Shown here: positions 1 through 64,000 of the stretch, piece after piece
Numbering within the stretch: position 1 is the stretch's first letter
Layout: each line of letters starts with the position of its first letter
DNA from: Nocardioides sp. HDW12B
GTDB lineage: Bacteria; Actinomycetota; Actinomycetes; Propionibacteriales; Nocardioidaceae
Length of the DNA stretch: 64,000 nt
Reading direction: 5' to 3'
Assembly (NCBI RefSeq): GCF_011299595.1
Contig: NZ_CP049867.1
Coordinates: forward strand, 2,790,001-2,854,000
Notes under the pieces: generated by a model
The model's database searches: none
What the model was told of the DNA's origin: nothing
What the model saw: the letters and a program-made list of their open reading frames with translations, nothing else
Position numbers and translations under genes: made by a program

Positions 1-10
1 CGGGCCCAAC

Positions 11-1141
11 CTACCGGGGCGGTTCGGTCACGGCGTGGTCGCCGACGAGCAGCGTGGGGGTGACACCGGCCACCACCGACACCCGGACCCGGCTGCCGAC
101 CGGGTGGCGGACGGCGTGCGGCTGCCAGGAGCGGACCTCCCGGCCGGAGGCCAGCGCGACGGTGTGGAGCACGAAGGCCCCGTGGTAGGCCACGGCGGTG
201 ACCGTGCCCGCACCGTCCGGCTCGGCGGTCAGCGCCACCTCGTGGGGACGGAGCACGACCTCGACGTCGACGTCGGCGTCGCCCCAGCCGGGGACGGTCG
301 AGACCACGCCCAGCTCGCAGGTCAGCAGCGCGTCGCGCACGTGGGCCGGCAGGAACACCGCGTCGCCCATGAAGGAGGCGACGAAGCGGGTGGCGGGCCG
401 CTCGAAGACCATCACGGGGGTGTCGGCCTGCTCGACGAGGCCGTCGCGCATCACCACCACGCGGTCGCCCACCGACAGCGCCTCGGTCTGGTCGTGGGTC
501 ACCAGCACCCCGGTGGTCCCGGTGGCGCGCAGCACGGCGACGGTGTCGGCGCGCAGCTGCGCGCGCAGCGTCTCGTCGAGGCTGGAGAAGGGCTCGTCGA
601 GGAGGATGACGGCCGGCCGCGGCGCCAGGGCACGCGCGAGGGCCACCCGCTGCTGCTCGCCCCCGGAGATCTCGTGCGGGTAGCGGTCGGCCAGGGCGCC
701 GAGCCGGGTCAGCGCGAGGACCTCCTCGACCCGGGCGCGGCGTTCGCGTCCCGGCAGCTTGTCGAGGCCGAAGGCGATGTTGCGGCGCACGTCGAGGTGC
801 GGGAAGAGCGCGTGGTCCTGGAAGACGAGACCGACCCGGCGCCGCTCGGGCGGCACCCAGCGGCCGCCGGCCTGCTCCTCGCCGTCGATGCGGATGCTGC
901 CGACGGCGGGCTTCTCCAGCCCCGCGACCAGCCGCAGCAGGGTGGACTTGCCGCAGCCCGAGGGGCCGATGACGGTGAGCAGCTCGCCCGGGCCCGCACT
1001 GAGGGTCAGGCCCGTCACGGCCGGGACCTTGCCGTAGGCCTTGGAGACGTCGGCGATCTCGAGGACGGGCCGCTGGCCCTCGTGGCCGCGGTCGGGCTCG
1101 GTGACGGCCGCCACCTGGGGGGTGGTCAGGGTCGGGGTCAC
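11..1141 (-). CDS. Ferric-iron ABC transporter ATP-binding protein (FbpC-like)
   Basis: This 376-residue protein is the ATPase of an iron(III) importer and powers uptake through the permease encoded just upstream. Walker A (GPSGCGKST, about residues 59-67), the Q-loop, the signature ISGGEQQR (about 158-165) and Walker B (VILLDEP, about 178-184) are all intact. The last 120 residues form a TOBE-like regulatory domain, as in FbpC/PotA ATPases. I chose the GTG at 1141 because it overlaps the permease stop as GTGA, giving translational coupling; an open frame continues upstream but is only a shadow of the permease. It is the last gene of the iron operon that starts at 3942. The substrate (iron) is inferred from the partner lipoprotein and the IdeR box. 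Confidence 0.9.
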   Translation of the reverse strand: MTPTLTTPQVAAVTEPDRGHEGQRPVLEIADVSKAYGKVPAVTGLTLSAGPGELLTVIGPSGCGKSTLLRLVAGLEKPAVGSIRIDGEEQAGGRWVPPERRRVGLVFQDHALFPHLDVRRNIAFGLDKLPGRERRARVEEVLALTRLGALADRYPHEISGGEQQRVALARALAPRPAVILLDEPFSSLDETLRAQLRADTVAVLRATGTTGVLVTHDQTEALSVGDRVVVMRDGLVEQADTPVMVFERPATRFVASFMGDAVFLPAHVRDALLTCELGVVSTVPGWGDADVDVEVVLRPHEVALTAEPDGAGTVTAVAYHGAFVLHTVALASGREVRSWQPHAVRHPVGSRVRVSVVAGVTPTLLVGDHAVTEPPR

Positions 1142-2862
1142 CGGGGCGCCCCCGCCGTCCGGTCCAGCGTGCGACGCTCCCGGCGGAACAGCAGGAAGAC
1201 CGGCACCACCGCCGTCGCCACGATCACCAGCGCCGGGAGAGCCGCCTTCTCCCAGTAGTTCTCCTTCGCCAGCTCGTAGACCCACACCGACACGGTACTG
1301 AACCCGAACGGACGCAGCAGCAGGACCAGCGGCAGCTCCTTGACGGCGTCGACGAGCACCAGCACGAACGCCACGAACACCCCGGACCGCGCCAGCGGCA
1401 GGTGCACCCGGGTCAGCACGCGGCCGGGCCGGGCACCGAGGCTGAGCGCGGAGGCGGTCATCGAGGCCGACACCTTCGTGAGGCTGGCGTCGACGGCCTG
1501 GTAGGCGGGGGCCAGGAAGCGGATGACGTAGGCGTAGAGGACGCCCAGCACCGAGCCGGTGACGAGCAGTCCGGTCCCGTCCTCCGACCCCAGGGCCCGC
1601 ACCACCCGGTCGAGGTCGGCGAAGACGAGCAGCACGCCGATGCCGATGACCGCACCGGGCACGGCGTACCCGAAGGTGGTGACCTGGGCGGCGGCCGGCA
1701 GCAGCCGACCGACCCGGGTCACCCGCTGGGCGTGGGCGACGACGAGCGACAGCAGCACGCAGACCGCGGCCACCGTGACGGCCACCGTGAGGGTGTTGGC
1801 GAGGTACTCGGTGAACCGCGGGTCGACCAGCGCGCCCGACTCGCGCCGCGCCTCGCCGACCGCCCACGCGAGCAGCCGGGCCACCGGCAGCAGGAAGGCC
1901 ACGCTGAGCGCGAGCAGGCATGCGGCCACCGCGGCGCCGGCGCGCCAGCCGGTCAGCGTGACGGTCTCCAGGCCGCGCCCGCGCCCGCCGCGCTGGGTGA
2001 AGCGGGCCCGTCCGCGCAGGCCGCGCTCGGCCACCAGCACGGCCACCGCGAACAGCAGCACCAGCACCGACAGCCGGCTGGCCGAGTCGAAGTCGTAGCC
2101 GCCCTTCCACTGGTTGTAGACGCCGACCGAGATGGTCTGCACGCCGAAGTACTGCACGGTGGCGAAGTCGGTGAGCACCTCCATCGCCACCAGCGCCAGA
2201 CCGGCCGCGAGCGAGGGGCGGGCCAGCGGCAGCACGACCTGGCGCAGCGCACGTCCCCGGGAGGCGCCCAGCGAGCGCGCGGCGTCGTACGTCGTCGCCG
2301 ACTGCTCGGCGAACGCCGCGCGTGCCATCAGGTAGACGTAGGGGAACAGCGTCAGCGTCATCACGACGACCGCGCCGCCGAGCGAGCGCACCGGCGGCAG
2401 CCAGAACCCGTCGCCGAAGACCCCGCGCAGGGCGGTCTGCACGGGACCCGCCTCGTCGAGGGTGGAGAGGAAGACGAAGCCGAGGATGTAGGCCGGCATC
2501 GCCAGCGGCAGCACCAGCATCCACGTGAAGAGGTCGCGCAGCGGGAAGCGCGCGACGGTGACCAGCCAGGCCAGGCCGCCGCCCACGACCAGGGTGCCGA
2601 TCCCGACGCCGCCGATCAGCAGGACCGTGTTGAGCACCATCTCCGGCAGCCGCGCCGGGAAGGCGGTGTCGGCGTCGGCCCGCAGACCGTCGACCACGAC
2701 CGCCAGGATCGGGGCGGCCACCAGGGCGGCGACGAGCAGCGCCGCCAGCACCCACCCGACGCGCCCGCCCGCCCCGCTGCCCGTGGTGCGGCGGGTGCGG
2801 GACGCCGTCGCGCCCGGCCGCCGGCCGGGAGCGACCGGCTGCACCGGGTCGAGCAGGGTCAT
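1138..2862 (-). CDS. Ferric-iron ABC transporter permease, two fused permease domains (FbpB-like)
   Basis: The 574-residue membrane protein carries two consecutive binding-protein-dependent permease domains, the usual FbpB/SfuB arrangement for iron(III) importers. A short basic N-terminus precedes the first hydrophobic helix (about residues 37-60). Each half has roughly six hydrophobic helices and an EAA-like loop: the first contains YDAARSLGASRGRALRQV, the second SASALSLGARPGRVLTRV. These loops contact the ATPase. It lies 30 bases after the lipoprotein gene and overlaps the ATPase gene by four bases. There is no purine-rich ribosome site before the ATG; the 11-bp tandem repeat at 2859-2891 sits there instead, so translation probably depends on coupling. 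Confidence 0.9.
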   Translation of the reverse strand: MTLLDPVQPVAPGRRPGATASRTRRTTGSGAGGRVGWVLAALLVAALVAAPILAVVVDGLRADADTAFPARLPEMVLNTVLLIGGVGIGTLVVGGGLAWLVTVARFPLRDLFTWMLVLPLAMPAYILGFVFLSTLDEAGPVQTALRGVFGDGFWLPPVRSLGGAVVVMTLTLFPYVYLMARAAFAEQSATTYDAARSLGASRGRALRQVVLPLARPSLAAGLALVAMEVLTDFATVQYFGVQTISVGVYNQWKGGYDFDSASRLSVLVLLFAVAVLVAERGLRGRARFTQRGGRGRGLETVTLTGWRAGAAVAACLLALSVAFLLPVARLLAWAVGEARRESGALVDPRFTEYLANTLTVAVTVAAVCVLLSLVVAHAQRVTRVGRLLPAAAQVTTFGYAVPGAVIGIGVLLVFADLDRVVRALGSEDGTGLLVTGSVLGVLYAYVIRFLAPAYQAVDASLTKVSASMTASALSLGARPGRVLTRVHLPLARSGVFVAFVLVLVDAVKELPLVLLLRPFGFSTVSVWVYELAKENYWEKAALPALVIVATAVVPVFLLFRRERRTLDRTAGAPR

Positions 2863-2891
2863 CGGGGGGTCATCGGGAGGTCATCGGGGGG
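2859..2891 (-). repeat. 11-bp tandem repeat (x3) between the lipoprotein stop and the permease start
   Basis: Three consecutive units of TCATCGGG(G/A)GG fill almost the whole gap between the lipoprotein stop (2893) and the permease start (2862). On the coding strand each unit supplies an ATGA, making a chain of two four-codon mini-frames (MTSR-stop, MTPR-stop) whose stops overlap the next ATG. The last ATG is the permease start. No Shine-Dalgarno sequence is visible. Confidence 0.75.
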
Positions 2892-2892
2892 C

Positions 2893-3942
2893 TCACTCGT
2901 AGCCGAGCTCGTCGAGCAAGGCCAGCGCGTCGGCGTTCCGCTCGCCGTAGGCCTCGGCGTCGACGGGCATGGTGGTGAACTCGCCGAAGGCGACGATCTC
3001 GTCGTCGGGGGCGACGTCGGGGTTGACCGGGTACTCGTGGTTGTCGCCGACGAACTCCTCCTGGCCGTCGGTGGCCAGCCACTCCAGCAGGCGCTGCGCG
3101 TCGGCGGCGTCGTCGGCGGTGGAGACCACCCCGGCGCCGGAGATGTTCTCCATGACGCCCTTGCCGTCCTGGCTGGCCCAGTAGAGCTCCACGTTGAGGT
3201 CGGGGTTCTCGTCGAGCTCGCGCGCCAGGTAGTAGTGGTTGACGATCGCCACGTCGCAGGTGCCGGCGTCGACGGCCTCGAGCAGCAGCACGTCGTTGCC
3301 CATCACGTCGACGTCGTTGTCGATCCAGCCCTGCACGATGTCGCGCGCCTCGTCGTCGCCGTACTGGTCCATCAGCGCGGCCACGAGCGACTGGGTGTAG
3401 GCCTCCGAGGAGTCCCGCATGCAGAGCCGTCCGGACCACTGCGGGTCGCCGAGCCCGGCGTAGCTGTTGACCGGGTCGAAGTCCGCGGGGTCGACGTTGT
3501 CGGGGTTGTAGACGAGGGTGCGCTCGCGCCGGGCCAGGCCGAACCAGCTGTTGTCGTCGGCGCGGTAGGCCGCCGGCACCGCCCGCTCGAGCGGTCGGCT
3601 GTCGAGGGGCGCGAGCACGCCCGCCTGGTCGGCGGCGTAGAGGTTGCCGGCGTCGACGGTCACGAAGAGGTCGGCCGGGGAGCCCTCACCCTCGGCCTCG
3701 AGCCGCTGCAGCAGGTCGGCGTCCTCGCCGAAGAGGAAGTCGACCTTCAGGCCGGTGTCCTCCTCGAAGTCCTCGAAGGCCTCCTCGAGGTCGTAGTGGC
3801 GCGCCGAGTAGACCTGGATGTCACCGGGCTCCTCCTCGCCGCCCCCGAAGATGCCGCAGCCGGCGAGGGTGAGCGACAGGGTGAGCCCGGTCAGCGCGGC
3901 GGTGGCGCGGCGAGCCGGGACGAGCGTGCGGGCGGTGCGCAT
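2893..3942 (-). CDS. Ferric-iron-binding lipoprotein of the ABC importer
   Basis: A 349-residue extracytoplasmic solute-binding lipoprotein that captures iron(III) for the permease. The N-terminus has an Arg-rich n-region, a hydrophobic stretch and a lipobox LAGC with the acylated cysteine at residue 29. The body follows the bacterial extracellular solute-binding type (iron/thiamine group): IQVYSARHYDLEEAFEDFEE near the start, an aspartate- and tyrosine-rich middle, and a C-terminal segment typical of FbpA/AfuA proteins. A GGAGG lies 11 bases before the ATG. It is first in a three-gene operon, and an IdeR-type iron box lies 33-51 bases upstream, so expression should rise when iron is scarce. 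Confidence 0.9.
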   Translation of the reverse strand: MRTARTLVPARRATAALTGLTLSLTLAGCGIFGGGEEEPGDIQVYSARHYDLEEAFEDFEEDTGLKVDFLFGEDADLLQRLEAEGEGSPADLFVTVDAGNLYAADQAGVLAPLDSRPLERAVPAAYRADDNSWFGLARRERTLVYNPDNVDPADFDPVNSYAGLGDPQWSGRLCMRDSSEAYTQSLVAALMDQYGDDEARDIVQGWIDNDVDVMGNDVLLLEAVDAGTCDVAIVNHYYLARELDENPDLNVELYWASQDGKGVMENISGAGVVSTADDAADAQRLLEWLATDGQEEFVGDNHEYPVNPDVAPDDEIVAFGEFTTMPVDAEAYGERNADALALLDELGYE

Positions 3943-3974
3943 GCGGGAGGGACCTCCGAGGGGGAAGACATCGG

Positions 3975-3993
3975 TTAGGTGAGCCTAACCTAC
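3975..3993. promoter_or_regulatory. IdeR/DtxR iron box upstream of the iron-transport operon
   Basis: TTAGGTGAGCCTAACCTAC matches the 19-bp DtxR/IdeR consensus TTAGGTTAGSCTAACCTAA at 17 of 19 positions, and the palindromic core is intact. It sits 33-51 bases upstream of the lipoprotein start, where bound iron-loaded IdeR would block transcription. Confidence 0.9.
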
Positions 3994-4029
3994 CCAGGAG
4001 GAGGTGCCCGGCGACGGGGTCGGGAGGGG

Positions 4030-4668
4030 TCAGTTGAGCAGCTTCGAGGCCAGCACGGCGGCCTGCGTGCGGCGCTCGAGCCCCAGCTTGGTGAGGATGC
4101 TGGTGACGTAGTTCTTGACCGTCTTCTCGGCCAGGAAGAGCTGCTCGCCGATCTGGCGGTTGGTCAGGCCCTCGGCGACCAGCTCGAGGATGCGCCGCTC
4201 CTGGGGCGTGAGCGAGCGCAGCTCGGCGGGCTCGTTGGCCCCGCCGTCGCGCAGGCGGTCCAGCACCCGCTGGGTGACGGCCGGGTCGAGCAGCGACTGG
4301 CCGTCGGCGACCTTGCGCACGACGTCGAGCAGGTCGTTGCCCACGATCTGCTTGAGCACGTAGCCCGCGGCGCCGGCCATGATCGCGGCGAAGAGCGCCT
4401 CGTCGTCGTCGTAGCTGGTCAGGATGATGGCGCGGATGGAGGGGTCCACCGAGCGGACCGACCGGCACACGTCGACACCGCTGCCGTCGGGCAGGCGCCC
4501 GTCGAGCACCGCGACGTCGGGACGAAGCGCCGGGATCCGGGCCTCGGCGTCCTTGGCCGACCCGGACTCGCCGACGACCTCGAAGCCCTCCTCGGAGTCG
4601 AAGAGGTCCTTGAGACCTCGGCGCACGACCTCGTGATCGTCGAGCAGGAAGACGCGAACCACGCTCAT
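4030..4668 (-). CDS. LuxR/NarL-family response regulator, DevR/DosR-like
   Basis: This 212-residue regulator has an N-terminal receiver domain and a C-terminal LuxR-type helix-turn-helix. The receiver opens with VRVFLLDDHEVVRRG; the phosphoacceptor is the Asp of AVLDGRLPDGSG (about residue 56), with the conserved Thr/Lys seen in ILTSYDDDEA and GYVLKQI. The HTH contains LTNRQIGEQLFLAEKTVKNYV, then LERRTQAAV. This is the pattern of mycobacterial DevR/DosR, the hypoxia/NO dormancy regulator. I prefer the ATG at 4668: AAGGGA lies ten bases before it but only one base before the alternative ATG at 4677. Its likely kinase, a DevS-like GAF sensor, is encoded at 9339-10967 rather than alongside. Confidence 0.85.
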   Translation of the reverse strand: MSVVRVFLLDDHEVVRRGLKDLFDSEEGFEVVGESGSAKDAEARIPALRPDVAVLDGRLPDGSGVDVCRSVRSVDPSIRAIILTSYDDDEALFAAIMAGAAGYVLKQIVGNDLLDVVRKVADGQSLLDPAVTQRVLDRLRDGGANEPAELRSLTPQERRILELVAEGLTNRQIGEQLFLAEKTVKNYVTSILTKLGLERRTQAAVLASKLLN

Positions 4669-4748
4669 GCCACCCATTTCCCTTCAGGCCCAGTCCGGCC
4701 CGCGTTGACTGCGGCCCATGCTAGCGGCTGGATCGGACACTGCCGGCG

Positions 4749-4787
4749 AAAAAAGACTTCGGGCCGGCCCACCCCTGGACCGGCCCG
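4749..4787 (-). terminator. Rho-independent terminator on the minus strand
   Basis: Read on the minus strand, an 8-bp GC stem (CGGGCCGG / CCGGCCCG, 4780-4787 with 4760-4767, loop of 12) is followed four bases later by six T residues (4754-4749). It would end transcription coming from the TetR gene before the DevR-like gene. Clear T-tracts like this are rare in such a GC-rich window. Confidence 0.7.
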
Positions 4788-4939
4788 CTGTGAGTCTCGT
4801 CGCGCGCTGGGAGAGTCGCACGAGTGACTTTCTTGTGCCCGAAGGCGAGTCACGTCGCCGTGGGAGGTCGGCTTGGTGACATCACCCAGCATGGCGCAGT
4901 TCGCGGCGGCGCGCCCCGTGGCCTCTTTCCCGTGTTGCC

Positions 4940-4953
4940 GGGACGAAGGTCCC
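4940..4953. promoter_or_regulatory. Possible DevR-type box or hairpin in the 306-bp gap 4678-4983
   Basis: GGGACGAAGGTCCC has the GGGAC-N4-GTCCC spacing of the DosR/DevR box core and sits 270 bases upstream of the DevR-like gene. It also lies just past the TetR stop, and adjoining GGTCCC/GGGACC segments (4948-4966) can pair with it, so it may be only a transcript-end hairpin. Apart from this and the terminator at 4749-4787 I see nothing else in the gap. Confidence 0.35.
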
Positions 4954-4983
4954 GGTCGGTGGGACCCCTGGGACCGGTGGTGG

Positions 4984-5601
4984 TCAGCGGGGCGCCGGCA
5001 CCGGCGCGCCGACGACCACGCGCACGACGTCGGAGAGGACCTGCACCGACAGGGCCGGGTCGATGGCCCGCTGCAGCCCCAGCCCGATGCCGAGGCTCAG
5101 CAGGGCGTGGGCGGCCTCGTCGACCGGGATCGGCATGACCAGCCCGTGCCGTGCGCAGGTGTCGCCCAGCACCCGCGCGATCAGGTCGCGGATGGCCTTG
5201 TTGCGCTCCTCCAGGGCCGCCCGCAGCTCCGGCTGGCGGCGGCTCCGGGCGGCGAACTCGGCCTCCAGCGCCGACCAGTCCGGGTCGCCGAGCCGGGCGT
5301 CGGCCCACACGTCGAGCGCGCGCAGCGCGTCCTCCAGCGAGGTGGCGCCCTCGAAGGCGCCGACCACCGCCCGGGCGACCTCGGAGTGGATGACCTCGAG
5401 CACCTCGAGGCACAGCTCGTCCTTGCCCGAGAAGTTGGAGTAGACCGCGCCCTTGGAGAACCCGGCCTCCTCGGCTACCCGCTCGAGCGACGTGGCGGCG
5501 TAACCGTCGGTGAGGAAGAGCTCCCGTGCGGTCTCCACGAGCCGGCGCCGGGTCTGCGCCTGGCTCTCCGAGCGGCGGGTGCGCGTCGCGGGGCGGGTCA
5601 C
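4984..5601 (-). CDS. TetR/AcrR-family transcriptional regulator
   Basis: A 205-residue one-component repressor. The N-terminal TetR helix-turn-helix spans about residues 17-63 (TRRRLVETARELFLTDGY, then SKGAVYSNFSGKDEL), and the remaining all-helical part is the ligand-binding and dimer domain, resembling the TetR_C_6 group. The ligand cannot be read. It is transcribed away from the DUF4393-like gene at 5669, and the 67-bp gap is where an operator would lie, although I see no strong palindrome there. ATG start at 5601, agreeing with the family length. The transcript probably ends at the T-tract terminator at 4749-4787. Confidence 0.85.
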   Translation of the reverse strand: MTRPATRTRRSESQAQTRRRLVETARELFLTDGYAATSLERVAEEAGFSKGAVYSNFSGKDELCLEVLEVIHSEVARAVVGAFEGATSLEDALRALDVWADARLGDPDWSALEAEFAARSRRQPELRAALEERNKAIRDLIARVLGDTCARHGLVMPIPVDEAAHALLSLGIGLGLQRAIDPALSVQVLSDVVRVVVGAPVPAPR

Positions 5602-5668
5602 GGACCCAGCCTAAGCCGATCGACGTCAAACCCACCCGCCACCCGCGGGCCGCGGCTACGGTCGAGAG

Positions 5669-6283
5669 GTGGCCCTGCTGCCCCGCTTCGACGTCTTCTC
5701 CCGCCGCGCGGGACGCGGCGGCGCACCCGCGGACGGACAGGCGGCCGGAGCCGTCGACGGGACCGCAGCCGCGCACCCCGCGGTCCCCCGGCAGGGCGCG
5801 GGACAGCAGCTGCGACGACTCCTCGCGGAGGCCGAGAGCCAGGACGCCGCCGCCGGGCGCGACGCCTGGCTGGCCCGGGCCGTCGAGCACCTGGTGCCCG
5901 ACGAGGCCCGCGTCCTGGCGGTGCTGGCCGCCGAGCCCGACGGCACGCCCGGGCGGGCGCTGGTCCACATCCACTGCATGACCCCGACCGGGCTCAACGG
6001 CGAGTCCCTGCTCGAGAACGTCGTCGGGATCGGCGACGCGGCCCCCCTGGCGCTGCCGCAGCTCGTGCCCTACTACGTGGGACGCCTGCTCGCCCTCGAC
6101 CTCGTGGAGATCGGGCCCGCCGACCCGCGGCTCGAGAACGACTACCCCGCGCTGCTGGCGGACCCGACGGTCCTGGAGGCCCTCACCGCCGCCCGCGCGC
6201 AGGGCCTCACACCCCGCGTCATGCGACACTCGTTGCGGCTCTCGCCGCTCGGGCGCGAGCTCTGGGACCTGCAGGACGCCTGA
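5669..6283 (+). CDS. DUF4393 (Abi-alpha)-like protein, function unknown
   Basis: This 204-residue soluble protein starts at a GTG preceded by GAGAG. The first 45 residues are Ala/Gly-rich and probably disordered. The rest shows VEHLVPDEARVLAVLA, then LPYYVGRL-like LVPYYVGRLLALDLVEIG and a closing LRLSPLGRELWDLQ. That order (a 'PDEARIL' helix, a small winged segment and a C-terminal LSPLGREFW-type motif) resembles the DUF4393/Abi-alpha family, whose molecular function is poorly known. No membrane segment or catalytic motif is visible. It is divergent from the TetR gene, so it is a candidate target of that repressor. The family call is from memory of the motif and only moderately sure. Confidence 0.6.
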   Translation: MALLPRFDVFSRRAGRGGAPADGQAAGAVDGTAAAHPAVPRQGAGQQLRRLLAEAESQDAAAGRDAWLARAVEHLVPDEARVLAVLAAEPDGTPGRALVHIHCMTPTGLNGESLLENVVGIGDAAPLALPQLVPYYVGRLLALDLVEIGPADPRLENDYPALLADPTVLEALTAARAQGLTPRVMRHSLRLSPLGRELWDLQDA

Positions 6284-6300
6284 CCGGCCGATCGGCCGCG

Positions 6301-6324
6301 CGGCGGGGCGGCGGGGCGGCGGGG
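6301..6324. repeat. 8-bp tandem repeat CGGCGGGG x3 between convergent genes
   Basis: Three exact units fill most of the 42-bp gap between the convergent DUF4393-like and thiolase genes. A palindrome GGCCGATCGGCC (6287-6298) just before it could form a small hairpin and act as a two-way terminator. Confidence 0.6.
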
Positions 6325-6325
6325 C

Positions 6326-7531
6326 TCAGCGGGACAGCAGCACCGAGGACCCGTGGCCGAACAGTCCCTGGTTGGCGGTGATCCCGACGCGGGCACCCTC
6401 GACCTGGCGCCCGGTCGCCTGCCCGCGCAGCTGCCAGGTCAGCTCGCACACCTGCGCGAGCGCCTGGGCCGGCACGGCCTCGCCGAAGCACGCCAGCCCG
6501 CCGGAGGGGTTCACCGGCAAACGCCCACCGAGGGCGGTGTCCCCCCGGCGGACGAGCTGCTCGGCCTCCCCCTCGGCACAGAGCCCGAGGTCCTCGTACC
6601 AGTCCAGCTCGAGCGCGGTCGAGAGGTCGTAGACCTCCGCCACGTCGACCTCGTCGGGGCCGATCCCCGCCTCCTCGTAGGCGGCGTGGGCGAGGGACTG
6701 CTTGAAGGTGCGCCCCGGACCCAGGTCCGCGCCGGGGGCCGCTGCGGCTCGGGCGTCGGTGGCGATGTCGGGCATCTCGATGCGGGTCTGCGGGTAGGTC
6801 GGCGTCACCGTGGAGACGGCCCGGACGCGCACCGGACGGTCGACACCCCTCCGGCGGGCGTAGTCGACGCTGGTGAGCAGCACCGCGGCGCCGCCGTCCG
6901 AGGTGGCGCAGATGTCGAGCAGGTGCAGCGGGTCGGCCACCACGGCGGAGGCGAGCACCTCCTCCTCCGTCACCGCCTTGCGGTAGCGGGCGTACGGGTT
7001 GGCCACCCCGGCCGCGGCGTTCTTGACCTTTACCTTCGCGAAGTCCGACGACGTGGCGCCGTAGACGTCCATGCGGCGGCGGGCGTAGAGCGCGAAGTAG
7101 GCCGGGTTGGTCATGCCCAGCAGCCGGAAGCGCAGCCAGTCCGGGTCGTCCCAGCGCTCGCCGGCGTTGGGGGCCAGGAACCCCTTCGGCGTGGTGTCGG
7201 CGCCCACCACGAGCGCCACCTCCGACAGGCCGGCCAGGATCCGGGCCCGGGCGGTGTCGACGGCCTGGGCCCCGGTCGCGCAGGCGGCGTACGACGTCGC
7301 GACGCGGGCCCCGTTCCAGCCGAGGGCCTGGGCGAAGGTCGCGCCGGCGACGTAGCCGGCGTAGCCGTTGCGCACGGTCTCCCCGCCCACGACGAGGTCG
7401 ACGTCGGCCCACGGCACCTCGGCGTCGGCGAGCGCGGCCCGGGCGGCGTGCACGCCGTACTCGGTGAAGGGACGGCCCCACTTGCCCCAGGGGTGCATGC
7501 CCACCCCGAGCACGGCGACGTCGTGGCTCAC
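6326..7531 (-). CDS. Thiolase-superfamily lipid-transfer protein (Ltp-type), steroid/lipid side-chain enzyme
   Basis: A 401-residue thiolase-fold protein related to actinobacterial lipid-transfer proteins and acetyl-CoA acetyltransferases. The N-terminal half keeps the nucleophile-elbow region TSYAACATGAQA with Cys about residue 84. The usual GHPxGA histidine motif is replaced by NPSGGLACFGEAVPA, and the usual C-terminal CxGGG cysteine motif by NQGLFGHGSSVLL. Such loss of thiolase residues is known in Ltp-type aldolases, which act on steroid side-chain CoA thioesters together with a DUF35 protein. Its GTG start overlaps the stop of the DUF35 gene (GTGA), supporting a two-subunit complex. A KstR-like operator lies upstream of the pair. 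The exact substrate is inference. Confidence 0.8.
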   Translation of the reverse strand: MSHDVAVLGVGMHPWGKWGRPFTEYGVHAARAALADAEVPWADVDLVVGGETVRNGYAGYVAGATFAQALGWNGARVATSYAACATGAQAVDTARARILAGLSEVALVVGADTTPKGFLAPNAGERWDDPDWLRFRLLGMTNPAYFALYARRRMDVYGATSSDFAKVKVKNAAAGVANPYARYRKAVTEEEVLASAVVADPLHLLDICATSDGGAAVLLTSVDYARRRGVDRPVRVRAVSTVTPTYPQTRIEMPDIATDARAAAAPGADLGPGRTFKQSLAHAAYEEAGIGPDEVDVAEVYDLSTALELDWYEDLGLCAEGEAEQLVRRGDTALGGRLPVNPSGGLACFGEAVPAQALAQVCELTWQLRGQATGRQVEGARVGITANQGLFGHGSSVLLSR

Positions 7532-7992
7532 CGGTCCCCCTCCGCCGTTCCCGACCCTGCCGGCCCCACCGGCCGCCACCGCCACGTCGTGCGCTCCCCC
7601 GTGTCGTCGACGTAGAGCGTCTCCACGACGAGCTCCACCTCGCTGCCGACCACCACGTCGCGCACGCCGTACCCCTCGGCGAGCTGGCCGAGCACCACCA
7701 GCCCCTCGGGCAGCTCGACGGCGGCGAGCGCGAAGGGGACGTAGGGATCGGTGGCGGGCACGTACGGCGGCGGGGGCTGGTACTGCGCGTCGGTGTAGGA
7801 CCACACCCGGCCCCGGCGCGCGAGCGGGACCGGCTCGAAGCGGTCCCCGGCGCAGTCGGGGCGGCGGCAGAAGCCCCGCCCGTCACGGACGGGCGGGAAC
7901 ACCAGCGTCGCGCACGTCGTGCACCGCGATGCCAGCAGCGCGGGCGACCCCTCGGTGGTGAACCACCCCTCGACGACCGGCGTCGCCACCAT
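7528..7992 (-). CDS. DUF35 OB-fold protein with zinc ribbon, partner of the Ltp thiolase
   Basis: A 154-residue small protein with an N-terminal rubredoxin-like zinc ribbon (CTTC at about residues 24-27, CRRPDC at about 42-47) and a C-terminal OB-fold (GRVWSYTDAQ... YVPFALAAVELPEGLVVLGQL). DUF35 proteins bind acyl-CoA thiolase-like or hydratase-like partners and are often needed for their activity. I chose the ATG at 7992, preceded by GGGAGG at good spacing, over an in-frame start at 8031, which would run into the operator region. It is the first gene of a two-gene unit with the thiolase, overlapping it by four bases. Expression is probably governed by the site at 8007-8020. Confidence 0.85.
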   Translation of the reverse strand: MVATPVVEGWFTTEGSPALLASRCTTCATLVFPPVRDGRGFCRRPDCAGDRFEPVPLARRGRVWSYTDAQYQPPPPYVPATDPYVPFALAAVELPEGLVVLGQLAEGYGVRDVVVGSEVELVVETLYVDDTGERTTWRWRPVGPAGSGTAEGDR

Positions 7993-8006
7993 GCTGCCTC
8001 CCGACC

Positions 8007-8020
8007 TAGAACGTGTTCTT
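8007..8020. promoter_or_regulatory. KstR-like operator upstream of the DUF35-thiolase pair
   Basis: TAGAACGTGTTCTT differs at one base from TAGAACGTGTTCTA, the form commonly seen for the actinobacterial cholesterol regulator KstR (core AACnnGTT). It starts 15 bases upstream of the DUF35 ATG, so a bound TetR-type repressor would cover the promoter or start. It also lies in the divergent region before yceI. Confidence 0.7.
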
Positions 8021-8065
8021 GTTCCTATCACGGCACCGGCCCGGCGATCCCGTCCGGAGCAATAC

Positions 8066-8111
8066 TTGACACTTCAACTGTCTCGTGGCACAGTGATGCT
8101 TGTAAGTTCAA
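8066..8111 (+). promoter_or_regulatory. Promoter/operator cluster before the YceI gene
   Basis: A consensus -35 TTGACA (8066-8071) is embedded in the half-palindrome TTGACACTTCAA (8066-8077). A second copy, TTGTAAGTTCAA (8100-8111), lies 34 bases downstream, and ACTGT/ACAGT (8077-8081 / 8090-8094) form an inverted repeat between them. Only a weak -10 (CACAGT, 8089-8094) has 17-bp spacing. The TTG-N5/6-CAA pattern suits a MarR-type repressor. Confidence 0.5.
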
Positions 8112-8133
8112 TCAACGACTCGAGGAGAGCCCG

Positions 8134-8691
8134 ATGAGCACCACCACCCAGAGCACGATCCCCGCCGGCACCTTCACCGTGGACCCGTCGCACAGCCACG
8201 TCGGCTTCGTCGCGCGGCACGCGATGGTCACCAAGGTCCGCGGCTCGTTCAACGAGTTCAGCGCCACCGCCACCTTCGACCCCGCCGACCTCGCCGCCAC
8301 CAAGGCCGAGGTCAGCGTCGACGTGGCCAGCATCGACACCCGCAGCGAGCAGCGCGACGGCCACCTGCGCAGCGGCGACTTCTTCGACGTGGAGACCTTC
8401 CCGAAGCTCACCTTCGTGTCCACCCAGGTCGAGCAGTCCGACGACGAGACCCTGAGCGTCACCGGCGACCTGACCATCAAGGACACCACCAAGCCGGTCA
8501 CGATCGACTTCACCTTCACCGGTGCGGCCACCGACCCGTTCGGCAACGAGCGCGTCGGCTTCGAGGGCTCCGTCGTCGTCAACCGCAAGGACTGGAACCT
8601 CACCTGGAACGCGGCCCTCGAGACCGGCGGCGTCCTGGTCAGCGACAAGGTGACCCTGGAGTTCGACCTCAGCGCCATCAAGAGCGCCTGA
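8134..8691 (+). CDS. YceI-family lipid-binding protein
   Basis: The 185-residue protein is a single YceI lipocalin-like domain, a beta-barrel that binds polyisoprenoid-type lipids. Recognisable features are FTVDPSHSHVGFVARHAMVTKVRGSF near the start, SIDTRSEQRDGHLRSGDFFDV in the middle, and FEGSVVVNRKDWNLTWN near the end, covering almost the whole length. There is no signal peptide, so it is probably cytosolic, as in many actinobacterial YceI proteins, which are frequently under MarR-family control. GAGGAGAG lies seven to eight bases before the ATG. A promoter with half-palindromes lies 23-68 bases upstream, and a strong hairpin follows the stop at 8712-8753. Confidence 0.92.
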   Translation: MSTTTQSTIPAGTFTVDPSHSHVGFVARHAMVTKVRGSFNEFSATATFDPADLAATKAEVSVDVASIDTRSEQRDGHLRSGDFFDVETFPKLTFVSTQVEQSDDETLSVTGDLTIKDTTKPVTIDFTFTGAATDPFGNERVGFEGSVVVNRKDWNLTWNAALETGGVLVSDKVTLEFDLSAIKSA

Positions 8692-8711
8692 CCTCCTCTC
8701 CTCGAGGGGCC

Positions 8712-8753
8712 GGTCCCCGACCCGAAGGCCGATGGTCGCCCGGGTCGGGGACC
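8712..8753 (+). terminator. Strong GC hairpin after the YceI gene
   Basis: A perfect 13-bp stem (8712-8724 pairs with 8741-8753, loop of 16) starts 21 bases after the stop codon. There is no T-tract, so it is a terminator-like or transcript-end hairpin rather than a textbook intrinsic terminator. Its right arm overlaps the possible DevR box. Confidence 0.6.
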
Positions 8754-8764
8754 AACGCCCCCAC
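8745..8764. promoter_or_regulatory. Candidate DevR/DosR box upstream of the split-barrel and DevS-like genes
   Basis: TCGGGGACCAACGCCCCCAC agrees with the DosR consensus TTSGGGACTWWAGTCCCSAA at about 15 of 20 positions. It ends 99 bases upstream of the flavin split-barrel gene, a plausible activator position. The caution is that half of it is also the right arm of the 8712-8753 hairpin. Confidence 0.4.
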
Positions 8765-8863
8765 CTGGGGCGAAAGGCTGGCTGACGCGCCGCTCGTGGC
8801 GCACCATGGATCAGCACCGCGACCCGCGGTGCTCCTTGCCGCGAGCGCGACGGAGCCCGTCCC

Positions 8864-9322
8864 ATGTCCGAGACCCGAGACCTCGAGCCCGGAGAGTGCG
8901 TCCGGCTGCTCCGCAGCGGCGTCGTGGGCCGGGTCGCGCTGTCGACGCCGGAGGGCCCGCACATCGTCCCGGTGAACTACGCCGTGTTCGAGGACACCAT
9001 CGTGGTGCGCACCTCGACGTACAGCCTGCTGGGGACCTACGGCCGCAACTCCATGCTCGCCTTCGAGGTCGACGACGTCGACCACGACCGGCACGTGGGC
9101 TGGAGCGTGCTCGCCCGCGGACGGGCCTGGGCCGAGCTCGACGCCGACGTCATCACGGCGATGCGCAACGCGTGGCGGCCCCACCCCTGGGCCGGGGGCG
9201 TGCGCAACCTCTACCTCCGGATGCGGTGGGAGACCCTCACCGGTCGAGCCATCGGCGCCGGAGCGATGCGCGGCCTCTCCGCCACGCGGGTGTCGCCGGA
9301 CACCACCCTGAACGCCAGCTGA
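8864..9322 (+). CDS. Pyridoxamine 5'-phosphate oxidase-like (flavin split-barrel) protein
   Basis: A 152-residue split-barrel protein of the PNPOx-like / FMN- or F420-binding group. It starts MSETRDLEPGECVRLLRSG and continues VGRVALSTPEGPHIVPVNYAVFEDTIVVRTS, the typical first barrel strands with the 'P-h-x-P-V-N-Y' segment, then SMLAFEVDDVDHDRHVGWSVLARGRA. Cofactor and substrate are not readable. Proteins of this type belong to the DosR dormancy regulon in mycobacteria, and here the gene is followed after 16 bases by a DevS-like sensor kinase, so the two are probably co-transcribed. A candidate DevR box lies about 100 bases upstream. Confidence 0.85.
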   Translation: MSETRDLEPGECVRLLRSGVVGRVALSTPEGPHIVPVNYAVFEDTIVVRTSTYSLLGTYGRNSMLAFEVDDVDHDRHVGWSVLARGRAWAELDADVITAMRNAWRPHPWAGGVRNLYLRMRWETLTGRAIGAGAMRGLSATRVSPDTTLNAS

Positions 9323-9338
9323 CTGTGACAATGAGCCC

Positions 9339-10967
9339 GTGAGCTCCGCCACCGGCTCCGACGACGAGGACCTCGGCTCCCCCGCCCCGCTGCCCTCCGC
9401 ACCGTCGCCCACCCCCTCCCTCCCGGCGTTCCTGCGCGCCATGGAGACGATCTCCAGCGACCTCGACACCACCACGCTGCTGGACCAGCTCGTGCTCGCC
9501 GCCTGCGACCTCGTCGGCGCCCGGTACGGCGCCCTGCTCGTGTTCGGCGCCGACGGCCGGCTCGCGCGCTTCGTCACCCACGGGGTCGACCGACGCCAGG
9601 AGAGCCGCATCGGGTCGCCCCCCACCGGGTGCGGGCTGCTCGGGCTGAACGGGCACCCGAGCGGCGCGCTGCGGATGGACGACCTCACCCAGCACCCGCG
9701 CTTCAGCGGCTTCCCGCCGCACCACCCGGTGCTGCGCACGCTCATCTTCGCGCCCATCCGGGTGCGAGGCACCGAGTTCGGCAGCCTCTACCTCAGCGAG
9801 AAGGCCGACGGCGCCCCGTTCACGGCCGCCGACCAGGCCCAGGTCCAGGCGCTCGCGCAGGTCGCGGGCTTCGTGGTCGAGAACGCGCACGCCTACGGGC
9901 TGAGCGAGCGCCGCCGCCGCTGGCTGGAGATGTTCGGCGAGCTCAACGACGCCCTCCAGCCGCCGCTGGTGCTCGGCACCGCGCTGCGCCGCGTCGCCTC
10001 CGCCGTCCGCATCGCCTCCGGCGCCCTGGCAGCCGCGGTGGTCCAGGTGCCCGAGCAGGGCCTGGTCAGCGTCGCGGCGCAGTCCGGCGACGAGTCGGTC
10101 CTCAGCGCCGTGACGAGCGAGATGGAGCGGACGGTGCGGATGGTCGTGGCCAGCGGCGAGGTCCTCGAGACGACGCTGGCCGACGAGGTCAGCGCGCTCG
10201 TCGCCCCGCTGCGCGCCCACCTGGCCGTCCCCGGGGTGCTGGTGATCGCGCACGAGGCGAGCCGCCGCCCCGACTACGTGGAGGAGCGGGACCTGCTCGC
10301 GACCTTCGCCGACCACGTCGCCCTGTCGCTCGACCGGACGCAGGCCCTGCAGGACCGCGAGGAGATGGCGGTCGTCGCCGACCGCGACCGCATCGCCCGC
10401 GAGCTGCACGACGTGGTGATCCAGCGCCTCTTCGCCACGGGCCTGCACCTGCAGTCCGCGCGCACGGCGGCCACCGACCCCGACCTCCGCGCCCGCATCG
10501 AGCAGGTCGTGGTCGAGGTCGACCAGACCATCCGCGACATCCGCGGCACCATCTTCTCGCTGCAGAAGCGCCCCCAGGACTCCCTGCGGGCCGAGGTGCG
10601 GGAGGTCGTGCGTGAATTCGTCCCCCGCCTCGGCTTCGCCCCCTCGGTGCAGCTGACCGGGCGCGTCGACCAGGGCCTGGGCGCCCAGGTGCAGCCCGTC
10701 TTCCTCGCCGTCCTGCGGGAGGCCCTGACCAACGTCGCCCGGCACGCCCGCGCCGGCAGCGTGTGGATCGACGTCCGCGTGGTCGACGCGCAGGTGCAGC
10801 TGCGGGTCACCGACAACGGCAGCGGGGTGCCCGAGGAGCGTCGCGAGAGCGGTCTGCGCCACGCACGACGCCGCGCGCTGCTGCTGGGCGGCGACCTCGA
10901 CCTGTGGCCCAACGAGCCCAGCGGCACCGTCTTCGTGTGGTCCGTCCCGCTCCCGGCCACCGACTGA
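9339..10967 (+). CDS. GAF-domain sensor histidine kinase, DevS/DosS-like
   Basis: This 542-residue soluble kinase has two GAF domains (about residues 40-190 and 200-345), a dimerisation/phosphoacceptor helix with DRDRIARELHDVVIQRL (His about residue 357) and a C-terminal HATPase with TNVARHA and VTDNGSGVP. The first GAF contains the paired histidines of FSGFPPHHPVLRT (residues 128-129) and GSLYLSEKADG, matching the region of mycobacterial DosS that holds the proximal haem ligand, so it may sense O2, NO or redox state. Start is the GTG at 9339. It follows the split-barrel gene by 16 bases. The natural partner is the DevR-like regulator encoded 4.7 kb away on the other strand. The haem-binding claim is inference from motif similarity. 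Confidence 0.88.
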   Translation: MSSATGSDDEDLGSPAPLPSAPSPTPSLPAFLRAMETISSDLDTTTLLDQLVLAACDLVGARYGALLVFGADGRLARFVTHGVDRRQESRIGSPPTGCGLLGLNGHPSGALRMDDLTQHPRFSGFPPHHPVLRTLIFAPIRVRGTEFGSLYLSEKADGAPFTAADQAQVQALAQVAGFVVENAHAYGLSERRRRWLEMFGELNDALQPPLVLGTALRRVASAVRIASGALAAAVVQVPEQGLVSVAAQSGDESVLSAVTSEMERTVRMVVASGEVLETTLADEVSALVAPLRAHLAVPGVLVIAHEASRRPDYVEERDLLATFADHVALSLDRTQALQDREEMAVVADRDRIARELHDVVIQRLFATGLHLQSARTAATDPDLRARIEQVVVEVDQTIRDIRGTIFSLQKRPQDSLRAEVREVVREFVPRLGFAPSVQLTGRVDQGLGAQVQPVFLAVLREALTNVARHARAGSVWIDVRVVDAQVQLRVTDNGSGVPEERRESGLRHARRRALLLGGDLDLWPNEPSGTVFVWSVPLPATD

Positions 10968-10972
10968 GGGTG

Positions 10973-11521
10973 GTGTCCTCCCCAGGCCCGGACCGGCCGG
11001 CGCGCCCGGACCGGCCCGACCCCATCCGCGAGGCGCACCGGCAGTGGGTGCGGCACGGCTGGGCCGACGCCGCCGACGCGATGGCGGTGGTGACCTCGCT
11101 GGTGCGGGTCCACCAGCTCCTGCACGAGCGCATCGACGCCGTGCTGCGTCCGCTGGGCCTGACCTTCGCCCGCTACGAGGTCCTGCGGCTGCTGGCCTTC
11201 ACCACGGCCGGGTCCCTGCCGATGACGCGGCTCGGGTCCCTGCTGCAGGTCCACCCGACGAGCGTCACCAGCGCCGTGGACCGCCTCGAGCGGCAGGGCT
11301 TCGTGGTCCGCGAGCGCCAGAGCGCCGACCGACGGGTGGTGCGAGCCGCCATCACCGACACCGGGCGCGCCGTCGTGGAGGAGGCGACCGTGGGCCTCAA
11401 CGACTCGGTGTTCGGCGAGCTCGGCCTCGACCCGGACGAGACCGCCGACCTGACGCGCCTGCTGTCGACGTACCGCCGGCACGCCGGAGACCGGGTCGAG
11501 CCCGGCGAGGACGGCGTATGA
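10973..11521 (+). CDS. MarR-family transcriptional regulator
   Basis: A winged-helix regulator of about 182 residues. The body reads VVTSLVRVHQLLHERIDAVLRPLGLTFARYEVLRLL, then LGSLLQVHPTSVTSAVDRLERQGFV (recognition helix) and RERQSADRRVVRAAITDTGR (wing), a full MarR domain. Candidate starts are adjacent GTG codons at 10970 and 10973, right after the kinase stop; the frame opens further upstream only as a shadow of the kinase gene. The stop lies 41 bases before the IcmF gene, and a perfect palindrome sits in that gap (11535-11546), so the regulator probably controls the mutase operon and perhaps itself. The effector may be an acyl-CoA or fatty acid; this is inference from context. Confidence 0.85.
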   Translation: MSSPGPDRPARPDRPDPIREAHRQWVRHGWADAADAMAVVTSLVRVHQLLHERIDAVLRPLGLTFARYEVLRLLAFTTAGSLPMTRLGSLLQVHPTSVTSAVDRLERQGFVVRERQSADRRVVRAAITDTGRAVVEEATVGLNDSVFGELGLDPDETADLTRLLSTYRRHAGDRVEPGEDGV

Positions 11522-11534
11522 TGACGACGATTAC

Positions 11535-11546
11535 TTGGACGTCCAA
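11535..11546. promoter_or_regulatory. Palindrome, probable MarR operator before icmF
   Basis: TTGGACGTCCAA is a perfect 12-bp palindrome with further imperfect symmetry (ATTAC to the left, CTAAAT to the right). It starts 28 bases before the IcmF ATG, directly after the MarR gene. The half-site TACTTG...CAACT resembles the element upstream of yceI (8064-8080). Confidence 0.7.
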
Positions 11547-11562
11547 CTAAATCCGAGGTGCC

Positions 11563-14500
11563 ATGCCCGAGCCGACCGTGCCGTCCCGCCCCGCCCTCCA
11601 CCGGCCGGTCCACCCGGTCCGGCTGGTGACGGCCTCCAGCCTGTTCGACGGCCACGACGCCTCGATCAACATCATGCGGCGGATCCTGCAGTCGCAGGGC
11701 GCCGAGGTGGTCCACCTGGGGCACAACCGGTCCGTGCAGGAGGTCGTCGACGCCGTCCTCGAGGAGGACGCCCAGGGCGTCGCCGTGTCGTCGTACCAGG
11801 GCGGCCACGTGGAGTACTTCGAGTACCTCGTCTCCTCCCTGGCCGAGCGCGGCGCCCCCGACGTGAAGGTGTACGGCGGTGGCGGCGGCGTCATCGTCCG
11901 CGACGAGATCGAGCGGCTGGCCCGCAGCGGCGTCACGATCTTCTCGCCCGAGGACGGGCAGAAGCTGGGCCTGGCCGGCATGGTCAACCGCATCGTCGCC
12001 GAGTGCGACGTCCCCGGCTGGGACCGCGGACCGGTCGACGTCGACGCCGTCCTCGCCGGCGGCGCGACCGCCGTGGCCCGGGCGATCACCGGCGCGGAGA
12101 CCGGACGCCTGCCCGACGACCTGCGCGCACGCCTCGAGGAGGTCGCCGCCGGTCGGGACGTGCCCGTGCTCGGCATCACCGGCACCGGCGGCTCCGGCAA
12201 GTCCTCGCTGACCGACGAGCTCGTCCGCCGGCTGCGGCTCGACCAGGAGGACAAGCTGCGCGTCGCGGTGGTCGCGGTGGACCCGACCCGGCGCAAGGGC
12301 GGCGGCGCCCTGCTGGGCGACCGGATCCGGATGAACTCCCTCGACGGCGACCGGGTCTACTTCCGCTCCCTGGCCACCCGCGGTGCCCACGAGATCCCGC
12401 CCTACCTGCCCGACGTGGTCACGGTGCTGAAGGCCGCCGGCTTCGACCTGGTGGTGATCGAGACCCCGGGCATCGGCCAGGGCGACGCCGGCATCGTGCC
12501 GTTCGTCGACACCGCGCTCTACGTCATGACGCCCGAGTTCGGCGCCGCGTCGCAGCTGGAGAAGATCGACATGCTCGACTTCGCCGACGCGGTCGCGATC
12601 AACAAGTTCGAGCGCCGCGGGGCCGAGGACGCGCTGCGCGACGTCGGACGCCAGCTGGTGCGCAACCGCGAGGCCTTCGGGCAGCAGCCGACCGACATGC
12701 CGGTCTTCGGCACCTCGGCCGCCACCTTCAACGACGACGGCGTCACCGCGCTCTACCAGCACCTGCGCGACCTGCTCGCCGAGCGCGGCCTGCCGGTGAC
12801 CGAGGGGCGCCTGCCCCGGGTCGACGTACGCCGCTCGTCGGTGACGGCGCGCATCGTGCCGCCCGAGCGGGTGCGCTACCTCGCCGACATCGCCGAGACC
12901 GTGCGCGGCTACCACGCCGCGACCGAGCGGCTGGCCGAGGCGGCGTCCCGCGTGCAGCGCCTCGAGCTGGTGCACGACGAGCTCGCCGGCTCCGACGACG
13001 CAGGGGTCCGGCGCCTCCTCGACCGGGCGCGCGACGACCTGCCCGCCGAGGCGGGCGAGCAGCTGGCCTCCTGGCCCGACGTGGTCGCGTCGTACTCCGG
13101 CGAGGAGCAGGTCGTCGTCGTGCGCGACAAGGAGATCCACACGGCCCTGACGCGGGAGTCCTTGTCAGGCAACAAGATCCGCCGGGTGTCGCTGCCCCGG
13201 CACCGTGACCACGGCGACCTGCTGCGCTTCCTGCGTCGGGAGAACCTGCCCGGCTTCTTCCCCTTCACCGGCGGGGTCTTCAAGTTCAAGCGCGACAACG
13301 AGGACCCGGCCCGGATGTTCGCCGGCGAGGGCGACCCGTTCCGCACCAACCGGCGCTTCAAGCTGCTGTCGGAGGGCCAGCCGGCCACCCGGCTGTCCAC
13401 CGCCTTCGACTCGGTGACGCTCTACGGCCGCGACCCCGACCTGCGACCCGACATCTACGGCAAGGTCGGCACCTCCGGTGTCTCGGTGGCGACTCTCGAC
13501 GACATGCGGGCGCTCTACGACGGCTTCGACCTCGTGTCGCCCACCACGTCGGTCTCGATGACGATCAACGGCCCCGCGCCCACGATCCTGGCCTTCTTCC
13601 TCAACACCGTCGCCGACCAGCAGGTCGCGAAGTTCACCGCCGAGCACGACCGCGAGCCGGACGCCGAGGAGCGCGCGGCGCTCGCCGCGCACGGGCTGGC
13701 CACCGTGCGGGGCACGGTCCAGGCCGACATCCTCAAGGAGGACCAGGGCCAGAACACCTGCCTGTTCTCCACCGAGTTCTCCCTGCGGATGATGGCCGAC
13801 ATCCAGGAGTGGTTCATCGAGAACGGCGTGCGCAACTTCTACTCGGTCTCGATCTCCGGCTACCACATCGCTGAAGCCGGGGCGAACCCCATCAGCCAGC
13901 TCGCGTTCACGCTGTCCAACGGCTTCACCTACGTTGAGGCCTACCTCGCCCGCGGCATGGACATCGACGACTTCGCGCCGAACCTGTCGTTCTTCTTCTC
14001 CAACGGCATGGACCCGGAGTACTCCGTGCTCGGCCGCGTCGCCCGTCGCATCTGGGCGGTGGCGATGCGTGACCGCTACGGCGCCAACGAGCGCTCGCAG
14101 AAGCTGAAGTACCACGTGCAGACGTCGGGCCGCTCCCTGCACGCGCAGGAGATGGACTTCAACGACATCCGCACCACGCTGCAGGCGCTCATCGCGATCT
14201 ACGACAACGCCAACTCCCTGCACACCAACGCCTTCGACGAGGCCGTCACCACCCCGTCGGCCTCCTCGGTGCGCCGAGCGCTGGCGATCCAGCTGATCAT
14301 CAACCGCGAGTGGGGCCTGGCGATGAACGAGAACCCGCTCCAGGGCTCCTTCGTCATCGACGAGCTCACCGACCTCGTCGAGGCCGCGGTGCTGGAGGAG
14401 TTCGACCGGATCACCGAGCGCGGCGGCGTCCTCGGGGCGATGGAGACCGGCTACCAGCGCGGGCGCATCCAGGACGAGTCGATGCTCTACGAGCACCGCA

Positions 14501-14808
14501 AGCACGACGGGTCGCTGCCCATCGTCGGCGTCAACACCTTCCTCGCGCCGGAGTCCGACCAGGAGCCGGTGACCGTCGAGCTCGCCCGCGCCACCGAGGA
14601 CGAGAAGCGGTCCCAGCTCGACCGGGTCCACGGCTTCCAGGAGACCCACCGCAGCGAGGCCGAGGAGGCGCTGGCGCGGCTCAAGCGCGCGGCCGTCGAG
14701 GGCGAGAACGTCTTCGCCGTCCTCATGGACGCGGCGCGCGTGTGCTCGCTGCAGCAGGTGACCGAGGCCTTCTTCGAGGTCGGCGGGGCCTACCGCCGCA
14801 ACGTGTAG
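11563..14808 (+). CDS. icmF: Fused isobutyryl-CoA mutase IcmF
   Basis: This 1081-residue cobalamin enzyme interconverts isobutyryl-CoA and n-butyryl-CoA (some homologues prefer isovaleryl/pivalyl-CoA). Domain order is N-terminal B12-binding domain (about residues 17-150, with the cobalt-ligand segment DGHDASIN and GGGGGV), a MeaB-like GTPase chaperone (P-loop GTGGSGKSS near residue 207), and a C-terminal mutase large-subunit TIM barrel (from about residue 530, with FPFTGGVFKFKRDNEDPARMF and GTVQADILKEDQGQNT). That single-chain order defines IcmF and separates it from two-subunit methylmalonyl-CoA mutase. It is transcribed with the GNAT (six-base gap) and probably the acyl-CoA dehydrogenase genes, giving a short branched-chain acyl-CoA module under the MarR regulator. 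Confidence 0.95.
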   Translation: MPEPTVPSRPALHRPVHPVRLVTASSLFDGHDASINIMRRILQSQGAEVVHLGHNRSVQEVVDAVLEEDAQGVAVSSYQGGHVEYFEYLVSSLAERGAPDVKVYGGGGGVIVRDEIERLARSGVTIFSPEDGQKLGLAGMVNRIVAECDVPGWDRGPVDVDAVLAGGATAVARAITGAETGRLPDDLRARLEEVAAGRDVPVLGITGTGGSGKSSLTDELVRRLRLDQEDKLRVAVVAVDPTRRKGGGALLGDRIRMNSLDGDRVYFRSLATRGAHEIPPYLPDVVTVLKAAGFDLVVIETPGIGQGDAGIVPFVDTALYVMTPEFGAASQLEKIDMLDFADAVAINKFERRGAEDALRDVGRQLVRNREAFGQQPTDMPVFGTSAATFNDDGVTALYQHLRDLLAERGLPVTEGRLPRVDVRRSSVTARIVPPERVRYLADIAETVRGYHAATERLAEAASRVQRLELVHDELAGSDDAGVRRLLDRARDDLPAEAGEQLASWPDVVASYSGEEQVVVVRDKEIHTALTRESLSGNKIRRVSLPRHRDHGDLLRFLRRENLPGFFPFTGGVFKFKRDNEDPARMFAGEGDPFRTNRRFKLLSEGQPATRLSTAFDSVTLYGRDPDLRPDIYGKVGTSGVSVATLDDMRALYDGFDLVSPTTSVSMTINGPAPTILAFFLNTVADQQVAKFTAEHDREPDAEERAALAAHGLATVRGTVQADILKEDQGQNTCLFSTEFSLRMMADIQEWFIENGVRNFYSVSISGYHIAEAGANPISQLAFTLSNGFTYVEAYLARGMDIDDFAPNLSFFFSNGMDPEYSVLGRVARRIWAVAMRDRYGANERSQKLKYHVQTSGRSLHAQEMDFNDIRTTLQALIAIYDNANSLHTNAFDEAVTTPSASSVRRALAIQLIINREWGLAMNENPLQGSFVIDELTDLVEAAVLEEFDRITERGGVLGAMETGYQRGRIQDESMLYEHRKHDGSLPIVGVNTFLAPESDQEPVTVELARATEDEKRSQLDRVHGFQETHRSEAEEALARLKRAAVEGENVFAVLMDAARVCSLQQVTEAFFEVGGAYRRNV

Positions 14809-14814
14809 GCCGTC

Positions 14815-15411
14815 GTGGCTCTCGAGATCCGGCCGGCCCACGACTTCGCCGACGTCGCGACGATGCTCGGCCCGAGGAACCCGACGTCCTCGGTGTGCTG
14901 GTGCCTCAGCCACCGCGTCGACTCCCGCACCAACCGCGAGCTCGTCGGTCCGGCCCGCGGGGAGTTCGTGCGCGGGCTGTGCTCCCGTGACGTCGCCCCC
15001 GGCGTGCTGGCGTACGACGAGGACGGCACCGTCGTGGGCTGGGCCGCGGTCGCCCCCCGCTCGGAGCTGCCCTTCGCCCGCTCGACGAAGATCCCGCACG
15101 TCGACGACCTGCCCGTCTGGTCGTTGTGGTGCGTGCGCGTCCGACCGGGACACCGGGGCCGCGGCATCGCCCCCGTGCTCGTCGCCGGCGCCGCCGACTA
15201 CGCCTTCTCCCAGGGCGCTCCCGCGGTCGAGGGCTACCCCACCGACAACCAGGGCGCCAAGGTCGACCTGACCATGGCCTACGTCGGCACGCGCGCGCTC
15301 TTCGAGCGGGCCGGGTTCGTCAAGTCCGCCGACACCGAGTCCGTCTCGGGCGGATTCCCGCGCGTGCTCATGAGGCTGCACGCCGAGGACCGCGCCCGGC
15401 GTACCGTCTGA
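14815..15411 (+). CDS. GNAT-family N-acetyltransferase
   Basis: A 198-residue single-domain GNAT enzyme that would transfer an acyl group from acyl-CoA to an unknown amine. The acetyl-CoA-binding motif A is visible as VWSLWCVRVRPGHRGRGIAPVLV (RGRGI type), followed by a C-terminal strand with ALFERAGFVKSADT. The N-terminal part contains an unusual CWCLSHRVDSR segment with two close cysteines, found in a subgroup of actinobacterial GNATs. It starts with GTG six bases after the icmF stop, so it is very likely co-transcribed and translationally linked; acting on a protein or CoA-pathway enzyme would be possible, but nothing shows the acceptor. Confidence 0.85.
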   Translation: MALEIRPAHDFADVATMLGPRNPTSSVCWCLSHRVDSRTNRELVGPARGEFVRGLCSRDVAPGVLAYDEDGTVVGWAAVAPRSELPFARSTKIPHVDDLPVWSLWCVRVRPGHRGRGIAPVLVAGAADYAFSQGAPAVEGYPTDNQGAKVDLTMAYVGTRALFERAGFVKSADTESVSGGFPRVLMRLHAEDRARRTV

Positions 15412-15471
15412 GCACCACCACCGACCCGCCCACCGACCCCACCGATCCCGCATCCGCCCCCGGAGGAACCC

Positions 15472-16641
15472 GTGCCCGCCACCCGCGTCCTGCCCACCGA
15501 GGAGGCCGCCGACCTGCTGCGGCTGACCCGCCAGATCGTCGAGGCCGAGCTCGGCCCGCACGTGGCGCGGGCCGAGGCCGAGGAGGAGTTCCCGCGCGAG
15601 GCCTTCCGCACGCTGGGGCGCGCCGGGCTGCTGTCGCTGCCCTACCCCGAGCAGTACGGCGGCGGCGAGCAGCCCTACGAGGTCTACCTCCAGGTGCTCG
15701 AGGAGATCTCGTCGGTGTGGGCCTCCGTCGGCGTCGGCGTCAGCGTGCACGCGCTGTCCTGCTTCGGGCTCTTCACCCGCGGCACCGAGGAGCAGAAGCA
15801 GCGCTTCCTGCCGGAGATGCTCTCCGGCGAGCTCCTCGGCGCCTACGCCCTGTCCGAGCCGCACGCCGGCTCCGACCCCGCGGCGATGACGACCAAGGCG
15901 GCACGCCAGGGCGACGGGTCCTACGTGCTGAGCGGCACCAAGGCCTGGATCACCCACGGCGGTCACGCCGACTTCTACAAGGTCATGGCCCGCACCTCCG
16001 ACCGCCGCAACGGCATCTCCTGCTTCCTCGTGCCGGCGGACGCCGACGGGCTCAGCACCGACCCGCCGGAGCGCAAGATGGGCCTGACCGGCTCGGCCAC
16101 CACCACGCTGCGGCTCGAGGACGTGCACGTCGACGCCGACCGGCTGCTCGGCGCGGAGGGCGACGGCCTGCGCATCGCGCTCGAGGGGCTCGACTCCGGA
16201 CGTCTCGGCATCGCCGCGGTCGCCACCGGCCTGGCGCAGGGCGCGCTCGACCACGCGGTCGCCTACGCCAAGCACCGCGAGACCTTCGGCACGCGCATCA
16301 TCGACCACCAGGGGCTGGCCTTCGTGCTGGCCGACATGGAAGCGGCGGTGCAGTCGGCGAGGGCCACGACGCTGCACGCGGCGCGCCTGAAGGACGCCGG
16401 CCGTCCGTTCGGGCGCGAGGCCTCGATCGCCAAGATGGTCGCCACCGACAACGCCATGAAGGTGACCACCGACGCGGTCCAGGTGCTGGGCGGCTACGGC
16501 TACACCCGGGACTTCCCGGTCGAGCGCTACATGCGCGAGGCCAAGGTCATGCAGATCTTCGAGGGCACCAACCAGATCCAGCGCATGGTGATCTCCCGCG
16601 ACCTCGACAAGAACCCGGGCGGGAAGATCTCCCACCAGTGA
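15472..16641 (+). CDS. Acyl-CoA dehydrogenase (short-chain/isobutyryl type)
   Basis: A 389-residue FAD-dependent acyl-CoA dehydrogenase covering the full family length. Markers in order are LSEPHAGSDPAAM (flavin region), ITHGGHADFYKVMART, GLDSGRLGIAAVATGLAQGALD and QVLGGYGYTRDFPVERYMREAK, ending with QIFEGTNQIQRMVI, whose Glu (about residue 364) is the catalytic base of butyryl/isobutyryl-type enzymes. It would form the 2,3-double bond of butyryl- or isobutyryl-CoA and pass electrons to ETF. The GGAGG-preceded GTG start is at 15472. It lies 60 bases after the GNAT gene and overlaps the next gene by four bases. The context with IcmF suggests C4 acyl-CoA as substrate. Confidence 0.92.
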   Translation: MPATRVLPTEEAADLLRLTRQIVEAELGPHVARAEAEEEFPREAFRTLGRAGLLSLPYPEQYGGGEQPYEVYLQVLEEISSVWASVGVGVSVHALSCFGLFTRGTEEQKQRFLPEMLSGELLGAYALSEPHAGSDPAAMTTKAARQGDGSYVLSGTKAWITHGGHADFYKVMARTSDRRNGISCFLVPADADGLSTDPPERKMGLTGSATTTLRLEDVHVDADRLLGAEGDGLRIALEGLDSGRLGIAAVATGLAQGALDHAVAYAKHRETFGTRIIDHQGLAFVLADMEAAVQSARATTLHAARLKDAGRPFGREASIAKMVATDNAMKVTTDAVQVLGGYGYTRDFPVERYMREAKVMQIFEGTNQIQRMVISRDLDKNPGGKISHQ

Positions 16642-17369
16642 CCGTCCTGGCCGACCCTCCGCGTCCCCGAGCCGGCCGAGGCCGGTCGTGGGTCGTCGAC
16701 GTGGTCCGGCTGGTGCTCCTCGGAGCCTGGCTCGTGGTGCTGGCCGCGGCGGTGCTCCTCGCCGAGCGCCCGTCGAGCTGGGACCGGCTGGAGGGTGCCG
16801 TCGCACGCGGGGACGTCGGCTCCGTCGTCCTGCGCGGCGACCTGGCGCTCGAGGGACGCGGCTGGTCGGTGACGGACGTCGCCTGGCGCGAGGGCCCCTT
16901 CGCGCACCACGCCGAGGTCCTGGTGGCCCGTCCGCGCGAGGCGGGCCTGAGGCAGGTGCGCCGCGGCAGCTTCCCTGAGGCCACGCTGGTCACGTCGCAG
17001 GACGTGTCGACGCTGCTGGCGGACCTGGACCCCGACCTCCGGGTCGAGACCGCCCCGTGGTCCGGCTCGGGTGCCACGTTCGAGGCCTTCCCCGGCTGGC
17101 GGCTGAAGGGCTGGGTCGTCGGCCTCGCGTTCGGGACGTTCGTCGCGACCGTCGTCCTGCTGGTCCTGGGCCCGCCGACCCGGCGGGCCACGCCGTGGGC
17201 CTGGTTCTGGCTCCTGACCACCCCGTTCCTGCCGCTCGTGGCGGTGGCCCTGCTGGTCCTCGGCTACCGGACGCCGTTCCTGCCGCCCGGCCGGGACGGG
17301 CGGCGTGGGCTGACCGGCGGTTGGGCCTTCCTGCTCTCCCTCGTGCTGGGCGCCGCGGCGACGCGCTGA
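16638..17369 (+). CDS. Membrane protein of unknown function
   Basis: A 243-residue protein whose GTG overlaps the acyl-CoA dehydrogenase stop (GTGA). One hydrophobic helix lies near the N-terminus (VVRLVLLGAWLVVLAAAVLL, about residues 21-40), then a soluble domain of about 110 residues, then three hydrophobic helices (GWVVGLAFGTFVATVVLLVL, AWFWLLTTPFLPLVAVALLV and a final AFLLSLVLGAA). The long soluble loop has no motif I recognise and would face outside if the N-terminus is cytoplasmic. The translational coupling argues for co-expression with the acyl-CoA module, but no role can be assigned. It ends ten bases from the convergent methyltransferase gene. Confidence 0.75.
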   Translation: MTVLADPPRPRAGRGRSWVVDVVRLVLLGAWLVVLAAAVLLAERPSSWDRLEGAVARGDVGSVVLRGDLALEGRGWSVTDVAWREGPFAHHAEVLVARPREAGLRQVRRGSFPEATLVTSQDVSTLLADLDPDLRVETAPWSGSGATFEAFPGWRLKGWVVGLAFGTFVATVVLLVLGPPTRRATPWAWFWLLTTPFLPLVAVALLVLGYRTPFLPPGRDGRRGLTGGWAFLLSLVLGAAATR

Positions 17370-17379
17370 GGGCCGGGGG

Positions 17380-19617
17380 TCAGACCCGCGGGAGGCGCGC
17401 GCTCCACCAGGCGAGGACGTCGTCCCCGGGCGGCCCCGGGAGCGGTGCGCGCGGCGCACCCGCGGGGTCCACGCCGAAGCCGTAGGCCCGGCCCATCGTG
17501 GCTCCGGCCCGCAGGAGGAGCTCGCGCCGCTCGGCCGGGGTCGCCGCCTCCTGGGCCGCCCGGACCTCGTCGGCGCCGCGGCCCCAGGACTCCTCGTCGG
17601 TGGGCAGCGGCAGCGCCGCGGCCTGCTTGGCGCTGAGCTTGATCGATGCGGGGTTGAGCGCGCTGCCGGCGTAGCGGGTCGCCGCGAGTGCGCACACGGG
17701 CGGGGCGAGCAGGACCGCGAGCACCCGCCACACGTCCGCGGGGTCGTGCGGGCGGACGGTGACGACGGGCACCGACGGCAGCCACATCCCGGCGGGGTCG
17801 GCGACCGCCTCGAGCACACGGCCCTGGGTCGCCAGCAGCACCTTGGGCACCAGCCGCCGCGCGGCCCAGCCCGCCAGCGCCGGGTCCTCCTCGAGCACGT
17901 CGAGGTCCACCACGGGGGCCTGCCACTGCTGCTTGAGGAAGCGCGTGCTGCGCAGCCCCCACAGGCAGACCGCGGGGTCGATCAGCCCGGCGGTGACGAG
18001 CGGGGCGACACGACCCCCGGTGGTCGGCGGATCCGCGGGGTCGGACTCGCGCACCGCCGGCTCGAGCCCGTAGTACTGGTCGCGGAAGTCCGCGGTGCAG
18101 TCGGCGAGGTCGCCGAGGGTCCGCGAGGACACCAGCGCGACCTCGGGCACCCCGAGGGCGGCGGCGAGCAGGAAGCCCCACTCCCGCGTCAGGTGGCCGG
18201 CCTCCACCGCCCGGTCGGGCAGCCGCTCGAAGGTGCCGCCCCGCCAGCGGCGTACGACGTCCTGGGTCGCGCCGTGCGCCACCACGACCGCGCACGTCGG
18301 GACCGCCGCGTCGAACAGGCCCGACTCCCCCACCCACAGCGACGTCACAGCGCCGGCCGCGGTCACGGCCTGCCGCACCGGCGCGGCGTCGCGCGTGGAC
18401 AGCACCGACTGCGGCTGCACCAGCCCGACCCGGCCACCCGGACGCACCCAGGACAGCGCGTGCAGCAGGAAGACCGCGCTCAGGTCCGTGTACGTCGCGA
18501 CGCCGGCGGTGGGGCGGGCCCGGACGGTCAGCCGTTCGAGCTGGTTGGCGAAGGGCGGGTTGCCGACCACCACGTCGAAGCCGCCCGGCGCCGTCTCGAC
18601 CGCACGCACCTCGCCCGCGGCGAACTCCCCGGCCTCGAAGTCACCGAGCTCGAAGTCCCCCACCCCGACGCCGCCGTCGACGAACACGTCGGGGAAGCAC
18701 CGCTGCCAGCCGAGGTCGCCCACGCTGTCGCCGGCGACCAGGGTGACCTCGAGCATGACGTCGGCGGGGACGGTCCCGGGCGCGTCCTCGTCGCGCAGGT
18801 CGAGCCAGGTGTCGAGCCAGAGACCGATCCGGGCGAGCTCGAGGACGGCCGGGTCGAGGTCCACCCCGTGCACGGCGGCCAGGGCCGCCCGCCTCGCCTC
18901 CGCCGGCCCCGGACCGCCCGCGCGGACCCGGGCGGTCAGCCGGCGGGCCGCGGGGAGGAGGAACGCGCCTGCCCCGCAGGCCGGGTCCAGCACCCGGGGC
19001 AGCGCCGGCGGCAGCACCGGTTGCCCGTGGGCGACGTCCTGGGGCCGGTCCGCCACGGGCTCCAGCGTCTCGTCGAGCAGGTGGTCGACCAGCGCGGCCG
19101 GGGTGAAGTAGGAGCCGCCGGCCTTGCGCAGGCGGCCCTCGCGCCGCCAGGTCCAGCGGTCCTGCTCCGCGACCAGCTGCCAGTCGAGCACCTCCTCGTG
19201 CAGCCGGCCGAGCCGCAGCACGTCGTCGCGCCCCAGGCCCGGCCCGTCATCACGCCCCAGGCCCGGTCCGCCACCCAGGCCCCGTCCGACGCCCAGCACG
19301 TCCCGGGCGGCGTCCAGCACGGGGAGGTCCGGCACCGGGGACGCGAGAGCCAGCCCCGCGACGGCCTCGGACGTGGAGACCGTCAGCCCCGACGCGCCGG
19401 CCAGCTCGGCGAACAGCAGCCGGTAGCCGACGGCCAGCAGGTCGGCGCGACAGCGGTCCGCGGCGCCCTCGTCACGGGCCTCGGCGACCTCAGCACCGGG
19501 CGGCGGGAGGGCGTCGGCGAGCCGCTCGAGGGCAGCCAGCAGGAAGGCTGTCCCGGGGAGGGCTGAGGTCGTCCCGGACCGGTCGCCCTGCCGGCGGCGG
19601 CTCATGCCGCCCGTCAC
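17380..19617 (-). CDS. Orphan N6-adenine DNA methyltransferase (Eco57I/type IIG-like)
   Basis: A protein of about 745 residues with the class I methyltransferase core of Eco57I-like enzymes. AdoMet motif I is LDPACGAGAFLLPAA and the catalytic motif IV is VVVGNPPFANQLE; the C-terminal part has SALNPASIKLSAKQAAALPLP, a target-recognition style segment. No PD-(D/E)XK nuclease motif is obvious in the N-terminus. Odd features are duplicated GLGRDD segments and an acidic, low-complexity insert (FELGDFEAGEFAAGE) before motif IV. The GTG at 19617 overlaps the galactokinase stop as GTGA; an ATG at 19605 is an alternative. No partner restriction or phage-defence gene is adjacent, so it may be an orphan methylase or a self-contained restriction-modification enzyme. 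Confidence 0.75.
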   Translation of the reverse strand: MTGGMSRRRQGDRSGTTSALPGTAFLLAALERLADALPPPGAEVAEARDEGAADRCRADLLAVGYRLLFAELAGASGLTVSTSEAVAGLALASPVPDLPVLDAARDVLGVGRGLGGGPGLGRDDGPGLGRDDVLRLGRLHEEVLDWQLVAEQDRWTWRREGRLRKAGGSYFTPAALVDHLLDETLEPVADRPQDVAHGQPVLPPALPRVLDPACGAGAFLLPAARRLTARVRAGGPGPAEARRAALAAVHGVDLDPAVLELARIGLWLDTWLDLRDEDAPGTVPADVMLEVTLVAGDSVGDLGWQRCFPDVFVDGGVGVGDFELGDFEAGEFAAGEVRAVETAPGGFDVVVGNPPFANQLERLTVRARPTAGVATYTDLSAVFLLHALSWVRPGGRVGLVQPQSVLSTRDAAPVRQAVTAAGAVTSLWVGESGLFDAAVPTCAVVVAHGATQDVVRRWRGGTFERLPDRAVEAGHLTREWGFLLAAALGVPEVALVSSRTLGDLADCTADFRDQYYGLEPAVRESDPADPPTTGGRVAPLVTAGLIDPAVCLWGLRSTRFLKQQWQAPVVDLDVLEEDPALAGWAARRLVPKVLLATQGRVLEAVADPAGMWLPSVPVVTVRPHDPADVWRVLAVLLAPPVCALAATRYAGSALNPASIKLSAKQAAALPLPTDEESWGRGADEVRAAQEAATPAERRELLLRAGATMGRAYGFGVDPAGAPRAPLPGPPGDDVLAWWSARLPRV

Positions 19618-20807
19618 CCCACCCGGCGCGCGCCGGCCGAGGCGGTCACCACGAAGGTGCGCGGCTCGGTGAACCCGTGCTCGTCGTACGCCGCCCGCAC
19701 GCCCGCCTCGACCGCGGCGACGTCCTGGCGGAGCACGAGGGCGATGACGCACCCTCCGAAGCCGCCCCCGGTCATGCGGGCGCCGAGGGCGCCGGACCGC
19801 TCCGCCGCCTCCGCGGCGACGTCGACCTGGGGCACGGTGATCTCGAAGTCGTCGCGCATCGAGGTGTGGGAGGCGCTGAGCAGCGGTCCCACGGCGCGGA
19901 GGTCGCCGGACCGGAGCAGTGCCGCGACCTCGAGGACCCGGCCGTCCTCGGTGACGACGTGGCGGACCCGCCGGCGGACCACCTCGTCGTCGATGCGGGC
20001 CAGCGCGTCGTCGAGGTCGTCGACCGTGACGTCGCGCAGCGCCGGCACCCCGAGCGCGTGGGCCCCGGCCTCGCACGAGCTGCGCCGCTCGGCGTACTCC
20101 CCGTCGACCAGGGCGTGCGGCGCCCGGGTGTCGACGACGAGCAGCGCCAGGTCGTGGGCCGCCGCGTCGAAGGGCACCGGGTCGACCTCCAGGCTGCGGG
20201 TGTCGAGGAACAGCGCGTGGCCGTCGAGCCCGTGGAGGCTGGCCATCTGGTCCATGATCCCGGTCGGCGCGCCGACGTAGTCGTTCTCGGCGGTGCGCAC
20301 GAGCAGCGCCAGCTCGGTGGCGTCGACCTCCAGCCCGGCGCGGCCGAGGAGGGCGCGGGCGACGGCGCACTCGAGGGCGTGCGACGACGACAGCCCGGCG
20401 CCGCTCGGCACGTCGGAGTCGAGGAAGACGTCCACGCCGGAGCGGCCCACGAGGTCGTGTCCGGCCTCGCGCAGCGCCCAGGCGACGCCGGCGGCGTAGC
20501 CGCCCCAGCCCTCGACGCGGCCGTCCTCGGAGGCGGGGTCGAGCGCGGCGACGTCGATCTCCACCACCCCGTCGGCCTGGCCCGACCGGACCACGACGAG
20601 GTGGTCGTCGCGGCTGCGCGTGGCGGCGCCGACCCCGAAGGGCAGCGCGAGCGGCAGCACGAAGCCCTCGTTGTAATCGGTGTGCTCGCCGATGAGGTTG
20701 ACCCGTCCCGGGGCGAACCAGACCTGCTCCGGCTCGGCGCCCGACGCCGCGCGCAGCTGGTCGGCCGCGCGCACGGCGGGCTCGGGCCAGGGGGAACGGT
20801 CCGTCAC
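19614..20807 (-). CDS. galK: Galactokinase
   Basis: A 397-residue GHMP kinase that phosphorylates galactose at C1 in the Leloir pathway. The galactokinase signature GRVNLIGEHTDYNEGFVLP is at about residues 34-52, the ATP-binding loop PSGAGLSSSHALECA in the middle, and the third motif MTGGGFGGCVIA near the end. I chose the GTG at 20807, which has GAGGAGA about seven bases upstream and gives the normal family length; a longer frame extends upstream across the divergent cyclase gene and is a shadow. It overlaps the methyltransferase gene by four bases. No galT or galE is in the window, so the gene stands apart from a gal operon. Confidence 0.93.
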   Translation of the reverse strand: MTDRSPWPEPAVRAADQLRAASGAEPEQVWFAPGRVNLIGEHTDYNEGFVLPLALPFGVGAATRSRDDHLVVVRSGQADGVVEIDVAALDPASEDGRVEGWGGYAAGVAWALREAGHDLVGRSGVDVFLDSDVPSGAGLSSSHALECAVARALLGRAGLEVDATELALLVRTAENDYVGAPTGIMDQMASLHGLDGHALFLDTRSLEVDPVPFDAAAHDLALLVVDTRAPHALVDGEYAERRSSCEAGAHALGVPALRDVTVDDLDDALARIDDEVVRRRVRHVVTEDGRVLEVAALLRSGDLRAVGPLLSASHTSMRDDFEITVPQVDVAAEAAERSGALGARMTGGGFGGCVIALVLRQDVAAVEAGVRAAYDEHGFTEPRTFVVTASAGARRVG

Positions 20808-20874
20808 GGGGGCTCTCCTCGGAGTTCGGTGGCCTCGGCGTCGCGGGCCAGGGTCACTCTGACAGGCTGGACCC

Positions 20875-21702
20875 GTGTCGCGGAACCTCACGCTCGTGCT
20901 GCTCCTGGTCGCGCTGGTGCTGCTGGCCGCCACGCTCGTCGCCCTGATCGCGATGACCGTGCTCGCGCTGCGTCGGGCCCGGCGGATCGAGGAGCTCGAG
21001 GCCCGGCTCACCCCCGATCCCGACCGGCCCCAGAACGCCGCCCAGTGGGCGGTGCGGACCGTGGTCGACACCGCGGCAAGGGTCCGCGAGCGGGGCCTGG
21101 TCTCGGGGCTGCTGCGGACCCCCATCGAGGAGCTGCAACGGTGGTTCACCGAGGAGCGGGAGCAGATCCGCCGCATCGCCGGCCCCGACGGGCACCTCAC
21201 CGTGATGTTCTCCGACATCCAGGGCTCGACCGCCCTCAACGAGGAGCTCGGGGACCGCGAGTGGGTCAAGGTGCTGCGCCGCCACGACGCCGTGGTGCGG
21301 GCGGCGGTCGCGAGCCAGGACGGGTACGTCGTGAAGTCGCAGGGCGACGGCTTCATGGTGATCTTCAGCGACCCGGAGTCGGCGGTGGCCGCCGCCGAGC
21401 GCATCCACCGCAAGGTGGGCACCGCCGGGCGCCGGCTGCGACGTACGCCGCTGACGGTCCGGATCGGCATCCACTGCGGCACGGTGGTCGCCCGCAACGG
21501 GGACTTCTTCGGGCGCAACGTCGCGATGGCGGCCCGGGTGGCGACGCTCGCCGACGGCGGGCAGACCCTGGTCACCGACGAGGTCGCCGAGGCGCTCGAG
21601 GGTCGCGAGGACCTCGACCTGACCCCGCTCGGCGTCGTCGAGCTGAAGGGGCTCGCCGGCGAGCACCAGCTGTGGCTGTTGGACCCCCCGCAGCGCGTCT
21701 GA
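20875..21702 (+). CDS. Membrane-anchored adenylate/guanylate cyclase (class III)
   Basis: A 275-residue protein with one N-terminal membrane helix (about residues 7-32), a short linker and a class III nucleotide cyclase domain (about 105-270). The first metal aspartate lies in LTVMFSDIQGSTALNEEL and the second in SQGDGFMVIFSDPESAV; RIGIHCGTVVARNGDFFGRNVAMAARVA follows, with the Asn/Arg pair of the active site. It should make cAMP or cGMP at the membrane. GTG start at 20875, divergent from galK across a 67-bp gap. The signal it responds to cannot be read; the linker is too short for a full HAMP domain. Confidence 0.88.
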   Translation: MSRNLTLVLLLVALVLLAATLVALIAMTVLALRRARRIEELEARLTPDPDRPQNAAQWAVRTVVDTAARVRERGLVSGLLRTPIEELQRWFTEEREQIRRIAGPDGHLTVMFSDIQGSTALNEELGDREWVKVLRRHDAVVRAAVASQDGYVVKSQGDGFMVIFSDPESAVAAAERIHRKVGTAGRRLRRTPLTVRIGIHCGTVVARNGDFFGRNVAMAARVATLADGGQTLVTDEVAEALEGREDLDLTPLGVVELKGLAGEHQLWLLDPPQRV

Positions 21703-21721
21703 GCGGGCATCATGGGCTGCC

Positions 21722-23176
21722 ATGACCTCCCCCACCCCTCCCGGGCACCCGGTCCACGCCTTCTCTGACGACGCCCTCGGGAGCGACGACGCCACCGGCG
21801 TGGCCGCGCGGATCCGCTCCGGCGAGATCTCCGCGGCCGAGGTGGCAGCCGCCGCGATCGACCGGGCGGAGTCCCTGCAGCCGGTGCTCAACGCGGTGCA
21901 GCACGCCGCCTACGACGCGGGCGGCTCGACGTCTCCGGGCGCGGACGCCGTCTTCGCCGGCGTCCCGACGTTCGTCAAGGACAACGCCGACGTGAAGGGG
22001 CTGCCGACCAACCACGGCACCGAGGCGTTCGTCGCCCGGCCCGCCAAGGCCGACGGCCCGGTCGTGACGCAGCTGCGCTCCCTCGGGGTCACCGTGCTCG
22101 GCAAGTCGCGGCTGCCGGAGTTCGGCTTCAGCGCCTCCACCGAGTACGCCGGCGCCGCTCCCGTCCGCAACCCGTGGGACCCCCGCTTCTCCGCCGGCGC
22201 GTCCTCCGGCGGATCGGCGGCCCTCGTGGCCGGCGGTGCCGTGCCGCTGGCGCACGCCAACGACGGCGGCGGCTCGATCCGCATCCCGGCGGCCGCCTGC
22301 GGGCTGGTCGGGCTCAAGGCCACACGCGGCCGGGTCGCCTCGGACCCGGCCGACCGGGCGATGCCGGTCGGCATCGTGGCGCAGGGGGTCGTGACGCGCT
22401 CGGTGCGCGACACCGCACGCTTCCTCGCCGCGGTCGAGGAGCACCGGCGCGCGCCGGGACTGCCCCCGGTCCGGCTGGTCGAGGGCCCCGGCCGGACCCG
22501 GCTTCGGGTCGGGGTCACCCTGGACTCGCTCGGCGGCGCCGTCACCGACGAGGAGACCCGCAAGGCGGTGCTCTCCGTGGCCGACCTGCTCTCCGGTCTC
22601 GGCCACCACGTCGAGGAGGCCGCGCCCCCGGCCCCGGACCGCTTCGCCGACGACTTCGCGGCGTACTGGGCGCTGCTCGGGGCACTGATCTCCCGCACGG
22701 GGCGGCTGGCGCTGGGGCGCGACTTCGACGCCTCGCGCACGGACGCGCTGACGCAGGGGCTGGCGCGGACGTTCCGCCGTCAGGTCCTGAGCACCCCGGG
22801 GGTGGTCCGGCGGCTGCGCCGCAGCACCGCGGTCTACCGCACCGGCTTCGCCACCCACGACGTCTACCTGTCTCCGGTGCTGAGCCACACCACGCCCGAG
22901 ATCGGGTTCCTCTCCCCCGGGCTGGGGTTCGAGGAGCTCTTCGAGCGGCTGCGGACCTACGTCGCCTTCACGCCCCTGCAGAACGCCACCGGGACCCCGG
23001 CGGTCTCGCTGCCACTGGCGCAGTCCTCCCGGGGTCTGCCGATCGGCGTCCAATTGGCCGGCGACCTCGGCGACGAGCGGACCCTGCTGGAGCTGGCCTT
23101 CGAGCTGGAGGCGGCGCGGCCCTTCGCACGGATCCAGGACGCGCCCGGGGCCGCGCTGCTGACGAAGGGCTCCTGA
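21722..23176 (+). CDS. Amidase (amidase-signature family)
   Basis: A 484-residue amidase-signature hydrolase. The Ser-cisSer-Lys triad is complete: Lys in FVKDNADVKG (about residue 86), the cis-Ser in AGASSGGSAALVAGG (about 161) and the nucleophile in DGGGSIRIPAA (about 185). The closing segment TPLQNATGTPAVSLPLAQS is typical of the family. The substrate amide is unknown. It starts 19 bases after the cyclase gene and is followed by an IclR regulator on the same strand, so it could belong with the aromatic lower-pathway genes downstream, but nothing in the sequence proves that. Confidence 0.9.
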   Translation: MTSPTPPGHPVHAFSDDALGSDDATGVAARIRSGEISAAEVAAAAIDRAESLQPVLNAVQHAAYDAGGSTSPGADAVFAGVPTFVKDNADVKGLPTNHGTEAFVARPAKADGPVVTQLRSLGVTVLGKSRLPEFGFSASTEYAGAAPVRNPWDPRFSAGASSGGSAALVAGGAVPLAHANDGGGSIRIPAAACGLVGLKATRGRVASDPADRAMPVGIVAQGVVTRSVRDTARFLAAVEEHRRAPGLPPVRLVEGPGRTRLRVGVTLDSLGGAVTDEETRKAVLSVADLLSGLGHHVEEAAPPAPDRFADDFAAYWALLGALISRTGRLALGRDFDASRTDALTQGLARTFRRQVLSTPGVVRRLRRSTAVYRTGFATHDVYLSPVLSHTTPEIGFLSPGLGFEELFERLRTYVAFTPLQNATGTPAVSLPLAQSSRGLPIGVQLAGDLGDERTLLELAFELEAARPFARIQDAPGAALLTKGS

Positions 23177-23225
23177 CATCGCCACCGTCGGGCCCGGACC
23201 GGCGCCCGCAACCGGGCCCGGGCCG

Positions 23226-24002
23226 GTGCCGGGGCCGGAGACCGTGCTGGGCAAGGCGGCCGCCCTGCTCTTCGCCTTCGGCCCCGACGAGCCGCAGCTC
23301 TCGCTGAGCGAGCTCACCGCGCGCACCGGCGTCGCCAAGCCGACGGTGCACCGGGTGGCGGGCGACCTCGTCGCGCTGCGGCTGCTCGAACGCGTCGGCA
23401 GCGACTACCGGCTGGGGGCGCGGCTCTTCGAGCTCGGCATGCGCGCCTCGGTCGAGCGGGGCCTGCTCGAGGTCGCGACGCCGTTCCTGCAGGACGTGCG
23501 CGAGCGCACCCGGGAGACCGTCCACCTCGCCGTCCCGGAGGGCACCGAGGTGGTCTACGTGGCGAAGCTCGGGGACCACCAGCAGGCCAGCACGCCGACC
23601 CGGCTGGGCGGGCGGATGCCGATGCACTGCACAGCGCTGGGCAAGGCGCTGCTCGCCCACACCGACCCCGAGGTGCGCGACGCGGTGCTCGCCGGGCCCC
23701 TCGAGCGACGTACGGCGCGCACCGTCGTGGCGCCCGGCCTGCTGCACCGTCAGCTCGAGCGGGTCCGCGCGAGCGGCGTGGCCTTCGAGCACGAGGAGGC
23801 GGTGGCCGGGGTGGTGTGCGTGGCGGCGCCGGTGCTGGGCGTCGACGACCGACCGGTGGCGGCCGTGAGCGCGACCGGACCGATCACCCGCTTCGACCCG
23901 ACCCGCCACGCGGCGGCCGTCCGGGCGGCGGCGGACGGCATCGCGGCCACCCTCGCCCGTCGGCGGGAGCTGACCCCGGAGGTCCACTCACCGGAACACT
24001 GA
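23226..24002 (+). CDS. IclR-family transcriptional regulator
   Basis: A 258-residue one-component regulator with an N-terminal winged helix ([20 protein letters not shown], about residues 25-50) and a C-terminal GAF-like effector domain ([57 protein letters not shown]). This is the full IclR layout. IclR proteins often control aromatic-compound catabolism, and the acetaldehyde dehydrogenase and aldolase genes begin only 38 bases later on the same strand, so local control of that pathway is likely. The GTG start at 23226 keeps the full N-terminal helix; the effector is unknown. Confidence 0.88.
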
Positions 24003-24040
24003 GGTGTCCTCCCGCCCGGCATCCCGAGGACCATGCGGCC

Positions 24041-25072
24041 ATGGAACCGGACGGAGCAGGACGGACCGCGGTGGCGGTGATCGGCTCGGGCAACATCGGC
24101 ACGGACCTCATGATCAAGGTGCTGCGCCTCTCCGAGACCCTCGAGATGGCCGCGATGGTGGGCATCGACCCCGACTCCGACGGGCTCGCCCGGGCGGCCC
24201 GCCTCGGGGTGCCGACCACGGCCGACGGCGTCGAGGGCCTGATCGCGATGGAGGGCTTCGACCGCATCCGCATCGTGCTCGACGCGACGTCGGCCCGGGC
24301 CCACGCCGCCAACGCCGAGGCCCTCGCGCCGTACGGCGTGACGCTGGTCGACCTGACCCCGGCCGCGCTCGGGCCGTTCGTGGTGCCCGCGGTGAACCTG
24401 GAGGAGCACCTGGGTCCCGACGTCGCCTGGGAGGGGCTGGACCTCAACATGGTCACCTGCGGCGGGCAGGCCACGATCCCCGTCGTGCACGCCGTCGCCC
24501 AGGTGACCGCGGTCCCCTACGCCGAGATCGTGGCCTCCATCGCGTCACGCTCGGCCGGTCCGGGCACACGGGCGAACATCGACGAGTTCACCGAGACCAC
24601 CGCGCGGGCGATCGAGCAGATCGGCGGCGCCGGTCGCGGCAAGGCGATCATCGTCCTCAACCCGGCCGAGCCGCCGCTGATCATGCGCGACACCGTCTTC
24701 TGCCTGACCGGGGACGTCGACGCGGACGCCGTACGCACGGCCGTGGAGGCGCGGGTGGCCGAGGTGGCGGCGTACGTGCCGGGCTACCGGCTCAAGCAGC
24801 AGGTGCAGGTCACCCCGCTCGCCGAGGGCGACCCCTGGCACACGGTGGTGCCGGCGGGGCACGCGCCGGTGACGACGAAGGTGACGGTCTTCCTCGAGGT
24901 CGAGGGCGCGGCGCACTACCTGCCCGCCTACGCGGGCAACCTCGACATCATGACGTCGGCGGCCCTGCGGGTGGCCGAGCGAGTCGCCGAGCGACGGGCC
25001 GACCGGGCCGACCGGGCCGACCGGGCCGACCGGGCCGACCGGGCCGACCGTGCGCTGGAGGCGGCGCGGTGA
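24041..25072 (+). CDS. mhpF: Acetaldehyde dehydrogenase (acylating), meta-cleavage pathway
   Basis: A 343-residue enzyme that oxidises acetaldehyde or propionaldehyde to the acyl-CoA, channelled from the aldolase encoded next. The NAD-binding loop is [16 protein letters not shown] (about residues 11-26) and the catalytic Cys is in [13 protein letters not shown] (about residue 140). The ATG at 24041 is the first sensible start; the frame upstream is a shadow of the IclR gene. The C-terminus carries six copies of a 9-bp repeat giving an Ala-Asp-Arg tail beyond the family end. Its stop overlaps the aldolase start (GTGA), fitting the known two-protein complex. Homologues in steroid degraders are called HsaG. 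Confidence 0.93.
24996..25049 (+). repeat. Six 9-bp tandem repeats (GGGCCGACC) in the mhpF 3' end
   Basis: Six exact units encode an Arg-Ala-Asp repeat that extends the dehydrogenase past its conserved end. The unit length is a multiple of three, so slippage would change tail length but keep the frame and the downstream GTGA coupling. Confidence 0.9.
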
Positions 25073-26082
25073 GCGCGCCCGAGCTCTACGTCCAGGACGT
25101 CACGCTGCGCGACGGCATGCACGCGATCCGGCACCGCATCGGCACCGACGACGTCGGCCGCATCGTGGCGGCGCTGGACGCCGCCGGGGTGGACGCCATC
25201 GAGGTCGCCCACGGCGACGGACTGGCCGGTGGATCGGTGAACTACGGGCCGGGCAGCCACACCGACTGGGAGTGGATCGAGGCCGCGGCCGAACACTGCT
25301 CGCGCGCCGTGCTGACCACGCTGATCCTGCCCGGGATCGCCACCCGACGCGAGCTGCGGCGCGCCTACGACCTCGGCGTCCGCTCGGTCCGCGTCGCGAC
25401 GCACTGCACCGAGGCCGACGTGGCCGCGCAGCACATCGCGATGGCGCGCGAGCTCGGGATGGACGTGTCCGGGTTCCTGATGATGAGCCACATGGCCCCC
25501 GCCGCGGAGCTGGCCCAGCAGGCCCGCCTGATGGAGTCGTACGGCGCCCACTGCGTCTACGTGACCGACTCGGGGGGCCGGCTGACCATGGACGGGGTCC
25601 GGGAGCGGTTCCGCGCCTACCGCGACGTGCTCGACCCCGACACCCAGCTCGGCATCCACGCCCACGAGAACCTCTCGCTGTCGGTGGCCAACTCCGTGGT
25701 CGCCGTGGAGGAGGGCGTCACCCGGGTCGACGCGTCGCTGGCCGGGCACGGCGCCGGGGCCGGCAACTGCCCGATCGAGCCGTTCGTGGCCGTGGCGACG
25801 CTCAACGGCTGGGGCCACCGCTGCGACCTGCTGGCGCTGCAGGACGCCGCCGACGACCTGGTCCGGCCACTTCAGGACCGCCCGGTCCGGGTCGACCGGG
25901 AGACGCTGACCCTCGGGTTCGCCGGGGTGTACTCGTCGTTCCTGCGGCACGCCGAGGCGGCCTCGGTGCAGTACGGCATCGACGTCCGCACGCTCCTGCT
26001 CGAGGTGGGTCGGCGCGGGCTCGTCGGCGGCCAGGAGGACATGATCGTCGACGTCGCGCTCGACCTTCTGGGTGCGGCCTGA
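25069..26082 (+). CDS. mhpE: 4-hydroxy-2-oxovalerate aldolase
   Basis: A 337-residue DRE-TIM aldolase that splits 4-hydroxy-2-oxoacids into pyruvate and an aldehyde. [13 protein letters not shown] near the start supplies the Arg-Asp pair and His of the active site, and the metal ligands are in [14 protein letters not shown] (about residue 195 onward); [14 protein letters not shown] follows. It partners with the acylating dehydrogenase, whose stop it overlaps by four bases, so the toxic aldehyde is channelled. This is the HsaF/MhpE/DmpG step of catechol or steroid-ring meta-cleavage; the expected hydratase gene is not in this window. Two palindromic hairpins follow the stop. Confidence 0.93.
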
Positions 26083-26124
26083 GCCCGGTCGGTGTGGCAG
26101 GGTGGGGCCGCTCGTGATCGCCCC

Positions 26125-26182
26125 TTCCCTCGCGCGAGGGAAATCATGCGAGTCCCAACGTCCCCTCCCGGGTGCCGTTGGG
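26125..26182. terminator. Two hairpins downstream of the aldolase gene
   Basis: A perfect 18-bp palindrome (TTCCCTCGCGCGAGGGAA, 26125-26142) is followed by a 7-bp stem (CCCAACG 26154-26160 with CGTTGGG 26176-26182). They lie 43-100 bases after the aldolase stop and before the next gene's ribosome site. There is no T-tract, so a terminator role is likely but not certain; the palindrome could also be an operator. Confidence 0.5.
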
Positions 26183-26272
26183 CCGTGGTGGCGGCGGGCG
26201 GGCGGAACATAACCTGACGCCGTCGCCGTGCTCCGACGTCGGGCGACCACCACGACCGAACGAGGAGGAACG

Positions 26273-26803
26273 ATGGGCTACGTCGTGCTCAGGCACGCCG
26301 GGGACCACCTGGGACTCGTGCCCGACGCCACGTCCGGCCGGTCCCGTCTGCACCCGGTCGACGGGGCGGTCACCGCCGCGGCCGTCTTCCGCCGGCTGGC
26401 CCTCTCGCACGACCGCATCGCCCTGCAGACCCTCGACGGTCGCTACCTCACGGTGGCCGAGGACGAGGCGATGAGCTTCGCGGTGTACGCCGACGCCTCC
26501 TTCTCGAGCGCCGCCACCTTCGAGGAGGTGCTCTGGCCGGGCGGCGAGGTGTCGCTGCGCTGCGACCGGCTCACCTACCTCAGCGTGACCCCCTCGGGCC
26601 AGGTGAGTGCGAACCGCACGGTCACCGAGGTCTCGGAGCGCTTCTCGATGACCTCCGCCCCCCGCAGCCTGCGCCCGGTGGTGGCCGAGCCGGAGCCGGC
26701 CATCGCGCGCGTCGTCACCCTGCCGCGCCAGGCCGGTCCCCGTCGGGAGGACCCCAGCACCCGCCGCAACGGCGGCTCCTCGGTGGGCCACGGCACCGAC
26801 TGA
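26273..26803 (+). CDS. Small protein with a fascin-like/beta-trefoil pattern, function unknown
   Basis: A 176-residue protein starting at an ATG with a strong GAGGAGG site. Residues 1-125 show repeated 'D-G-R-Y-L-T-V' style strands: HLGLVPDATSGRSRLHPV, ALQTLDGRYLTVAEDEAM, AATFEEVLWPGGEVSLRC and LTYLSVTPSGQVSANRT, which look like three trefoil repeats as in fascin-like proteins. The last 50 residues are Pro/Arg-rich and probably disordered. There is no signal peptide, membrane helix or catalytic motif. It stands alone between the aldolase and the glutamine amidotransferase genes. The fold assignment is a pattern impression only. Confidence 0.6.
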   Translation: MGYVVLRHAGDHLGLVPDATSGRSRLHPVDGAVTAAAVFRRLALSHDRIALQTLDGRYLTVAEDEAMSFAVYADASFSSAATFEEVLWPGGEVSLRCDRLTYLSVTPSGQVSANRTVTEVSERFSMTSAPRSLRPVVAEPEPAIARVVTLPRQAGPRREDPSTRRNGGSSVGHGTD

Positions 26804-26837
26804 CGCCGGCTGACAGGCCGGCCCCTATCCTCGCAGC

Positions 26838-27572
26838 GTGAAACCCTTCCTGCTCCTCGCCACCCGGGCCGAGGACGCTGCCGCCGACGAGGAGTACGCC
26901 GCCTTCCTGCGGTTCTCGGGGCTGGCGCCGAGCGACCTGGTCCGGCACCGGCTGGAGCGGGACCCACTGGGACGGGTGGACCTGGACCGGTGGTCCGGGC
27001 TGATCCTGGGCGGGAGCCCCTTCACGACCTCGATCCCGGCCGAGCAGAAGTCGTCGGCGCAGATCCGCTCCGAGGCCGAGCTGGGACTGCTGCTGCCGGA
27101 GGTGCTCGAGCGCGACTTCCCCTTCCTGGGCGCCTGCTACGGCGTGGGGATCCTGGGCCAGCACCTGCAGGGCGTCGTCGACGACACTTATCCCGAGCCG
27201 GTCGGGCCGACCGTGGTGCAGCTCAGCGACGACGGTCGCCGGGACCCGCTGCTGGGCATCCTGCCGCCGTCCTTCGAGGCGTTCGTGGGGCACAAGGAGG
27301 CGGTGACGGTGCTGCCGGAGGCCGCGGTCCGGCTGGCCGGCTCGTCGGCGTGCCCCGTGCAGGCCTTCCGGGTCGGTGAGCGCGTCTACGCCACGCAGTT
27401 CCACCCCGAGCTCGACGTCACCGGGATCCAGATCCGCATCGACACCTACAAGCACGCCGGCTACTTCGACCCCGGCACCGCCGACGACCTCAAGGCGGCC
27501 GCCGCCGCGAGCGACGTCGTCCACCCACCACGGCTCGTGCGCCGCTTCGTCGAGCTGTTCGCCACCGACTGA
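26838..27572 (+). CDS. Class I glutamine amidotransferase-like protein
   Basis: A 244-residue protein with a complete GATase1 domain. The nucleophile Cys is in FLGACYGVGILGQ (about residue 100), and the His-Glu pair is in YATQFHPELDV (about residue 193). The N-terminal segment (LLLATRAEDAAADEEYAAFL) is typical of the stand-alone 'GMP synthase-like' amidotransferases in actinobacteria, which lack a synthetase partner and may act on gamma-glutamyl compounds. GTG start at 26838. It is monocistronic and convergent with the HNH gene (25-bp gap). The true substrate is unknown. Confidence 0.88.
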   Translation: MKPFLLLATRAEDAAADEEYAAFLRFSGLAPSDLVRHRLERDPLGRVDLDRWSGLILGGSPFTTSIPAEQKSSAQIRSEAELGLLLPEVLERDFPFLGACYGVGILGQHLQGVVDDTYPEPVGPTVVQLSDDGRRDPLLGILPPSFEAFVGHKEAVTVLPEAAVRLAGSSACPVQAFRVGERVYATQFHPELDVTGIQIRIDTYKHAGYFDPGTADDLKAAAAASDVVHPPRLVRRFVELFATD

Positions 27573-27597
27573 GCCCGGCGCGCGAGCGCCTCGTGGG

Positions 27598-29793
27598 TCA
27601 GGCGACGTCGATCAGGAGTCGTCCGATCCTGGCCTCCAGGGCACTGCGCGACCCGGGCGCGGCGGTGGGCCTGCTGCTGGCCCTCTCCTCGTGCTGGCGC
27701 AGGATCGCGGGGCGCTCCCGACCCAGAGGTGTGGTCCCGGTGTGGTCGACGCGGAACCAGTGCCCGCTCGGCGTCTGCCAGAGATACAGACCGGGGAGGG
27801 GCTGGTGGCAGCGCCAGCCGGCGTGGGTCTTGAGGTTGTGGTGGCCCACGGCGAGCGGCCCGAGGTTGCCGGGCCGCGTCGGACCCCTGACCGGCGCGGT
27901 CGAGGCGTCCGACGCGACCGTCTCGTCGACCTCCGGGCCCCGCCCGGTCGCGCGGGGCCCGGTGCGGTCGTGGACGTAGGGCACGGTGTGGTCGATCTGG
28001 CACCGGCGGGCGTCGGCCGTCCCCCACGGAAAGACCTCGAACACCGACGAATGCACGACCGCCTCCTGCATCGCAGCCGGCACGTCGTAGGCGTCGACGG
28101 GCGCCTGCCCCGCAACGTCCAGGACGGGCCTCACCACGATCTGGTCGCGGAGCCGGAGCCGTGCGCGGTTCTGACGGCGCGCTCGCGACGCAGGACCACC
28201 CTCGGTAGCAGCGGGAGCGGCATCGTCACCGACGCCGGGGACGGCACCGGGACCGGGACCGGGACCGGGACCCTGGTCGCTCAGCCGGGCTCCGGGTGGA
28301 TGTCGTCCGTCGAGATGGTCGACCAGCCATGCGGGCAGCTGCTCCGACAGCAGGTCACGCAGCTGGCGCAACCCCACCGGACCCAGCGGACCGTCGGAGT
28401 CGGCCATCCGCGCCACCACCCCGTCCTCGCTGAGGTGGAAGAACAGCGTCGTCCGCGGACGCAGCAGGTCCCATGCGCTGCCATGACCCTGACGGGCCGC
28501 CAGGTCGGCTAGCTCTCGTCCGAACGCGGCCGCCAGCTCGACGGCCGTGGGCGGCTCCGGGTCCGGCTCCGGATCCAGGTCCGGGTCCGGGTCCGGGTCC
28601 GGGTCCGGGTCCGGGTAAGGGTCCAGGTCCAGGTCCAGGTCCAGGTCCAGGTCCGAAGGTGTGTCCGCGTTCGCGTCCGGTTCCGGGTTCAGGTCCGGCT
28701 CCGGGTTCAGGTCAAGTTTCAGGTCCCCAGCTGAACGTGTGTCCGCGTCCAGTCCTTGCTCGTGCTCGTGCTCGTGCTCGGGCTTGTGCTCGTGCACGGG
28801 CTTGTGCTCGTGCACGGAGTCGGCCCCTGGGTCGTCGTCCACCGCCGCGGGGCCGGGCCCGGCGCTGTCGACCCGGTCGGGGCTGACGGTCTGCCCGAGC
28901 AGCAGGCAGACCTGGGCGGGGTTGGCGAGGAGGCCGATCGCCTTGGCCCGCCGCACCTGCTCGGCGTCCCCGTCGCCGGCCGCGCCCAGGAGCTCGGCCA
29001 GGTGCTGGACCAGCGCGTCGAGCCGGGCCACGTTGCCTGCCGAGGTGCGGGCCACGAGCGTCCGGTTGCCCTTCTCGTCGGTGCCGCGGTAGCGACCGGC
29101 CGAGACGTAGCAGCGCTCGTCGTGCTCCCGCCGCCGCTCCTCGTGCCCCTCCGGGTCCGCGGCGATCACGGCCGCCTCGATGACGTCGAAGCAGCGACCC
29201 CAGGGCAACTTCGCGAGGACGTGCGCCGTCGCGCGGTCCACCTGGTCGGCCTGCTCCCGCGTCAGCCACGCGGCCATGCGCGCCAGGCGCCGGGCCTGCC
29301 ACTCCTCGACCTCGCCGGCCATCAGCCGGCGCCAGAGCCGTGGGTGGCGGTGCCGCAGGTCCAGAGCCTCACCCAGCGCGGTCGAGCCCGACTGCGTGGT
29401 CGTGCCCAAGTGGACCGCGTACTCGGCCACCCCGGACGCCGACACCGCCGGCGTCCCGTCGCTCCCCGGCCGACGGCAGATCCACAGCCGCCGTCGCCAC
29501 GGCGATGACGTCGAAGCGGTGCCCTGACAGCCGCACACGCCCTCGCGGGCGCCGGACCCGACGTCGGTGTCCTCCAGGTGCCGTCCCTGCTGGCACGCGG
29601 GCACGTGCTGGTCGGCCCAGGTCACAGCCAGCAGGAGCCGCCGAGCCCCGAGCAGCCGGCTCTCGCGGTCCACGTCGGCAATGGCGTCGGCCAGCTTCGC
29701 CGCATCGAGATCCACGACCGGCTCGACCTCCGCGACGTCGAGCACGCCCGAGCGAGGCTGCCCCATCCCCGAAACTCTGTCATGCTCGAACAT
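27598..29793 (-). CDS. 13E12-repeat / DUF222 family HNH endonuclease, SOS-regulated
   Basis: A 731-residue protein with an N-terminal DUF222 (13E12 repeat) domain (about residues 80-330), a long low-complexity linker and a C-terminal HNH nuclease domain starting at CQIDHTVPY (about residue 598) and ending HHNLKTH. The linker holds His-Glu, Pro-Asp and Leu-Asp runs coded by simple repeats (28556-28815) and a Gly-Pro run (28246-28273). Such genes are multi-copy in actinobacteria and several mycobacterial ones are LexA-controlled. Here a perfect LexA box overlaps the ATG, and a TACAAT -10 lies seven bases upstream, so the mRNA is probably leaderless. An ATG at 29766 is an alternative start. The biological role (DNA damage, intron-like mobility or defence) is unsettled. 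Confidence 0.88.
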   Translation of the reverse strand: MFEHDRVSGMGQPRSGVLDVAEVEPVVDLDAAKLADAIADVDRESRLLGARRLLLAVTWADQHVPACQQGRHLEDTDVGSGAREGVCGCQGTASTSSPWRRRLWICRRPGSDGTPAVSASGVAEYAVHLGTTTQSGSTALGEALDLRHRHPRLWRRLMAGEVEEWQARRLARMAAWLTREQADQVDRATAHVLAKLPWGRCFDVIEAAVIAADPEGHEERRREHDERCYVSAGRYRGTDEKGNRTLVARTSAGNVARLDALVQHLAELLGAAGDGDAEQVRRAKAIGLLANPAQVCLLLGQTVSPDRVDSAGPGPAAVDDDPGADSVHEHKPVHEHKPEHEHEHEQGLDADTRSAGDLKLDLNPEPDLNPEPDANADTPSDLDLDLDLDLDPYPDPDPDPDPDPDLDPEPDPEPPTAVELAAAFGRELADLAARQGHGSAWDLLRPRTTLFFHLSEDGVVARMADSDGPLGPVGLRQLRDLLSEQLPAWLVDHLDGRHPPGARLSDQGPGPGPGPGAVPGVGDDAAPAATEGGPASRARRQNRARLRLRDQIVVRPVLDVAGQAPVDAYDVPAAMQEAVVHSSVFEVFPWGTADARRCQIDHTVPYVHDRTGPRATGRGPEVDETVASDASTAPVRGPTRPGNLGPLAVGHHNLKTHAGWRCHQPLPGLYLWQTPSGHWFRVDHTGTTPLGRERPAILRQHEERASSRPTAAPGSRSALEARIGRLLIDVA
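28556..28815 (-). repeat. Simple-sequence repeats inside the HNH gene
   Basis: Six-base units GGTCCG/GGTCCA run through about 28570-28652, with degenerate copies to 28730, and code for alternating Pro-Asp then Leu-Asp. A CTCGTG-type run at 28756-28815 codes for His-Glu. All units are multiples of three, so copy change would lengthen or shorten the linker without breaking the frame. Confidence 0.85.
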
Positions 29794-29801
29794 ACGTTCG
29801 A
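29786..29801. promoter_or_regulatory. LexA (SOS) box overlapping the HNH gene start
   Basis: TCGAACATACGTTCGA fits the mycobacterial/actinobacterial SOS consensus TCGAAC-N4-GTTCGA perfectly. It covers the first codons of the HNH gene (ATG at 29793-29791), so LexA would block initiation directly. Confidence 0.9.
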
Positions 29802-29806
29802 TTGTA
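29801..29806 (-). promoter_or_regulatory. -10 element TACAAT of the HNH gene, leaderless arrangement
   Basis: On the minus strand TACAAT is followed by seven bases and then the ATG, so the transcript would begin at or within a base or two of the start codon. No Shine-Dalgarno sequence is present. No convincing -35 is visible at 16-18 bp. Confidence 0.6.
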
Positions 29807-29857
29807 CTACACGAGGGTGACAGGCTCCATACCGGCTCTCACTGATTGTGGATTCCT

Positions 29858-29922
29858 CGATCCGACCGTCCCCACCACGCGATCCGACCGTCCCCGCCAC
29901 GCGATCCGACCGTGCGGCCACG
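29858..29922 (+). repeat. 22-bp direct repeat (x3) upstream of the sigma-factor gene
   Basis: Three head-to-tail copies begin CGATCCGACCGT at 29858, 29880 and 29902; the first two differ at one base and the third diverges in its second half. They lie 73-137 bases upstream of the sigma gene start, a sensible place for regulator binding. Two turns of helix (22 bp) would place all copies on one face. Confidence 0.8.
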
Positions 29923-29994
29923 ACCATAGGACTGCGAACCGACGCAACCTGCTGGAGCAATCGTGCGTCTGGAGGGAGGAAGGAGGTGGTGCCG

Positions 29995-30501
29995 GTGCCG
30001 ACGTACACCGAGGCGGAGCTACCGACGTTCGAGGAGTACGCTGCCGCAGCGTGGCCCTCGCTGTACCGCCGCGCGTACCTGTTGTGCGGCAACCACGCCG
30101 ACGCGGAGGACCTCGCGCAGGCGTCGCTCATCAAGATCCACGCCTCGTGGACGAAGGTGAGCCGGGCGGAGTCGCCCCACGCCTACGTGCGCCGCATCCT
30201 CACCAACACCTTCCTGTCCACCAAGCGCCACAAGGGCCGCCGGCTGGAGCTGCTGGCCGGGGACCACGCCCCGGAGCCGACCAGCCCGCCGGTCGAGGGT
30301 CCCGAGGACCGCATGGCCCTGTGGCCACACGTGCGGGACCTCCCGAAGCGGCAACGCGCCGTCATCGTCCTGCGCTACTACGAACAGCTCAGCGAGGCGG
30401 AGATCGCCGACGCGCTCGACTGCTCCCGCGGCAACGTGAAGTCCACGGCCCACCGCGCCCTGCAGAACCTACGAACCGCTCTCGATGGGAGGGACGAATG
30501 A
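29995..30501 (+). CDS. ECF-type RNA polymerase sigma factor (SigE-like family)
   Basis: A 168-residue extracytoplasmic-function sigma factor. Region 2 reads LYRRAYLLCGNHADAEDLAQASLIKIHASWTK and region 4 LPKRQRAVIVLRYYEQLSEAEIADALDCSRGNVKSTAHRALQNLR, matching the short actinobacterial 'SigE-like' group. I chose the GTG at 29995, eight bases after AGGAGG; two other GTG codons (29986, 29989) and a long upstream frame are less likely. It overlaps the next gene by ATGA, which marks that gene as its probable regulator. Three 22-bp direct repeats lie in the upstream region. Confidence 0.88.
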   Translation: MPTYTEAELPTFEEYAAAAWPSLYRRAYLLCGNHADAEDLAQASLIKIHASWTKVSRAESPHAYVRRILTNTFLSTKRHKGRRLELLAGDHAPEPTSPPVEGPEDRMALWPHVRDLPKRQRAVIVLRYYEQLSEAEIADALDCSRGNVKSTAHRALQNLRTALDGRDE

Positions 30502-31634
30502 TGGACTCCGAGCTCGAGCAGACCCTCGCACGCGACCTGGACGACGTCGCGAGCCGGCTCGTCGTACCCACGATGCCGACGCTGCCCTCCTCGCCCCCCG
30601 GCGGCTGGTCGCGTCGCCACCGCGCGGCGCCGTTGCTGCTCGCGGCAGCCGTCCTCGCCACCGCCCTCGCCACCGTGGCGACGATCCTGTCCCTGACAGG
30701 GCCCGCCGCCGACGGCCCGGTGGCGCCCCCGACCCCCGCCCCGAGCGCCGAGGGCGCGATCTCAGGTGCAGCGCCCGACGTGCCCGCGGTGGTCGCCGGA
30801 ACCCTCCTCGTCGGGGGTGAGCAGGTCCCCGGCGAGTGGCTCAACGTCCAGGGCACCGGCACTCGCTGGGTCGGCCAGCGCGCCGACGGCGGCTGGCGGT
30901 GGGGCTTCGACACCGAGCCCCAGCGCATGGACGGCGCGATGGAGCAGCCGCCCGTCATGTCCCCCAACGGCGGCTACACCGCCCGGGTCGTCAGCGACGC
31001 GGGCAGCGCGATGCTCATCGGCGCCGACACCGAGTTCGGCGGTGAGGGGTTCGGTGGCGTCGACGTGCCGGTCGACCCCCAGGGTCCGCCACCGCGCGCC
31101 GCGGCCGTGACGGACGACGGGCTGGTGGTGGCCGGCGGACCCGGCTTCCAGCTGCTCTGGCGCCCCCTCGTGGACAACGAGACCGTCGACCTGGCGGAGA
31201 CGGCTCCCGGCCAGGTGGTGCTCGACGGGACCGCAGCCGGACTGGTCGTCAACGAGGGCGAGTACGGCGCCACCGACGGCACCCAGGGCGAGCCCTACCT
31301 GGCCCGGGTGTCCGAGGACGGCTCGCTCGAGCGGCTGGGGTCGGTCCCGACGCACGACGTGCTCGAGGCCAGCGAGCAGTGGCTGGCGTTCGTGCCACCC
31401 GGCACGGTCGGCGGCGAGGCCTCGGCGGCTCCCGACCTCCGGGTGCAGCGCCTCGACGGCTCGGCGGACGGCACGCTGTCGCCGCCCCAGGGATGGCTCT
31501 TCGTCGCGCCGGGCTTCCGCTGGGAGAGCGAGGACAGCCTGGTCGGGCTGGTCGTGACCCAGGACGGTGGCGACGAGGGGCTCGTGCGGTGCCGCCCGGA
31601 GCCGGCGGCGTGCCGTCTGCTCGACCTGCCCTGA
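30498..31634 (+). CDS. Single-pass membrane protein, probable partner/anti-sigma of the ECF factor
   Basis: A 378-residue protein starting at an ATG that overlaps the sigma-factor stop. A short cytoplasmic N-terminus (about 42 residues with EQTLARDLDDVASRL) precedes one membrane helix (about 43-67, rich in Ala/Leu), and about 300 residues lie outside. The outer part has Gly/Asp-rich strand-turn motifs resembling a beta-propeller (SPNGGYTARVVSDAGSAM, VTDDGLVVAGGPGF, RVSEDGSLERLG). No HxxxCxxC zinc anti-sigma motif is present. Translational coupling and topology suggest it holds or senses for the sigma factor; this is inference. It ends convergently with bioN. Confidence 0.8.
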   Translation: MMDSELEQTLARDLDDVASRLVVPTMPTLPSSPPGGWSRRHRAAPLLLAAAVLATALATVATILSLTGPAADGPVAPPTPAPSAEGAISGAAPDVPAVVAGTLLVGGEQVPGEWLNVQGTGTRWVGQRADGGWRWGFDTEPQRMDGAMEQPPVMSPNGGYTARVVSDAGSAMLIGADTEFGGEGFGGVDVPVDPQGPPPRAAAVTDDGLVVAGGPGFQLLWRPLVDNETVDLAETAPGQVVLDGTAAGLVVNEGEYGATDGTQGEPYLARVSEDGSLERLGSVPTHDVLEASEQWLAFVPPGTVGGEASAAPDLRVQRLDGSADGTLSPPQGWLFVAPGFRWESEDSLVGLVVTQDGGDEGLVRCRPEPAACRLLDLP

Positions 31635-31637
31635 GGC

Positions 31638-31665
31638 GCTGAGCCGCTGAGCCGCTGAGCCGCTG
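31638..31665. repeat. 8-bp tandem repeat GCTGAGCC (about 3.5 copies) between convergent genes
   Basis: Exact GCTGAGCC units at 31638, 31646 and 31654 plus GCTG fill the gap between the membrane-protein stop and the bioN stop. The unit can pair with GGGCTCAG at 31675-31682, so a terminator role for either strand is possible. Confidence 0.7.
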
Positions 31666-31679
31666 GGGCCCGGACGGGC

Positions 31680-32282
31680 TCAGTCGTCGACGCCGCGGGC
31701 GACGAGGGCCTCGCCCAGGTCGTCGGCGTGGCGGACGGCGCGGATGATCAGCGGGGCGGCGTACGCACGGGCGCTGGGACGCACCCCGCGTGCCCGCTGG
31801 GCGTCGCGGACCTCCTCGGCCAGGCCGAGGACGACCGGGACCGAGCGGATGGCCAGCGCCATGAGCAGCCCGACCCGCTCGGGGTCGACGCCGACGTGGC
31901 GCAGCGGCCGGACGACCGCCACCACGACGTCGAGCAGGTCCTGGGTGCGGGTGGTCAGCGTGACCAGGCCGGCCAGCAGCACCAGCGCGCCCACCACGCC
32001 GACCACCACGACGGCCCGCTCCCAGCCCGCGACGAGCACCTGGAAGACGACCACGGCGCCGAGGATCAGCGCCAGCGGCCGGATCTGGGCCACCACGCTG
32101 CGCAGGGGGATGCGCGCGACGGCGTACGCGAGGACGAGGGCGAGCCACATCAGCCCGACCCGGGGCAACGTGTCGAGCCAGAGCGACCCGACCCCGGCCG
32201 CGACCAGGGCACCGAGCTTCACCCGCGCCGGCAGCCGGTGCACCACCGAGGTGCCCGGAACGAAGAGCCCGAGCTGGCTCAC
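31680..32282 (-). CDS. bioN: Energy-coupling-factor transporter transmembrane protein (EcfT/BioN)
   Basis: A 200-residue membrane protein with about five hydrophobic helices, the T-component linking the ATPase to the biotin-binding S-component BioY. The second half has the EcfT coupling-helix pattern: IRSVPVVLGLAEEVRDAQRARGVRPSAR, containing the conserved Ala-Arg-Gly that contacts the ATPase, then a final ALVARGVDD repeat of the motif. Its GTG start overlaps the BioM stop (GTGA). It is the last gene of the five-gene operon starting with bioY at 36156. Confidence 0.88.
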   Translation of the reverse strand: MSQLGLFVPGTSVVHRLPARVKLGALVAAGVGSLWLDTLPRVGLMWLALVLAYAVARIPLRSVVAQIRPLALILGAVVVFQVLVAGWERAVVVVGVVGALVLLAGLVTLTTRTQDLLDVVVAVVRPLRHVGVDPERVGLLMALAIRSVPVVLGLAEEVRDAQRARGVRPSARAYAAPLIIRAVRHADDLGEALVARGVDD

Positions 32283-32998
32283 GGCCGGGCCGCCATGAGG
32301 TCGCGGTAGTGGGCCACCGACACCGCGGGCGGGCCGTCGTGCACCAGGCGACCCTCGTCGAAGACCAGCACCCGGTCGTAGTCGTCGAGCAGGTCGAGGT
32401 GGTGGGTCACGAGCAGCACCTGCTGCGGGAGTGCGGTGACGGTCTCGGCCACCCGGCGGGCGTTGCGCAGGTCGAGCAGCGTGGTCGGCTCGTCCAGCAC
32501 CAGCACCTCCGGCTCGGTCACGAGGACCGAGGCGAGGGCCAGCATCTGTTTTTGTCCTCCCGACAACAGATGGGCGGGGTGGTCGGCGTGGCCGTCGAGG
32601 CCGTACCGCACCAGCGCCTCGTCCACCCGGGCGCGCACCTCCCCCTTCGACAGCCCGCGCCGGCGCAGGCCGAAGGCGACGTCCTCGCGCACCGTGGGCA
32701 TCACGATCTGCGCGTCCGGGTTGGTGAAGCAGAAGCCGACGAGGCGCCGGACGGCGCGGCTGTCGTCGCGGGTGTCGAGGCCGTGCACCCGGACCCGACC
32801 CTCGTCGGGCAGCACCAGACCGTTGAGCAGCCGCACGAAGGTCGACTTCCCCGACCCGTTGGCGCCGATCACCCCGACCCGGCGCTCGGTCAGCGTCACG
32901 TCGACGTCGCGCAGCACCGGTCGGCCGGCGCGGGAGCCGACCATCGGGTAGGCGTGACTCACTCCCTGCACCTCGATGCGCGGCACCTCCGGGGTCAC
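32279..32998 (-). CDS. bioM: Energy-coupling-factor ABC ATPase (BioM/EcfA)
   Basis: A 239-residue ATPase for the biotin ECF importer. Walker A is GANGSGKST (near residue 39), the signature is LSGGQKQMLALAS, and Walker B with the D-loop is VLVLDEPTTLLDLRN. Only one ATPase is present, as expected for BioMNY systems. The GTG at 32998 overlaps the stop of the thiolase-like gene (GTGA), and the ATPase stop overlaps the bioN start. The Q-loop segment CFTNPDAQIVMPTV is the EcfA type. Confidence 0.9.
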   Translation of the reverse strand: MTPEVPRIEVQGVSHAYPMVGSRAGRPVLRDVDVTLTERRVGVIGANGSGKSTFVRLLNGLVLPDEGRVRVHGLDTRDDSRAVRRLVGFCFTNPDAQIVMPTVREDVAFGLRRRGLSKGEVRARVDEALVRYGLDGHADHPAHLLSGGQKQMLALASVLVTEPEVLVLDEPTTLLDLRNARRVAETVTALPQQVLLVTHHLDLLDDYDRVLVFDEGRLVHDGPPAVSVAHYRDLMAARP

Positions 32999-34200
32999 GC
33001 CACCGCCTCCACCACGACGGCCACACCCTGCCCGCCACCGGCCGCGATCGCGGCCAGGCCCAGGCCCCCGCGGCCGCTGCGCACGAGCTGGCTGAAGAGG
33101 CGCACCACGAGCACCGAGCCAGACGCTCCCCAGGGGTGGCCGAGCGCCAGCGCACCGCCCTCGGGACACACCCGCTCCGGGTCGAGGGCCAGCGCGCGGC
33201 AGCAGGCCAGCACCTGGCCCGCAAAGGCCTCGTTGAGCTCCACCACGGCGAGGTCGGCCAGACCCACCCCGGCCCGCTCCAGGGCCAGCCGGGTGGCGGG
33301 CACGAGCCCGTGCCCGGGCCGGTCGGGGTCGAACGCCACGGTCGCGGTCGAGCGGATCCGCAGGCCCGGCAGCCCGAGGGACCGGCGTACGTCGTCGGTG
33401 ACGAGGGTGGCCGCGGCGGCGCCGTCGTTGATCCCGCAGCTGTTGCCGGCCGTGACGGTGCCGTCCTCGCGGAACGCCGGTCGGAGCCGGGCGAGGCGCT
33501 CGACGCCCAGTCCGTCGCGCGGACGCTCGTCGCGGGCGAGGCCGCCGACGAGGACCAGCTCGGCGTCGAAGCCACCGGCCGCCGCCGTCGCCACCGCCCG
33601 CGCGTGGGACCGCGCGGCGTAGCCATCCTGCTCGGCCCGGGTCACTCCGGCCTCCGCGGCGAGCAGGTCGTTCGCCACCCCCATGTCGGGGTCGCCGAGC
33701 GCCGCGGGGGCGAACGGTGCCCGCTCGTAGCGCTGCAGCGTCGGCGCGTCGGAGCCGCTCGCGGTGGCGTCCGGCCCCGGTGGCCAGAACCGCCAGGGTG
33801 CGGTCGAGGCGGACTCGACGCCACCCGCCAGCACCACGCCGGGTCCCGGCGTCGCCGTCAGGGTGGCCGCCCCCTGGACGACGGCGGCCAGCCCGCTCGC
33901 GCACTGGCGGTCGACGGTCACCGCGGGCACGTCGCGGCCCCACCCGAGCGTCGCCGGCTCGAGGCCGGCCTGCAGCGTCGCGACCCGGGCCACGTCGCCC
34001 CCGGGGCCCATGCAGTTGCCGAGCACCACCTCGTGCACGGCGCCCGCACCGGCCGGGAGGCGGTCGACGAGAGCGGAGAGCACCGGCGCCGCCAGGTCAG
34101 CGGCGGTGAGCGACGCGAGGCCGCGGCCCGCCGTCCCGATCGGGGTGCGGAGGGCGTCGACCACGCAGGGCGCCTCCGGCTCCGTGCCGCGGCGGGTCAT
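32995..34200 (-). CDS. Thiolase-like protein in the biotin operon, apparently without the second catalytic Cys
   Basis: A 401-residue thiolase homologue. The acyl-accepting Cys is present in VDRQCASGLAAV (about residue 100), VELNEAFAGQ and the histidine loop LALGHPWGASGSV are intact, but the C-terminal motif normally CxGGG(Q/M)G reads AAIAAGGGQGVAV, with Ala where the proton-shuttling Cys should be. That would cripple a normal Claisen/thiolysis cycle but leave acyl transfer or decarboxylative chemistry possible. It overlaps the ligase upstream (ATGA) and bioM downstream (GTGA) by four bases each. Thus it is locked into the bioY-bioMN operon and probably acts on a biotin-related acyl-CoA such as pimeloyl or biotinyl chains; that role is inference. 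Confidence 0.85.
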   Translation of the reverse strand: MTRRGTEPEAPCVVDALRTPIGTAGRGLASLTAADLAAPVLSALVDRLPAGAGAVHEVVLGNCMGPGGDVARVATLQAGLEPATLGWGRDVPAVTVDRQCASGLAAVVQGAATLTATPGPGVVLAGGVESASTAPWRFWPPGPDATASGSDAPTLQRYERAPFAPAALGDPDMGVANDLLAAEAGVTRAEQDGYAARSHARAVATAAAGGFDAELVLVGGLARDERPRDGLGVERLARLRPAFREDGTVTAGNSCGINDGAAAATLVTDDVRRSLGLPGLRIRSTATVAFDPDRPGHGLVPATRLALERAGVGLADLAVVELNEAFAGQVLACCRALALDPERVCPEGGALALGHPWGASGSVLVVRLFSQLVRSGRGGLGLAAIAAGGGQGVAVVVEAVA

Positions 34201-35510
34201 CGCGCCCGCTCCGGGACCAGCCGGCGCAGCGGTCGATTCCCGCCGTCCGGGGCACTGGGGTCCGGGGCGCTGGTGTCCGGGGCGCTGGCGTGCAGGGCGG
34301 CTGCCTCACGGCGAAGCGCCGCGCGGTCGGTCTTGCCCGACGCGGCGACCGGCAGCCCGTCGCGCAGGAACCACAGGCGGGGCCGTTGCGCCGCGGTCAA
34401 CCCCCGGGCCGCCGCCTGCGCCGGCTCGAGGTCGGACGGGTTGGTCAGCACCGCCGCCAGGACCTGGCCGAGGGAGGTGTGCGGGAGGCCGAGCACGGCG
34501 AAGGCACCGGTGACGACGGGCCGCAGCGCGGCCTCGACGTCGGCGACCAGCACGGTTGCGGCAGCCGTCGTCACGGCGTCGTCGCCCCGGCCGGTCACCA
34601 CCAGCACCCGGCCGCCGCCGTCAGCGGCTCGCTCGGTCTCCCACCGACCCCGGTCGCCCACCGTCGCGAAGCCGTCGGGGGCGGTACGCAACGCGCCACC
34701 GGTGTCGGTGTGGGTGTCGGTGTCCATGTCGGCTTCGGTGCCGCCTGCGGCGTCGGTCCGCATTGTGCCGCCTGCGGCGTGGGTTCGCAGCGTTCCGCCG
34801 GCGTCGTCGGTCTGCGGCGTGCCACCGGCGTAGCCGTCGGAGAGGTACGGCGAGCGGGCCCAGACCTCGCCGTCCCGCACGTCCACCTCCACCCCGGGGA
34901 ACGGCCGGAGCCCGGCGTCGCCGACGGCCCAGGCCACGAAGGACAGCTCGGCGGCGCCGTAGTAGCGGGAGACCCGGAGGCCGGCCGCCTCGGCGCGCTC
35001 GCGCAACGCGCCCGGCAGCGCTTCCCCGGCGACCGTGACGTGGACCGGGTGCGAGGCGCGCGCCGCCGCGAGGCCGTCGAGGGACCGCTCCAGCTGGCCG
35101 GGCGTCAGGTGCGCGTGGGTCGCGTCCTCGGGGCGCGCGACGCACGCGGCGCCGGTGTGCCGCGCGAGCACCTCCGCGAAGAGCGACAGCGTGCTGCCGT
35201 GCCCGACCCGGCCGGGACCGTCGGGTGCCCGCCCCGGGAGCCACATCCGCGACGAGGCGTCGAGGCCGGTCAGCCGGGCCACGACCGGGAAGGAGTCGAA
35301 CCAGGACGCCGTGGTGCGCACGATCCGGCGCGGGCGGCCAGCCGTCCCCGAGGTCGTCAGCACGATCCGCCGGCCGGCGCGGTGGGCCGCCAGCACGGCG
35401 CCCGCCGGGTCCGCGGCCGCCGCGACGTCGACGGCACCGGCCACGCCGACCACTGGGCCCACCGCTGGGCCGACCGTCGGGCCCCCCGCTGGGCCCACCG
35501 CGTCGTCCAC
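34197..35510 (-). CDS. Short AMP-forming acyl-CoA ligase (ANL family) in the biotin operon
   Basis: A 437-residue adenylate-forming enzyme that starts near the P-loop instead of having the usual first 150 residues. It shows LTTSGTAGRPRRIVRT (ATP loop, about residues 51-66), SRYYGAAELSFVAW (adenine pocket) and the C-terminal catalytic Lys in LPVAASGKTDRAALRR. A Gly-Thr-rich insert with repeated AGGT-RTDA units (about residues 229-270) interrupts the second domain. It would activate a carboxylate to a CoA ester for the overlapping thiolase-like protein. The ATG is seven bases after the bioY stop. The substrate (pimelate, biotin or a fatty acid) cannot be read. Confidence 0.82.
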   Translation of the reverse strand: MDDAVGPAGGPTVGPAVGPVVGVAGAVDVAAAADPAGAVLAAHRAGRRIVLTTSGTAGRPRRIVRTTASWFDSFPVVARLTGLDASSRMWLPGRAPDGPGRVGHGSTLSLFAEVLARHTGAACVARPEDATHAHLTPGQLERSLDGLAAARASHPVHVTVAGEALPGALRERAEAAGLRVSRYYGAAELSFVAWAVGDAGLRPFPGVEVDVRDGEVWARSPYLSDGYAGGTPQTDDAGGTLRTHAAGGTMRTDAAGGTEADMDTDTHTDTGGALRTAPDGFATVGDRGRWETERAADGGGRVLVVTGRGDDAVTTAAATVLVADVEAALRPVVTGAFAVLGLPHTSLGQVLAAVLTNPSDLEPAQAAARGLTAAQRPRLWFLRDGLPVAASGKTDRAALRREAAALHASAPDTSAPDPSAPDGGNRPLRRLVPERAR

Positions 35511-35517
35511 GACGTCG

Positions 35518-36156
35518 TCAGACAGAGGAGGTCTGCTTGCGCCGAGGGGCCCGGTCGAGCAGTCCCGGGTAGCCGGCGTGCACCGCGCGCACGACGAGCG
35601 CCGCGACCACGACCTTCACCAGGTCGCCGGGGACGTAGATCCAGAGCAGGGTGGTCGCCTCGTCGATCGGGATGCGCAGGTTGACCGCCATGCCGAGGAC
35701 GCCGAAGACGTAGAGCACCACGACGCCGCCGACGAGGTTCGCCACGAGCGCGGCCGCGAGCCGTCCGGTCGCCGACGCCACGCCGTGCAGGCGCTCGGAC
35801 AGCACCCCGACGACGTACGCCGCGACGGGGAAGCCGACCAGGAAGCCGACCGAGGGGCCGGCGAAGACGCCGAGGCCGCCGCGACCGCCGGCGAGCACCG
35901 GCAGCCCGATGGCGACCAGGGCCAGGAACACGAGCATGGACAGGGCGCCGCGGCGGCCGCCGAGGACACCGCCGGCCAGCATGACGCCCATCGACTGCGC
36001 GGTGATCGGCACGGAGAAGCCCGGGGCCGTCCACGCCGGGACCAGTCCCAGCGCGGCCATCACGCCGGCGAAGACCGCCACCAGGGCGAGGTCGCGGGCC
36101 GTGAACACGCGTCCCCTCGCGGATCCGCCGTGCTGCCGTCCGGTCGTGCCGGTCAT
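35518..36156 (-). CDS. bioY: Biotin transporter S-component BioY
   Basis: A 212-residue integral membrane protein of the BioY family. Typical segments are SVPITAQSMGVMLAGGVLGGRRGALSM, LGVFAGPSVGFLVGFPVAAYVVG and YVPGDLVKVVVAALVVRAVH. It binds biotin with high affinity and works with the T-component and ATPase encoded at the end of the operon. It is the first gene; a possible -10 TAGACT lies about 85 bases upstream (36247-36242), and a short inverted repeat lies in the leader. The downstream genes are so tightly packed that one promoter probably drives all five. Confidence 0.93.
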   Translation of the reverse strand: MTGTTGRQHGGSARGRVFTARDLALVAVFAGVMAALGLVPAWTAPGFSVPITAQSMGVMLAGGVLGGRRGALSMLVFLALVAIGLPVLAGGRGGLGVFAGPSVGFLVGFPVAAYVVGVLSERLHGVASATGRLAAALVANLVGGVVVLYVFGVLGMAVNLRIPIDEATTLLWIYVPGDLVKVVVAALVVRAVHAGYPGLLDRAPRRKQTSSV

Positions 36157-36185
36157 GCGTCCACCTCTCGTCGGCCCCGTGCGCG

Positions 36186-36247
36186 CCGGACCCCGCGGTC
36201 CGGTCGCCGTACGTCGTGCCCGCCGCGCGGCGTGCCTGCGCAGTCTA
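36186..36247 (-). promoter_or_regulatory. Possible bioY promoter and operator
   Basis: On the minus strand TAGACT (36247-36242) fits a -10 pattern, and downstream in the leader the 7-bp inverted repeat CCGGACC / GGTCCGG (36186-36192 with 36197-36203) could bind a repressor or form a hairpin. It does not match the BioQ or BirA operator patterns I know. Confidence 0.3.
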
Positions 36248-37012
36248 AGCGGGGTGGCCGGGACCGCCCGGGCCCTGTCCGGAACCGCGACCGGCCCGCG
36301 CCGCCGCGACGACCCCGCGGAACAGCCCGGCGTCCTCCACCATCTCCGGGTGCCACTGGACGGCGACCTCGAAGCGGTCGCCGGGCCGCTCCATCGCCTC
36401 GAGCGTCTCGTCGGCCGCCCACGCCACCGGGTCGAACCCGGGGTGCTCGAGCACGCCCTGGTGGTGGTGGCAGCGCACGGTCAGCCGGTCGCCCACGAGG
36501 TCGTGGACGCGGGTGCCCTCACGCACCGCGACCGCCACCTCGCCGAAGACGTCGCCGCCCGGGCTGTGGTTCTCGTGGCCCACCCGGTCGGGCACGTGCT
36601 GCTCGAGCCGGCCACCGGCGGCGACCGCCATCACCTGCATGCCGCGGCAGATGCCGAGCACCGGCAGGGCCCGGGCAGCGGCCGCCTCGAGCAGGGCCAG
36701 CTCCCAGGCGTCACGGTCGTCGCGCCACGCCTGCGTCCGCTCGTGCGGCGCGTCGGCGTACCGGTGCGGCGACACGTCGGCGCCCCCGGTGACCACGAGC
36801 CCGTCGAGGGCCGCGACCACGGCCTCGGGCGCACCGCCGTCGGGGTGCTGCGGCGGCAGCAGCACCACCGCCGCCCCTGCCACCTCCAGCGCCCGGGCGT
36901 AGACGGCCGGCAGGACGTCGGCGGTGGTGTCCCAGATGCCCCAGGTCGCCGTCTCGCGGTACGTCGTCAGCCCGATGAGCGGCCGACGTTCCCCCTCGCT
37001 CGCACCCACCAC
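36245..37012 (-). CDS. Gamma-glutamyl-GABA hydrolase (PuuD-like, class I amidotransferase fold)
   Basis: A 255-residue peptidase C26-type hydrolase, the last step of the gamma-glutamylated putrescine route that releases GABA (or the matching amino acid) and glutamate. The nucleophile Cys is in VLGICRGMQVMAVAAGG and the His-Glu pair in VAVQWHPEMVED; the N-terminal LIGLTTYRETATWGIWDT is also typical. Its neighbours upstream are an SDR, an aldehyde dehydrogenase and a glutamine-synthetase-like ligase on the same strand, a full Puu-style set. The start is seven bases after the SDR stop. Confidence 0.9.
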   Translation of the reverse strand: MVGASEGERRPLIGLTTYRETATWGIWDTTADVLPAVYARALEVAGAAVVLLPPQHPDGGAPEAVVAALDGLVVTGGADVSPHRYADAPHERTQAWRDDRDAWELALLEAAAARALPVLGICRGMQVMAVAAGGRLEQHVPDRVGHENHSPGGDVFGEVAVAVREGTRVHDLVGDRLTVRCHHHQGVLEHPGFDPVAWAADETLEAMERPGDRFEVAVQWHPEMVEDAGLFRGVVAAARAGRGSGQGPGGPGHPA

Positions 37013-37019
37013 GACCCGC

Positions 37020-37820
37020 TCAGAGCGGCGTGACGTAGGCGCCCGAGATGCCGCCGTCGACCAGGAAGGTGTTGGCGGTCATGAACGAGGACTCGTCCGA
37101 GGCGAGGAACAGCACCGCGTTCGCCATCTCGACGGGCTCGGCGAACCGTCCCATCGGCACGTGGACGAGCCGGCGCGCGGCCCGCTCGGCGTCACGGGCG
37201 AAGAGCTCCTGCAGCAGCGGGGTGTTCACCGGTCCCGGGCAGAGCGCGTTGACGCGCACGCCGTCGCGGGCGAACTGCACGCCGAGCTCGCGCGACATCG
37301 ACAGCACGCCGCCCTTGCTGGCCGAGTAGGAGATCTGCGAGGTCGCAGCACCCATGACCGCCACGAAGGAGGCGGTGTTGATGATCGACCCGCGACCCTG
37401 CTCGATCATGATCGGCAGCACCGCCTTGCAGCACAGGTAGACGCTGGTGAGGTTGACCTCCTGCACCTTGCGCCACGCCTCGAGGTCGGTGTCGAGGATC
37501 GAGTCGTCCTCCGGCGGCGCGATGCCCGCGTTGTTGAAGGCGACGTCGACGGAGCCGAAGCGCTCCTTCGTGGAGGTGAAGAGCCGGTCCACGTCCTCCT
37601 TGCTCGTCACGTCGGTGTGGAGGTAGTGGAAGCCGAGCTCGGCGGCCAGCTCCTCGCCCCGCACGTCGTCGAGGTCGCCGACCACCACGGTGGCGTCCTC
37701 CTCGAGGAAGCGCCGGACGGTCGCCAGGCCGATGCCCGACACCCCTCCGGTCACGACGGCGACCTTGCCGTCCAGTCGTCCTGCGCGCCCCCCGGTGCGC
37801 CCCTTCTCGGGCACGGTCAT
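37020..37820 (-). CDS. Short-chain dehydrogenase/reductase
   Basis: A 266-residue classical SDR. NAD(P) motif TGGVSGIGLATV (about residues 25-36), NNAG (AFNNAGIAP) and the catalytic YSASKGG with a Ser about 13 residues before it are all present, and the closing NTFLVDGGISGAYVT is the family end. The acidic GDLDDVRG after the second strand favours NAD over NADP. It lies between the aldehyde dehydrogenase and PuuD-like genes on the same strand, so it probably oxidises an alcohol or reduces an aldehyde in the same amine pathway. I chose the ATG at 37820; the frame further upstream is a shadow. Confidence 0.88.
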   Translation of the reverse strand: MTVPEKGRTGGRAGRLDGKVAVVTGGVSGIGLATVRRFLEEDATVVVGDLDDVRGEELAAELGFHYLHTDVTSKEDVDRLFTSTKERFGSVDVAFNNAGIAPPEDDSILDTDLEAWRKVQEVNLTSVYLCCKAVLPIMIEQGRGSIINTASFVAVMGAATSQISYSASKGGVLSMSRELGVQFARDGVRVNALCPGPVNTPLLQELFARDAERAARRLVHVPMGRFAEPVEMANAVLFLASDESSFMTANTFLVDGGISGAYVTPL

Positions 37821-37876
37821 GAGCGGTGTCCTTCCCTGCTGGTGTGCTGGATGTGCTGGCTGGTGGGCCGGACGGC

Positions 37877-39244
37877 TCAGCTGCCGTCGGCGATGAAGAC
37901 GTTCTTCTCCTCGGTGAACGCCAGCGGGGCGTCCGGTCCGAGCTCGCGGCCCAGCCCGGACTGCTTGAAGCCGCCGAACGGCGTCCAGTACCGGACCGCG
38001 GAGTGCGAGTTCACGCTGAGGTTGCCCGCGGCGACGCCGCGCGACACCCGCAGCGCGCGGCCGACGTCGGAGGTGAAGATCGAGCCGGAGAGACCGTACT
38101 CGGTGTCGTTGGCCAGCCGCACGGCCTCCTCCTCGGAGTCGAACGGCAGCACGGCCACGACCGGGCCGAAGACCTCCTCGCGCCACACCGCGTCGTCCGT
38201 GCCGCCGGGCAGGACGACGGTCGGCGGGACCCAGAACCCGGCGCTGTCGGGCGCGGAGCCGGTGAAGGCGACCTCGACGTCGGTGAGGTAGCCGGCGACC
38301 CGCTCCTTCTGCGTCGCGGAGATCAGCGGCCCCATCTCGCTGTCCGGGTCGGCGCCGGGGTCGGTCACGCGCATGCCGGTGACGGCCTGCTCGAGGCGAC
38401 CCAGGAACTCGTCGTACGCCGGACGCTCGACGAGGATCCGCGACCGCGCGCAGCAGTCCTGCCCGGCGTTGTCGAAGACGGCGTACGGCGCGCTCGCGGC
38501 GGCCGCGGCGATGTCGGCGTCGGCGAACACCACGTTGGAGGACTTGCCGCCGAGCTCGAGCGTCACCCGCTTCACCTGGTCGGCGGCGCCGGCCATGATC
38601 TTCTTGCCGACGGCGGTGGAGCCGGTGAAGCAGACCTTGCGCACCAGCGGGTGCGTGACGAAGCGGTTGCCGACGACGGAGCCGGCGCCCGGGATGATCG
38701 TCAGCACGCCCTCGGGCAGCCCGGCCTCACGGCCCAGCTCACCGAGGCGGATCGCGGTCAGCGGGGTGAGCTCGGCGGGCTTGAGGACGACGGTGTTGCC
38801 GGCGGCCAGCGCCGGGGCCAGGCCCCAGCCCGCGATGGGCATGGGGAAGTTCCACGGCACGATGATGCCGACGACGCCCAGCGGCTCGTGGAAGGTGACG
38901 TCGATGCCGCCGGAGACCGGGATCTGGCGGCCGTGCATCCGCTCCGGGGCGGCGGAGTAGTAGTTCAGGACGTCGCGCACGTTGCCGGCCTCCCAGCGCG
39001 CGTTGCCCCAGGTGTGGCCGGCGTTGCGGACCTCGAGCCCGGCCAGCTCGTCGAGGTGCTCGTCGACCAGCGCGGCGAAGCGGCGCAGCAGCCGCGCGCG
39101 CTCCCCCGGCGCGACGTCGCGCCAGGCCGGGAACGCCTCGTGCGCCCGCTCGATGAGGGCGTCGGTCTCGGCCTCCGAGGCCAGCTGGACCTCGGTCACC
39201 GGCTCGGCGGTCGCCGGGTTCAGGACGGTGTAGGACGTGCTCAC
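37877..39244 (-). CDS. Aldehyde dehydrogenase (gamma-glutamyl-aminobutyraldehyde / PuuC-like)
   Basis: A 455-residue NAD(P)-dependent aldehyde dehydrogenase. GVVGIIVPWNFPMPIAGWGLAPAL (cofactor region), FTGSTAVGKKIM, the Glu in VTLELGGKSSNVVF and the catalytic Cys in DNAGQDCCARSRILVE are all present; the first of the paired Cys may be the nucleophile. It would oxidise gamma-glutamyl-gamma-aminobutyraldehyde or a related aminoaldehyde. It is downstream of the ligase gene but separated by a 130-bp gap holding the palindrome-hairpin element, which may affect readthrough. Confidence 0.9.
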   Translation of the reverse strand: MSTSYTVLNPATAEPVTEVQLASEAETDALIERAHEAFPAWRDVAPGERARLLRRFAALVDEHLDELAGLEVRNAGHTWGNARWEAGNVRDVLNYYSAAPERMHGRQIPVSGGIDVTFHEPLGVVGIIVPWNFPMPIAGWGLAPALAAGNTVVLKPAELTPLTAIRLGELGREAGLPEGVLTIIPGAGSVVGNRFVTHPLVRKVCFTGSTAVGKKIMAGAADQVKRVTLELGGKSSNVVFADADIAAAAASAPYAVFDNAGQDCCARSRILVERPAYDEFLGRLEQAVTGMRVTDPGADPDSEMGPLISATQKERVAGYLTDVEVAFTGSAPDSAGFWVPPTVVLPGGTDDAVWREEVFGPVVAVLPFDSEEEAVRLANDTEYGLSGSIFTSDVGRALRVSRGVAAGNLSVNSHSAVRYWTPFGGFKQSGLGRELGPDAPLAFTEEKNVFIADGS

Positions 39245-39280
39245 GCCGGGGTCCTCCTCGGGGGCGGGGGAAGTGTGTCG

Positions 39281-39366
39281 GTTTCACTAGGTACCTAGTG
39301 AAACTGGCGCTTCCCGAACGAAACTTCACTCGGGAAGCGCCGGGATCACTAGGTACCTAGTGAAAC
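39281..39366. repeat. 86-bp palindrome-hairpin-palindrome element, copy 1
   Basis: A perfect 24-bp palindrome (39281-39304, KpnI-type GGTACC at its centre), then a 12-bp-stem hairpin (39306-39317 pairs with 39330-39341, loop 12), then a second near-copy of the palindrome (39344-39366). It sits nine bases after the glutamine-synthetase-like stop and before the aldehyde dehydrogenase start. The same architecture recurs at 56320-56405 and in part at 44920-44980. Confidence 0.9.
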
Positions 39367-39374
39367 TGGCAGGG

Positions 39375-40742
39375 TCACAGTCTCTCGAAACCGCGGCGAA
39401 GCTCCCAATCGGTGACGGTGGCGTCGTAGTCGGCCAGCTCGACGTCGGCCATGTTGGTGTAGTGGTCGACGACCTCGTCGCCCAGGGCCGCCCGCGCGAC
39501 CTTCGAGGTCGTGAACGCCTCACGCGCCTCGTTCATGGTGTGGGGCACCTTGGGGGCGTCGGAGTCGTAGGCGCTGCCGGTGAGCGGCGGCTCCAGCGTC
39601 AGCTTCTTCTCGATGCCATGCAGGCCGCCGGCCAGCATCGCCGCGAGCGCGAGGTAGGGGTTCACGTCGCCGCCGGGCACTCGGTTCTCCATGCGGGCCG
39701 CCGGGCCCTCCCCGACCAGGCGTACGGCGCAGGTGCGGTTGTCGTTGCCCCAGGCGATGGCGGTGGGGGCGAAGGAGCCGTGGGCGAAGCGCTTGTAGGA
39801 GTTGATGTTCGGGGCGTAGAGCAGCGTGAAGTCCCGCATCGTCGCGAGCACGCCCGCGACGAACCGGTCGTAGAGCGGGGTGGTCTTCCCGGCCTTGTCG
39901 TCCCAGAAGACGATCTCGCCGTCCTTGCCACGCAGCGACAGGTGGATGTGGCACGAGCTGCCCTCGCGCTGGTTGAACTTCGCCATGAAGGTGATCGACT
40001 TGCCGTGCTTCACCGCGATCTGCTTGGCGACCTCCTTGTAGACCGCGTGGTTGTCGGCGGTCACCATCACGTCGTCGAAGAGGAAGCCGATCTCGTGCTG
40101 GCCGAAGTTGCACTCGCCCTTGGCCGCCTCGGTGTTCATGCCGGCGGCGTACATCGTGTTGCGGATCTCGCGCAGCAGCGGCTCCACGCGGTGCGTGCCG
40201 AGGATGGAGTAGTCGATGTTGTACTGGTTGGAGGGGACGAGGTCGCGGTAGCCCTTGGTGAAGGCCTCCTCGTAGGTGTCCTCCATGATGATGAACTCGA
40301 GCTCGGTGCCGGCGACGGCGACGTAGCCGAGGTCGGCGGCCCGCTTCATCTGCGCGGCGAGGATGGCGCGCGGGGACTGCGCCACCGGCGTGTGGTCGGG
40401 CCACGTCAGGTCGCACTGGATCATGGCGGCAGCCGGCTCGTTGGGCAGCAGCCGGATCGTCTCGAGGTCGAGCACGAACTCCATGTCGCCGTAGCCCTGC
40501 TCCCACGATGTGATGGCGTAGCCGTCGACGGTGTTCATGTCGACGTCGACGCCCAGCAGGTAGTTGCAGCCCTCGGTCTTGCCCTCGCCCAGCACGTGGT
40601 CGAGGAAGTAGCGCCCGTGCAGCCGCTTGCCCTGCAGGCGTCCCTGCATGTCGGTGAAGGCGACGACGACGGTGTCGATCTCGTCCTTCTCGATGGCTGC
40701 GCGGAGCGCGTCCTCGGTGAGGTGCCGGTCGTTGCGGGGCAT
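39375..40742 (-). CDS. Glutamine-synthetase-like gamma-glutamyl-amine ligase (GlnA3/PuuA-like)
   Basis: A 455-residue glutamine-synthetase-family enzyme. GTELEFIIMEDTYEEAF, then SSCHIHLSLRGKDG, NSYKRFAHGSFAP and ARMENRVPGGDVNPYLALAAML are the catalytic barrel and metal-ligand segments. Context with the aldehyde dehydrogenase, SDR and PuuD-like hydrolase says it makes gamma-glutamyl-amines (putrescine or another polyamine), as actinobacterial GlnA3 does, rather than glutamine for nitrogen assimilation. I chose the ATG at 40742 with GGAGG five bases upstream; an in-frame GTG at 40787 has no ribosome site. The 265-bp region upstream (40743-41007) shows no clear gene or operator. Confidence 0.88.
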   Translation of the reverse strand: MPRNDRHLTEDALRAAIEKDEIDTVVVAFTDMQGRLQGKRLHGRYFLDHVLGEGKTEGCNYLLGVDVDMNTVDGYAITSWEQGYGDMEFVLDLETIRLLPNEPAAAMIQCDLTWPDHTPVAQSPRAILAAQMKRAADLGYVAVAGTELEFIIMEDTYEEAFTKGYRDLVPSNQYNIDYSILGTHRVEPLLREIRNTMYAAGMNTEAAKGECNFGQHEIGFLFDDVMVTADNHAVYKEVAKQIAVKHGKSITFMAKFNQREGSSCHIHLSLRGKDGEIVFWDDKAGKTTPLYDRFVAGVLATMRDFTLLYAPNINSYKRFAHGSFAPTAIAWGNDNRTCAVRLVGEGPAARMENRVPGGDVNPYLALAAMLAGGLHGIEKKLTLEPPLTGSAYDSDAPKVPHTMNEAREAFTTSKVARAALGDEVVDHYTNMADVELADYDATVTDWELRRGFERL

Positions 40743-41007
40743 GGAGACCTCCGAGGAGTCGAGCGCGGGTGGGGCGTCGTTCGTCACTCTTGCAGACCCC
40801 AGCGCCGTTTTGCGCCCTCTCGCCCCAGACAGGTAGCGTCCCCCGTCGTCGGGCCAGGGAGGCTTCTGCGGGCCCGCGACCGACGGCGACCCCCCAACGC
40901 CGTTCGAACCCTCCGGTTCCCCCCGACCGAGGCACCGTTCGTGTGCGCCCCGGAACGCCCCCTGGCCTGGCGCTGTGCCCCCGTGTCGGAGCCGTCGGCG
41001 GCCGGTC

Positions 41008-41940
41008 TCAGGCCCAGTCGAAGCGCACGCCCGTGCGCTCCTCGCTGACCTGCCACAGCTGCGCGGCGAGCTCCTCGTCGCGCGCCAGCGGCTGCAGCCG
41101 GGCGGGCCCGGGGTGCTTGCCGCGGCTCTCGCGGAGCCCCTGCGGCCCCGTGTACGGCGGCGGGTCGGCCACGGTGGCGGCGTACAGGACGGGCAGCGCG
41201 CCCGCCCGCGGCGACTGGAAGGCGAGCTTGAGGAAGAGCGGTGCCACGATCCGCACGCCCGGGATCGAGCCCAGACCCTGCTCGCTCGTGACCAGGTTGG
41301 TGGCCGAGACGCCCGGGTGGGCGGCGACCGAGGTCAGGGGCACGCCGGCGGCCCGCGCGCGGCGCTGCAGCTCGGCGGCGAAGAGCAGGTTGGCCAGCTT
41401 GGAGTTGCTGTAGGCGCGCGAGGCGTTGTAGCCCGCGCGGGGGTTGCCCGCGAGGACGTCGGGACGACCGCCGTGGTGGGCGATCGAGGACACCGTGACC
41501 ACGCGCGCGGACGCGGCGGCGCGCAGCGCACCGAGCAGCCAGCCGGTGAGGGCGAAGTGCCCGAGGTGGTTGGTGCCGAACTGCAGCTCGAAGCCGTCGC
41601 TCGTCTCCTGGTAGCGCGGCGGGGTCATCACGCCGGCGTTGTTGACCAGCAGGTCCAGCGGCCCCTGCCAGTCGGCGGCGAGCTTCTCGACCGAGTCCAG
41701 GGACGCCAGGTCGAGCGCGGCAACGCGGACCTCGCCGGCGCCCTGCGCGCCCGCGAGCGCGGAGCGGACGCCGTCCGCGGCCGACTCACCCTTGGCCGCG
41801 TCGCGCACCGCGAGCGTCACCTCGGCGCCGTGGCGGGCCAGCTCCTGCGCGGTGTGCAGCCCGATGCCGCTGTTGGCGCCGGTGACGAGCGCGCGCCGTC
41901 CGGTCAGGTCTCCGAGGTCGTCGGTGGTCCAGCGGGACAT
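41008..41940 (-). CDS. Short-chain dehydrogenase (retinol-dehydrogenase/WW-oxidoreductase type)
   Basis: A 310-residue SDR. NAD(P) motif VTGANSGIGLHTAQEL, NNAGVMTPP, and the catalytic YSNSKLANLLFAAEL are intact. The sequence pattern (FGTNHLGHFALTGWLL, HPGVSATNLV) is typical of the retinol-dehydrogenase-like oxidoreductases common in actinobacteria. I chose the ATG at 41940 with GAGGAG upstream; the in-frame start at 42000 lacks a site. It is flanked by genes on the same strand with no overlap. The substrate is unknown. Confidence 0.88.
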   Translation of the reverse strand: MSRWTTDDLGDLTGRRALVTGANSGIGLHTAQELARHGAEVTLAVRDAAKGESAADGVRSALAGAQGAGEVRVAALDLASLDSVEKLAADWQGPLDLLVNNAGVMTPPRYQETSDGFELQFGTNHLGHFALTGWLLGALRAAASARVVTVSSIAHHGGRPDVLAGNPRAGYNASRAYSNSKLANLLFAAELQRRARAAGVPLTSVAAHPGVSATNLVTSEQGLGSIPGVRIVAPLFLKLAFQSPRAGALPVLYAATVADPPPYTGPQGLRESRGKHPGPARLQPLARDEELAAQLWQVSEERTGVRFDWA

Positions 41941-42006
41941 GGGGCTCCTCAGGTCGTCGTGCGGTACGACGTCAGCGTGCCCCCGGCCCCGGGCGGGCAC
42001 ACCCGG

Positions 42007-43896
42007 TCAGCGCGTGAGCCACATCGCGGCGTACGGCGGCAGCTCGACCTCGCGCACGGAGCTCAGCCGGTGCGGGGCCCGGTGGGGGGCGAGCCGGTCG
42101 AGGACCCGGCCGTCCAGGCCGAGGTGGCGCAGCTTGGCGGTCGTGACGGAGCGTCCGGTGTCGGTGACGTTGTAGGCCCCGACCATCGGACCCAGCGGGT
42201 GGTCGCGCACGGTCAGCAGCACGCCCGGGTCCTCGGGCCACTCGACCCGGGTGGGCACCGAGGCGTGGAGGTGGGGCGTGCCGCGGCGCGCCTGCACGAG
42301 CGCCGTGATGCGCGGGAGCAACCCGTGGGGGTCCTCCGGGCGGCCGTCGCCGCCCCACGGCATCCGCGGCCGGTGGGCCCAGCGGTTGTCGTCGGCGTGC
42401 CCCTCCTCCGTCGCCCACCCAAGGTCGTTGAGGAGCCCGACCTCGTCGCCCATCCACAGCACCGGCAGGCCGCCGAAGCCGAGCACCAGCGCGTGCACGA
42501 GCAGGATCCGGTTGAGCGCCCACGGGTCGCCGCACTCGAGCCCGGCCAGGCTCGCCAGCGAGCCGGAGATGCGACGGTCGCCGGTCTCCTCGTTCTCGCC
42601 GAAGACCAGGCCGCGCGCCCAGGAGCCCGGGAACTCACCGGAGTAGAAGTCGGAGAGGAACGAGCGGTGGGCGAAGCCGCTGACGCCCATCGCCGCGGCG
42701 TCGCCGTCGTCGATCGCCCACCCGATGTCGTCGTGGCAGCGGGCGTAGGTGATCCAGGCCGTGGTGGGGGGCGTGGGCGGCAGCTGCTGCAGGGCGTACG
42801 TCGCGAGCCGCACGTCGCGGCTGGCCAGCATCGACCAGACCTGCACCATGAGGCCGTTGTGGTAGGCGAGGTCGCTGACCTTGCCGTGGTGCTCGCCGGC
42901 GCCGAGGTAGGCCGGCAGGTCGCGGGGTCCGACGATCGCCTCGGCCTTGAAGACCACCGCCGGGCAGGCGATCCGCACCACGGTGCGCAGCGCCTGGGTC
43001 AGGGCGTGGACCTCGGGCTGGTTCTGGCAGTTGGTCCCGAGCCGCTTCCAGAGGAACGCGATGGCGTCGAGGCGGAACACCTCGACCCCCAGGTTCGCCA
43101 GGTGCAGCACGATGTCGGCGTAGGCGCAGAAGACGTCGGGGTTCGACCAGTCGACGTCCCACTGGTAGGTGTTGAAGGTCGTCCACACCCAGGCTTCCAC
43201 CTCGTCGTCCCAGGTGAAGCTGCCGGGGGCGATGTCGGGGAAGACCTCCGGCAGGGTCTGCTCGTAGGCGTCGGGCATCCGCCGGTCGTCGAAGAGGTGG
43301 AAGTAGGCGCGGTACTCCGCCTCGCCGGCCTTGGCCCGCCGGGCCCACTCGTGCTCGGTGGCGACGTGGTTGAGCACCAGGTCCAGGCACAGGCTCATCC
43401 CCCGCGCGCGCAGCCGGGTCGCCAGCGCGCGGAGGTCGTCGGTGGTGCCGAGGTCCTCGCGCACCGCGCGGTAGTCGGCGACCGCGTAGCCGCCGTCGTT
43501 CGGGGCGGGGCGCGGCTGCAGCAGGGGCATGAGGTGCAGGTAGGTGACGCCGAGCCCCTCCAGGTGGTCCAGGCGCTCCGCGACCCCGGCCAGGTCGCCG
43601 GCGAACCGGTCGGCGTAGGCGGCGTACCCGAGGGCGGCCGGGTCCTGGAACCAGTCCGGGGCCAGGCTGCGGCGCAGGTCGAGGTGGTGCAGCTCCGCGT
43701 CGCGGGCGGCGAACCCGGCCGCGGCCAGGTCGACCACCCGCCGGGCCACCGCCTCCGGGTCCGGGTAGACCGCGAGCCCGGCGAGCAGGTCGGGCCACCA
43801 GCGCTCGAGCCGGGCGGTGAAGAGCTCGACGAGGTGTGCCGGCAGACCCGTCAGGGCGTCGGGGACCGGAGGGACCGGGGGCACGTGCGCGGGCAT
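42007..43896 (-). CDS. Amylosucrase-like glycoside hydrolase family 13 enzyme
   Basis: A 629-residue GH13 enzyme of amylosucrase type, which builds alpha-glucan from sucrose or hydrolyses it. The nucleophile Asp is in [18 protein letters not shown], the acid/base Glu in [11 protein letters not shown], and the third Asp in [20 protein letters not shown] after the nucleophile matches amylosucrase. An N-terminal helical domain with [13 protein letters not shown] precedes the barrel. I chose the ATG at 43896 (AAGGA eight bases upstream) over one at 43905. It is divergent from a MerR/DICT regulator across 93 bp, suggesting local control. Confidence 0.88.
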
Positions 43897-43977
43897 GAGG
43901 AGCATCCTTCCAGCCCGTGCACCGACACGTCGCGAGACGATCGTGTTGAACAGGTTTCTCCACAAGGTGTGAAGGTT

Positions 43978-43983
43978 TATCCT
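43978..43983 (+). promoter_or_regulatory. Possible -10 element (TATCCT) of the MerR/DICT gene
   Basis: TATCCT ends six bases before the ATG of the regulator and no Shine-Dalgarno sequence is present in the gap, so the message may be leaderless. The -35 region is weak. The divergent amylosucrase promoter must also lie in this 93-bp gap. Confidence 0.4.
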
Positions 43984-43989
43984 CTTGTC

Positions 43990-44886
43990 ATGACGACATC
44001 GTGGGCTAAATCGGGTCAGAGGGCCGGCCAGAACGGCCGAGAGGTCAATCCCGGCACCCTCACGATCGGCGAGCTCTCGCGCCGGACCGGCATCAGCGCC
44101 AGCAACCTGCGCATGTGGGAGAGCCGCTACGGCTTCCCGCTTGCGCTGCGGCTGCCCAGCGGGCACCGGCGCTATCCCGAGGAGGTCGTCGACTCGATCC
44201 TGCGCGTCAAGCAGCGTCGTGAGGTCGGCGTGCGGCTCGAGGCCGCGATCACCGAGGTCTCGCAGTTCGCCGCCTCCCCCGCGACGTCGGTGTGGGCCGA
44301 GCTGCGTGAGCGCCACCCCCACCTGCGACCGCACCGGCTGCGCAAGTCCACCCTCCTCGCGCTCTCCTGGGCACTCGAGGACGAGTGCTGCGCCCGGGCC
44401 AGCTCGCCGTGGCTGTTCGGCGCCTTCCAGCGGGAGAAGTACTACCGCCGTGCGGAGGGACGCTGGCGCGACCTGGCCCGGACCTCCCGCGGCACCTGGG
44501 CGCTGGCCGACTTCCCCGACAACGTCGCCCGCCCGGACGCCCCGTTCGAGGTGGCGCTGCCCGACGGCGCCCCGATGCACCGCGAGTGGACCCTGGCCTG
44601 CCTGGCCGAGGACTTCCCCGCCGTGCTCACCGCCTGGGAGATCCCCGGGCAGGTGGGCGTGGTCGACCGCGACCGCGTCTTCGAGTCGGTGTGGAGCCTG
44701 GAGCCGGAGCCCGTGCGCGACGCCTCGCGCACCCTGGCCCACATCGTCGCCGACGCCGGCTGCGACACCCGTGCGGTGCTCCACGACCTCGACCGGATGC
44801 GGGTCCCCGAGCCCCACCACCGCGACCTCCGCCGCGCCACGGACCTCTTCAACCGCGTCGTGGCGTACGTCGAGAAGGTGCGCTGA
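43990..44886 (+). CDS. MerR-type regulator with C-terminal DICT-like sensory domain
   Basis: A 298-residue regulator. The MerR helix-turn-helix is [25 protein letters not shown] (split: [10 protein letters not shown] about residue 25, then NLRMWE), followed by [20 protein letters not shown]. The remaining part (about residues 110-270) has [38 protein letters not shown] and [22 protein letters not shown], which fits a DICT sensory domain. The ATG at 43990 opens a much longer frame upstream that is a shadow of other genes. It is divergent from amylosucrase. The signal is unknown. Confidence 0.8.
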
Positions 44887-44919
44887 GCGTCCTCCCAGTT
44901 CCCCTGGATCCGGCTGCCG

Positions 44920-44980
44920 GTTTCACCAGGTACCTAGTGAAACCGGCGCTTCCCGAGCGAAGCATCACTCGGGAAGCGCC
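44920..44980. repeat. Palindrome-hairpin element, copy 2 (second palindrome lost)
   Basis: A 24-bp palindrome with one mismatch (44920-44943) and the same 12-bp-stem hairpin (44945-44956 with 44969-44980) lie 34 bases after the MerR/DICT stop. Where the second palindrome should follow, a different GTGC-GGGAA-GCAC mini-hairpin appears (44987-44999), so this copy is truncated or rearranged. Confidence 0.85.
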
Positions 44981-45071
44981 AGTTTCGTGCGGGAAGCACG
45001 CACCGTACGGCGGTCCAGCAGCCCGAGGTGACTCCCGGGAACCCGTCCAGGGTGGACTGCGTCCCACCGAC

Positions 45072-45890
45072 ATGACGATGATGCGACTCGTGACGCTTCC
45101 TGTGATCGCCGTCCTCACGCTGCTCGCCCTCGCCGTGGCCGGCTGCGGCGACACCACCGCGGGCTCCGACGGCGACGCCGCGGGACCGGGAGCCGGCGCG
45201 TCGGACAGCGGGCGGGCGACGGCCGCCCCCGCCGACGGGGTGTACGTCGCCACCGACGTGTCCGGACGCTCGCTCGTCGAGGGCACCCGGGTCCGGCTGA
45301 CCTGGAAGGGCGACCAGCTCTCCGCGGACGCCGGCTGCAACCAGATGTCGGGCAGCGCCTCGGTGGCGGACGGTCGCCTGGTGGTCACCGGGCTGGGCAT
45401 GACCGAGATGGGGTGCGAGCCCGGCCGCATGGAGCAGGACGAGTGGGTCGCCGACCTGCTGACGTCGCGGCCGCGGATCGCGACCGGCGCGGACGGCTTC
45501 ACCCTCACCGGGCAGAGCGTCACGGCACGCTTCGCGACCGAGCCGCCTCCTGAGGACGTGTCGCTCGAGGGCACGACCTGGCTGCTGGAGTCCACCGTCG
45601 ACGGCGACGTCGCCTCCAGCTCGGTCGGCGGCCCGGCCGCGTCCACGCCCCGGTTCCGCATCGCCGACGGCCGGGTGGTGGGCTTCGACGGCTGCGACGA
45701 GCTCTCCGGCCCCGTCGACGTCACCGCGGACTCGATCGCCGCGGGCGGCGACCTCGGCGGGACCGAGCGCCAGTGCCTCGTCGCCGGCGCCCCGCTGGCC
45801 GACCTGCTCGGCGGGTCGACGTACGTCGTCGAGGGTGACCGCCTCACGCTCACCCGCGGCGAGATCTCGCTCGTCCTGCGCGCCGAGTGA
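45072..45890 (+). CDS. META-domain lipoprotein
   Basis: A 272-residue lipoprotein with lipobox LAVAGC (Cys about residue 25) and two HslJ/META-like domains (about 60-155 and 165-270), each with the GT(W/x)xL and GCNQMSG / GCDELSG cores: SADAGCNQMSGSAS and VGFDGCDELSGP. META domains are small heat-shock-inducible or envelope-stress-related folds of unclear chemistry. The gene ends 13 bases from a convergent second lipoprotein gene of the same type, an unusual tail-to-tail pair. Start is the ATG at 45072. Confidence 0.85.
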   Translation: MTMMRLVTLPVIAVLTLLALAVAGCGDTTAGSDGDAAGPGAGASDSGRATAAPADGVYVATDVSGRSLVEGTRVRLTWKGDQLSADAGCNQMSGSASVADGRLVVTGLGMTEMGCEPGRMEQDEWVADLLTSRPRIATGADGFTLTGQSVTARFATEPPPEDVSLEGTTWLLESTVDGDVASSSVGGPAASTPRFRIADGRVVGFDGCDELSGPVDVTADSIAAGGDLGGTERQCLVAGAPLADLLGGSTYVVEGDRLTLTRGEISLVLRAE

Positions 45891-45903
45891 CCGGTCGGCG
45901 GGC

Positions 45904-46299
45904 CTACTCCGGGTGGAAGCTGACGGAGACCTCCTCGTCGAAGAGCTGGAAGCCGCCTCCCTCGCTGCGCTCGACGGTGGGTCCGGTCCGCAGGAAGGCC
46001 TCCACCCAGACGTCGGGGTCGGAGTCCGGCGGGTTGCACGTCGAGGTCGACTCGACGGCCGCGAGCCGCAGCGTGGCGGCGTCGCCGACCTCGTCGACCT
46101 CGGCCTGCGCGACGATCCGCGTGCAGCCGGTCTCGACCTCGACCTCGTCGCCGCGCCACGCGAGCCGCAGCGGGGCGGTCAGCACCTGGGCGCTGACGTC
46201 CGACGGCTCGGCGGCGTAGCTCCCGTCGGCGATCACGCTCTCCCCACCGCAGCCGCCCAGCACGAGGGCCCCCACCGCCGCGAGCAGCGCGGCCCTCAC
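45904..46299 (-). CDS. Small lipoprotein with one META-like domain
   Basis: A 131-residue lipoprotein: short hydrophobic segment, lipobox LGGC, then a single domain with VETGCTRIVAQAEVDEVGD and VESTSTCNPPDSDPDVWVEAFL resembling half of a META protein. Its GTG overlaps the decarboxylase stop (GTGA), so it is the third gene of the agmatinase operon. It converges tail-to-tail with the two-domain META lipoprotein at 45072. Function is unknown. Confidence 0.78.
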   Translation of the reverse strand: MRAALLAAVGALVLGGCGGESVIADGSYAAEPSDVSAQVLTAPLRLAWRGDEVEVETGCTRIVAQAEVDEVGDAATLRLAAVESTSTCNPPDSDPDVWVEAFLRTGPTVERSEGGGFQLFDEEVSVSFHPE

Positions 46300-47654
46300 C
46301 GGGTGCGCTCCAGGACCTCGCGGACGACGTCGAGCGTGGTGTCGGGGTGCAGGAAGGCGAAGCGTCCCACGGTCTCGCCGTCCCACTTGCTCGGCGGGAT
46401 GAAGGCCACCTCGTCGTCGTGGAGCTTCCGCGCCCACGCGTCGTAGTCGTCGTGCTCCCACCCGAGCCGACGGAACAGCACGATCCCGAGGTCGGGCTCG
46501 CGCACCAGCTCGAGGTGGTCCTCGGCCCGCACCAGGTCGGCGGCCGCCTTCGCCAGGTCGACGCTGACCTCGATCGCCTCGCGGTAGGCACCGAGCCCGT
46601 TGACCGCGAGCGAGAACCACAGCGGCAGGCCGCGGGCCCGCCGCGTCAGGTGGTAGGCGTAGTCGGTGGGGTTCCACTCGCCGCCCTGGTCGCGGATGAC
46701 GTCGAGGTAGGACGCGTCCTGGGTGTGGGTACGACGTGCCAGCTCGGGCCGCTTGTAGACCAGGGCGCAGCAGTCGAAGGGGGTGAACATCCACTTGTGG
46801 GGGTCGACGATGAACGAGTCGGCCCGCTCGATGCCGGCGTACTTCGGCTTCAGCGACGGCACCAGCACGCCCGCGCCGCCGTAGGCGCCGTCGACGTGGA
46901 ACCACCAGCCGCGCTCCTCGGCCAGCGCTCCGACCCCGTCGAGGTCGTCGATGATGCCGGCGTTCGTGGTGCCCGACGTGCACACCACCGCGACCACGTC
47001 GTCGAGGACGGCCGCGTCGGTGCGCGCGATCATCCGCTCCACCGCGGACCGGGTCAGGCGGTGGTCGTCGGTCTCCACGACCAGAGCGTCCATCTCCAGC
47101 AGCATCAGGGTGTTGATGATCGAGGAGTGCGCGTCGAGGCTGACCACGACCTGCGGGCGTCCGGTCAGGGTCCGCTCCCGCTTCGCGGTCTCCCGCGCCA
47201 CGGCCAGCGCCGACAGGTTGCCGGCCGAGCCGCCGGAGACGAAGCAGCCGCCGGCGGTGGGGGGCATGCCCATCTCGGCCGCCAGCAGGGTGAGCACGGA
47301 GTTCTCCGCGGCGATCGCCCCCGACGCCTCGAGCCACGAGATGCCCTGGATGGAGGCGCAGGACACGAGCATGTCGAACAGCAGGCTGGCCTTCGTCGGC
47401 GCCGCCGGGATGAAGCCGAGGAAGCGCGGGCTGTCGGCGGAGATGACGCTCGGGGCGATCACCGACGCGTAGACGCCGAGCACCTCGTCGGGCTGCCGCG
47501 GCTCCTCGCGGATCACGCCGCGCAACCGGTCGTGCAGCCGGGCGGGGTCGAGGGTCGCCTTGTCGAGCGGCACGGGGTCCATCCGCAGCCTGTTCTCCGC
47601 GTAGGCCAGCACGCTGCGCACCATCTGCTCGGTGGTCTGGTCGACGGAGTGCAT
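46296..47654 (-). CDS. PLP-dependent group II amino-acid decarboxylase
   Basis: A 452-residue fold-type I decarboxylase of the aromatic-L-amino-acid/diaminobutyrate decarboxylase group. The PLP Lys is in SFIVDPHKWMFTPFDCC; the stacking His in VSLDAHSSIIN; CTSGTTNAGIIDDLDGV and FHVDGAYGGAG complete the site. Its ATG shares its A with the agmatinase TGA (TGATG), and its stop overlaps the lipoprotein gene. Substrate is not readable: tight linkage to an agmatinase-like gene suggests arginine or a guanidino amino acid, but tryptophan/tyrosine/DOPA-type enzymes look alike. Confidence 0.88.
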   Translation of the reverse strand: MHSVDQTTEQMVRSVLAYAENRLRMDPVPLDKATLDPARLHDRLRGVIREEPRQPDEVLGVYASVIAPSVISADSPRFLGFIPAAPTKASLLFDMLVSCASIQGISWLEASGAIAAENSVLTLLAAEMGMPPTAGGCFVSGGSAGNLSALAVARETAKRERTLTGRPQVVVSLDAHSSIINTLMLLEMDALVVETDDHRLTRSAVERMIARTDAAVLDDVVAVVCTSGTTNAGIIDDLDGVGALAEERGWWFHVDGAYGGAGVLVPSLKPKYAGIERADSFIVDPHKWMFTPFDCCALVYKRPELARRTHTQDASYLDVIRDQGGEWNPTDYAYHLTRRARGLPLWFSLAVNGLGAYREAIEVSVDLAKAAADLVRAEDHLELVREPDLGIVLFRRLGWEHDDYDAWARKLHDDEVAFIPPSKWDGETVGRFAFLHPDTTLDVVREVLERTR

Positions 47655-48691
47655 CAGCGCTCGCCCTCCCCGGGCGTGCCACGCCCCTCGAGCAGCGGCT
47701 GGAGCGGGTTCCACGTCGTGCCGTCCCGGGCGTCCTGGCGGCGGCGCGCGATCGCGCTCAGCGACTCCAGCACCACCCGGTTGGCCAGGGCGGCGGTGAT
47801 GCCGGCGTGGTCGTAGGGCGGGCTGACCTCGACGACGTCGACGCCGACCACGGGCAGCTCCAGGCAGATGCGGCGTACGGCGTCGAGCAGCTCGCGCGCG
47901 GTGAGCCCACCCGGCTCGGGGGTGCCCGTGCCGGGGGCGTGCCCGGGGTCGCAGACATCGACGTCGACGGAGAGGAAGACGCCCTCGCACTCGTCCGTGG
48001 CGATCGCGAACGCCTCGGTCAGGCACTCCGCGAAGCCGCGGTGGACGATCTCGGTCATCTCGTAGGACCGCATCGTCTTGCCGGCCATCCAGTCGAGCGT
48101 GTCCGGCTCGGGCCAGTAGCCGCGCAGGCCCATCTGCAGGAACCGGTCGCCGCGCAGCGCGCCCGACTCGATGAGCCGGCGCATCGGCTGGCCGTGGCCC
48201 CACAGCGACCCGAACTCGATGTCGCCGGTGTCGGCGTGCGCGTCGAAGTGGATCATCGAGACCCGGCCGTGGCCGAGCACGTTGGCCACGCCCTTAGCGT
48301 CCGGGTAGGCGATGGAGTGGTCGCCGCCGAGCACCACCGGGATGGCGCCGGCGCGGGCGACCTTCTCGACGGCCGCCTCCAGGGCGGGCAGCGAGCGCTC
48401 GATGTCGCCGGAGTACATCTCCACGTCGCCGGCGTCGACGACGCGCAGGTCCTTGAGGCCGTCGGTGCGCAGCGCCAGGCTGGGCCGCGAGCCGTCGTGG
48501 GGCAGGTAGTCCTGCTCCCGGATCGCCTGCGGCCCGAAGCGCGCCCCGGGCCGGTGCGAGGTGCCGCCGTCGAAAGGGGCGCCGAGGATGACGACGTCCG
48601 CGTCGGCGTACGTCGCGGGCTCGTCGAGGTCGCACCGGTCGACGCCCAGGAAGGTGAAGTCGGGGCCGAACTGTTGGCCGTAGCGGGTCAT
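47654..48691 (-). CDS. speB: Agmatinase / guanidino-amine ureohydrolase
   Basis: A 345-residue arginase-family enzyme that hydrolyses agmatine or a related guanidino compound to an amine and urea. The manganese ligands are in VVLGGDHSIAYP (His), IHFDAHADTGD (Asp-His-Asp) and SVDVDVCDPGHAPG (Asp pair). I chose the ATG at 48691 (upstream in-frame starts run into the next promoter). It heads an operon with the decarboxylase and lipoprotein genes, divergent from an MFS exporter across 98 bp that holds a short inverted repeat. 4-guanidinobutyrase is an equally possible activity. Confidence 0.88.
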   Translation of the reverse strand: MTRYGQQFGPDFTFLGVDRCDLDEPATYADADVVILGAPFDGGTSHRPGARFGPQAIREQDYLPHDGSRPSLALRTDGLKDLRVVDAGDVEMYSGDIERSLPALEAAVEKVARAGAIPVVLGGDHSIAYPDAKGVANVLGHGRVSMIHFDAHADTGDIEFGSLWGHGQPMRRLIESGALRGDRFLQMGLRGYWPEPDTLDWMAGKTMRSYEMTEIVHRGFAECLTEAFAIATDECEGVFLSVDVDVCDPGHAPGTGTPEPGGLTARELLDAVRRICLELPVVGVDVVEVSPPYDHAGITAALANRVVLESLSAIARRRQDARDGTTWNPLQPLLEGRGTPGEGER

Positions 48692-48753
48692 GCTCCGGAG
48701 TCTGGCAGCATCGCCGCCACGCGTCGCCCCCTGGACGTCGCGACGCAGGTCGG

Positions 48754-48766
48754 CGGGAATATCCCG
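48754..48766. promoter_or_regulatory. Short inverted repeat between speB-like and MFS genes
   Basis: CGGGA-ATA-TCCCG forms a 5-bp symmetric repeat in the 98-bp divergent gap, 24 bases before the MFS start. It is a reasonable operator candidate but too short to assign. Confidence 0.3.
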
Positions 48767-48789
48767 GCCTCCCCCGGCGTCCCTCCCCT

Positions 48790-50304
48790 GTGTCCGTCGC
48801 CCCGCCCACCGCCGCCCCCGTGGCGTACGGCGCACCGGCGGGCCGCTGGATCCTGCTGGCCACCGTGCTCGGCTCGAGCATGGCGATGCTCGACGGCACC
48901 ATCGTCAACGTCGCACTGCCGGCGATCGGCGAGGACCTCGACGCCGGGATCGGCGGCCTGCAGTGGACCGTCAACGGCTACACGCTGACGCTCGCCGCCT
49001 TCATCCTCCTCGGCGGCGCGGCCGGCGACCGGTTCGGCCGCCGCCGGGTCTTCCTGGTCGGGGTGGTCGGCTTCGCGCTGGCCTCGCTGCTCTGCGGGCT
49101 CGCCCCGAACGTCGAGACGCTCGTCGCCGCGCGGGCGCTGCAGGGCGTGGCGGGTGCGCTGCTGACCCCCGGCAGCCTGGCGATCCTCCAGGCGTCGTTC
49201 TCGGGCCCCGACCGTGGCCGCGCGATCGGGGCGTGGTCGGGCCTCGGCGGCATCGCGGCCGCCGTCGGTCCGTTCCTCGGCGGCTGGCTCGTCGACGTCG
49301 CCTCGTGGCGCTGGGTGTTCCTGCTCAACGTGCCGGTCGCGCTCGCGGTGGTGGCGGTCGCCGTACGCCACGTGCCGGAGAGCCGCGACCCCGACAGCGT
49401 CCCGGGCACCGACGTCCGTGGTGCTGCGCTCGGCGTGCTGTTCCTCAGCGGGCTGACCTTCGCCCTCGTCTCCTGGGGCGAGCGGGGGCTGACCGCTGCC
49501 CCGACGTGGGGTGCGCTGGTCCTCGCGGTGACCGCCGGGGCCGCGTTCGTGCGCGTCGAGCGCCGCGCCGCCCACCCGATGCTGCCGCCGGACATCTTCG
49601 TCTCCCCGCTCTTCCGGGTCACCAACGTCGTGACGTTCGTGGTCTACGCCGCCCTCGGCGGCATCTTCTTCCTGCTGGTGCTGACGTTGCAGACCGCTGT
49701 CGGCTTCGGGCCCGTGCTGGCCGGGGCCTCCCTGCTGCCGATCACCGTGATCATGCTGGCGCTCTCCGCGCGGGCCGGCGAGCTGGCCGAGCGCATCGGC
49801 CCCCGGCTGCCGATGACGGTCGGTCCCGCCCTGTCCGCCGCGGGCACGCTGCTCCTGCTCCGGGTCGACCAGGACGCGTCGTACGTCGCGGACGTCCTGC
49901 CAGGCGTCACGCTCTTCGGGCTCGGGCTGGCCGCCACCGTCGCGCCGCTGACGACGACCGTCCTCGCCGCGGCGCCGGACCGGCACGCCGGCCTGGCCAG
50001 CGGCGTCAACAACGCCGTCGCCCGCACGGCCGGGCTGCTGGCGGTCGCGGCGCTCCCGGTCGTGGTCGGGCTCAACGCCGCGTACGGCGACCCGGCCGCC
50101 GAGATCGCCGCCTTCCACCGGGCCGCCCTGGTCTGCGCCGGCCTCCTGGCCCTCGGCAGCGTGGTCGCCGCGACCCGGGTACGCCGGTCCGCGGCCTCCG
50201 CCGGCCCCGACGAGCCGCTCCCCGAGCCCTCCCCGTGCCGTCGTCACTGCGCCGTCGAGGCCCCGCCCTGGCAGCCCGCCGACGAGCCCGTCCCCACCCC
50301 CTGA
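48790..50304 (+). CDS. MFS exporter, DHA2 (EmrB/QacA) family
   Basis: A 504-residue drug/metabolite exporter with about 14 hydrophobic helices. TM1 carries GSSMAMLDGTIVNVALPAI, the loop motif is GDRFGRRRVFLVG, and the TM5 antiporter motif is WSGLGGIAAAVGPFLGGWLVD. The C-terminal 40 residues are Pro-rich and cytosolic. The GTG at 48790 lacks a clear ribosome site. It diverges from the agmatinase operon, which could mean it exports a polyamine or guanidino compound, but the family mostly moves drugs. Confidence 0.88.
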   Translation: MSVAPPTAAPVAYGAPAGRWILLATVLGSSMAMLDGTIVNVALPAIGEDLDAGIGGLQWTVNGYTLTLAAFILLGGAAGDRFGRRRVFLVGVVGFALASLLCGLAPNVETLVAARALQGVAGALLTPGSLAILQASFSGPDRGRAIGAWSGLGGIAAAVGPFLGGWLVDVASWRWVFLLNVPVALAVVAVAVRHVPESRDPDSVPGTDVRGAALGVLFLSGLTFALVSWGERGLTAAPTWGALVLAVTAGAAFVRVERRAAHPMLPPDIFVSPLFRVTNVVTFVVYAALGGIFFLLVLTLQTAVGFGPVLAGASLLPITVIMLALSARAGELAERIGPRLPMTVGPALSAAGTLLLLRVDQDASYVADVLPGVTLFGLGLAATVAPLTTTVLAAAPDRHAGLASGVNNAVARTAGLLAVAALPVVVGLNAAYGDPAAEIAAFHRAALVCAGLLALGSVVAATRVRRSAASAGPDEPLPEPSPCRRHCAVEAPPWQPADEPVPTP

Positions 50305-50314
50305 CGCCCGCCCC

Positions 50315-50444
50315 GCGTCGTCAACGACCCAGCACCCCAACCCCACGTCGTGAACGACGCCAGGCACCCGTCACGCGTCGTCAACGACACCAGGCCTCCC
50401 CCGACGCCCCTCCGACCGGCCCCACGTCGTTGACGACACCTGGC
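50315..50444. repeat. Four dispersed copies of GTCGT-NN-ACGAC between convergent genes
   Basis: Units (A/G)CGTCGT(CA/GA/TG)ACGAC followed by (A/C/G)CC(A/T)GG(C) occur at 50315, 50345, 50375 and 50424, mostly 30 bases apart. Each is a 12-bp near-palindrome and can hairpin. They fill the 203-bp gap between the MFS and peptidase stops, so they could terminate both transcripts or bind a protein. No gene is visible here. Confidence 0.75.
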
Positions 50445-50507
50445 CCGAATCGACCCGCTGAGCCGACCCCGCTGGCCTCGATCACACGGACCGCGAGGGG
50501 CCCTCGC

Positions 50508-52607
50508 TCAGGGCAGGTTCTCGACCTCGACGACCGGGACGTCCCCTGCCGGGGTGAACCCGAAGACCTGGCCGTAGAACGACAGCTCGCTCTCGAGCGC
50601 CCGCGCCTGGTTGGCGGGGTCGCGGAAGCCGTGGCCCTCACCGTCGAACATCACCAGCGCCACGGGCAGCCCCTTGACCCTCACCGCCTCGAACATCAGC
50701 TCGGCCTGGTCGGGCGGCACCACCTTGTCCTCGGTGCCCTGCAGCAGGATCAGCGGCGTCGCGAGCCGGTCGACGTGGTGGATCGGCGAGCGAGCCGTGT
50801 AGACGTCCTCCCCCGACGGCCACGGCGCCACGAGCCCGTCGAGGTAGCGCGACTCGAGCTTGTGGGTGTCGCGGGCCAGCGCGGCGAGGTCGCTGATGCC
50901 GAAATGGCTGGCCCCGGCGGCGAACGCGTCGGTGAAGGTCAGGGCCGCGAGCGTGGTGTAGCCGCCCGCGCTGCCTCCGGTGATCGCCACCTTCGCCGGG
51001 TCGACGCGCCCCTGGTCGGCGAGGTGCCGGGCCCCGCTCGCGACGTCGGCCACCTCGGCCACGCCCCACTGGCCGTCGAGCCGCTCGCGGTAGGCCCGGC
51101 CGTAGCCGGTCGAGCCCGCGTAGTTCACGTCGAGCACCGCGAAGCCGCGGGAGGTCCAGAACGTCCGGGCCCGGGTGTACGCCGCTGGCGCCGCGGCCGT
51201 CGGGCCGCCGTGCAGCGTGACGATCAGCGGGGGGAGCTCCCCGTCGGGGGCGGCCGCGTCGGGGTTGGTCGGCGGGTAGAGGAAGCCGTGGGCGGTCGCC
51301 CCGTCCCCGCCCAGCTCGGTGAGGCTGGTCCAGCTGACGGCCTCGGGCGTGCTGACCCAGGCCGGGTCCGGCGCCTCGGGCTGCCCCGACACCGACCGGG
51401 TGGTGCCGTCGCGCAGGTCGATCGTGACCACGTCGGACGGCCGGTCGGTGAACGTCGCCCGACAGGTGGCGTGGTGCTCGCCGACGGCGCGCAGGTCGAA
51501 CACGCCGGTGACGTCGGTGGGGACCTCGGTGACCTCGCCGGTCGCGGGGTCGAGCAGGCACACCGAGCAGAAGCCGTCCGTGAAGCGGGTCGTCACGATC
51601 CGGCCGTCCGGCAGCAGGTCGTACGACGACTGGTCGGGCGTCCACCGGGGCTGGCCGAAGTCGCGCTCCTCGGGGGCGAGGACCACCGGCTCGCTCGACG
51701 CGGCCGGCGCCGTGCCCGCGGCGTCGAGAGGCGCGAGCTGCACGGCGGAGAAGTTGCTCCAGCCAGAGCGGTCGGACAGGAACACCACCCGGTCGTCGGA
51801 GAGCCAGCGCGGCTGCTCGACGGACTCGCTCACCCCGCCGGCCACCACCCGGGCGTCGTGCAGGTCCCCGGCTTCGTCGACCGAGGCGACCCACAGCCAC
51901 GTGCCGATCCACGCCATGTTCGGGTGGTCCCACTGCAGCCAGGCGATCCGCCGGCCGTCGGGCGACAGCGTCGGGTCGAGGACGAAGTCCGGACCCTCCT
52001 CGGCGCCCGCCTCCGGGCCCCGGTCGACCGGCCGCCGCTTGCCTGCCACCAGCACGACCCCGAGGTCCTCGTTGGGGCCGTCGAGGTCGATCCGAACCAA
52101 CGACGTCACGGGCTCGACGGACGGGTCGCGCTGGTCCTCGCGCAGGCAGAAGGCGACACCGCGCGCGGCGTCGACCCGGAAGCACGACCACCGCACCTGT
52201 CCACCGGTGTCGGGCGTGACGGGCCGCGGCTGCCCGACCTCGACGCCCTGCTCCCCGGAGACCACGTCGACGCGGTGGACCCGCTGGTCGGAGAAGTCGA
52301 CGTACAGCGCGAGGCCGCCGTCGGGCCCGCCCACGGCGACGGCTCCGCCGCCGTACTCGTGGAAGGCGGTGCGCACGTTGCAGCCCGCCGCGGACACGTC
52401 CACGGCCTCCCCCGCCTCGCCGCGCACCAGCGTGAGCCGACCGGCGTCGGTGGGGCGCGCCTCGAGCCACCACACCGAGCGGCCGCCGACGACCGGTGTC
52501 GTCCGCACGGTGCCCGCCGTCACCGTGTCGCGGGCTGAGAACGGTGAGGGCCAGGCGCCGTGCGTCGCGGTGGTCCGGTCGGTCGGGTCGGTCGCGTCGC
52601 TGCTCAT
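50508..52607 (-). CDS. S9-family prolyl oligopeptidase / acylaminoacyl-peptidase
   Basis: A 699-residue serine peptidase. The N-terminal half is a WD/propeller-like domain (YVDFSDQRVHRVD, LSPDGRRIAWLQWDHPNMAW, VFLSDRSGWSNF), and the C-terminal half is an alpha/beta hydrolase with Ser546 in TGGSAGGYTTLA, Asp627 in LQGTEDKVVPP and His659 in DGEGHGFRDPAN. It would trim short peptides in the cytosol; no signal peptide is seen. ATG start at 52607. It faces the MFS gene convergently and diverges from the amidohydrolase. Confidence 0.9.
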   Translation of the reverse strand: MSSDATDPTDRTTATHGAWPSPFSARDTVTAGTVRTTPVVGGRSVWWLEARPTDAGRLTLVRGEAGEAVDVSAAGCNVRTAFHEYGGGAVAVGGPDGGLALYVDFSDQRVHRVDVVSGEQGVEVGQPRPVTPDTGGQVRWSCFRVDAARGVAFCLREDQRDPSVEPVTSLVRIDLDGPNEDLGVVLVAGKRRPVDRGPEAGAEEGPDFVLDPTLSPDGRRIAWLQWDHPNMAWIGTWLWVASVDEAGDLHDARVVAGGVSESVEQPRWLSDDRVVFLSDRSGWSNFSAVQLAPLDAAGTAPAASSEPVVLAPEERDFGQPRWTPDQSSYDLLPDGRIVTTRFTDGFCSVCLLDPATGEVTEVPTDVTGVFDLRAVGEHHATCRATFTDRPSDVVTIDLRDGTTRSVSGQPEAPDPAWVSTPEAVSWTSLTELGGDGATAHGFLYPPTNPDAAAPDGELPPLIVTLHGGPTAAAPAAYTRARTFWTSRGFAVLDVNYAGSTGYGRAYRERLDGQWGVAEVADVASGARHLADQGRVDPAKVAITGGSAGGYTTLAALTFTDAFAAGASHFGISDLAALARDTHKLESRYLDGLVAPWPSGEDVYTARSPIHHVDRLATPLILLQGTEDKVVPPDQAELMFEAVRVKGLPVALVMFDGEGHGFRDPANQARALESELSFYGQVFGFTPAGDVPVVEVENLP

Positions 52608-52681
52608 CGCGTCACCCTAGATCGCGCGTCCGACAACGCTCCGGGTCACTGCGGTGCGGACCCGGGTGCCAGACTCGCGCC

Positions 52682-54334
52682 GTGATCGCCTTCGTCAACG
52701 GGTCCCTCTTCGACGGCCACCACCACCGCGGCCGACTGACCGGCGCCGTCCTCGTCGACGACGGCCGCATCGTCGCCGTCGACGCCCCCCGCGCCGACGT
52801 CCCGTCCGGGGCCGAGGTCGTCGACCTCGACGGCGGCCTGCTCGGCCCCGGCTTCGTCGACGCGCACGTCCACGCGGTGCAGGGCGGCCTCGAGCGCATC
52901 CGCTGCGACCTGTCGGAGGACCGCACGCGCGAGGACTACCTGCGCCGCATCTCCGCGTACGCCGCCTCCCACCCCGACCTGCCGTGGATCCTCGGGGGCG
53001 GCTGGTCGATGGCAGCGTTCGAGAACGGCGCCGCCCTCGCCGCCGACCTCGACGCCGTGGTGCCCGACCGCCCCGTCTACCTGCTCAACCGCGACCACCA
53101 CGGCGCCTGGGTCAACAGCCTCGCGATGCGCACGGCCGGCATCACCGACACCTCCCCCGACCCGGCCCACGGCCACTTCGAGCGCGACGCCCAGGGCCGC
53201 CCCTCGGGCACGCTCCACGAGGGCGCGATGGACCTCGTCCAGGCGATCGTGCCGGCGACGACCGACGAGGAGTACTACCGCGGCCTGCTCGAGGGTCAGT
53301 CCTACCTGCACTCCCTTGGCGTCACCGGCTGGCAGGACGCGATCGTCGGCGCCTACGGCGGCATCGACGACCCCGGCCCGACGTACGCCGCCGCCGCGCG
53401 CAACGGCGACCTGACCGCCTTCGTCGTCGGCGCGCTCTGGTGGGACCGGGACGTCGACGAGTCCCAGATCGCCAGCCTGGAGGAGCGCCGCCGCGACTTC
53501 TCGCACGGCCGGTTCCGGGCGACCAGCGTCAAGATCATGCAGGACGGCATCCTGGAGAACGGCACGGCCGCGGTCAGCGCGCCGTACCTCGACCGGTGCG
53601 GGCACGCGACCACCAACACCGGGCACTCCTTCGTCGACCCGGCCGCGCTGCGGCGCTACCTCCCCCTGCTGGAGGAGGCCGGGTTCCAGGTCCACGTCCA
53701 CGCCATCGGCGACCGTGGGGTGGCCGAGGCGCTCGACGCCTTCGCCACCGTGTCCCAGCAGGGCCCGAGCCCGTTGCGCCACCACCTCGCGCACCTGCAG
53801 CTCGTCGCGCCCGACGACGTCCGCCGCTTCGCCGAGCTCGGCGTGACCGCGAACATGCAGGCGCTGTGGGCCTGCTACGACGAGCAGATGACCGAGCTGA
53901 CGCTGCCGTTCCTCGACCCCGCCGCCGTGCCGCGGCAGTACCCGTTCGCCGAGCTCCACCGCGCCGGCGCCCCGCTGGCGATGGGCAGCGACTGGCCCGT
54001 CAGCACGCCCGACCCGCTGCAGGCGATCCACGTCGCGGTCAACCGCTGGGCGTACGGCGAGCCGGGCCGGGCCGGCAGCGAGCCGCTCCTGCCCGAGCAG
54101 GCGCTCGACCTGGAGACCGCGTTCGCCGCCTACACGAGCGGCTCGGCGTGGGTGAACCACCGCGAGGACGAGGTCGGCGCGGTCCGCCCGGGCCTGGCCG
54201 CCGACCTCGTCGTGCTCGACCGCGACCCGTTCACCGCCGACGTCGCCGAGATCGGCGCCGCCCGCGTGGTCGCGACCTACGTGGAGGGCCGCCCCGTCCT
54301 GGGGCCTCGGCCTAGGTGCGCGCCGGCTCGCTGA
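52682..54334 (+). CDS. Amidohydrolase (YtcJ-like, metal-dependent)
   Basis: A 550-residue amidohydrolase of the imidazolonepropionase/YtcJ-like group. Metal site motifs are LGPGFVDAHVHAV near the start, VHVHAIGDRG in the middle and PLAMGSDWPVSTPDPL toward the end; an N-terminal strand-rich domain (FVNGSLFDGHHHRG, ILVDDGRIVAVD-like) and C-terminal VRPGLAADLVVLDRDPF complete the usual layout. Substrate unknown; many are annotated as exoenzymes acting on N-acyl or cyclic amides. GTG start at 52682. Its last 23 bases overlap the convergent permease gene. Confidence 0.88.
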   Translation: MIAFVNGSLFDGHHHRGRLTGAVLVDDGRIVAVDAPRADVPSGAEVVDLDGGLLGPGFVDAHVHAVQGGLERIRCDLSEDRTREDYLRRISAYAASHPDLPWILGGGWSMAAFENGAALAADLDAVVPDRPVYLLNRDHHGAWVNSLAMRTAGITDTSPDPAHGHFERDAQGRPSGTLHEGAMDLVQAIVPATTDEEYYRGLLEGQSYLHSLGVTGWQDAIVGAYGGIDDPGPTYAAAARNGDLTAFVVGALWWDRDVDESQIASLEERRRDFSHGRFRATSVKIMQDGILENGTAAVSAPYLDRCGHATTNTGHSFVDPAALRRYLPLLEEAGFQVHVHAIGDRGVAEALDAFATVSQQGPSPLRHHLAHLQLVAPDDVRRFAELGVTANMQALWACYDEQMTELTLPFLDPAAVPRQYPFAELHRAGAPLAMGSDWPVSTPDPLQAIHVAVNRWAYGEPGRAGSEPLLPEQALDLETAFAAYTSGSAWVNHREDEVGAVRPGLAADLVVLDRDPFTADVAEIGAARVVATYVEGRPVLGPRPRCAPAR

Positions 54335-56219
54335 CCACCACGTGGTGCACGGGTACGTCGTACCGCTCCCGGGCACTGCTGACGACGTCGTGGCGCAGCC
54401 AGGTCGAGACGTCCTCGGGGTGGGTCGAGATCACGATGTGGTCCGGCTGGAACGACCGCACCGCGGCGTCGAGCGCGACCAGCGGCCGGTAGTCCCCGAG
54501 CTCGCCGTCGACGGTGAGGCCCTGCTCGCGCAGCACCCGCTTGGTCTGCTCGAGCCGGTCGCTCGCCGCGGTCGCGGTGGCCTCCCAGACGTAGGCCGCG
54601 CCCTCCCGCTCGGCCTGCCCGGTGTCGACCGGGTTGGTCGGCACGACGACGTGGTAGCTGGCCTGGTCGCTGCCGGGCAGCTCGTGCAGGCTGCGGTGCA
54701 GCTCGTCGCCGGTCAGCGTGCGGTTGGCCAGCACGAGCACCCGGCGCGCGGGCTCGCCGTCCTTGGCCGCCCCGTGGCTGTCGTGGTCGTCACCCCGGTT
54801 CAGGCGCTCGAGCTCGTCGGCGCTGACCGACCCGCCGCGCCAGCGGGTCAGCAGGAACAGCCCGAGCACGACGCCCCACGACAGCAGGCTGAGCAGGATC
54901 TGCGAGCGGGTGTCGTCGCCGATCATCATCTGCACCAGCACGGCGACGATGCCGAGCCCGGCGGCGATGGTCAACCACGGGAACAGCCACATCTTGACCG
55001 TCAGGTCCTCGTCGCGGGTGCGGCGACGCAGCACGAACTGCGAGACCGCGATGAGCAGGTAGACGAAGAGGATCACCGCGCCCGAGGAGTTCAGCAGGAA
55101 CGTGAAGACGGTGTCGGGTGAGACGTAGGCGGCGATGACCGACAGGAACCCGATGACGGTGGAGGCCAGGATCGCCAGCACCGGCACGCCGCGGGAGTTG
55201 GTCGTGATCAGCCGCATCGGGGCCTCGCGGCGCCCGGCGAGCACGAAGATCATGCGTGAGGCGGTGTAGAGCCCGGAGTTGAGGCAGCTCAGCACCGCGG
55301 TCAGCACGACCGCGTTCATGATGTGGTCGGCGTACGGGATGCCCATCTCGCCGAAGGCGGCCACGAACGGCGATCCGCCGTCCTCGTTGTCGTCCCACGG
55401 CACGATGCAGACCAGCAGGAAGACCGCGCCGACGTAGAACGTCAGCACGCGCACGATGACCGACTGGGTAGCGCGGGCGATCGCCTTCTCCGGGTCCTTG
55501 GACTCGGCGGCGGCCACGGTCGCGATCTCGGCGCCCACCATCGAGAAGACGACCACCACGATGCTGGAGAAGATCGCGCCGGCACCCGAGGGCAGGAAGC
55601 CGCCCTGCTCGGTGAGGTTGCTGAAGTCCATCCCCTGGCCGGGCCACAGGCCCAGCACGAAGGCGCCGCCGAGCACGAGGAAGGCGATGATGGCGGCGAC
55701 CTTGATGCCGGCGAACCAGTACTCGAACTCGCCGTACGACGACACCGAGACCAGGTTGGTGGCCGTCATGAGGACCATGAGGCCCAACGACAGCAGCCAG
55801 AGCGGGGCGTCGATCCAGTACGTCAGGATCTCCGCGCCGGCGACGGCCTCGAAGCCGACGACGATCACCCAGAAGTACCAGTAGAGCCAGGCGACGCTGA
55901 AGCCCGCCCAGCCACCGAGCGCGCGGCGCGCGTAGTCGGCGAAGGACCCCGTCGAGGGGTTGGCCGTGGCCATCTCGCCCAGCATCCGCATCACCAGGAT
56001 GATGAGCACCCCGGTGACGAGGTAGCTGAGGAACGCTCCCGGGCCGGTGTCGAGGATGACCGTGCTGGACCCGACGAAGAGGCCGGCGCCGATGACCCCG
56101 CCGATCGCGATCATCGTCAGGTGGCGCTGCTTGAGGCCCTTCTGCAGCTGGGCCCCGCCTCCTGGTCCGCCGCCCGAGCCGCCGCTCGTCGTACTCGTCG
56201 CTCCCGCTGCACCCGCCAT
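54312..56219 (-). CDS. Amino-acid/GABA permease (APC family) with C-terminal UspA-like domain
   Basis: A 635-residue transporter. The N-terminal 30 residues are Gly/Ser-rich, then about twelve hydrophobic helices of the APC superfamily (GAQLQKGLKQRHLTMIAIGG, GAGLFVGSSTVILDTGPGAF, MRMLGEMATANPSTGSFADYARRALG) like GabP. After the last helix (about residue 465) an extra 140 residues resemble a universal-stress/UspA fold (RVLVLANRTLTGDELHRSL, SYHVVVPTN, HIVISTHPEDVSTWL). Such fusions usually sense nucleotides. It probably imports GABA or polyamines for the nearby catabolic genes. It overlaps the amidohydrolase tail by 23 bases on the opposite strand. Confidence 0.88.
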   Translation of the reverse strand: MAGAAGATSTTSGGSGGGPGGGAQLQKGLKQRHLTMIAIGGVIGAGLFVGSSTVILDTGPGAFLSYLVTGVLIILVMRMLGEMATANPSTGSFADYARRALGGWAGFSVAWLYWYFWVIVVGFEAVAGAEILTYWIDAPLWLLSLGLMVLMTATNLVSVSSYGEFEYWFAGIKVAAIIAFLVLGGAFVLGLWPGQGMDFSNLTEQGGFLPSGAGAIFSSIVVVVFSMVGAEIATVAAAESKDPEKAIARATQSVIVRVLTFYVGAVFLLVCIVPWDDNEDGGSPFVAAFGEMGIPYADHIMNAVVLTAVLSCLNSGLYTASRMIFVLAGRREAPMRLITTNSRGVPVLAILASTVIGFLSVIAAYVSPDTVFTFLLNSSGAVILFVYLLIAVSQFVLRRRTRDEDLTVKMWLFPWLTIAAGLGIVAVLVQMMIGDDTRSQILLSLLSWGVVLGLFLLTRWRGGSVSADELERLNRGDDHDSHGAAKDGEPARRVLVLANRTLTGDELHRSLHELPGSDQASYHVVVPTNPVDTGQAEREGAAYVWEATATAASDRLEQTKRVLREQGLTVDGELGDYRPLVALDAAVRSFQPDHIVISTHPEDVSTWLRHDVVSSARERYDVPVHHVVVSEPART

Positions 56220-56319
56220 GACGGACCTCCTGGGCCGGGGGCCAGGCCGCCCCCGTAGGCAGTCCGGTCCCGATCTCCCAGGCGTACCCCTCCCGCGCGC
56301 TGCTCTAAACCAGCCCGCG

Positions 56320-56405
56320 GTTTCACTGGGTACCTAGTGATTCCGGCGCTTCCCTGACGAAACTTCACTCGGGAAGCGCCGGTTTCACTAGGTACCCAGT
56401 GAAAC
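56320..56405. repeat. 86-bp palindrome-hairpin-palindrome element, copy 3
   Basis: Palindrome 56320-56343 (with three mismatches), a hairpin whose arms are 56345-56356 and 56369-56380 (loop 12), then palindrome 56382-56405 with one mismatch. Exactly the same length and order as copy 1. It lies 17 bases after the class V aminotransferase stop and before the permease start. Confidence 0.9.
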
Positions 56406-56422
56406 CGGCAGGGGGTCCCGCC

Positions 56423-57610
56423 TCAGGCGAGGCGACGTACGGCGGCCACGAGGGTGTCGAGCTCGGTCTCGGTGTTGTAGTAGTGCACGGAGGCGCGGAC
56501 CACCTCGGCGAGGCCTCGGGCACCCAGGTCGAGCCGGGCCGACGTGGCGCTGGTGACGGAGGTGTTGATGCCCTGGCCGCGCAACGTGCCGCCCACCTCG
56601 GTGGCGGCGCGGCCCTGGACGGTGAAGGTGACGATGCCGCCGAGCACCTCCCCCCGGTCGCGTACGACGACGCCGGGCACCTCTGCGAGCCGCTCGCGAA
56701 GAGCAGCGGCGAGGGCGCGCACCCGGTCCCACGTCCGCTCCGGGCCGAGGTCGGTGAGGTAGCGGGACGCCACGCCGAGGCCGAGCACGCCGGCGGTGCT
56801 GCGCTCCCAGGTCTCGAAGCGGCGGGCGTCCTCGCGCAGCTCGTAGGCGTCGTCGGCGACCCAGGTGGCGGCGTGGAGGTCGAGGAACGGCGGGCTCAGC
56901 CGCTCCATCGCCCGGTCGCTGAGGTGGAGCAGCCCGGTGCCGCGCGGGGCGCGGAGGTACTTCCGCCCGGTCGCGGCGAGCACGTCGCAGCCGATCCTCG
57001 TCACGTCGACCGGGAGCTGGCCGACCGACTGGCAGGCGTCGAGGACGTAGAACACGTCGTGCTCGCGGCACTGCGCCCCGACCGCCTCCGCCGGGTTCAC
57101 CACCCCGTTGCTGGTCGGGACGTGCACCAGCGAGACCATCGCCGCGCCCCGGCGCAGCTCGCGCTCGAGCGCGTCGAGGGAGACCTGGCCGTGGTCGTCG
57201 TCCTCGACCAGGACGACCTCGACGCCGAGCCGGTCGCGCAGGTGCAGCAGGGAGATGGCGTTGCTGGCGTACTCCTGGCGCGAGACCAGCACCCGGTCCC
57301 CCGGCTCGAACGGGTAGCCGTAGACGGCGAGGTCCCACGAGCGGGTGGCGCTGTCGGTCAGCGCGACCTGACGGGTCTCGGCCCCCAGCAGGGCCGCCAC
57401 CGCGGCGTACACGGCCTCGATCTCGTCGGCGACCTCCCACTGCGCCTCGTAGCCGCCGATCTCCGCCTCGCGCCGCAGGTGGCCCACCACGGTGTCGAGC
57501 ACCTGGCGGGTGGGCAGCGCGCTCCCGGCGTTGTTGAGGTGCACCACCGTCTCGGTGCCGGGGGTGTCGGCACGGAGCCGGTCGAGGTCGGGGAGCAGGT
57601 CGTCAGGCAT
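56423..57610 (-). CDS. Class V aminotransferase (isopenicillin-epimerase/EgtE-like)
   Basis: A 395-residue PLP enzyme. VHLNNAGSALPTRQVLDTV opens the domain, VLDACQSVGQLPVDVTRIGCD is the cofactor region and the PLP Lys is in AATGRKYLRAPRGTGLL. The pattern is that of the isopenicillin N epimerase-like subgroup, which includes EgtE C-S lyases, but substrate cannot be told. ATG at 57610 chosen; a longer frame upstream lacks a site. It is followed by the 86-bp element (copy 3). Confidence 0.88.
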   Translation of the reverse strand: MPDDLLPDLDRLRADTPGTETVVHLNNAGSALPTRQVLDTVVGHLRREAEIGGYEAQWEVADEIEAVYAAVAALLGAETRQVALTDSATRSWDLAVYGYPFEPGDRVLVSRQEYASNAISLLHLRDRLGVEVVLVEDDDHGQVSLDALERELRRGAAMVSLVHVPTSNGVVNPAEAVGAQCREHDVFYVLDACQSVGQLPVDVTRIGCDVLAATGRKYLRAPRGTGLLHLSDRAMERLSPPFLDLHAATWVADDAYELREDARRFETWERSTAGVLGLGVASRYLTDLGPERTWDRVRALAAALRERLAEVPGVVVRDRGEVLGGIVTFTVQGRAATEVGGTLRGQGINTSVTSATSARLDLGARGLAEVVRASVHYYNTETELDTLVAAVRRLA

Positions 57611-57692
57611 GGGCTCATGCCACCACACGGCACCCAGCCGGCACCCAGCCCGCACCCTCCCGGCACCCAGGCGCCTGCGGCACTATGGGCAG

Positions 57693-59147
57693 ATGGCTGC
57701 CACCCGCGACGGAACGCTGAGCCGCGCCCGGCGTCGGTTCCGGCTGCCGAGCCGCGGCGAGTTCCTCTTCGCCCTGCGGCTGACGGTCGCCGCGGTGCTC
57801 AGCTACGTCGCCGCCACGCTGATCTTCCCCGAGGCCCAGCCGCTGCTGGCACCCCTGACCGCGATGCTCGTCGTCCAGGTCACCCCGGCGTCACTGCTGG
57901 CGCGGGGGCTGGACCGGGTGATCGCCGTCGTGGCCGGCGTGTCCATCGCGGTCGGCTTCGCGACGCTGGTGCCCCTGGAGTGGTGGACGCTCGGGCTGCT
58001 CATCCTGGTCGCGCTGTCGGTGGGCCAGATGCTCCGGCTCGAGGCGAACCTCATCGAGGTCGCCATCAGCGCGATGCTCGTGCTGGGGGTGGGCTCGCTG
58101 TCGGCCGGCTCGGCTGCCTGGGAGCGGATGACCGAGACGCTGGTGGGGGCGGCCGTCGCGGTGGCGGCCAACCTGCTGTTCCCGCCGAAGGTCGCCGTCG
58201 ACGACGCCGGCGAGGCCGTGGACGACTTCGCCGACCGGGTGAGCGGCCTGCTGCAGCGGGCGGCCGAGGAGCTGACCGAGGCGGTGGCGCGCGGCCACGA
58301 CCTGGCCAACCTCACCCCCCGGTGGCTGGACGAGGCGCGGAGCGTCACCCACGACTTCCCGGCCGTCGAGGCGGCCGTGCTCCACGCGGAGGAGGGCCGG
58401 CGGATGAACATGCGCGCCGCCTTCACCTCCGACGCGGGCCCCGGGCTGCGCCAGGGGCTCGAGGCGCTCGAGCATACCGCGGTGTCGGTGCGGTCGATGT
58501 TCCGGGCCGTCGACGACGCCGCGGCGGACTCCCGCGACGTCGACCGGGAGGTGCTGGACGACATCGCGCAGGGTCTCGCCCAGACCTTTACCGAGATGCA
58601 CCAGGGCGTCGACGCCTTCGGCCAGCTGGTGCACGACGAAGCGACCCCGGGGCCGCGCGGTCGCGCCACCGACGTGCGCGCGGTCGCGGCGGCCCTGGAG
58701 GGCCTGCACGAGGCCCGCACCCGCCTCGAGGAGGTGCTGGTCACGGCCTCGGTGCCCGAGCTGGTCGAGCTCACCGCGGCCGTGCTCGCCACCGTGCGAC
58801 GGCTGCTGCAGGAGATGGACCTCGACGAGCGGATCCGGCGGCAGATGCGGTCCGCGCGCTTCGCCCCCCGGGTGCGCACCGGTCCGGCCGGGCGCCCCCG
58901 GCCCGGCGGTCCCCACCGGCAGGCCGTCCCCAGCACCCTGGCGACGACCCCGAGCGGCCCCGGCGGCCCCGGCGGTCCCGGCGAGCCCGACCCCACCGGC
59001 GACCCGGACGCCGCCACCGAGCTCATGCCCCGCATCGACGTCGACGCCACGACCCAGCTGATGGCCCGCATCGAGCGGGACCGGCTGACCGGCGAGCCGC
59101 GACTGCCCGACGACCCGTCGCGCGAGGGACCCCGCCCCCCGGACTAG
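57693..59147 (+). CDS. FUSC-family membrane protein (aromatic acid exporter-like)
   Basis: A 484-residue protein. Four to six hydrophobic helices occupy about residues 25-160 (ALRLTVAAVLSYVAATLIFP, GLLILVALSVGQMLRLEANL), matching one half of FUSC/ArAE exporters, followed by a long helical cytoplasmic part (EAVDDFADRVSGLLQRAAEELTEAV, and coiled segments) and a Pro/Gly-rich tail with GGPGGPGEPDPTGDPD. Function is probably efflux of aromatic acids or similar; not proven. ATG at 57693 preceded by GGGCAG. Independent of neighbours. Confidence 0.85.
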   Translation: MAATRDGTLSRARRRFRLPSRGEFLFALRLTVAAVLSYVAATLIFPEAQPLLAPLTAMLVVQVTPASLLARGLDRVIAVVAGVSIAVGFATLVPLEWWTLGLLILVALSVGQMLRLEANLIEVAISAMLVLGVGSLSAGSAAWERMTETLVGAAVAVAANLLFPPKVAVDDAGEAVDDFADRVSGLLQRAAEELTEAVARGHDLANLTPRWLDEARSVTHDFPAVEAAVLHAEEGRRMNMRAAFTSDAGPGLRQGLEALEHTAVSVRSMFRAVDDAAADSRDVDREVLDDIAQGLAQTFTEMHQGVDAFGQLVHDEATPGPRGRATDVRAVAAALEGLHEARTRLEEVLVTASVPELVELTAAVLATVRRLLQEMDLDERIRRQMRSARFAPRVRTGPAGRPRPGGPHRQAVPSTLATTPSGPGGPGGPGEPDPTGDPDAATELMPRIDVDATTQLMARIERDRLTGEPRLPDDPSREGPRPPD

Positions 59148-59315
59148 AGGTGGCGCGACGCCGGTCAGACGACGGGGCGTGTCACAGGTCACGTCGGCGG
59201 GTACGACGTACGCGGATGCCGGACCGTGACCACGAGCTCGACTCGGGTGGGCTCGGACGGCCCTCGGGTGACCGACCGGTCACCCGGTCCGCACCGACCC
59301 ACCGGGGAGCACCTC

Positions 59316-60299
59316 ATGGCCGACGACACCGACGAGACGACCGAGAGCACCGAGAACTCTGAGAACAACCCGAAGGACACCGAGGCCGAGGACACCGAGG
59401 CCGAGGACACCGAGGCCGAGGACACCGAGGCCGAGGACTCGGGGAGCACGGACACGAGCGACGACACCGACGACGGCAGGACCGACGACGGCGACGATGA
59501 CGACAACGACCTCTACGTCCGCGACACCGCGGGCGACGGCCGACCGGTCGTGCTGATCCACGGCTGGCCGTTGAGCAGCGACTCGTGGTCGGAGCAGATC
59601 CCGGTGCTGCGCGAGGCCGGCTACCGGGTGGTCGCCTACGACCGTCGCGGCTTCGGGCAGTCCGACCCCGGCGACGGCTACGACTACGACCGCCTCACCG
59701 ACGACCTCCACAACGTCGTCACGAGCCTCGAGCTCTCCGACGTGACGCTCGTGGGCTTCTCCATGGGCGGGGGCGAGGTCGCCCACTACGTGGCGAAGCA
59801 CGGCACCGACAACCTCCGCAGCCTGGTCTTCGCCGCCTCGGTCACGCCGTACCTCCAGAAGGGCGACGACAACGAGGACGGCCCGCTGACCGACGACGCG
59901 GCCACGGAGTTCCGCGAGGGGCTGGAGGACGACCGCGACGCGTTCTTCGACGGCTTCACCACCGACTTCTTCACCGCCGGCGACGACCTCAAGGTCAGCG
60001 ACGAGCAGCGTCAGGAGGCCCTGGCGCTGTGCAAGAAGTCCGACCAGGAGGCGGCGCTGGGCTGCATGAAGGCGTGGGCGACCACCGACTTCCGAGAGGA
60101 CCTGGGGAAGGTCGACGTGCCGACCCTGGTCATCCACGGCGACAGCGACGGGATCGTGCCGTTCGAGGGATCGGGCAAGCGCACCCACGAGGCGGTCGAC
60201 GGCAGCGAGCTGGTGCTGCTCAAGGGCGCTCCGCACGGGTGCAACGTCAGTCACGCGAAGGAGTTCAACCAGGCGCTGCTCGACTTCCTGGAGAAGTGA
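59316..60299 (+). CDS. Alpha/beta hydrolase (chloroperoxidase-like) with acidic N-terminal repeat
   Basis: A 327-residue protein. The first 66 residues are almost all Asp/Glu/Thr and include four DTEAE units coded by 15-bp DNA repeats (59376-59435). After that comes a normal haloperoxidase-type hydrolase: oxyanion HGWPLSS, nucleophile Ser149 in VGFSMGGGEVAHY, Asp in VIHGDSDGIVPF and His in GAPHGCNVSHAKEF. The acidic tail could bind metal or a basic partner, or aid solubility. I chose the ATG at 59316 with GGGGAG upstream. The domain call is sure; the tail's role is unknown. Confidence 0.87.
   Translation: MADDTDETTESTENSENNPKDTEAEDTEAEDTEAEDTEAEDSGSTDTSDDTDDGRTDDGDDDDNDLYVRDTAGDGRPVVLIHGWPLSSDSWSEQIPVLREAGYRVVAYDRRGFGQSDPGDGYDYDRLTDDLHNVVTSLELSDVTLVGFSMGGGEVAHYVAKHGTDNLRSLVFAASVTPYLQKGDDNEDGPLTDDAATEFREGLEDDRDAFFDGFTTDFFTAGDDLKVSDEQRQEALALCKKSDQEAALGCMKAWATTDFREDLGKVDVPTLVIHGDSDGIVPFEGSGKRTHEAVDGSELVLLKGAPHGCNVSHAKEFNQALLDFLEK
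59376..59435 (+). repeat. 15-bp tandem repeat (GACACCGAGGCCGAG) x4 in the hydrolase gene
   Basis: Four exact units encode DTEAE in the acidic N-terminal tail. The unit is a multiple of three, so copy number can vary without frame loss. Confidence 0.92.
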
Positions 60300-60347
60300 G
60301 GCCGTGACGGTGGCACGTCGATGAGCTGACGGCGAGATGATGGGTCG

Positions 60348-60824
60348 GTGGAGCCGACCGTCGCCCTGGAGGACCCGCGCCGCGAGGACGTCGTCGCGCT
60401 GCTGACCCGTCATCTCGCCTTCGCCCGCTCGCAGAGCCCGCCGGAGGACGCCCACGCGCTCGACGTCGACGGGCTGGCCGGCCCCGACGTCGACTTCTTC
60501 GCCCTGCGCGACGACCAGGGCCTGCTCGCGGTCGGTGCCCTGCGCCGCCTCGACGACGGGCACGGGGAGGTCAAGTCGATGCACACCGCCGAGGGCCACC
60601 GCGGCGAGGGCCTGGGGCGGCGGATGCTGGAGCACCTGCTCGACCACGCCCGGGCGCAGGGGTTCACGCGCGTCAGCCTGGAGACCGGGTCGATGGAGAT
60701 CTTCGCCCCGGCCCGCGCGCTCTACCGGCGCGCCGGGTTCGCGGAGTGCGAGCCCTTCGGCGACTACCGGGCGAGCGCGTGGAGCAGCTACTTCACCCGC
60801 AGCCTGCGTGGCCAGGACAGCTAG
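60348..60824 (+). CDS. GNAT-family N-acetyltransferase
   Basis: A 158-residue single-domain GNAT enzyme. ALRRLDDGHGEVKSMHTAEGHRGEGLGRRMLEHLLDHA is the acetyl-CoA core (RGEGLGRR loop), and RALYRRAGFAECEPFGDY the closing strand-loop, resembling YsnE/PhnO-type acetyltransferases. GTG start at 60348. Its TAG stop shares four bases (CTAG) with the stop of the convergent MFS gene, leaving no space between the two. Confidence 0.88.
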   Translation: MEPTVALEDPRREDVVALLTRHLAFARSQSPPEDAHALDVDGLAGPDVDFFALRDDQGLLAVGALRRLDDGHGEVKSMHTAEGHRGEGLGRRMLEHLLDHARAQGFTRVSLETGSMEIFAPARALYRRAGFAECEPFGDYRASAWSSYFTRSLRGQDS

Positions 60825-62071
60825 CGGACCGCCACGTCGTCGGGGGCAGCGGCAACCCGGGTGTCCCGGCGGTGCAGCACCGCCGAGCCGGTGATGAAGA
60901 AGAAGCCCAGCAGGCACAGCCCCGCACCGACGACGGCCGGGGCGCGGTAGCCCCAGCCGGCCGCGATCACGACGCCACCGAGCCAGGCCCCGAGCGCGTT
61001 GGCGGCGTTGAGGGAGGCGTGGTTCATCGCCGCCCCGACGGTCTGGGCGTCGCCCGCCACGTCCATGAGCCGCAGCTGGAGGTTGACGACGACGACCGAC
61101 CCCAGGACCGGGATCGCGAAGGCGACCGGCAGCGCCCACCACCCACCCGGGATGACGAGCGCGAAGAGCAGCAGGGTCAGTCCCATCCCGAGCGTGGAGC
61201 CGAGCAGCGAGCGGAAGACCGACCAGTCGGCCAGCACGCCGGCCAGCCAGGTGCCGACGACCATGCCGAGGCCGAAGGCGAGCAGGAACACCGGCACGGC
61301 CCCGCTGCCGAGCCCGCCCACCTCGGTGACGGTGGGCGAGATGTAGGTGTAGACCGCGAACATGCCGCCGAAGCCGACGGCCCCGGCCAGCAGCGTCAGC
61401 CACACCTGGGCGCTGGCGAAGGCCTTGAGCTCGCGCATGCCGGTGGCCTCGGGCCGCCCGGGCGAGGAGGGCACGAGCAGCCGGACGAGACCCATGGTGA
61501 GGGTGCTGAGCACCACCACCGCCCAGAACGCCGAGCGCCAGCCGAGGTGCTGACCCATCCAGGTCGCCGCCGGGACGCCGACGACGTTGGCCACCGACAG
61601 ACCCAGCATCACCTGGGCCACCGCCCGCCCCCGCTTCTCCGGCGCGGCCAGGTCGGCGGCCACCAGGGAGGCGACCCCGAAGAAGGCGCCGTGCGGCAGG
61701 CCGGCCAGGAAGCGTGCCGCGGTGACCAGCTCGAAGGACACCGCGATCGCGGTGAGGGCGTTGGCCAGCGTGTACGCCGCCATGAGGCCGATGAGAAGGC
61801 CCCGTCGTGGGGCACGGGCGCCGAGGAAGGCGATCACGGGGGCCCCCACCACGACCCCGAGCGCGTAGGCCGAGATGATGTGCCCGGCGGTCGGGATCGA
61901 CACCCCGACGCCGTCGGCCACCTCCGGCAGCAGCCCCATGGTGACGAACTCCGTCGTACCGATGGTGAAGCTGCCCGTGGCCAGCGCCAGCATCGCCATC
62001 GTGAGCCGCGCCGTGGAGGGGCGGTCGGTCGGGCGCGCACCCGTCGACGGGTTCGTGGCGGCGGAGGTCAT
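60821..62071 (-). CDS. MFS exporter, DHA1 family (arabinose/chloramphenicol efflux-like)
   Basis: A 416-residue 12-helix MFS transporter. TTEFVTMGLLPEVADGVGV in helix 1 and GARAPRRGLLIGLM in the loop are typical of AraJ/CmlR-like DHA1 exporters. The ATG at 62071 is preferred; the upstream frame begins with TTG. It diverges from a TetR gene across 106 bp containing two inverted repeats, so that repressor probably controls it. Efflux substrate unknown. Confidence 0.9.
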   Translation of the reverse strand: MTSAATNPSTGARPTDRPSTARLTMAMLALATGSFTIGTTEFVTMGLLPEVADGVGVSIPTAGHIISAYALGVVVGAPVIAFLGARAPRRGLLIGLMAAYTLANALTAIAVSFELVTAARFLAGLPHGAFFGVASLVAADLAAPEKRGRAVAQVMLGLSVANVVGVPAATWMGQHLGWRSAFWAVVVLSTLTMGLVRLLVPSSPGRPEATGMRELKAFASAQVWLTLLAGAVGFGGMFAVYTYISPTVTEVGGLGSGAVPVFLLAFGLGMVVGTWLAGVLADWSVFRSLLGSTLGMGLTLLLFALVIPGGWWALPVAFAIPVLGSVVVVNLQLRLMDVAGDAQTVGAAMNHASLNAANALGAWLGGVVIAAGWGYRAPAVVGAGLCLLGFFFITGSAVLHRRDTRVAAAPDDVAVR

Positions 62072-62078
62072 GGCTCCA

Positions 62079-62115
62079 TTGTCGGGCCTCGACAAGGCAC
62101 TAGGGTGCAGGCACC
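62079..62115. promoter_or_regulatory. Two inverted repeats between MFS and TetR genes, probable operators
   Basis: TTGTCG-GGCCT-CGACAA (62079-62095) and GGTGC-AG-GCACC (62104-62115) are perfect inverted repeats in the divergent gap. The first ends eight bases before the MFS ATG. A TetR dimer binding here would control both genes. Confidence 0.65.
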
Positions 62116-62177
62116 GTGGGGGTGGACCGGGCGCTCACTCGGCGCGTCCGACGCCGGCACGGTGCAAGGGGGCGACC

Positions 62178-62900
62178 ATGACCGCACAGGGGTCAGGACC
62201 GAACGGCACCGGCGGCACCGGCAGCGCCTGCGGTGCCGCGGGTCCCGGGACGGGCCGCCGTCGCGTCGAGCTGCGGCGCGAGGAGATCCTGGCGGCCACG
62301 GTGACGCACATCGCGGGGGTGGGCCTGGCCCAGACCCGGGTCGGTGACGTCGCCGGCGCACTCGGTGTCAGCCCGGCGCTGGTCTTCTACCACTTCGGCA
62401 CCAAGGACGAGCTCCTCGCCGAGGCGTTCACCTACGCCGTCGACCAGGACCTCCAGCGCATCGACCGCGCCGCGGCCCGCGGGCGTACGGCGACCGAGCG
62501 GCTACGCGCGCTGGTGCACGGCTACGGGCCGTCGGGGAAGGCCGTCGGCTGGCGGCTGTGGATCGACGCGTGGGCCCTCGCCCAGCGCGACGCGGGCATC
62601 CGCACGGTCCTCCGTCGGCTCGACCGGCGCTGGCGTGACACGTTCCTCGAGATCGTGCAGGAGGGCGTCGCGGACGGCAGCTTCACGTGCGCCGACCCCG
62701 AGGCCACCGTCGTGCGGGTCGGTGCCCTGCTCGACGGCCTGTCCGTGGCCACCTTGGTCAACCGGTCGGTGACCCGCGCGCAGCTGCGGGCGTGGACCGC
62801 CTCGACCGTGGCCGCCGAGCTCGGCCTGCCGGCCGACTGGACCGAGAGCTCCGCGGGGAACGGCAGGACCGGAGGGAGACGCCCCGAGCCGGACAGGTGA
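62178..62900 (+). CDS. TetR/AcrR-family regulator
   Basis: A 240-residue regulator. After a Gly-rich N-terminus comes RRVELRREEILAATVTHI and the helix-turn-helix core VGDVAGALGVSPALVFYHFGTKDELLAEAF (recognition helix around SPALVFYHF), then an all-helical C-terminal domain like BetI/TetR_C. Divergent from the DHA1 exporter with operators between, a classic efflux-repressor pair. ATG at 62178 with GGGGG upstream. Ligand unknown. Confidence 0.87.
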   Translation: MTAQGSGPNGTGGTGSACGAAGPGTGRRRVELRREEILAATVTHIAGVGLAQTRVGDVAGALGVSPALVFYHFGTKDELLAEAFTYAVDQDLQRIDRAAARGRTATERLRALVHGYGPSGKAVGWRLWIDAWALAQRDAGIRTVLRRLDRRWRDTFLEIVQEGVADGSFTCADPEATVVRVGALLDGLSVATLVNRSVTRAQLRAWTASTVAAELGLPADWTESSAGNGRTGGRRPEPDR

Positions 62901-63211
62901 CGGGGGATGGCACCTGCCCGGCGATCGTGGGCGACCCATGGCCCGCTTCGGAGAGGACCCTAACGCTTCGGATCCCGCGCGATGACGGATCGGCGCAAGA
63001 ACCGCGAGCACCGTCCACCGGACGTGTCTCGACAGCCCCTTCCCCCGCCCCTCCTGCGACGCGCTGACTCACGAGTCAGCAGCATCCTGGCATCCGGCGG
63101 TCCCGGAGGGAAGAGCACGGACGGGCCAGACCTCGATCGCCCCTGCTCGCTCCGTCCCAGGGCCTCCGGAGACCCTGCTCTAGGCTGACCGGGGCGCCAG
63201 GAAGGGAGCCG
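62901..63211. other. 311-bp gap with one perfect palindrome, no gene
   Basis: Between the TetR stop and the GcvT-family start the only clear structure is GCTGACTC-AC-GAGTCAGC (63062-63079), a perfect 8-bp inverted repeat with a 2-bp spacer. It could be an operator for the downstream gene or a transcript-end hairpin. I see no glycine riboswitch pattern. A 68-codon open frame here (62982) has no ribosome site and looks like chance. Confidence 0.6.
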
Positions 63212-64000
63212 ATGATCCGGACCACGCCGTTCCACCCGCGGCTGAGCGAGCTGAACACCCAGGGCCTCTACACCCACTGGCAGGGCTTCCTCTCCCCGCT
63301 GCGCTACACCCAGGCCGCCAAGCACGAGTACTTCGCGGTGCGGAATTCGGTCGGCGTCTTCGACACCTCCCCCCTGTTCAAGTACGCCGTCACCGGCCCC
63401 GACGCCGAGACGTTCCTCGCCGGCATGCTGCTGCGCGACGTACGGCGGCTGCGACCGGGTCGGGCGCAGTACACCCTGTGGTGCGACGACCGCGGGTTCG
63501 TCATGGAGGACGGCGTCGTCCTGCGCCACTCGGCGACCGACTTCCTGCTGACCGCAGCACGGCCCGCCCTGGGCTGGCTGAGCGACCACCGCGGCCGGCT
63601 GCGGGTCGAGGTCGAGGACGTCTCCGACGACCACGGCATCCTGGCCGTCCAGGGCCCCCGGTCCCGGGCGGTGCTCGCGCAGCTGAGCGACGAGGTCGCC
63701 GGCCTGGGCTTCTTCGACCACGTCGCGACGAAGGTCGCCGGCGTGCCCGTGACCCTGAGCCGGACCGGCTACACCGGCGACCTCGGCTACGAGCTGGTCG
63801 TGCCCGCGGACGGCGCGCTCGCGGTGCTCGACGCGGTCCTCGAGGCCGGGAAGCCGCACAGCCTGCGCCCGTTCGGCGAGCAGGCACTCATGACCCTGCG
63901 CATCGAGGCCGGCCTGCCCCTGCTCGACGTCGAGTGGCACAACAGCCGTCTCGCGATGACCGACCACGACCGGGTCACCCCCACCGAGCTCGGCATGGGG
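63212..64000 (+). CDS. GcvT-family aminomethyltransferase/folate-binding protein (cut by window end)
   Basis: An open frame of 263 codons reaches the window end without a stop. It begins MIRTTPFHPRLSELN and shows YTQAAKHEYFAVRNSVGVFDTSPLFKYAVTG (split across the early domain), QYTLWCDDRGFVMEDGVVL, LSRTGYTGDLGYELVVPADGA and LRPFGEQALMTLRIEAGLPL, the folate-binding core of glycine-cleavage T-protein, sarcosine oxidase and related enzymes. GGAAGGGAG lies before the ATG. The C-terminal third is missing, so T-protein cannot be told from a dimethylglycine/sarcosine-type enzyme. Confidence 0.85.
   Translation, partial: MIRTTPFHPRLSELNTQGLYTHWQGFLSPLRYTQAAKHEYFAVRNSVGVFDTSPLFKYAVTGPDAETFLAGMLLRDVRRLRPGRAQYTLWCDDRGFVMEDGVVLRHSATDFLLTAARPALGWLSDHRGRLRVEVEDVSDDHGILAVQGPRSRAVLAQLSDEVAGLGFFDHVATKVAGVPVTLSRTGYTGDLGYELVVPADGALAVLDAVLEAGKPHSLRPFGEQALMTLRIEAGLPLLDVEWHNSRLAMTDHDRVTPTELGMG

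Follow-up and report, generated by a model that had tools for sequence, protein, structure and literature searches.

An 86-bp palindrome-hairpin repeat placed behind genes of Nocardioides reproduces in short form the ends of a nuclease-gene element

The described system closest to the repeat analysed here is that of REP sequences and their RAYT enzymes, in which, according to the available parts of two reports (PMC2817692, PMC3733652), a mobilising gene between two inverted repeat copies is accompanied by non-autonomous inverted pairs. On the same partial sources, the REP/RAYT families (REPtrons, BIMEs, REPINs) are dispersed extragenic palindromes of genome-specific sequence, and the family described below resembles them in these respects. 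It also resembles a REPtron in that a gene is flanked by inverted repeat copies, here with a different enzyme, whose mobilising role we infer. Other known systems share some traits with it. MITEs and TIRtrons have terminal inverted repeats and short non-autonomous copies, and the abstract of Feder and Bujnicki 2005 (PMC551604) proposed that the proliferating COG4636 PD-(D/E)XK nuclease genes are selfish. EDxHD homing endonucleases (I-Bth0305I) and Vsr provide the predicted C-terminal fold and, like the gene found here, are free-standing nuclease genes. The AbiE type IV toxin-antitoxin systems (AbiEi, Rv2827c) provide the N-terminal fold, and AbiEi antitoxins, as stated in the available part of PMC7319586, bind 23-bp inverted repeats at their own promoter. 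In the titles and abstract openings searched, which covered few subscription papers and little of bioRxiv, AbiEi, DUF559 and Vsr-like genes were never tied to flanking palindromes.

The window, a stretch of 64,000 nucleotides from Nocardioides sp. HDW12B, corresponds to positions 2790001-2854000 of a genome of one contig (4,192,138 bp; G000 below). A preliminary description had placed three copies of a palindrome-hairpin element at 39281-39366, 44920-44980 and 56320-56405, two of them full copies of 86 bp. The sequence check bore out these positions and lengths, and our own gene calls, made from codon usage without annotation, agreed that each copy is close to a stop codon (gaps of 8, 33 and 17 bp from these edges) and is followed by a same-strand gene. 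The conserved edges lie about 5 bp farther out. The units occur in three forms: S, palindrome-hairpin-palindrome (the 86-bp form); L, palindrome-hairpin-tail; and R, the mirror image of L. Copies 1 and 3 are S and copy 2 is L. The features of the window are listed below, with matches to R1, a covariance model of the palindrome and hairpin, in genome coordinates.

37877..39244, minus strand: next same-direction gene past copy 1 (own gene call)
39276..39371, no strand assigned: copy 1, S form, with palindrome 39280-39305, hairpin 39306-39341, palindrome 39342-39367 and short conserved edges; R1 matches 2829277-2829347 (plus) and 2829300-2829370 (minus)
39375..40787, minus strand: gene with its stop 8 bp from the originally described edge of copy 1 (own gene call), glutamine-synthetase-like by eye
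43990..44886, plus strand: gene before copy 2, ending at 44886 (own gene call)
44916..44997, plus strand: copy 2, L half unit of palindrome, hairpin and tail; R1 match 2834916-2834986 (plus)
45102..45890, plus strand: next gene past copy 2 (own gene call)
54312..56114, minus strand: next gene past copy 3 (own gene call)
56316..56409, no strand assigned: copy 3, S form; R1 matches 2846316-2846386 (plus) and 2846339-2846409 (minus)
56423..57610, minus strand: gene with its stop 17 bp from the originally described edge of copy 3 (own gene call)

The window holds 5 palindromes (three mismatches or fewer) and 3 exact hairpins, and the maximum count in 100 shuffles was 0 for either. Copy 2 had been regarded as partial; rather than being damaged, it represents a half form that recurs and has a tail of its own (GTTTCGTGCGGGAAGC, at 44982-44997), and the tails of L and R units are similar to a third copy of the hairpin arm. 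The hairpin itself is present as claimed, but its stem is not limited to 12 bp: the model has 16 pairs, and some units of relatives pair at 18 of 18 positions. That the hairpin had been read in the same orientation in all three copies carries little meaning for the near-symmetric full copies. A full copy can fold into one long hairpin, with a DNA z-score of -13.1. The edge consensus deduced from 58 G000 ends is T-G-[TC]-C-G-G-T-T-T-C-A-C. It was also observed, in the window hairpin at 39306-39341 and in relatives, that the two arms often differ and are drawn from a small genome-specific set; the variants concern 4-5 bases, a pattern as if arms had been reshuffled. Within the window, Rfam gave 0 matches at the gathering score, and copy 1 matched only below that score, mostly to miRNA hairpin families.

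The whole-genome search that had been proposed showed that the three window copies belong to a dispersed family. G000 contains 38 exact hairpins and 60 palindromes (three mismatches or fewer), and the backward control 0. R1 matched 86 times in G000 and 70 times in another species of the genus (G002), a symmetric unit being matched on both strands. Hand-sorting among the listed full-length matches gave 15 S, 16 L and 12 R units (43) in G000 and 21 S, 12 L and 7 R units (40) in G002. Copies inside coding regions, an observation that would have spoken against the preliminary description, were not seen: unit midpoints fell within called genes in 0/43 and 0/40 cases. Mapping to gene 3' ends showed that the outer palindrome edge mostly lies just past a same-direction stop codon, within 20 bp in 42/58 G000 ends (204/3000 random intergenic points) and 44/61 G002 ends (209/3000). 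Four further genomes gave 27/47 stop-adjacent outer ends vs 45/800 control points. Tail ends are rarely so placed (2/28 in G000 and 4/19 in G002 within 20 bp), and the units are therefore oriented to the gene 3' end. Many S units separate two convergent genes, so that each stop has a palindrome of its own.

We also considered L-R pairs as the ends of gene cassettes in general, and rejected this because the outer edges mostly belong to the stop codon of a neighbouring gene. Among the genes enclosed by L and R, the recurring one is the nuclease gene described below. Other contents were also seen: a SAM-methyltransferase-like gene (by eye) without a nuclease gene at G000 736492-737584 (L031:1493-2585), and two other genes at G002 2091932-2093426. 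A further L-R pair lies between ftsQ- and ftsZ-like genes (by eye) at G002 864922-865146 (L148:14923-15147).

Evidence for insertion comes from copy 1, which in G000 starts a few bases beyond a stop codon. The two genes flanking it adjoin, with short gaps and no element, in G002, G003, G004, G031 and G008; as the copy is missing from this spot in all five relatives, it represents an insertion, at a site that is otherwise empty. This is the single clean empty site in all, and it concerns a non-autonomous S copy. Among the matches listed for copies 2 and 3, both flanking genes were never placed together. The gene-bearing element of G002 was set aside in this respect, because relatives hold other genes at that site and it is thus no clean test. 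In a further relative, G001, three tandem copies of a 32-bp repeat with a different sequence lie behind the orthologue of the gene preceding copy 1 (L225:1803-1900). As for target-site duplications, a weak excess at 2-4 bp was obtained over 22 G000 elements (uncorrected p 0.01-0.05 at some offsets) and none over 25 G002 elements, and none is consistent across both genomes. Short L-R cores as remnants of the nuclease element found no support: five G000 cores showed no clear likeness to the element's non-coding interior, the only part compared, and for G002 one short core was compared, against the whole nuclease element. Only the G000 cores at 1113644, 1584021 and 1888834 resembled each other, weakly.

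Could the repeats simply serve the host, as bidirectional terminators or mRNA stabilisers at gene 3' ends that gene conversion has homogenised within each genome, with the nuclease gene as one more flanked gene? The oriented edge close to the stop codon and the very stable fold (z about -13) would suit such a role. So would the five element sites common to G000 and G002, with both flanking genes shared at three of them and one at the other two; at all five the G002 copies carry G002-type sequence. The terminator or mRNA-stabiliser action raised in the preliminary description nevertheless gained no support. Within 38000-57500 there are 4 terminator-like sites, none at a copy, and the three copies lack the combination of a hairpin and a T run. 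Moreover, sense-strand mismatches showed no consistent preference at the RNA level. In the hairpins of L and R units, G-U was found 3 times vs A-C 15 times in G000, and 5 vs 5 in G002; in the palindromes the counts were 11 vs 11 in G000 and 30 vs 0 in G002. The last count would fit an RNA-level preference, but selection at that level was rejected on these counts as inconsistent between the two genomes. Such host-useful elements would also leave unexplained why matched ends are found on the nuclease gene alone (1/99 genes) and why these ends co-vary with the protein, as set out below. We regard this explanation as unlikely.

When the genes adjoining units were clustered, a nuclease gene family was found beside units in six genomes; the only larger cluster was mixed and headed by ABC-transporter-like genes (label by eye). 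The partner gene, an AbiEi-like/Vsr-like nuclease, is what is new here, and it lies between L and R in both species studied closely. The positions, in genome coordinates and outside the window, are:

G000 999474-1000754: complete element, from the start of L (999474) to the end of R (1000754)
G000 999665-1000612: nuclease gene (315 aa) between L and R
G002 333967-335199: homologue between L and R, at a different locus

A complete element is thus about 1.2-1.3 kb, with L and a mirror-image R around one gene, and the 86-bp repeat reproduces in short form the ends of this approximately 1.2-kb nuclease element. A second copy of the nuclease gene, split over two frames, is present in G000 at 3805414-3806309 (L261). 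In G230, a further nuclease element (L267:1259-2504) has ends (GGTTTTTCAGC...) unlike the genome's main unit family.

This organisation recurs across genomes. A protein search of 15 genomes gave 42 matches, 30 of which were taken as loci. Inverted repeats scoring >23 were found in the flanks of 18/22 close homologues with enough flank, and in the control in 1/99 distinct G000 and G002 genes, which is the G002 nuclease gene itself; the next-highest control gene scored 15.5, hence 0/98 other genes exceed 23. Four of the 22 miss the flank test, one of which (L246) has both ends farther out. In that locus (L246:1474-3091), a GNAT-acetyltransferase-like ORF (about 2497-3015, by eye), possibly a passenger gene, shares a single L-R pair with the nuclease gene. 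Additionally, among named genomes at least 562 relatives were found; from the best 80, 79 were testable, of which 65 were above the 99% control level for inverted repeats in the flanks and 14 were not. The flanked loci include genes of Pseudonocardia, Tomitella, Nakamurella and Jiangella. Seven remote homologues were flanked in 0/7 cases by R1 and in 5/7 by a sequence-free flank test, the matched ends being of other design, including mirrored tandem arrays. Two remote AbiEi/DUF559-type genes (L254:1256-2489 and L263:1223-2466) are bordered by tandem arrays in mirror image, of about 21 and 32 bp. No match for the G000 protein was found in plasmids and phages at E<=1e-10.

The ends match each other, the protein and the dispersed units of their own genome. 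The two ends of one locus are alike, with a median score of 43.5. The similarity of ends between loci tracks protein identity (rho 0.33, 0/500 permutations), and ends are alike in 12/13 locus pairs with a protein identity of at least 70%, 3 of these 13 pairs involving one strain present in both sets. Dispersed units are best matched by the nuclease element of their own genome in 122/136 cases, that is 41/41, 30/38, 11/11, 12/12, 13/19, 6/6 and 9/9 in seven genomes; those better matched by another genome's element are 6/19 in G113 and 8/38 in G002.

The 315-aa protein is predicted to combine an AbiEi-antitoxin-like DNA-binding part with a Vsr/I-Bth0305I-like nuclease domain. Pfam identified AbiEi_4 at the N-terminus, the nuclease family MTES_1575 being merely hinted at in one protein; AbiEi profiles of PADLOC match the protein, and NCBIfam gave no match for it. 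A Foldseek search with the predicted structure (pLDDT 90.5) found AbiEi (6y8q, E 6.4e-6) and Rv2827c (1zel, E 1.2e-4), as well as Vsr (1cw0, probability 0.99, E 0.032) and I-Bth0305I (3r3p, probability 1.00, E 0.084, target TM 0.67), the nuclease part of the fold match being weak by E-value. Judging from the domain order, the latter two matches would cover the C-terminal part. Residues E206, D238, E249, D251 and K255 are invariant in 20/20 sequences, as expected of an active nuclease, and may form its active site. In six close homologues, recombinase domains of the DDE, HUH, serine and tyrosine types were all missing from the Pfam results. The binding of 23-bp inverted repeats by AbiEi, as given in the available part of PMC7319586, makes it plausible that the N-terminal part reads the palindrome.

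The same binding, at the proteins' own promoter (available part of PMC7319586), could also be taken to mean that the AbiEi-like protein is a regulator or genome organiser that binds all palindromes, dispersed ones among them, which would agree with palindromes that are near-perfect up to the centre in several genomes. We hold such an operator network to be very improbable: ends are present not just before the gene but also past its 3' end; the dispersed units lie mostly behind genes; a conserved nuclease-like domain is fused to the DNA-binding part; and copy 1 is an insertion.

R1 matches (E<=1e-4) were found in 86/245 genomes of the family, in 8/26 genera; confinement of the element to one genome, part of a case that the preliminary description had named as adverse to it, was not seen. 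This count is probably an underestimate, because R1 carries the G000 sequence and 20 candidates were scored per genome, while single weak matches may be due to chance. Wherever units were read, their frame is conserved and the palindrome and hairpin stems differ, each genome having its own version of the sequence. Within the genus, the nuclease gene is intact in G000 (43 units) and G002 (40 units) and apparently frameshifted in G003, which has 1 R1 match; G001 and G004, the latter 82% complete, have neither a close nuclease gene nor an R1 match. This pattern of gene and units fits activity of the gene. At the level of genomes the link is loose: a homologue at E<=1e-30 is present in 211/245 genomes vs R1 in 86/245, and at least two genomes (G097, G142) have R1 matches and no such homologue. 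Co-occurrence was thus set aside as support for the link between gene and units.

The partner enzyme found is unrelated to RAYT. The RAYT partner suggested in the preliminary description was sought as PF01797, which was found in 0/14 genomes, the control matching in 5/14 known genomes, and a RAYT (Y1) enzyme was rejected as the mobilising activity. REPtrons also differ from the family in that no Y1/HUH enzyme was found in 14/14 genomes, that the edge consensus over 58 G000 ends shows no GTAG or CGTC tag, and that the unit here is a two-part one (palindrome and hairpin), actinobacterial, with an AbiEi-like and Vsr-like nuclease as its partner. As membership fails on the enzyme and on the tag, the element works like a REPtron and is none. 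In contrast to I-Bth0305I and Vsr, the protein has an AbiEi-like N-terminal part, cognate flanking palindromes and many non-autonomous copies, its cutting or homing being putative. From AbiE systems it differs in the fused nuclease-like domain; no AbiEii toxin gene was seen beside it at the G000 and G002 loci (neighbours by eye), where it stands alone between L and R. The COG4636 genes belong to another nuclease family, and the abstract describing them has neither flanking palindromes nor non-autonomous copies (PMC551604).

MITEs and TIRtrons differ in that no consistent target-site duplication was seen here and that the ends here are themselves palindromic. A MITE-like family of the ordinary kind, with a known transposase encoded elsewhere in the genome as its motor and the nuclease gene as a frequent passenger, is to us the least probable of the alternatives. 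It could draw on the TIR-like ends and on the other genes found within L-R pairs (methyltransferase-like in G000, two genes in G002, the GNAT-like ORF of L246), but it is opposed by the result that no consistent duplication was seen, by the search for a Y1 transposase (the one transposase class searched), which found none in 14 genomes, and by the fact that the enclosed gene recurring across genomes is the nuclease, whose sequence the ends track.

In our judgement the three copies in the window quite probably belong, as non-autonomous members, to a selfish element of two parts, similar in its way of life to REP/RAYT and driven by an unrelated enzyme. The label of REP-like mobile palindromic element in the preliminary description was right as a description of behaviour: the units are dispersed, extragenic, placed at 3' ends, present in inverted pairs and genome-specific in sequence, with one clean empty site. 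The family looks like an unrecognised selfish element settling just behind genes, and the AbiEi-like/Vsr-like nuclease would provide its mobility. In the mechanism that we propose, the AbiEi-like part would read the palindrome, the nuclease would cut at or near it, or at a target behind the stop codon, and repair or replication would then copy the palindromic unit in; an intact gene could spread S, L and R units in trans. The preferred route of strand transfer would be a homing-like break and copy, which is the least certain step because Pfam gave no recombinase domain in the six close homologues. A broader proposal, to which we give even chances, is that the superfamily of actinobacterial genes with AbiEi-like and Vsr/DUF559-like nuclease parts is a class of mobile elements of unprecedented enzymology, each gene having private palindromic or tandem-array ends, mobilising these in trans and seeding bacterial genomes with 3'-end palindromes that diverge with the enzyme.

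If this is true, genes known only as AbiEi-like would be the engines of a mobile element, and their antitoxin or defence label would therefore be misleading. REP-like palindrome populations would, likewise, have arisen independently of HUH transposases, by way of a nuclease with a homing-endonuclease-like fold. The family offers a system for the co-evolution of a DNA reader and its palindrome, with many natural pairs with matched ends, several of them in some genomes, and the question of why such palindromes come to lie a few bases past stop codons can be put to a direct test with it.
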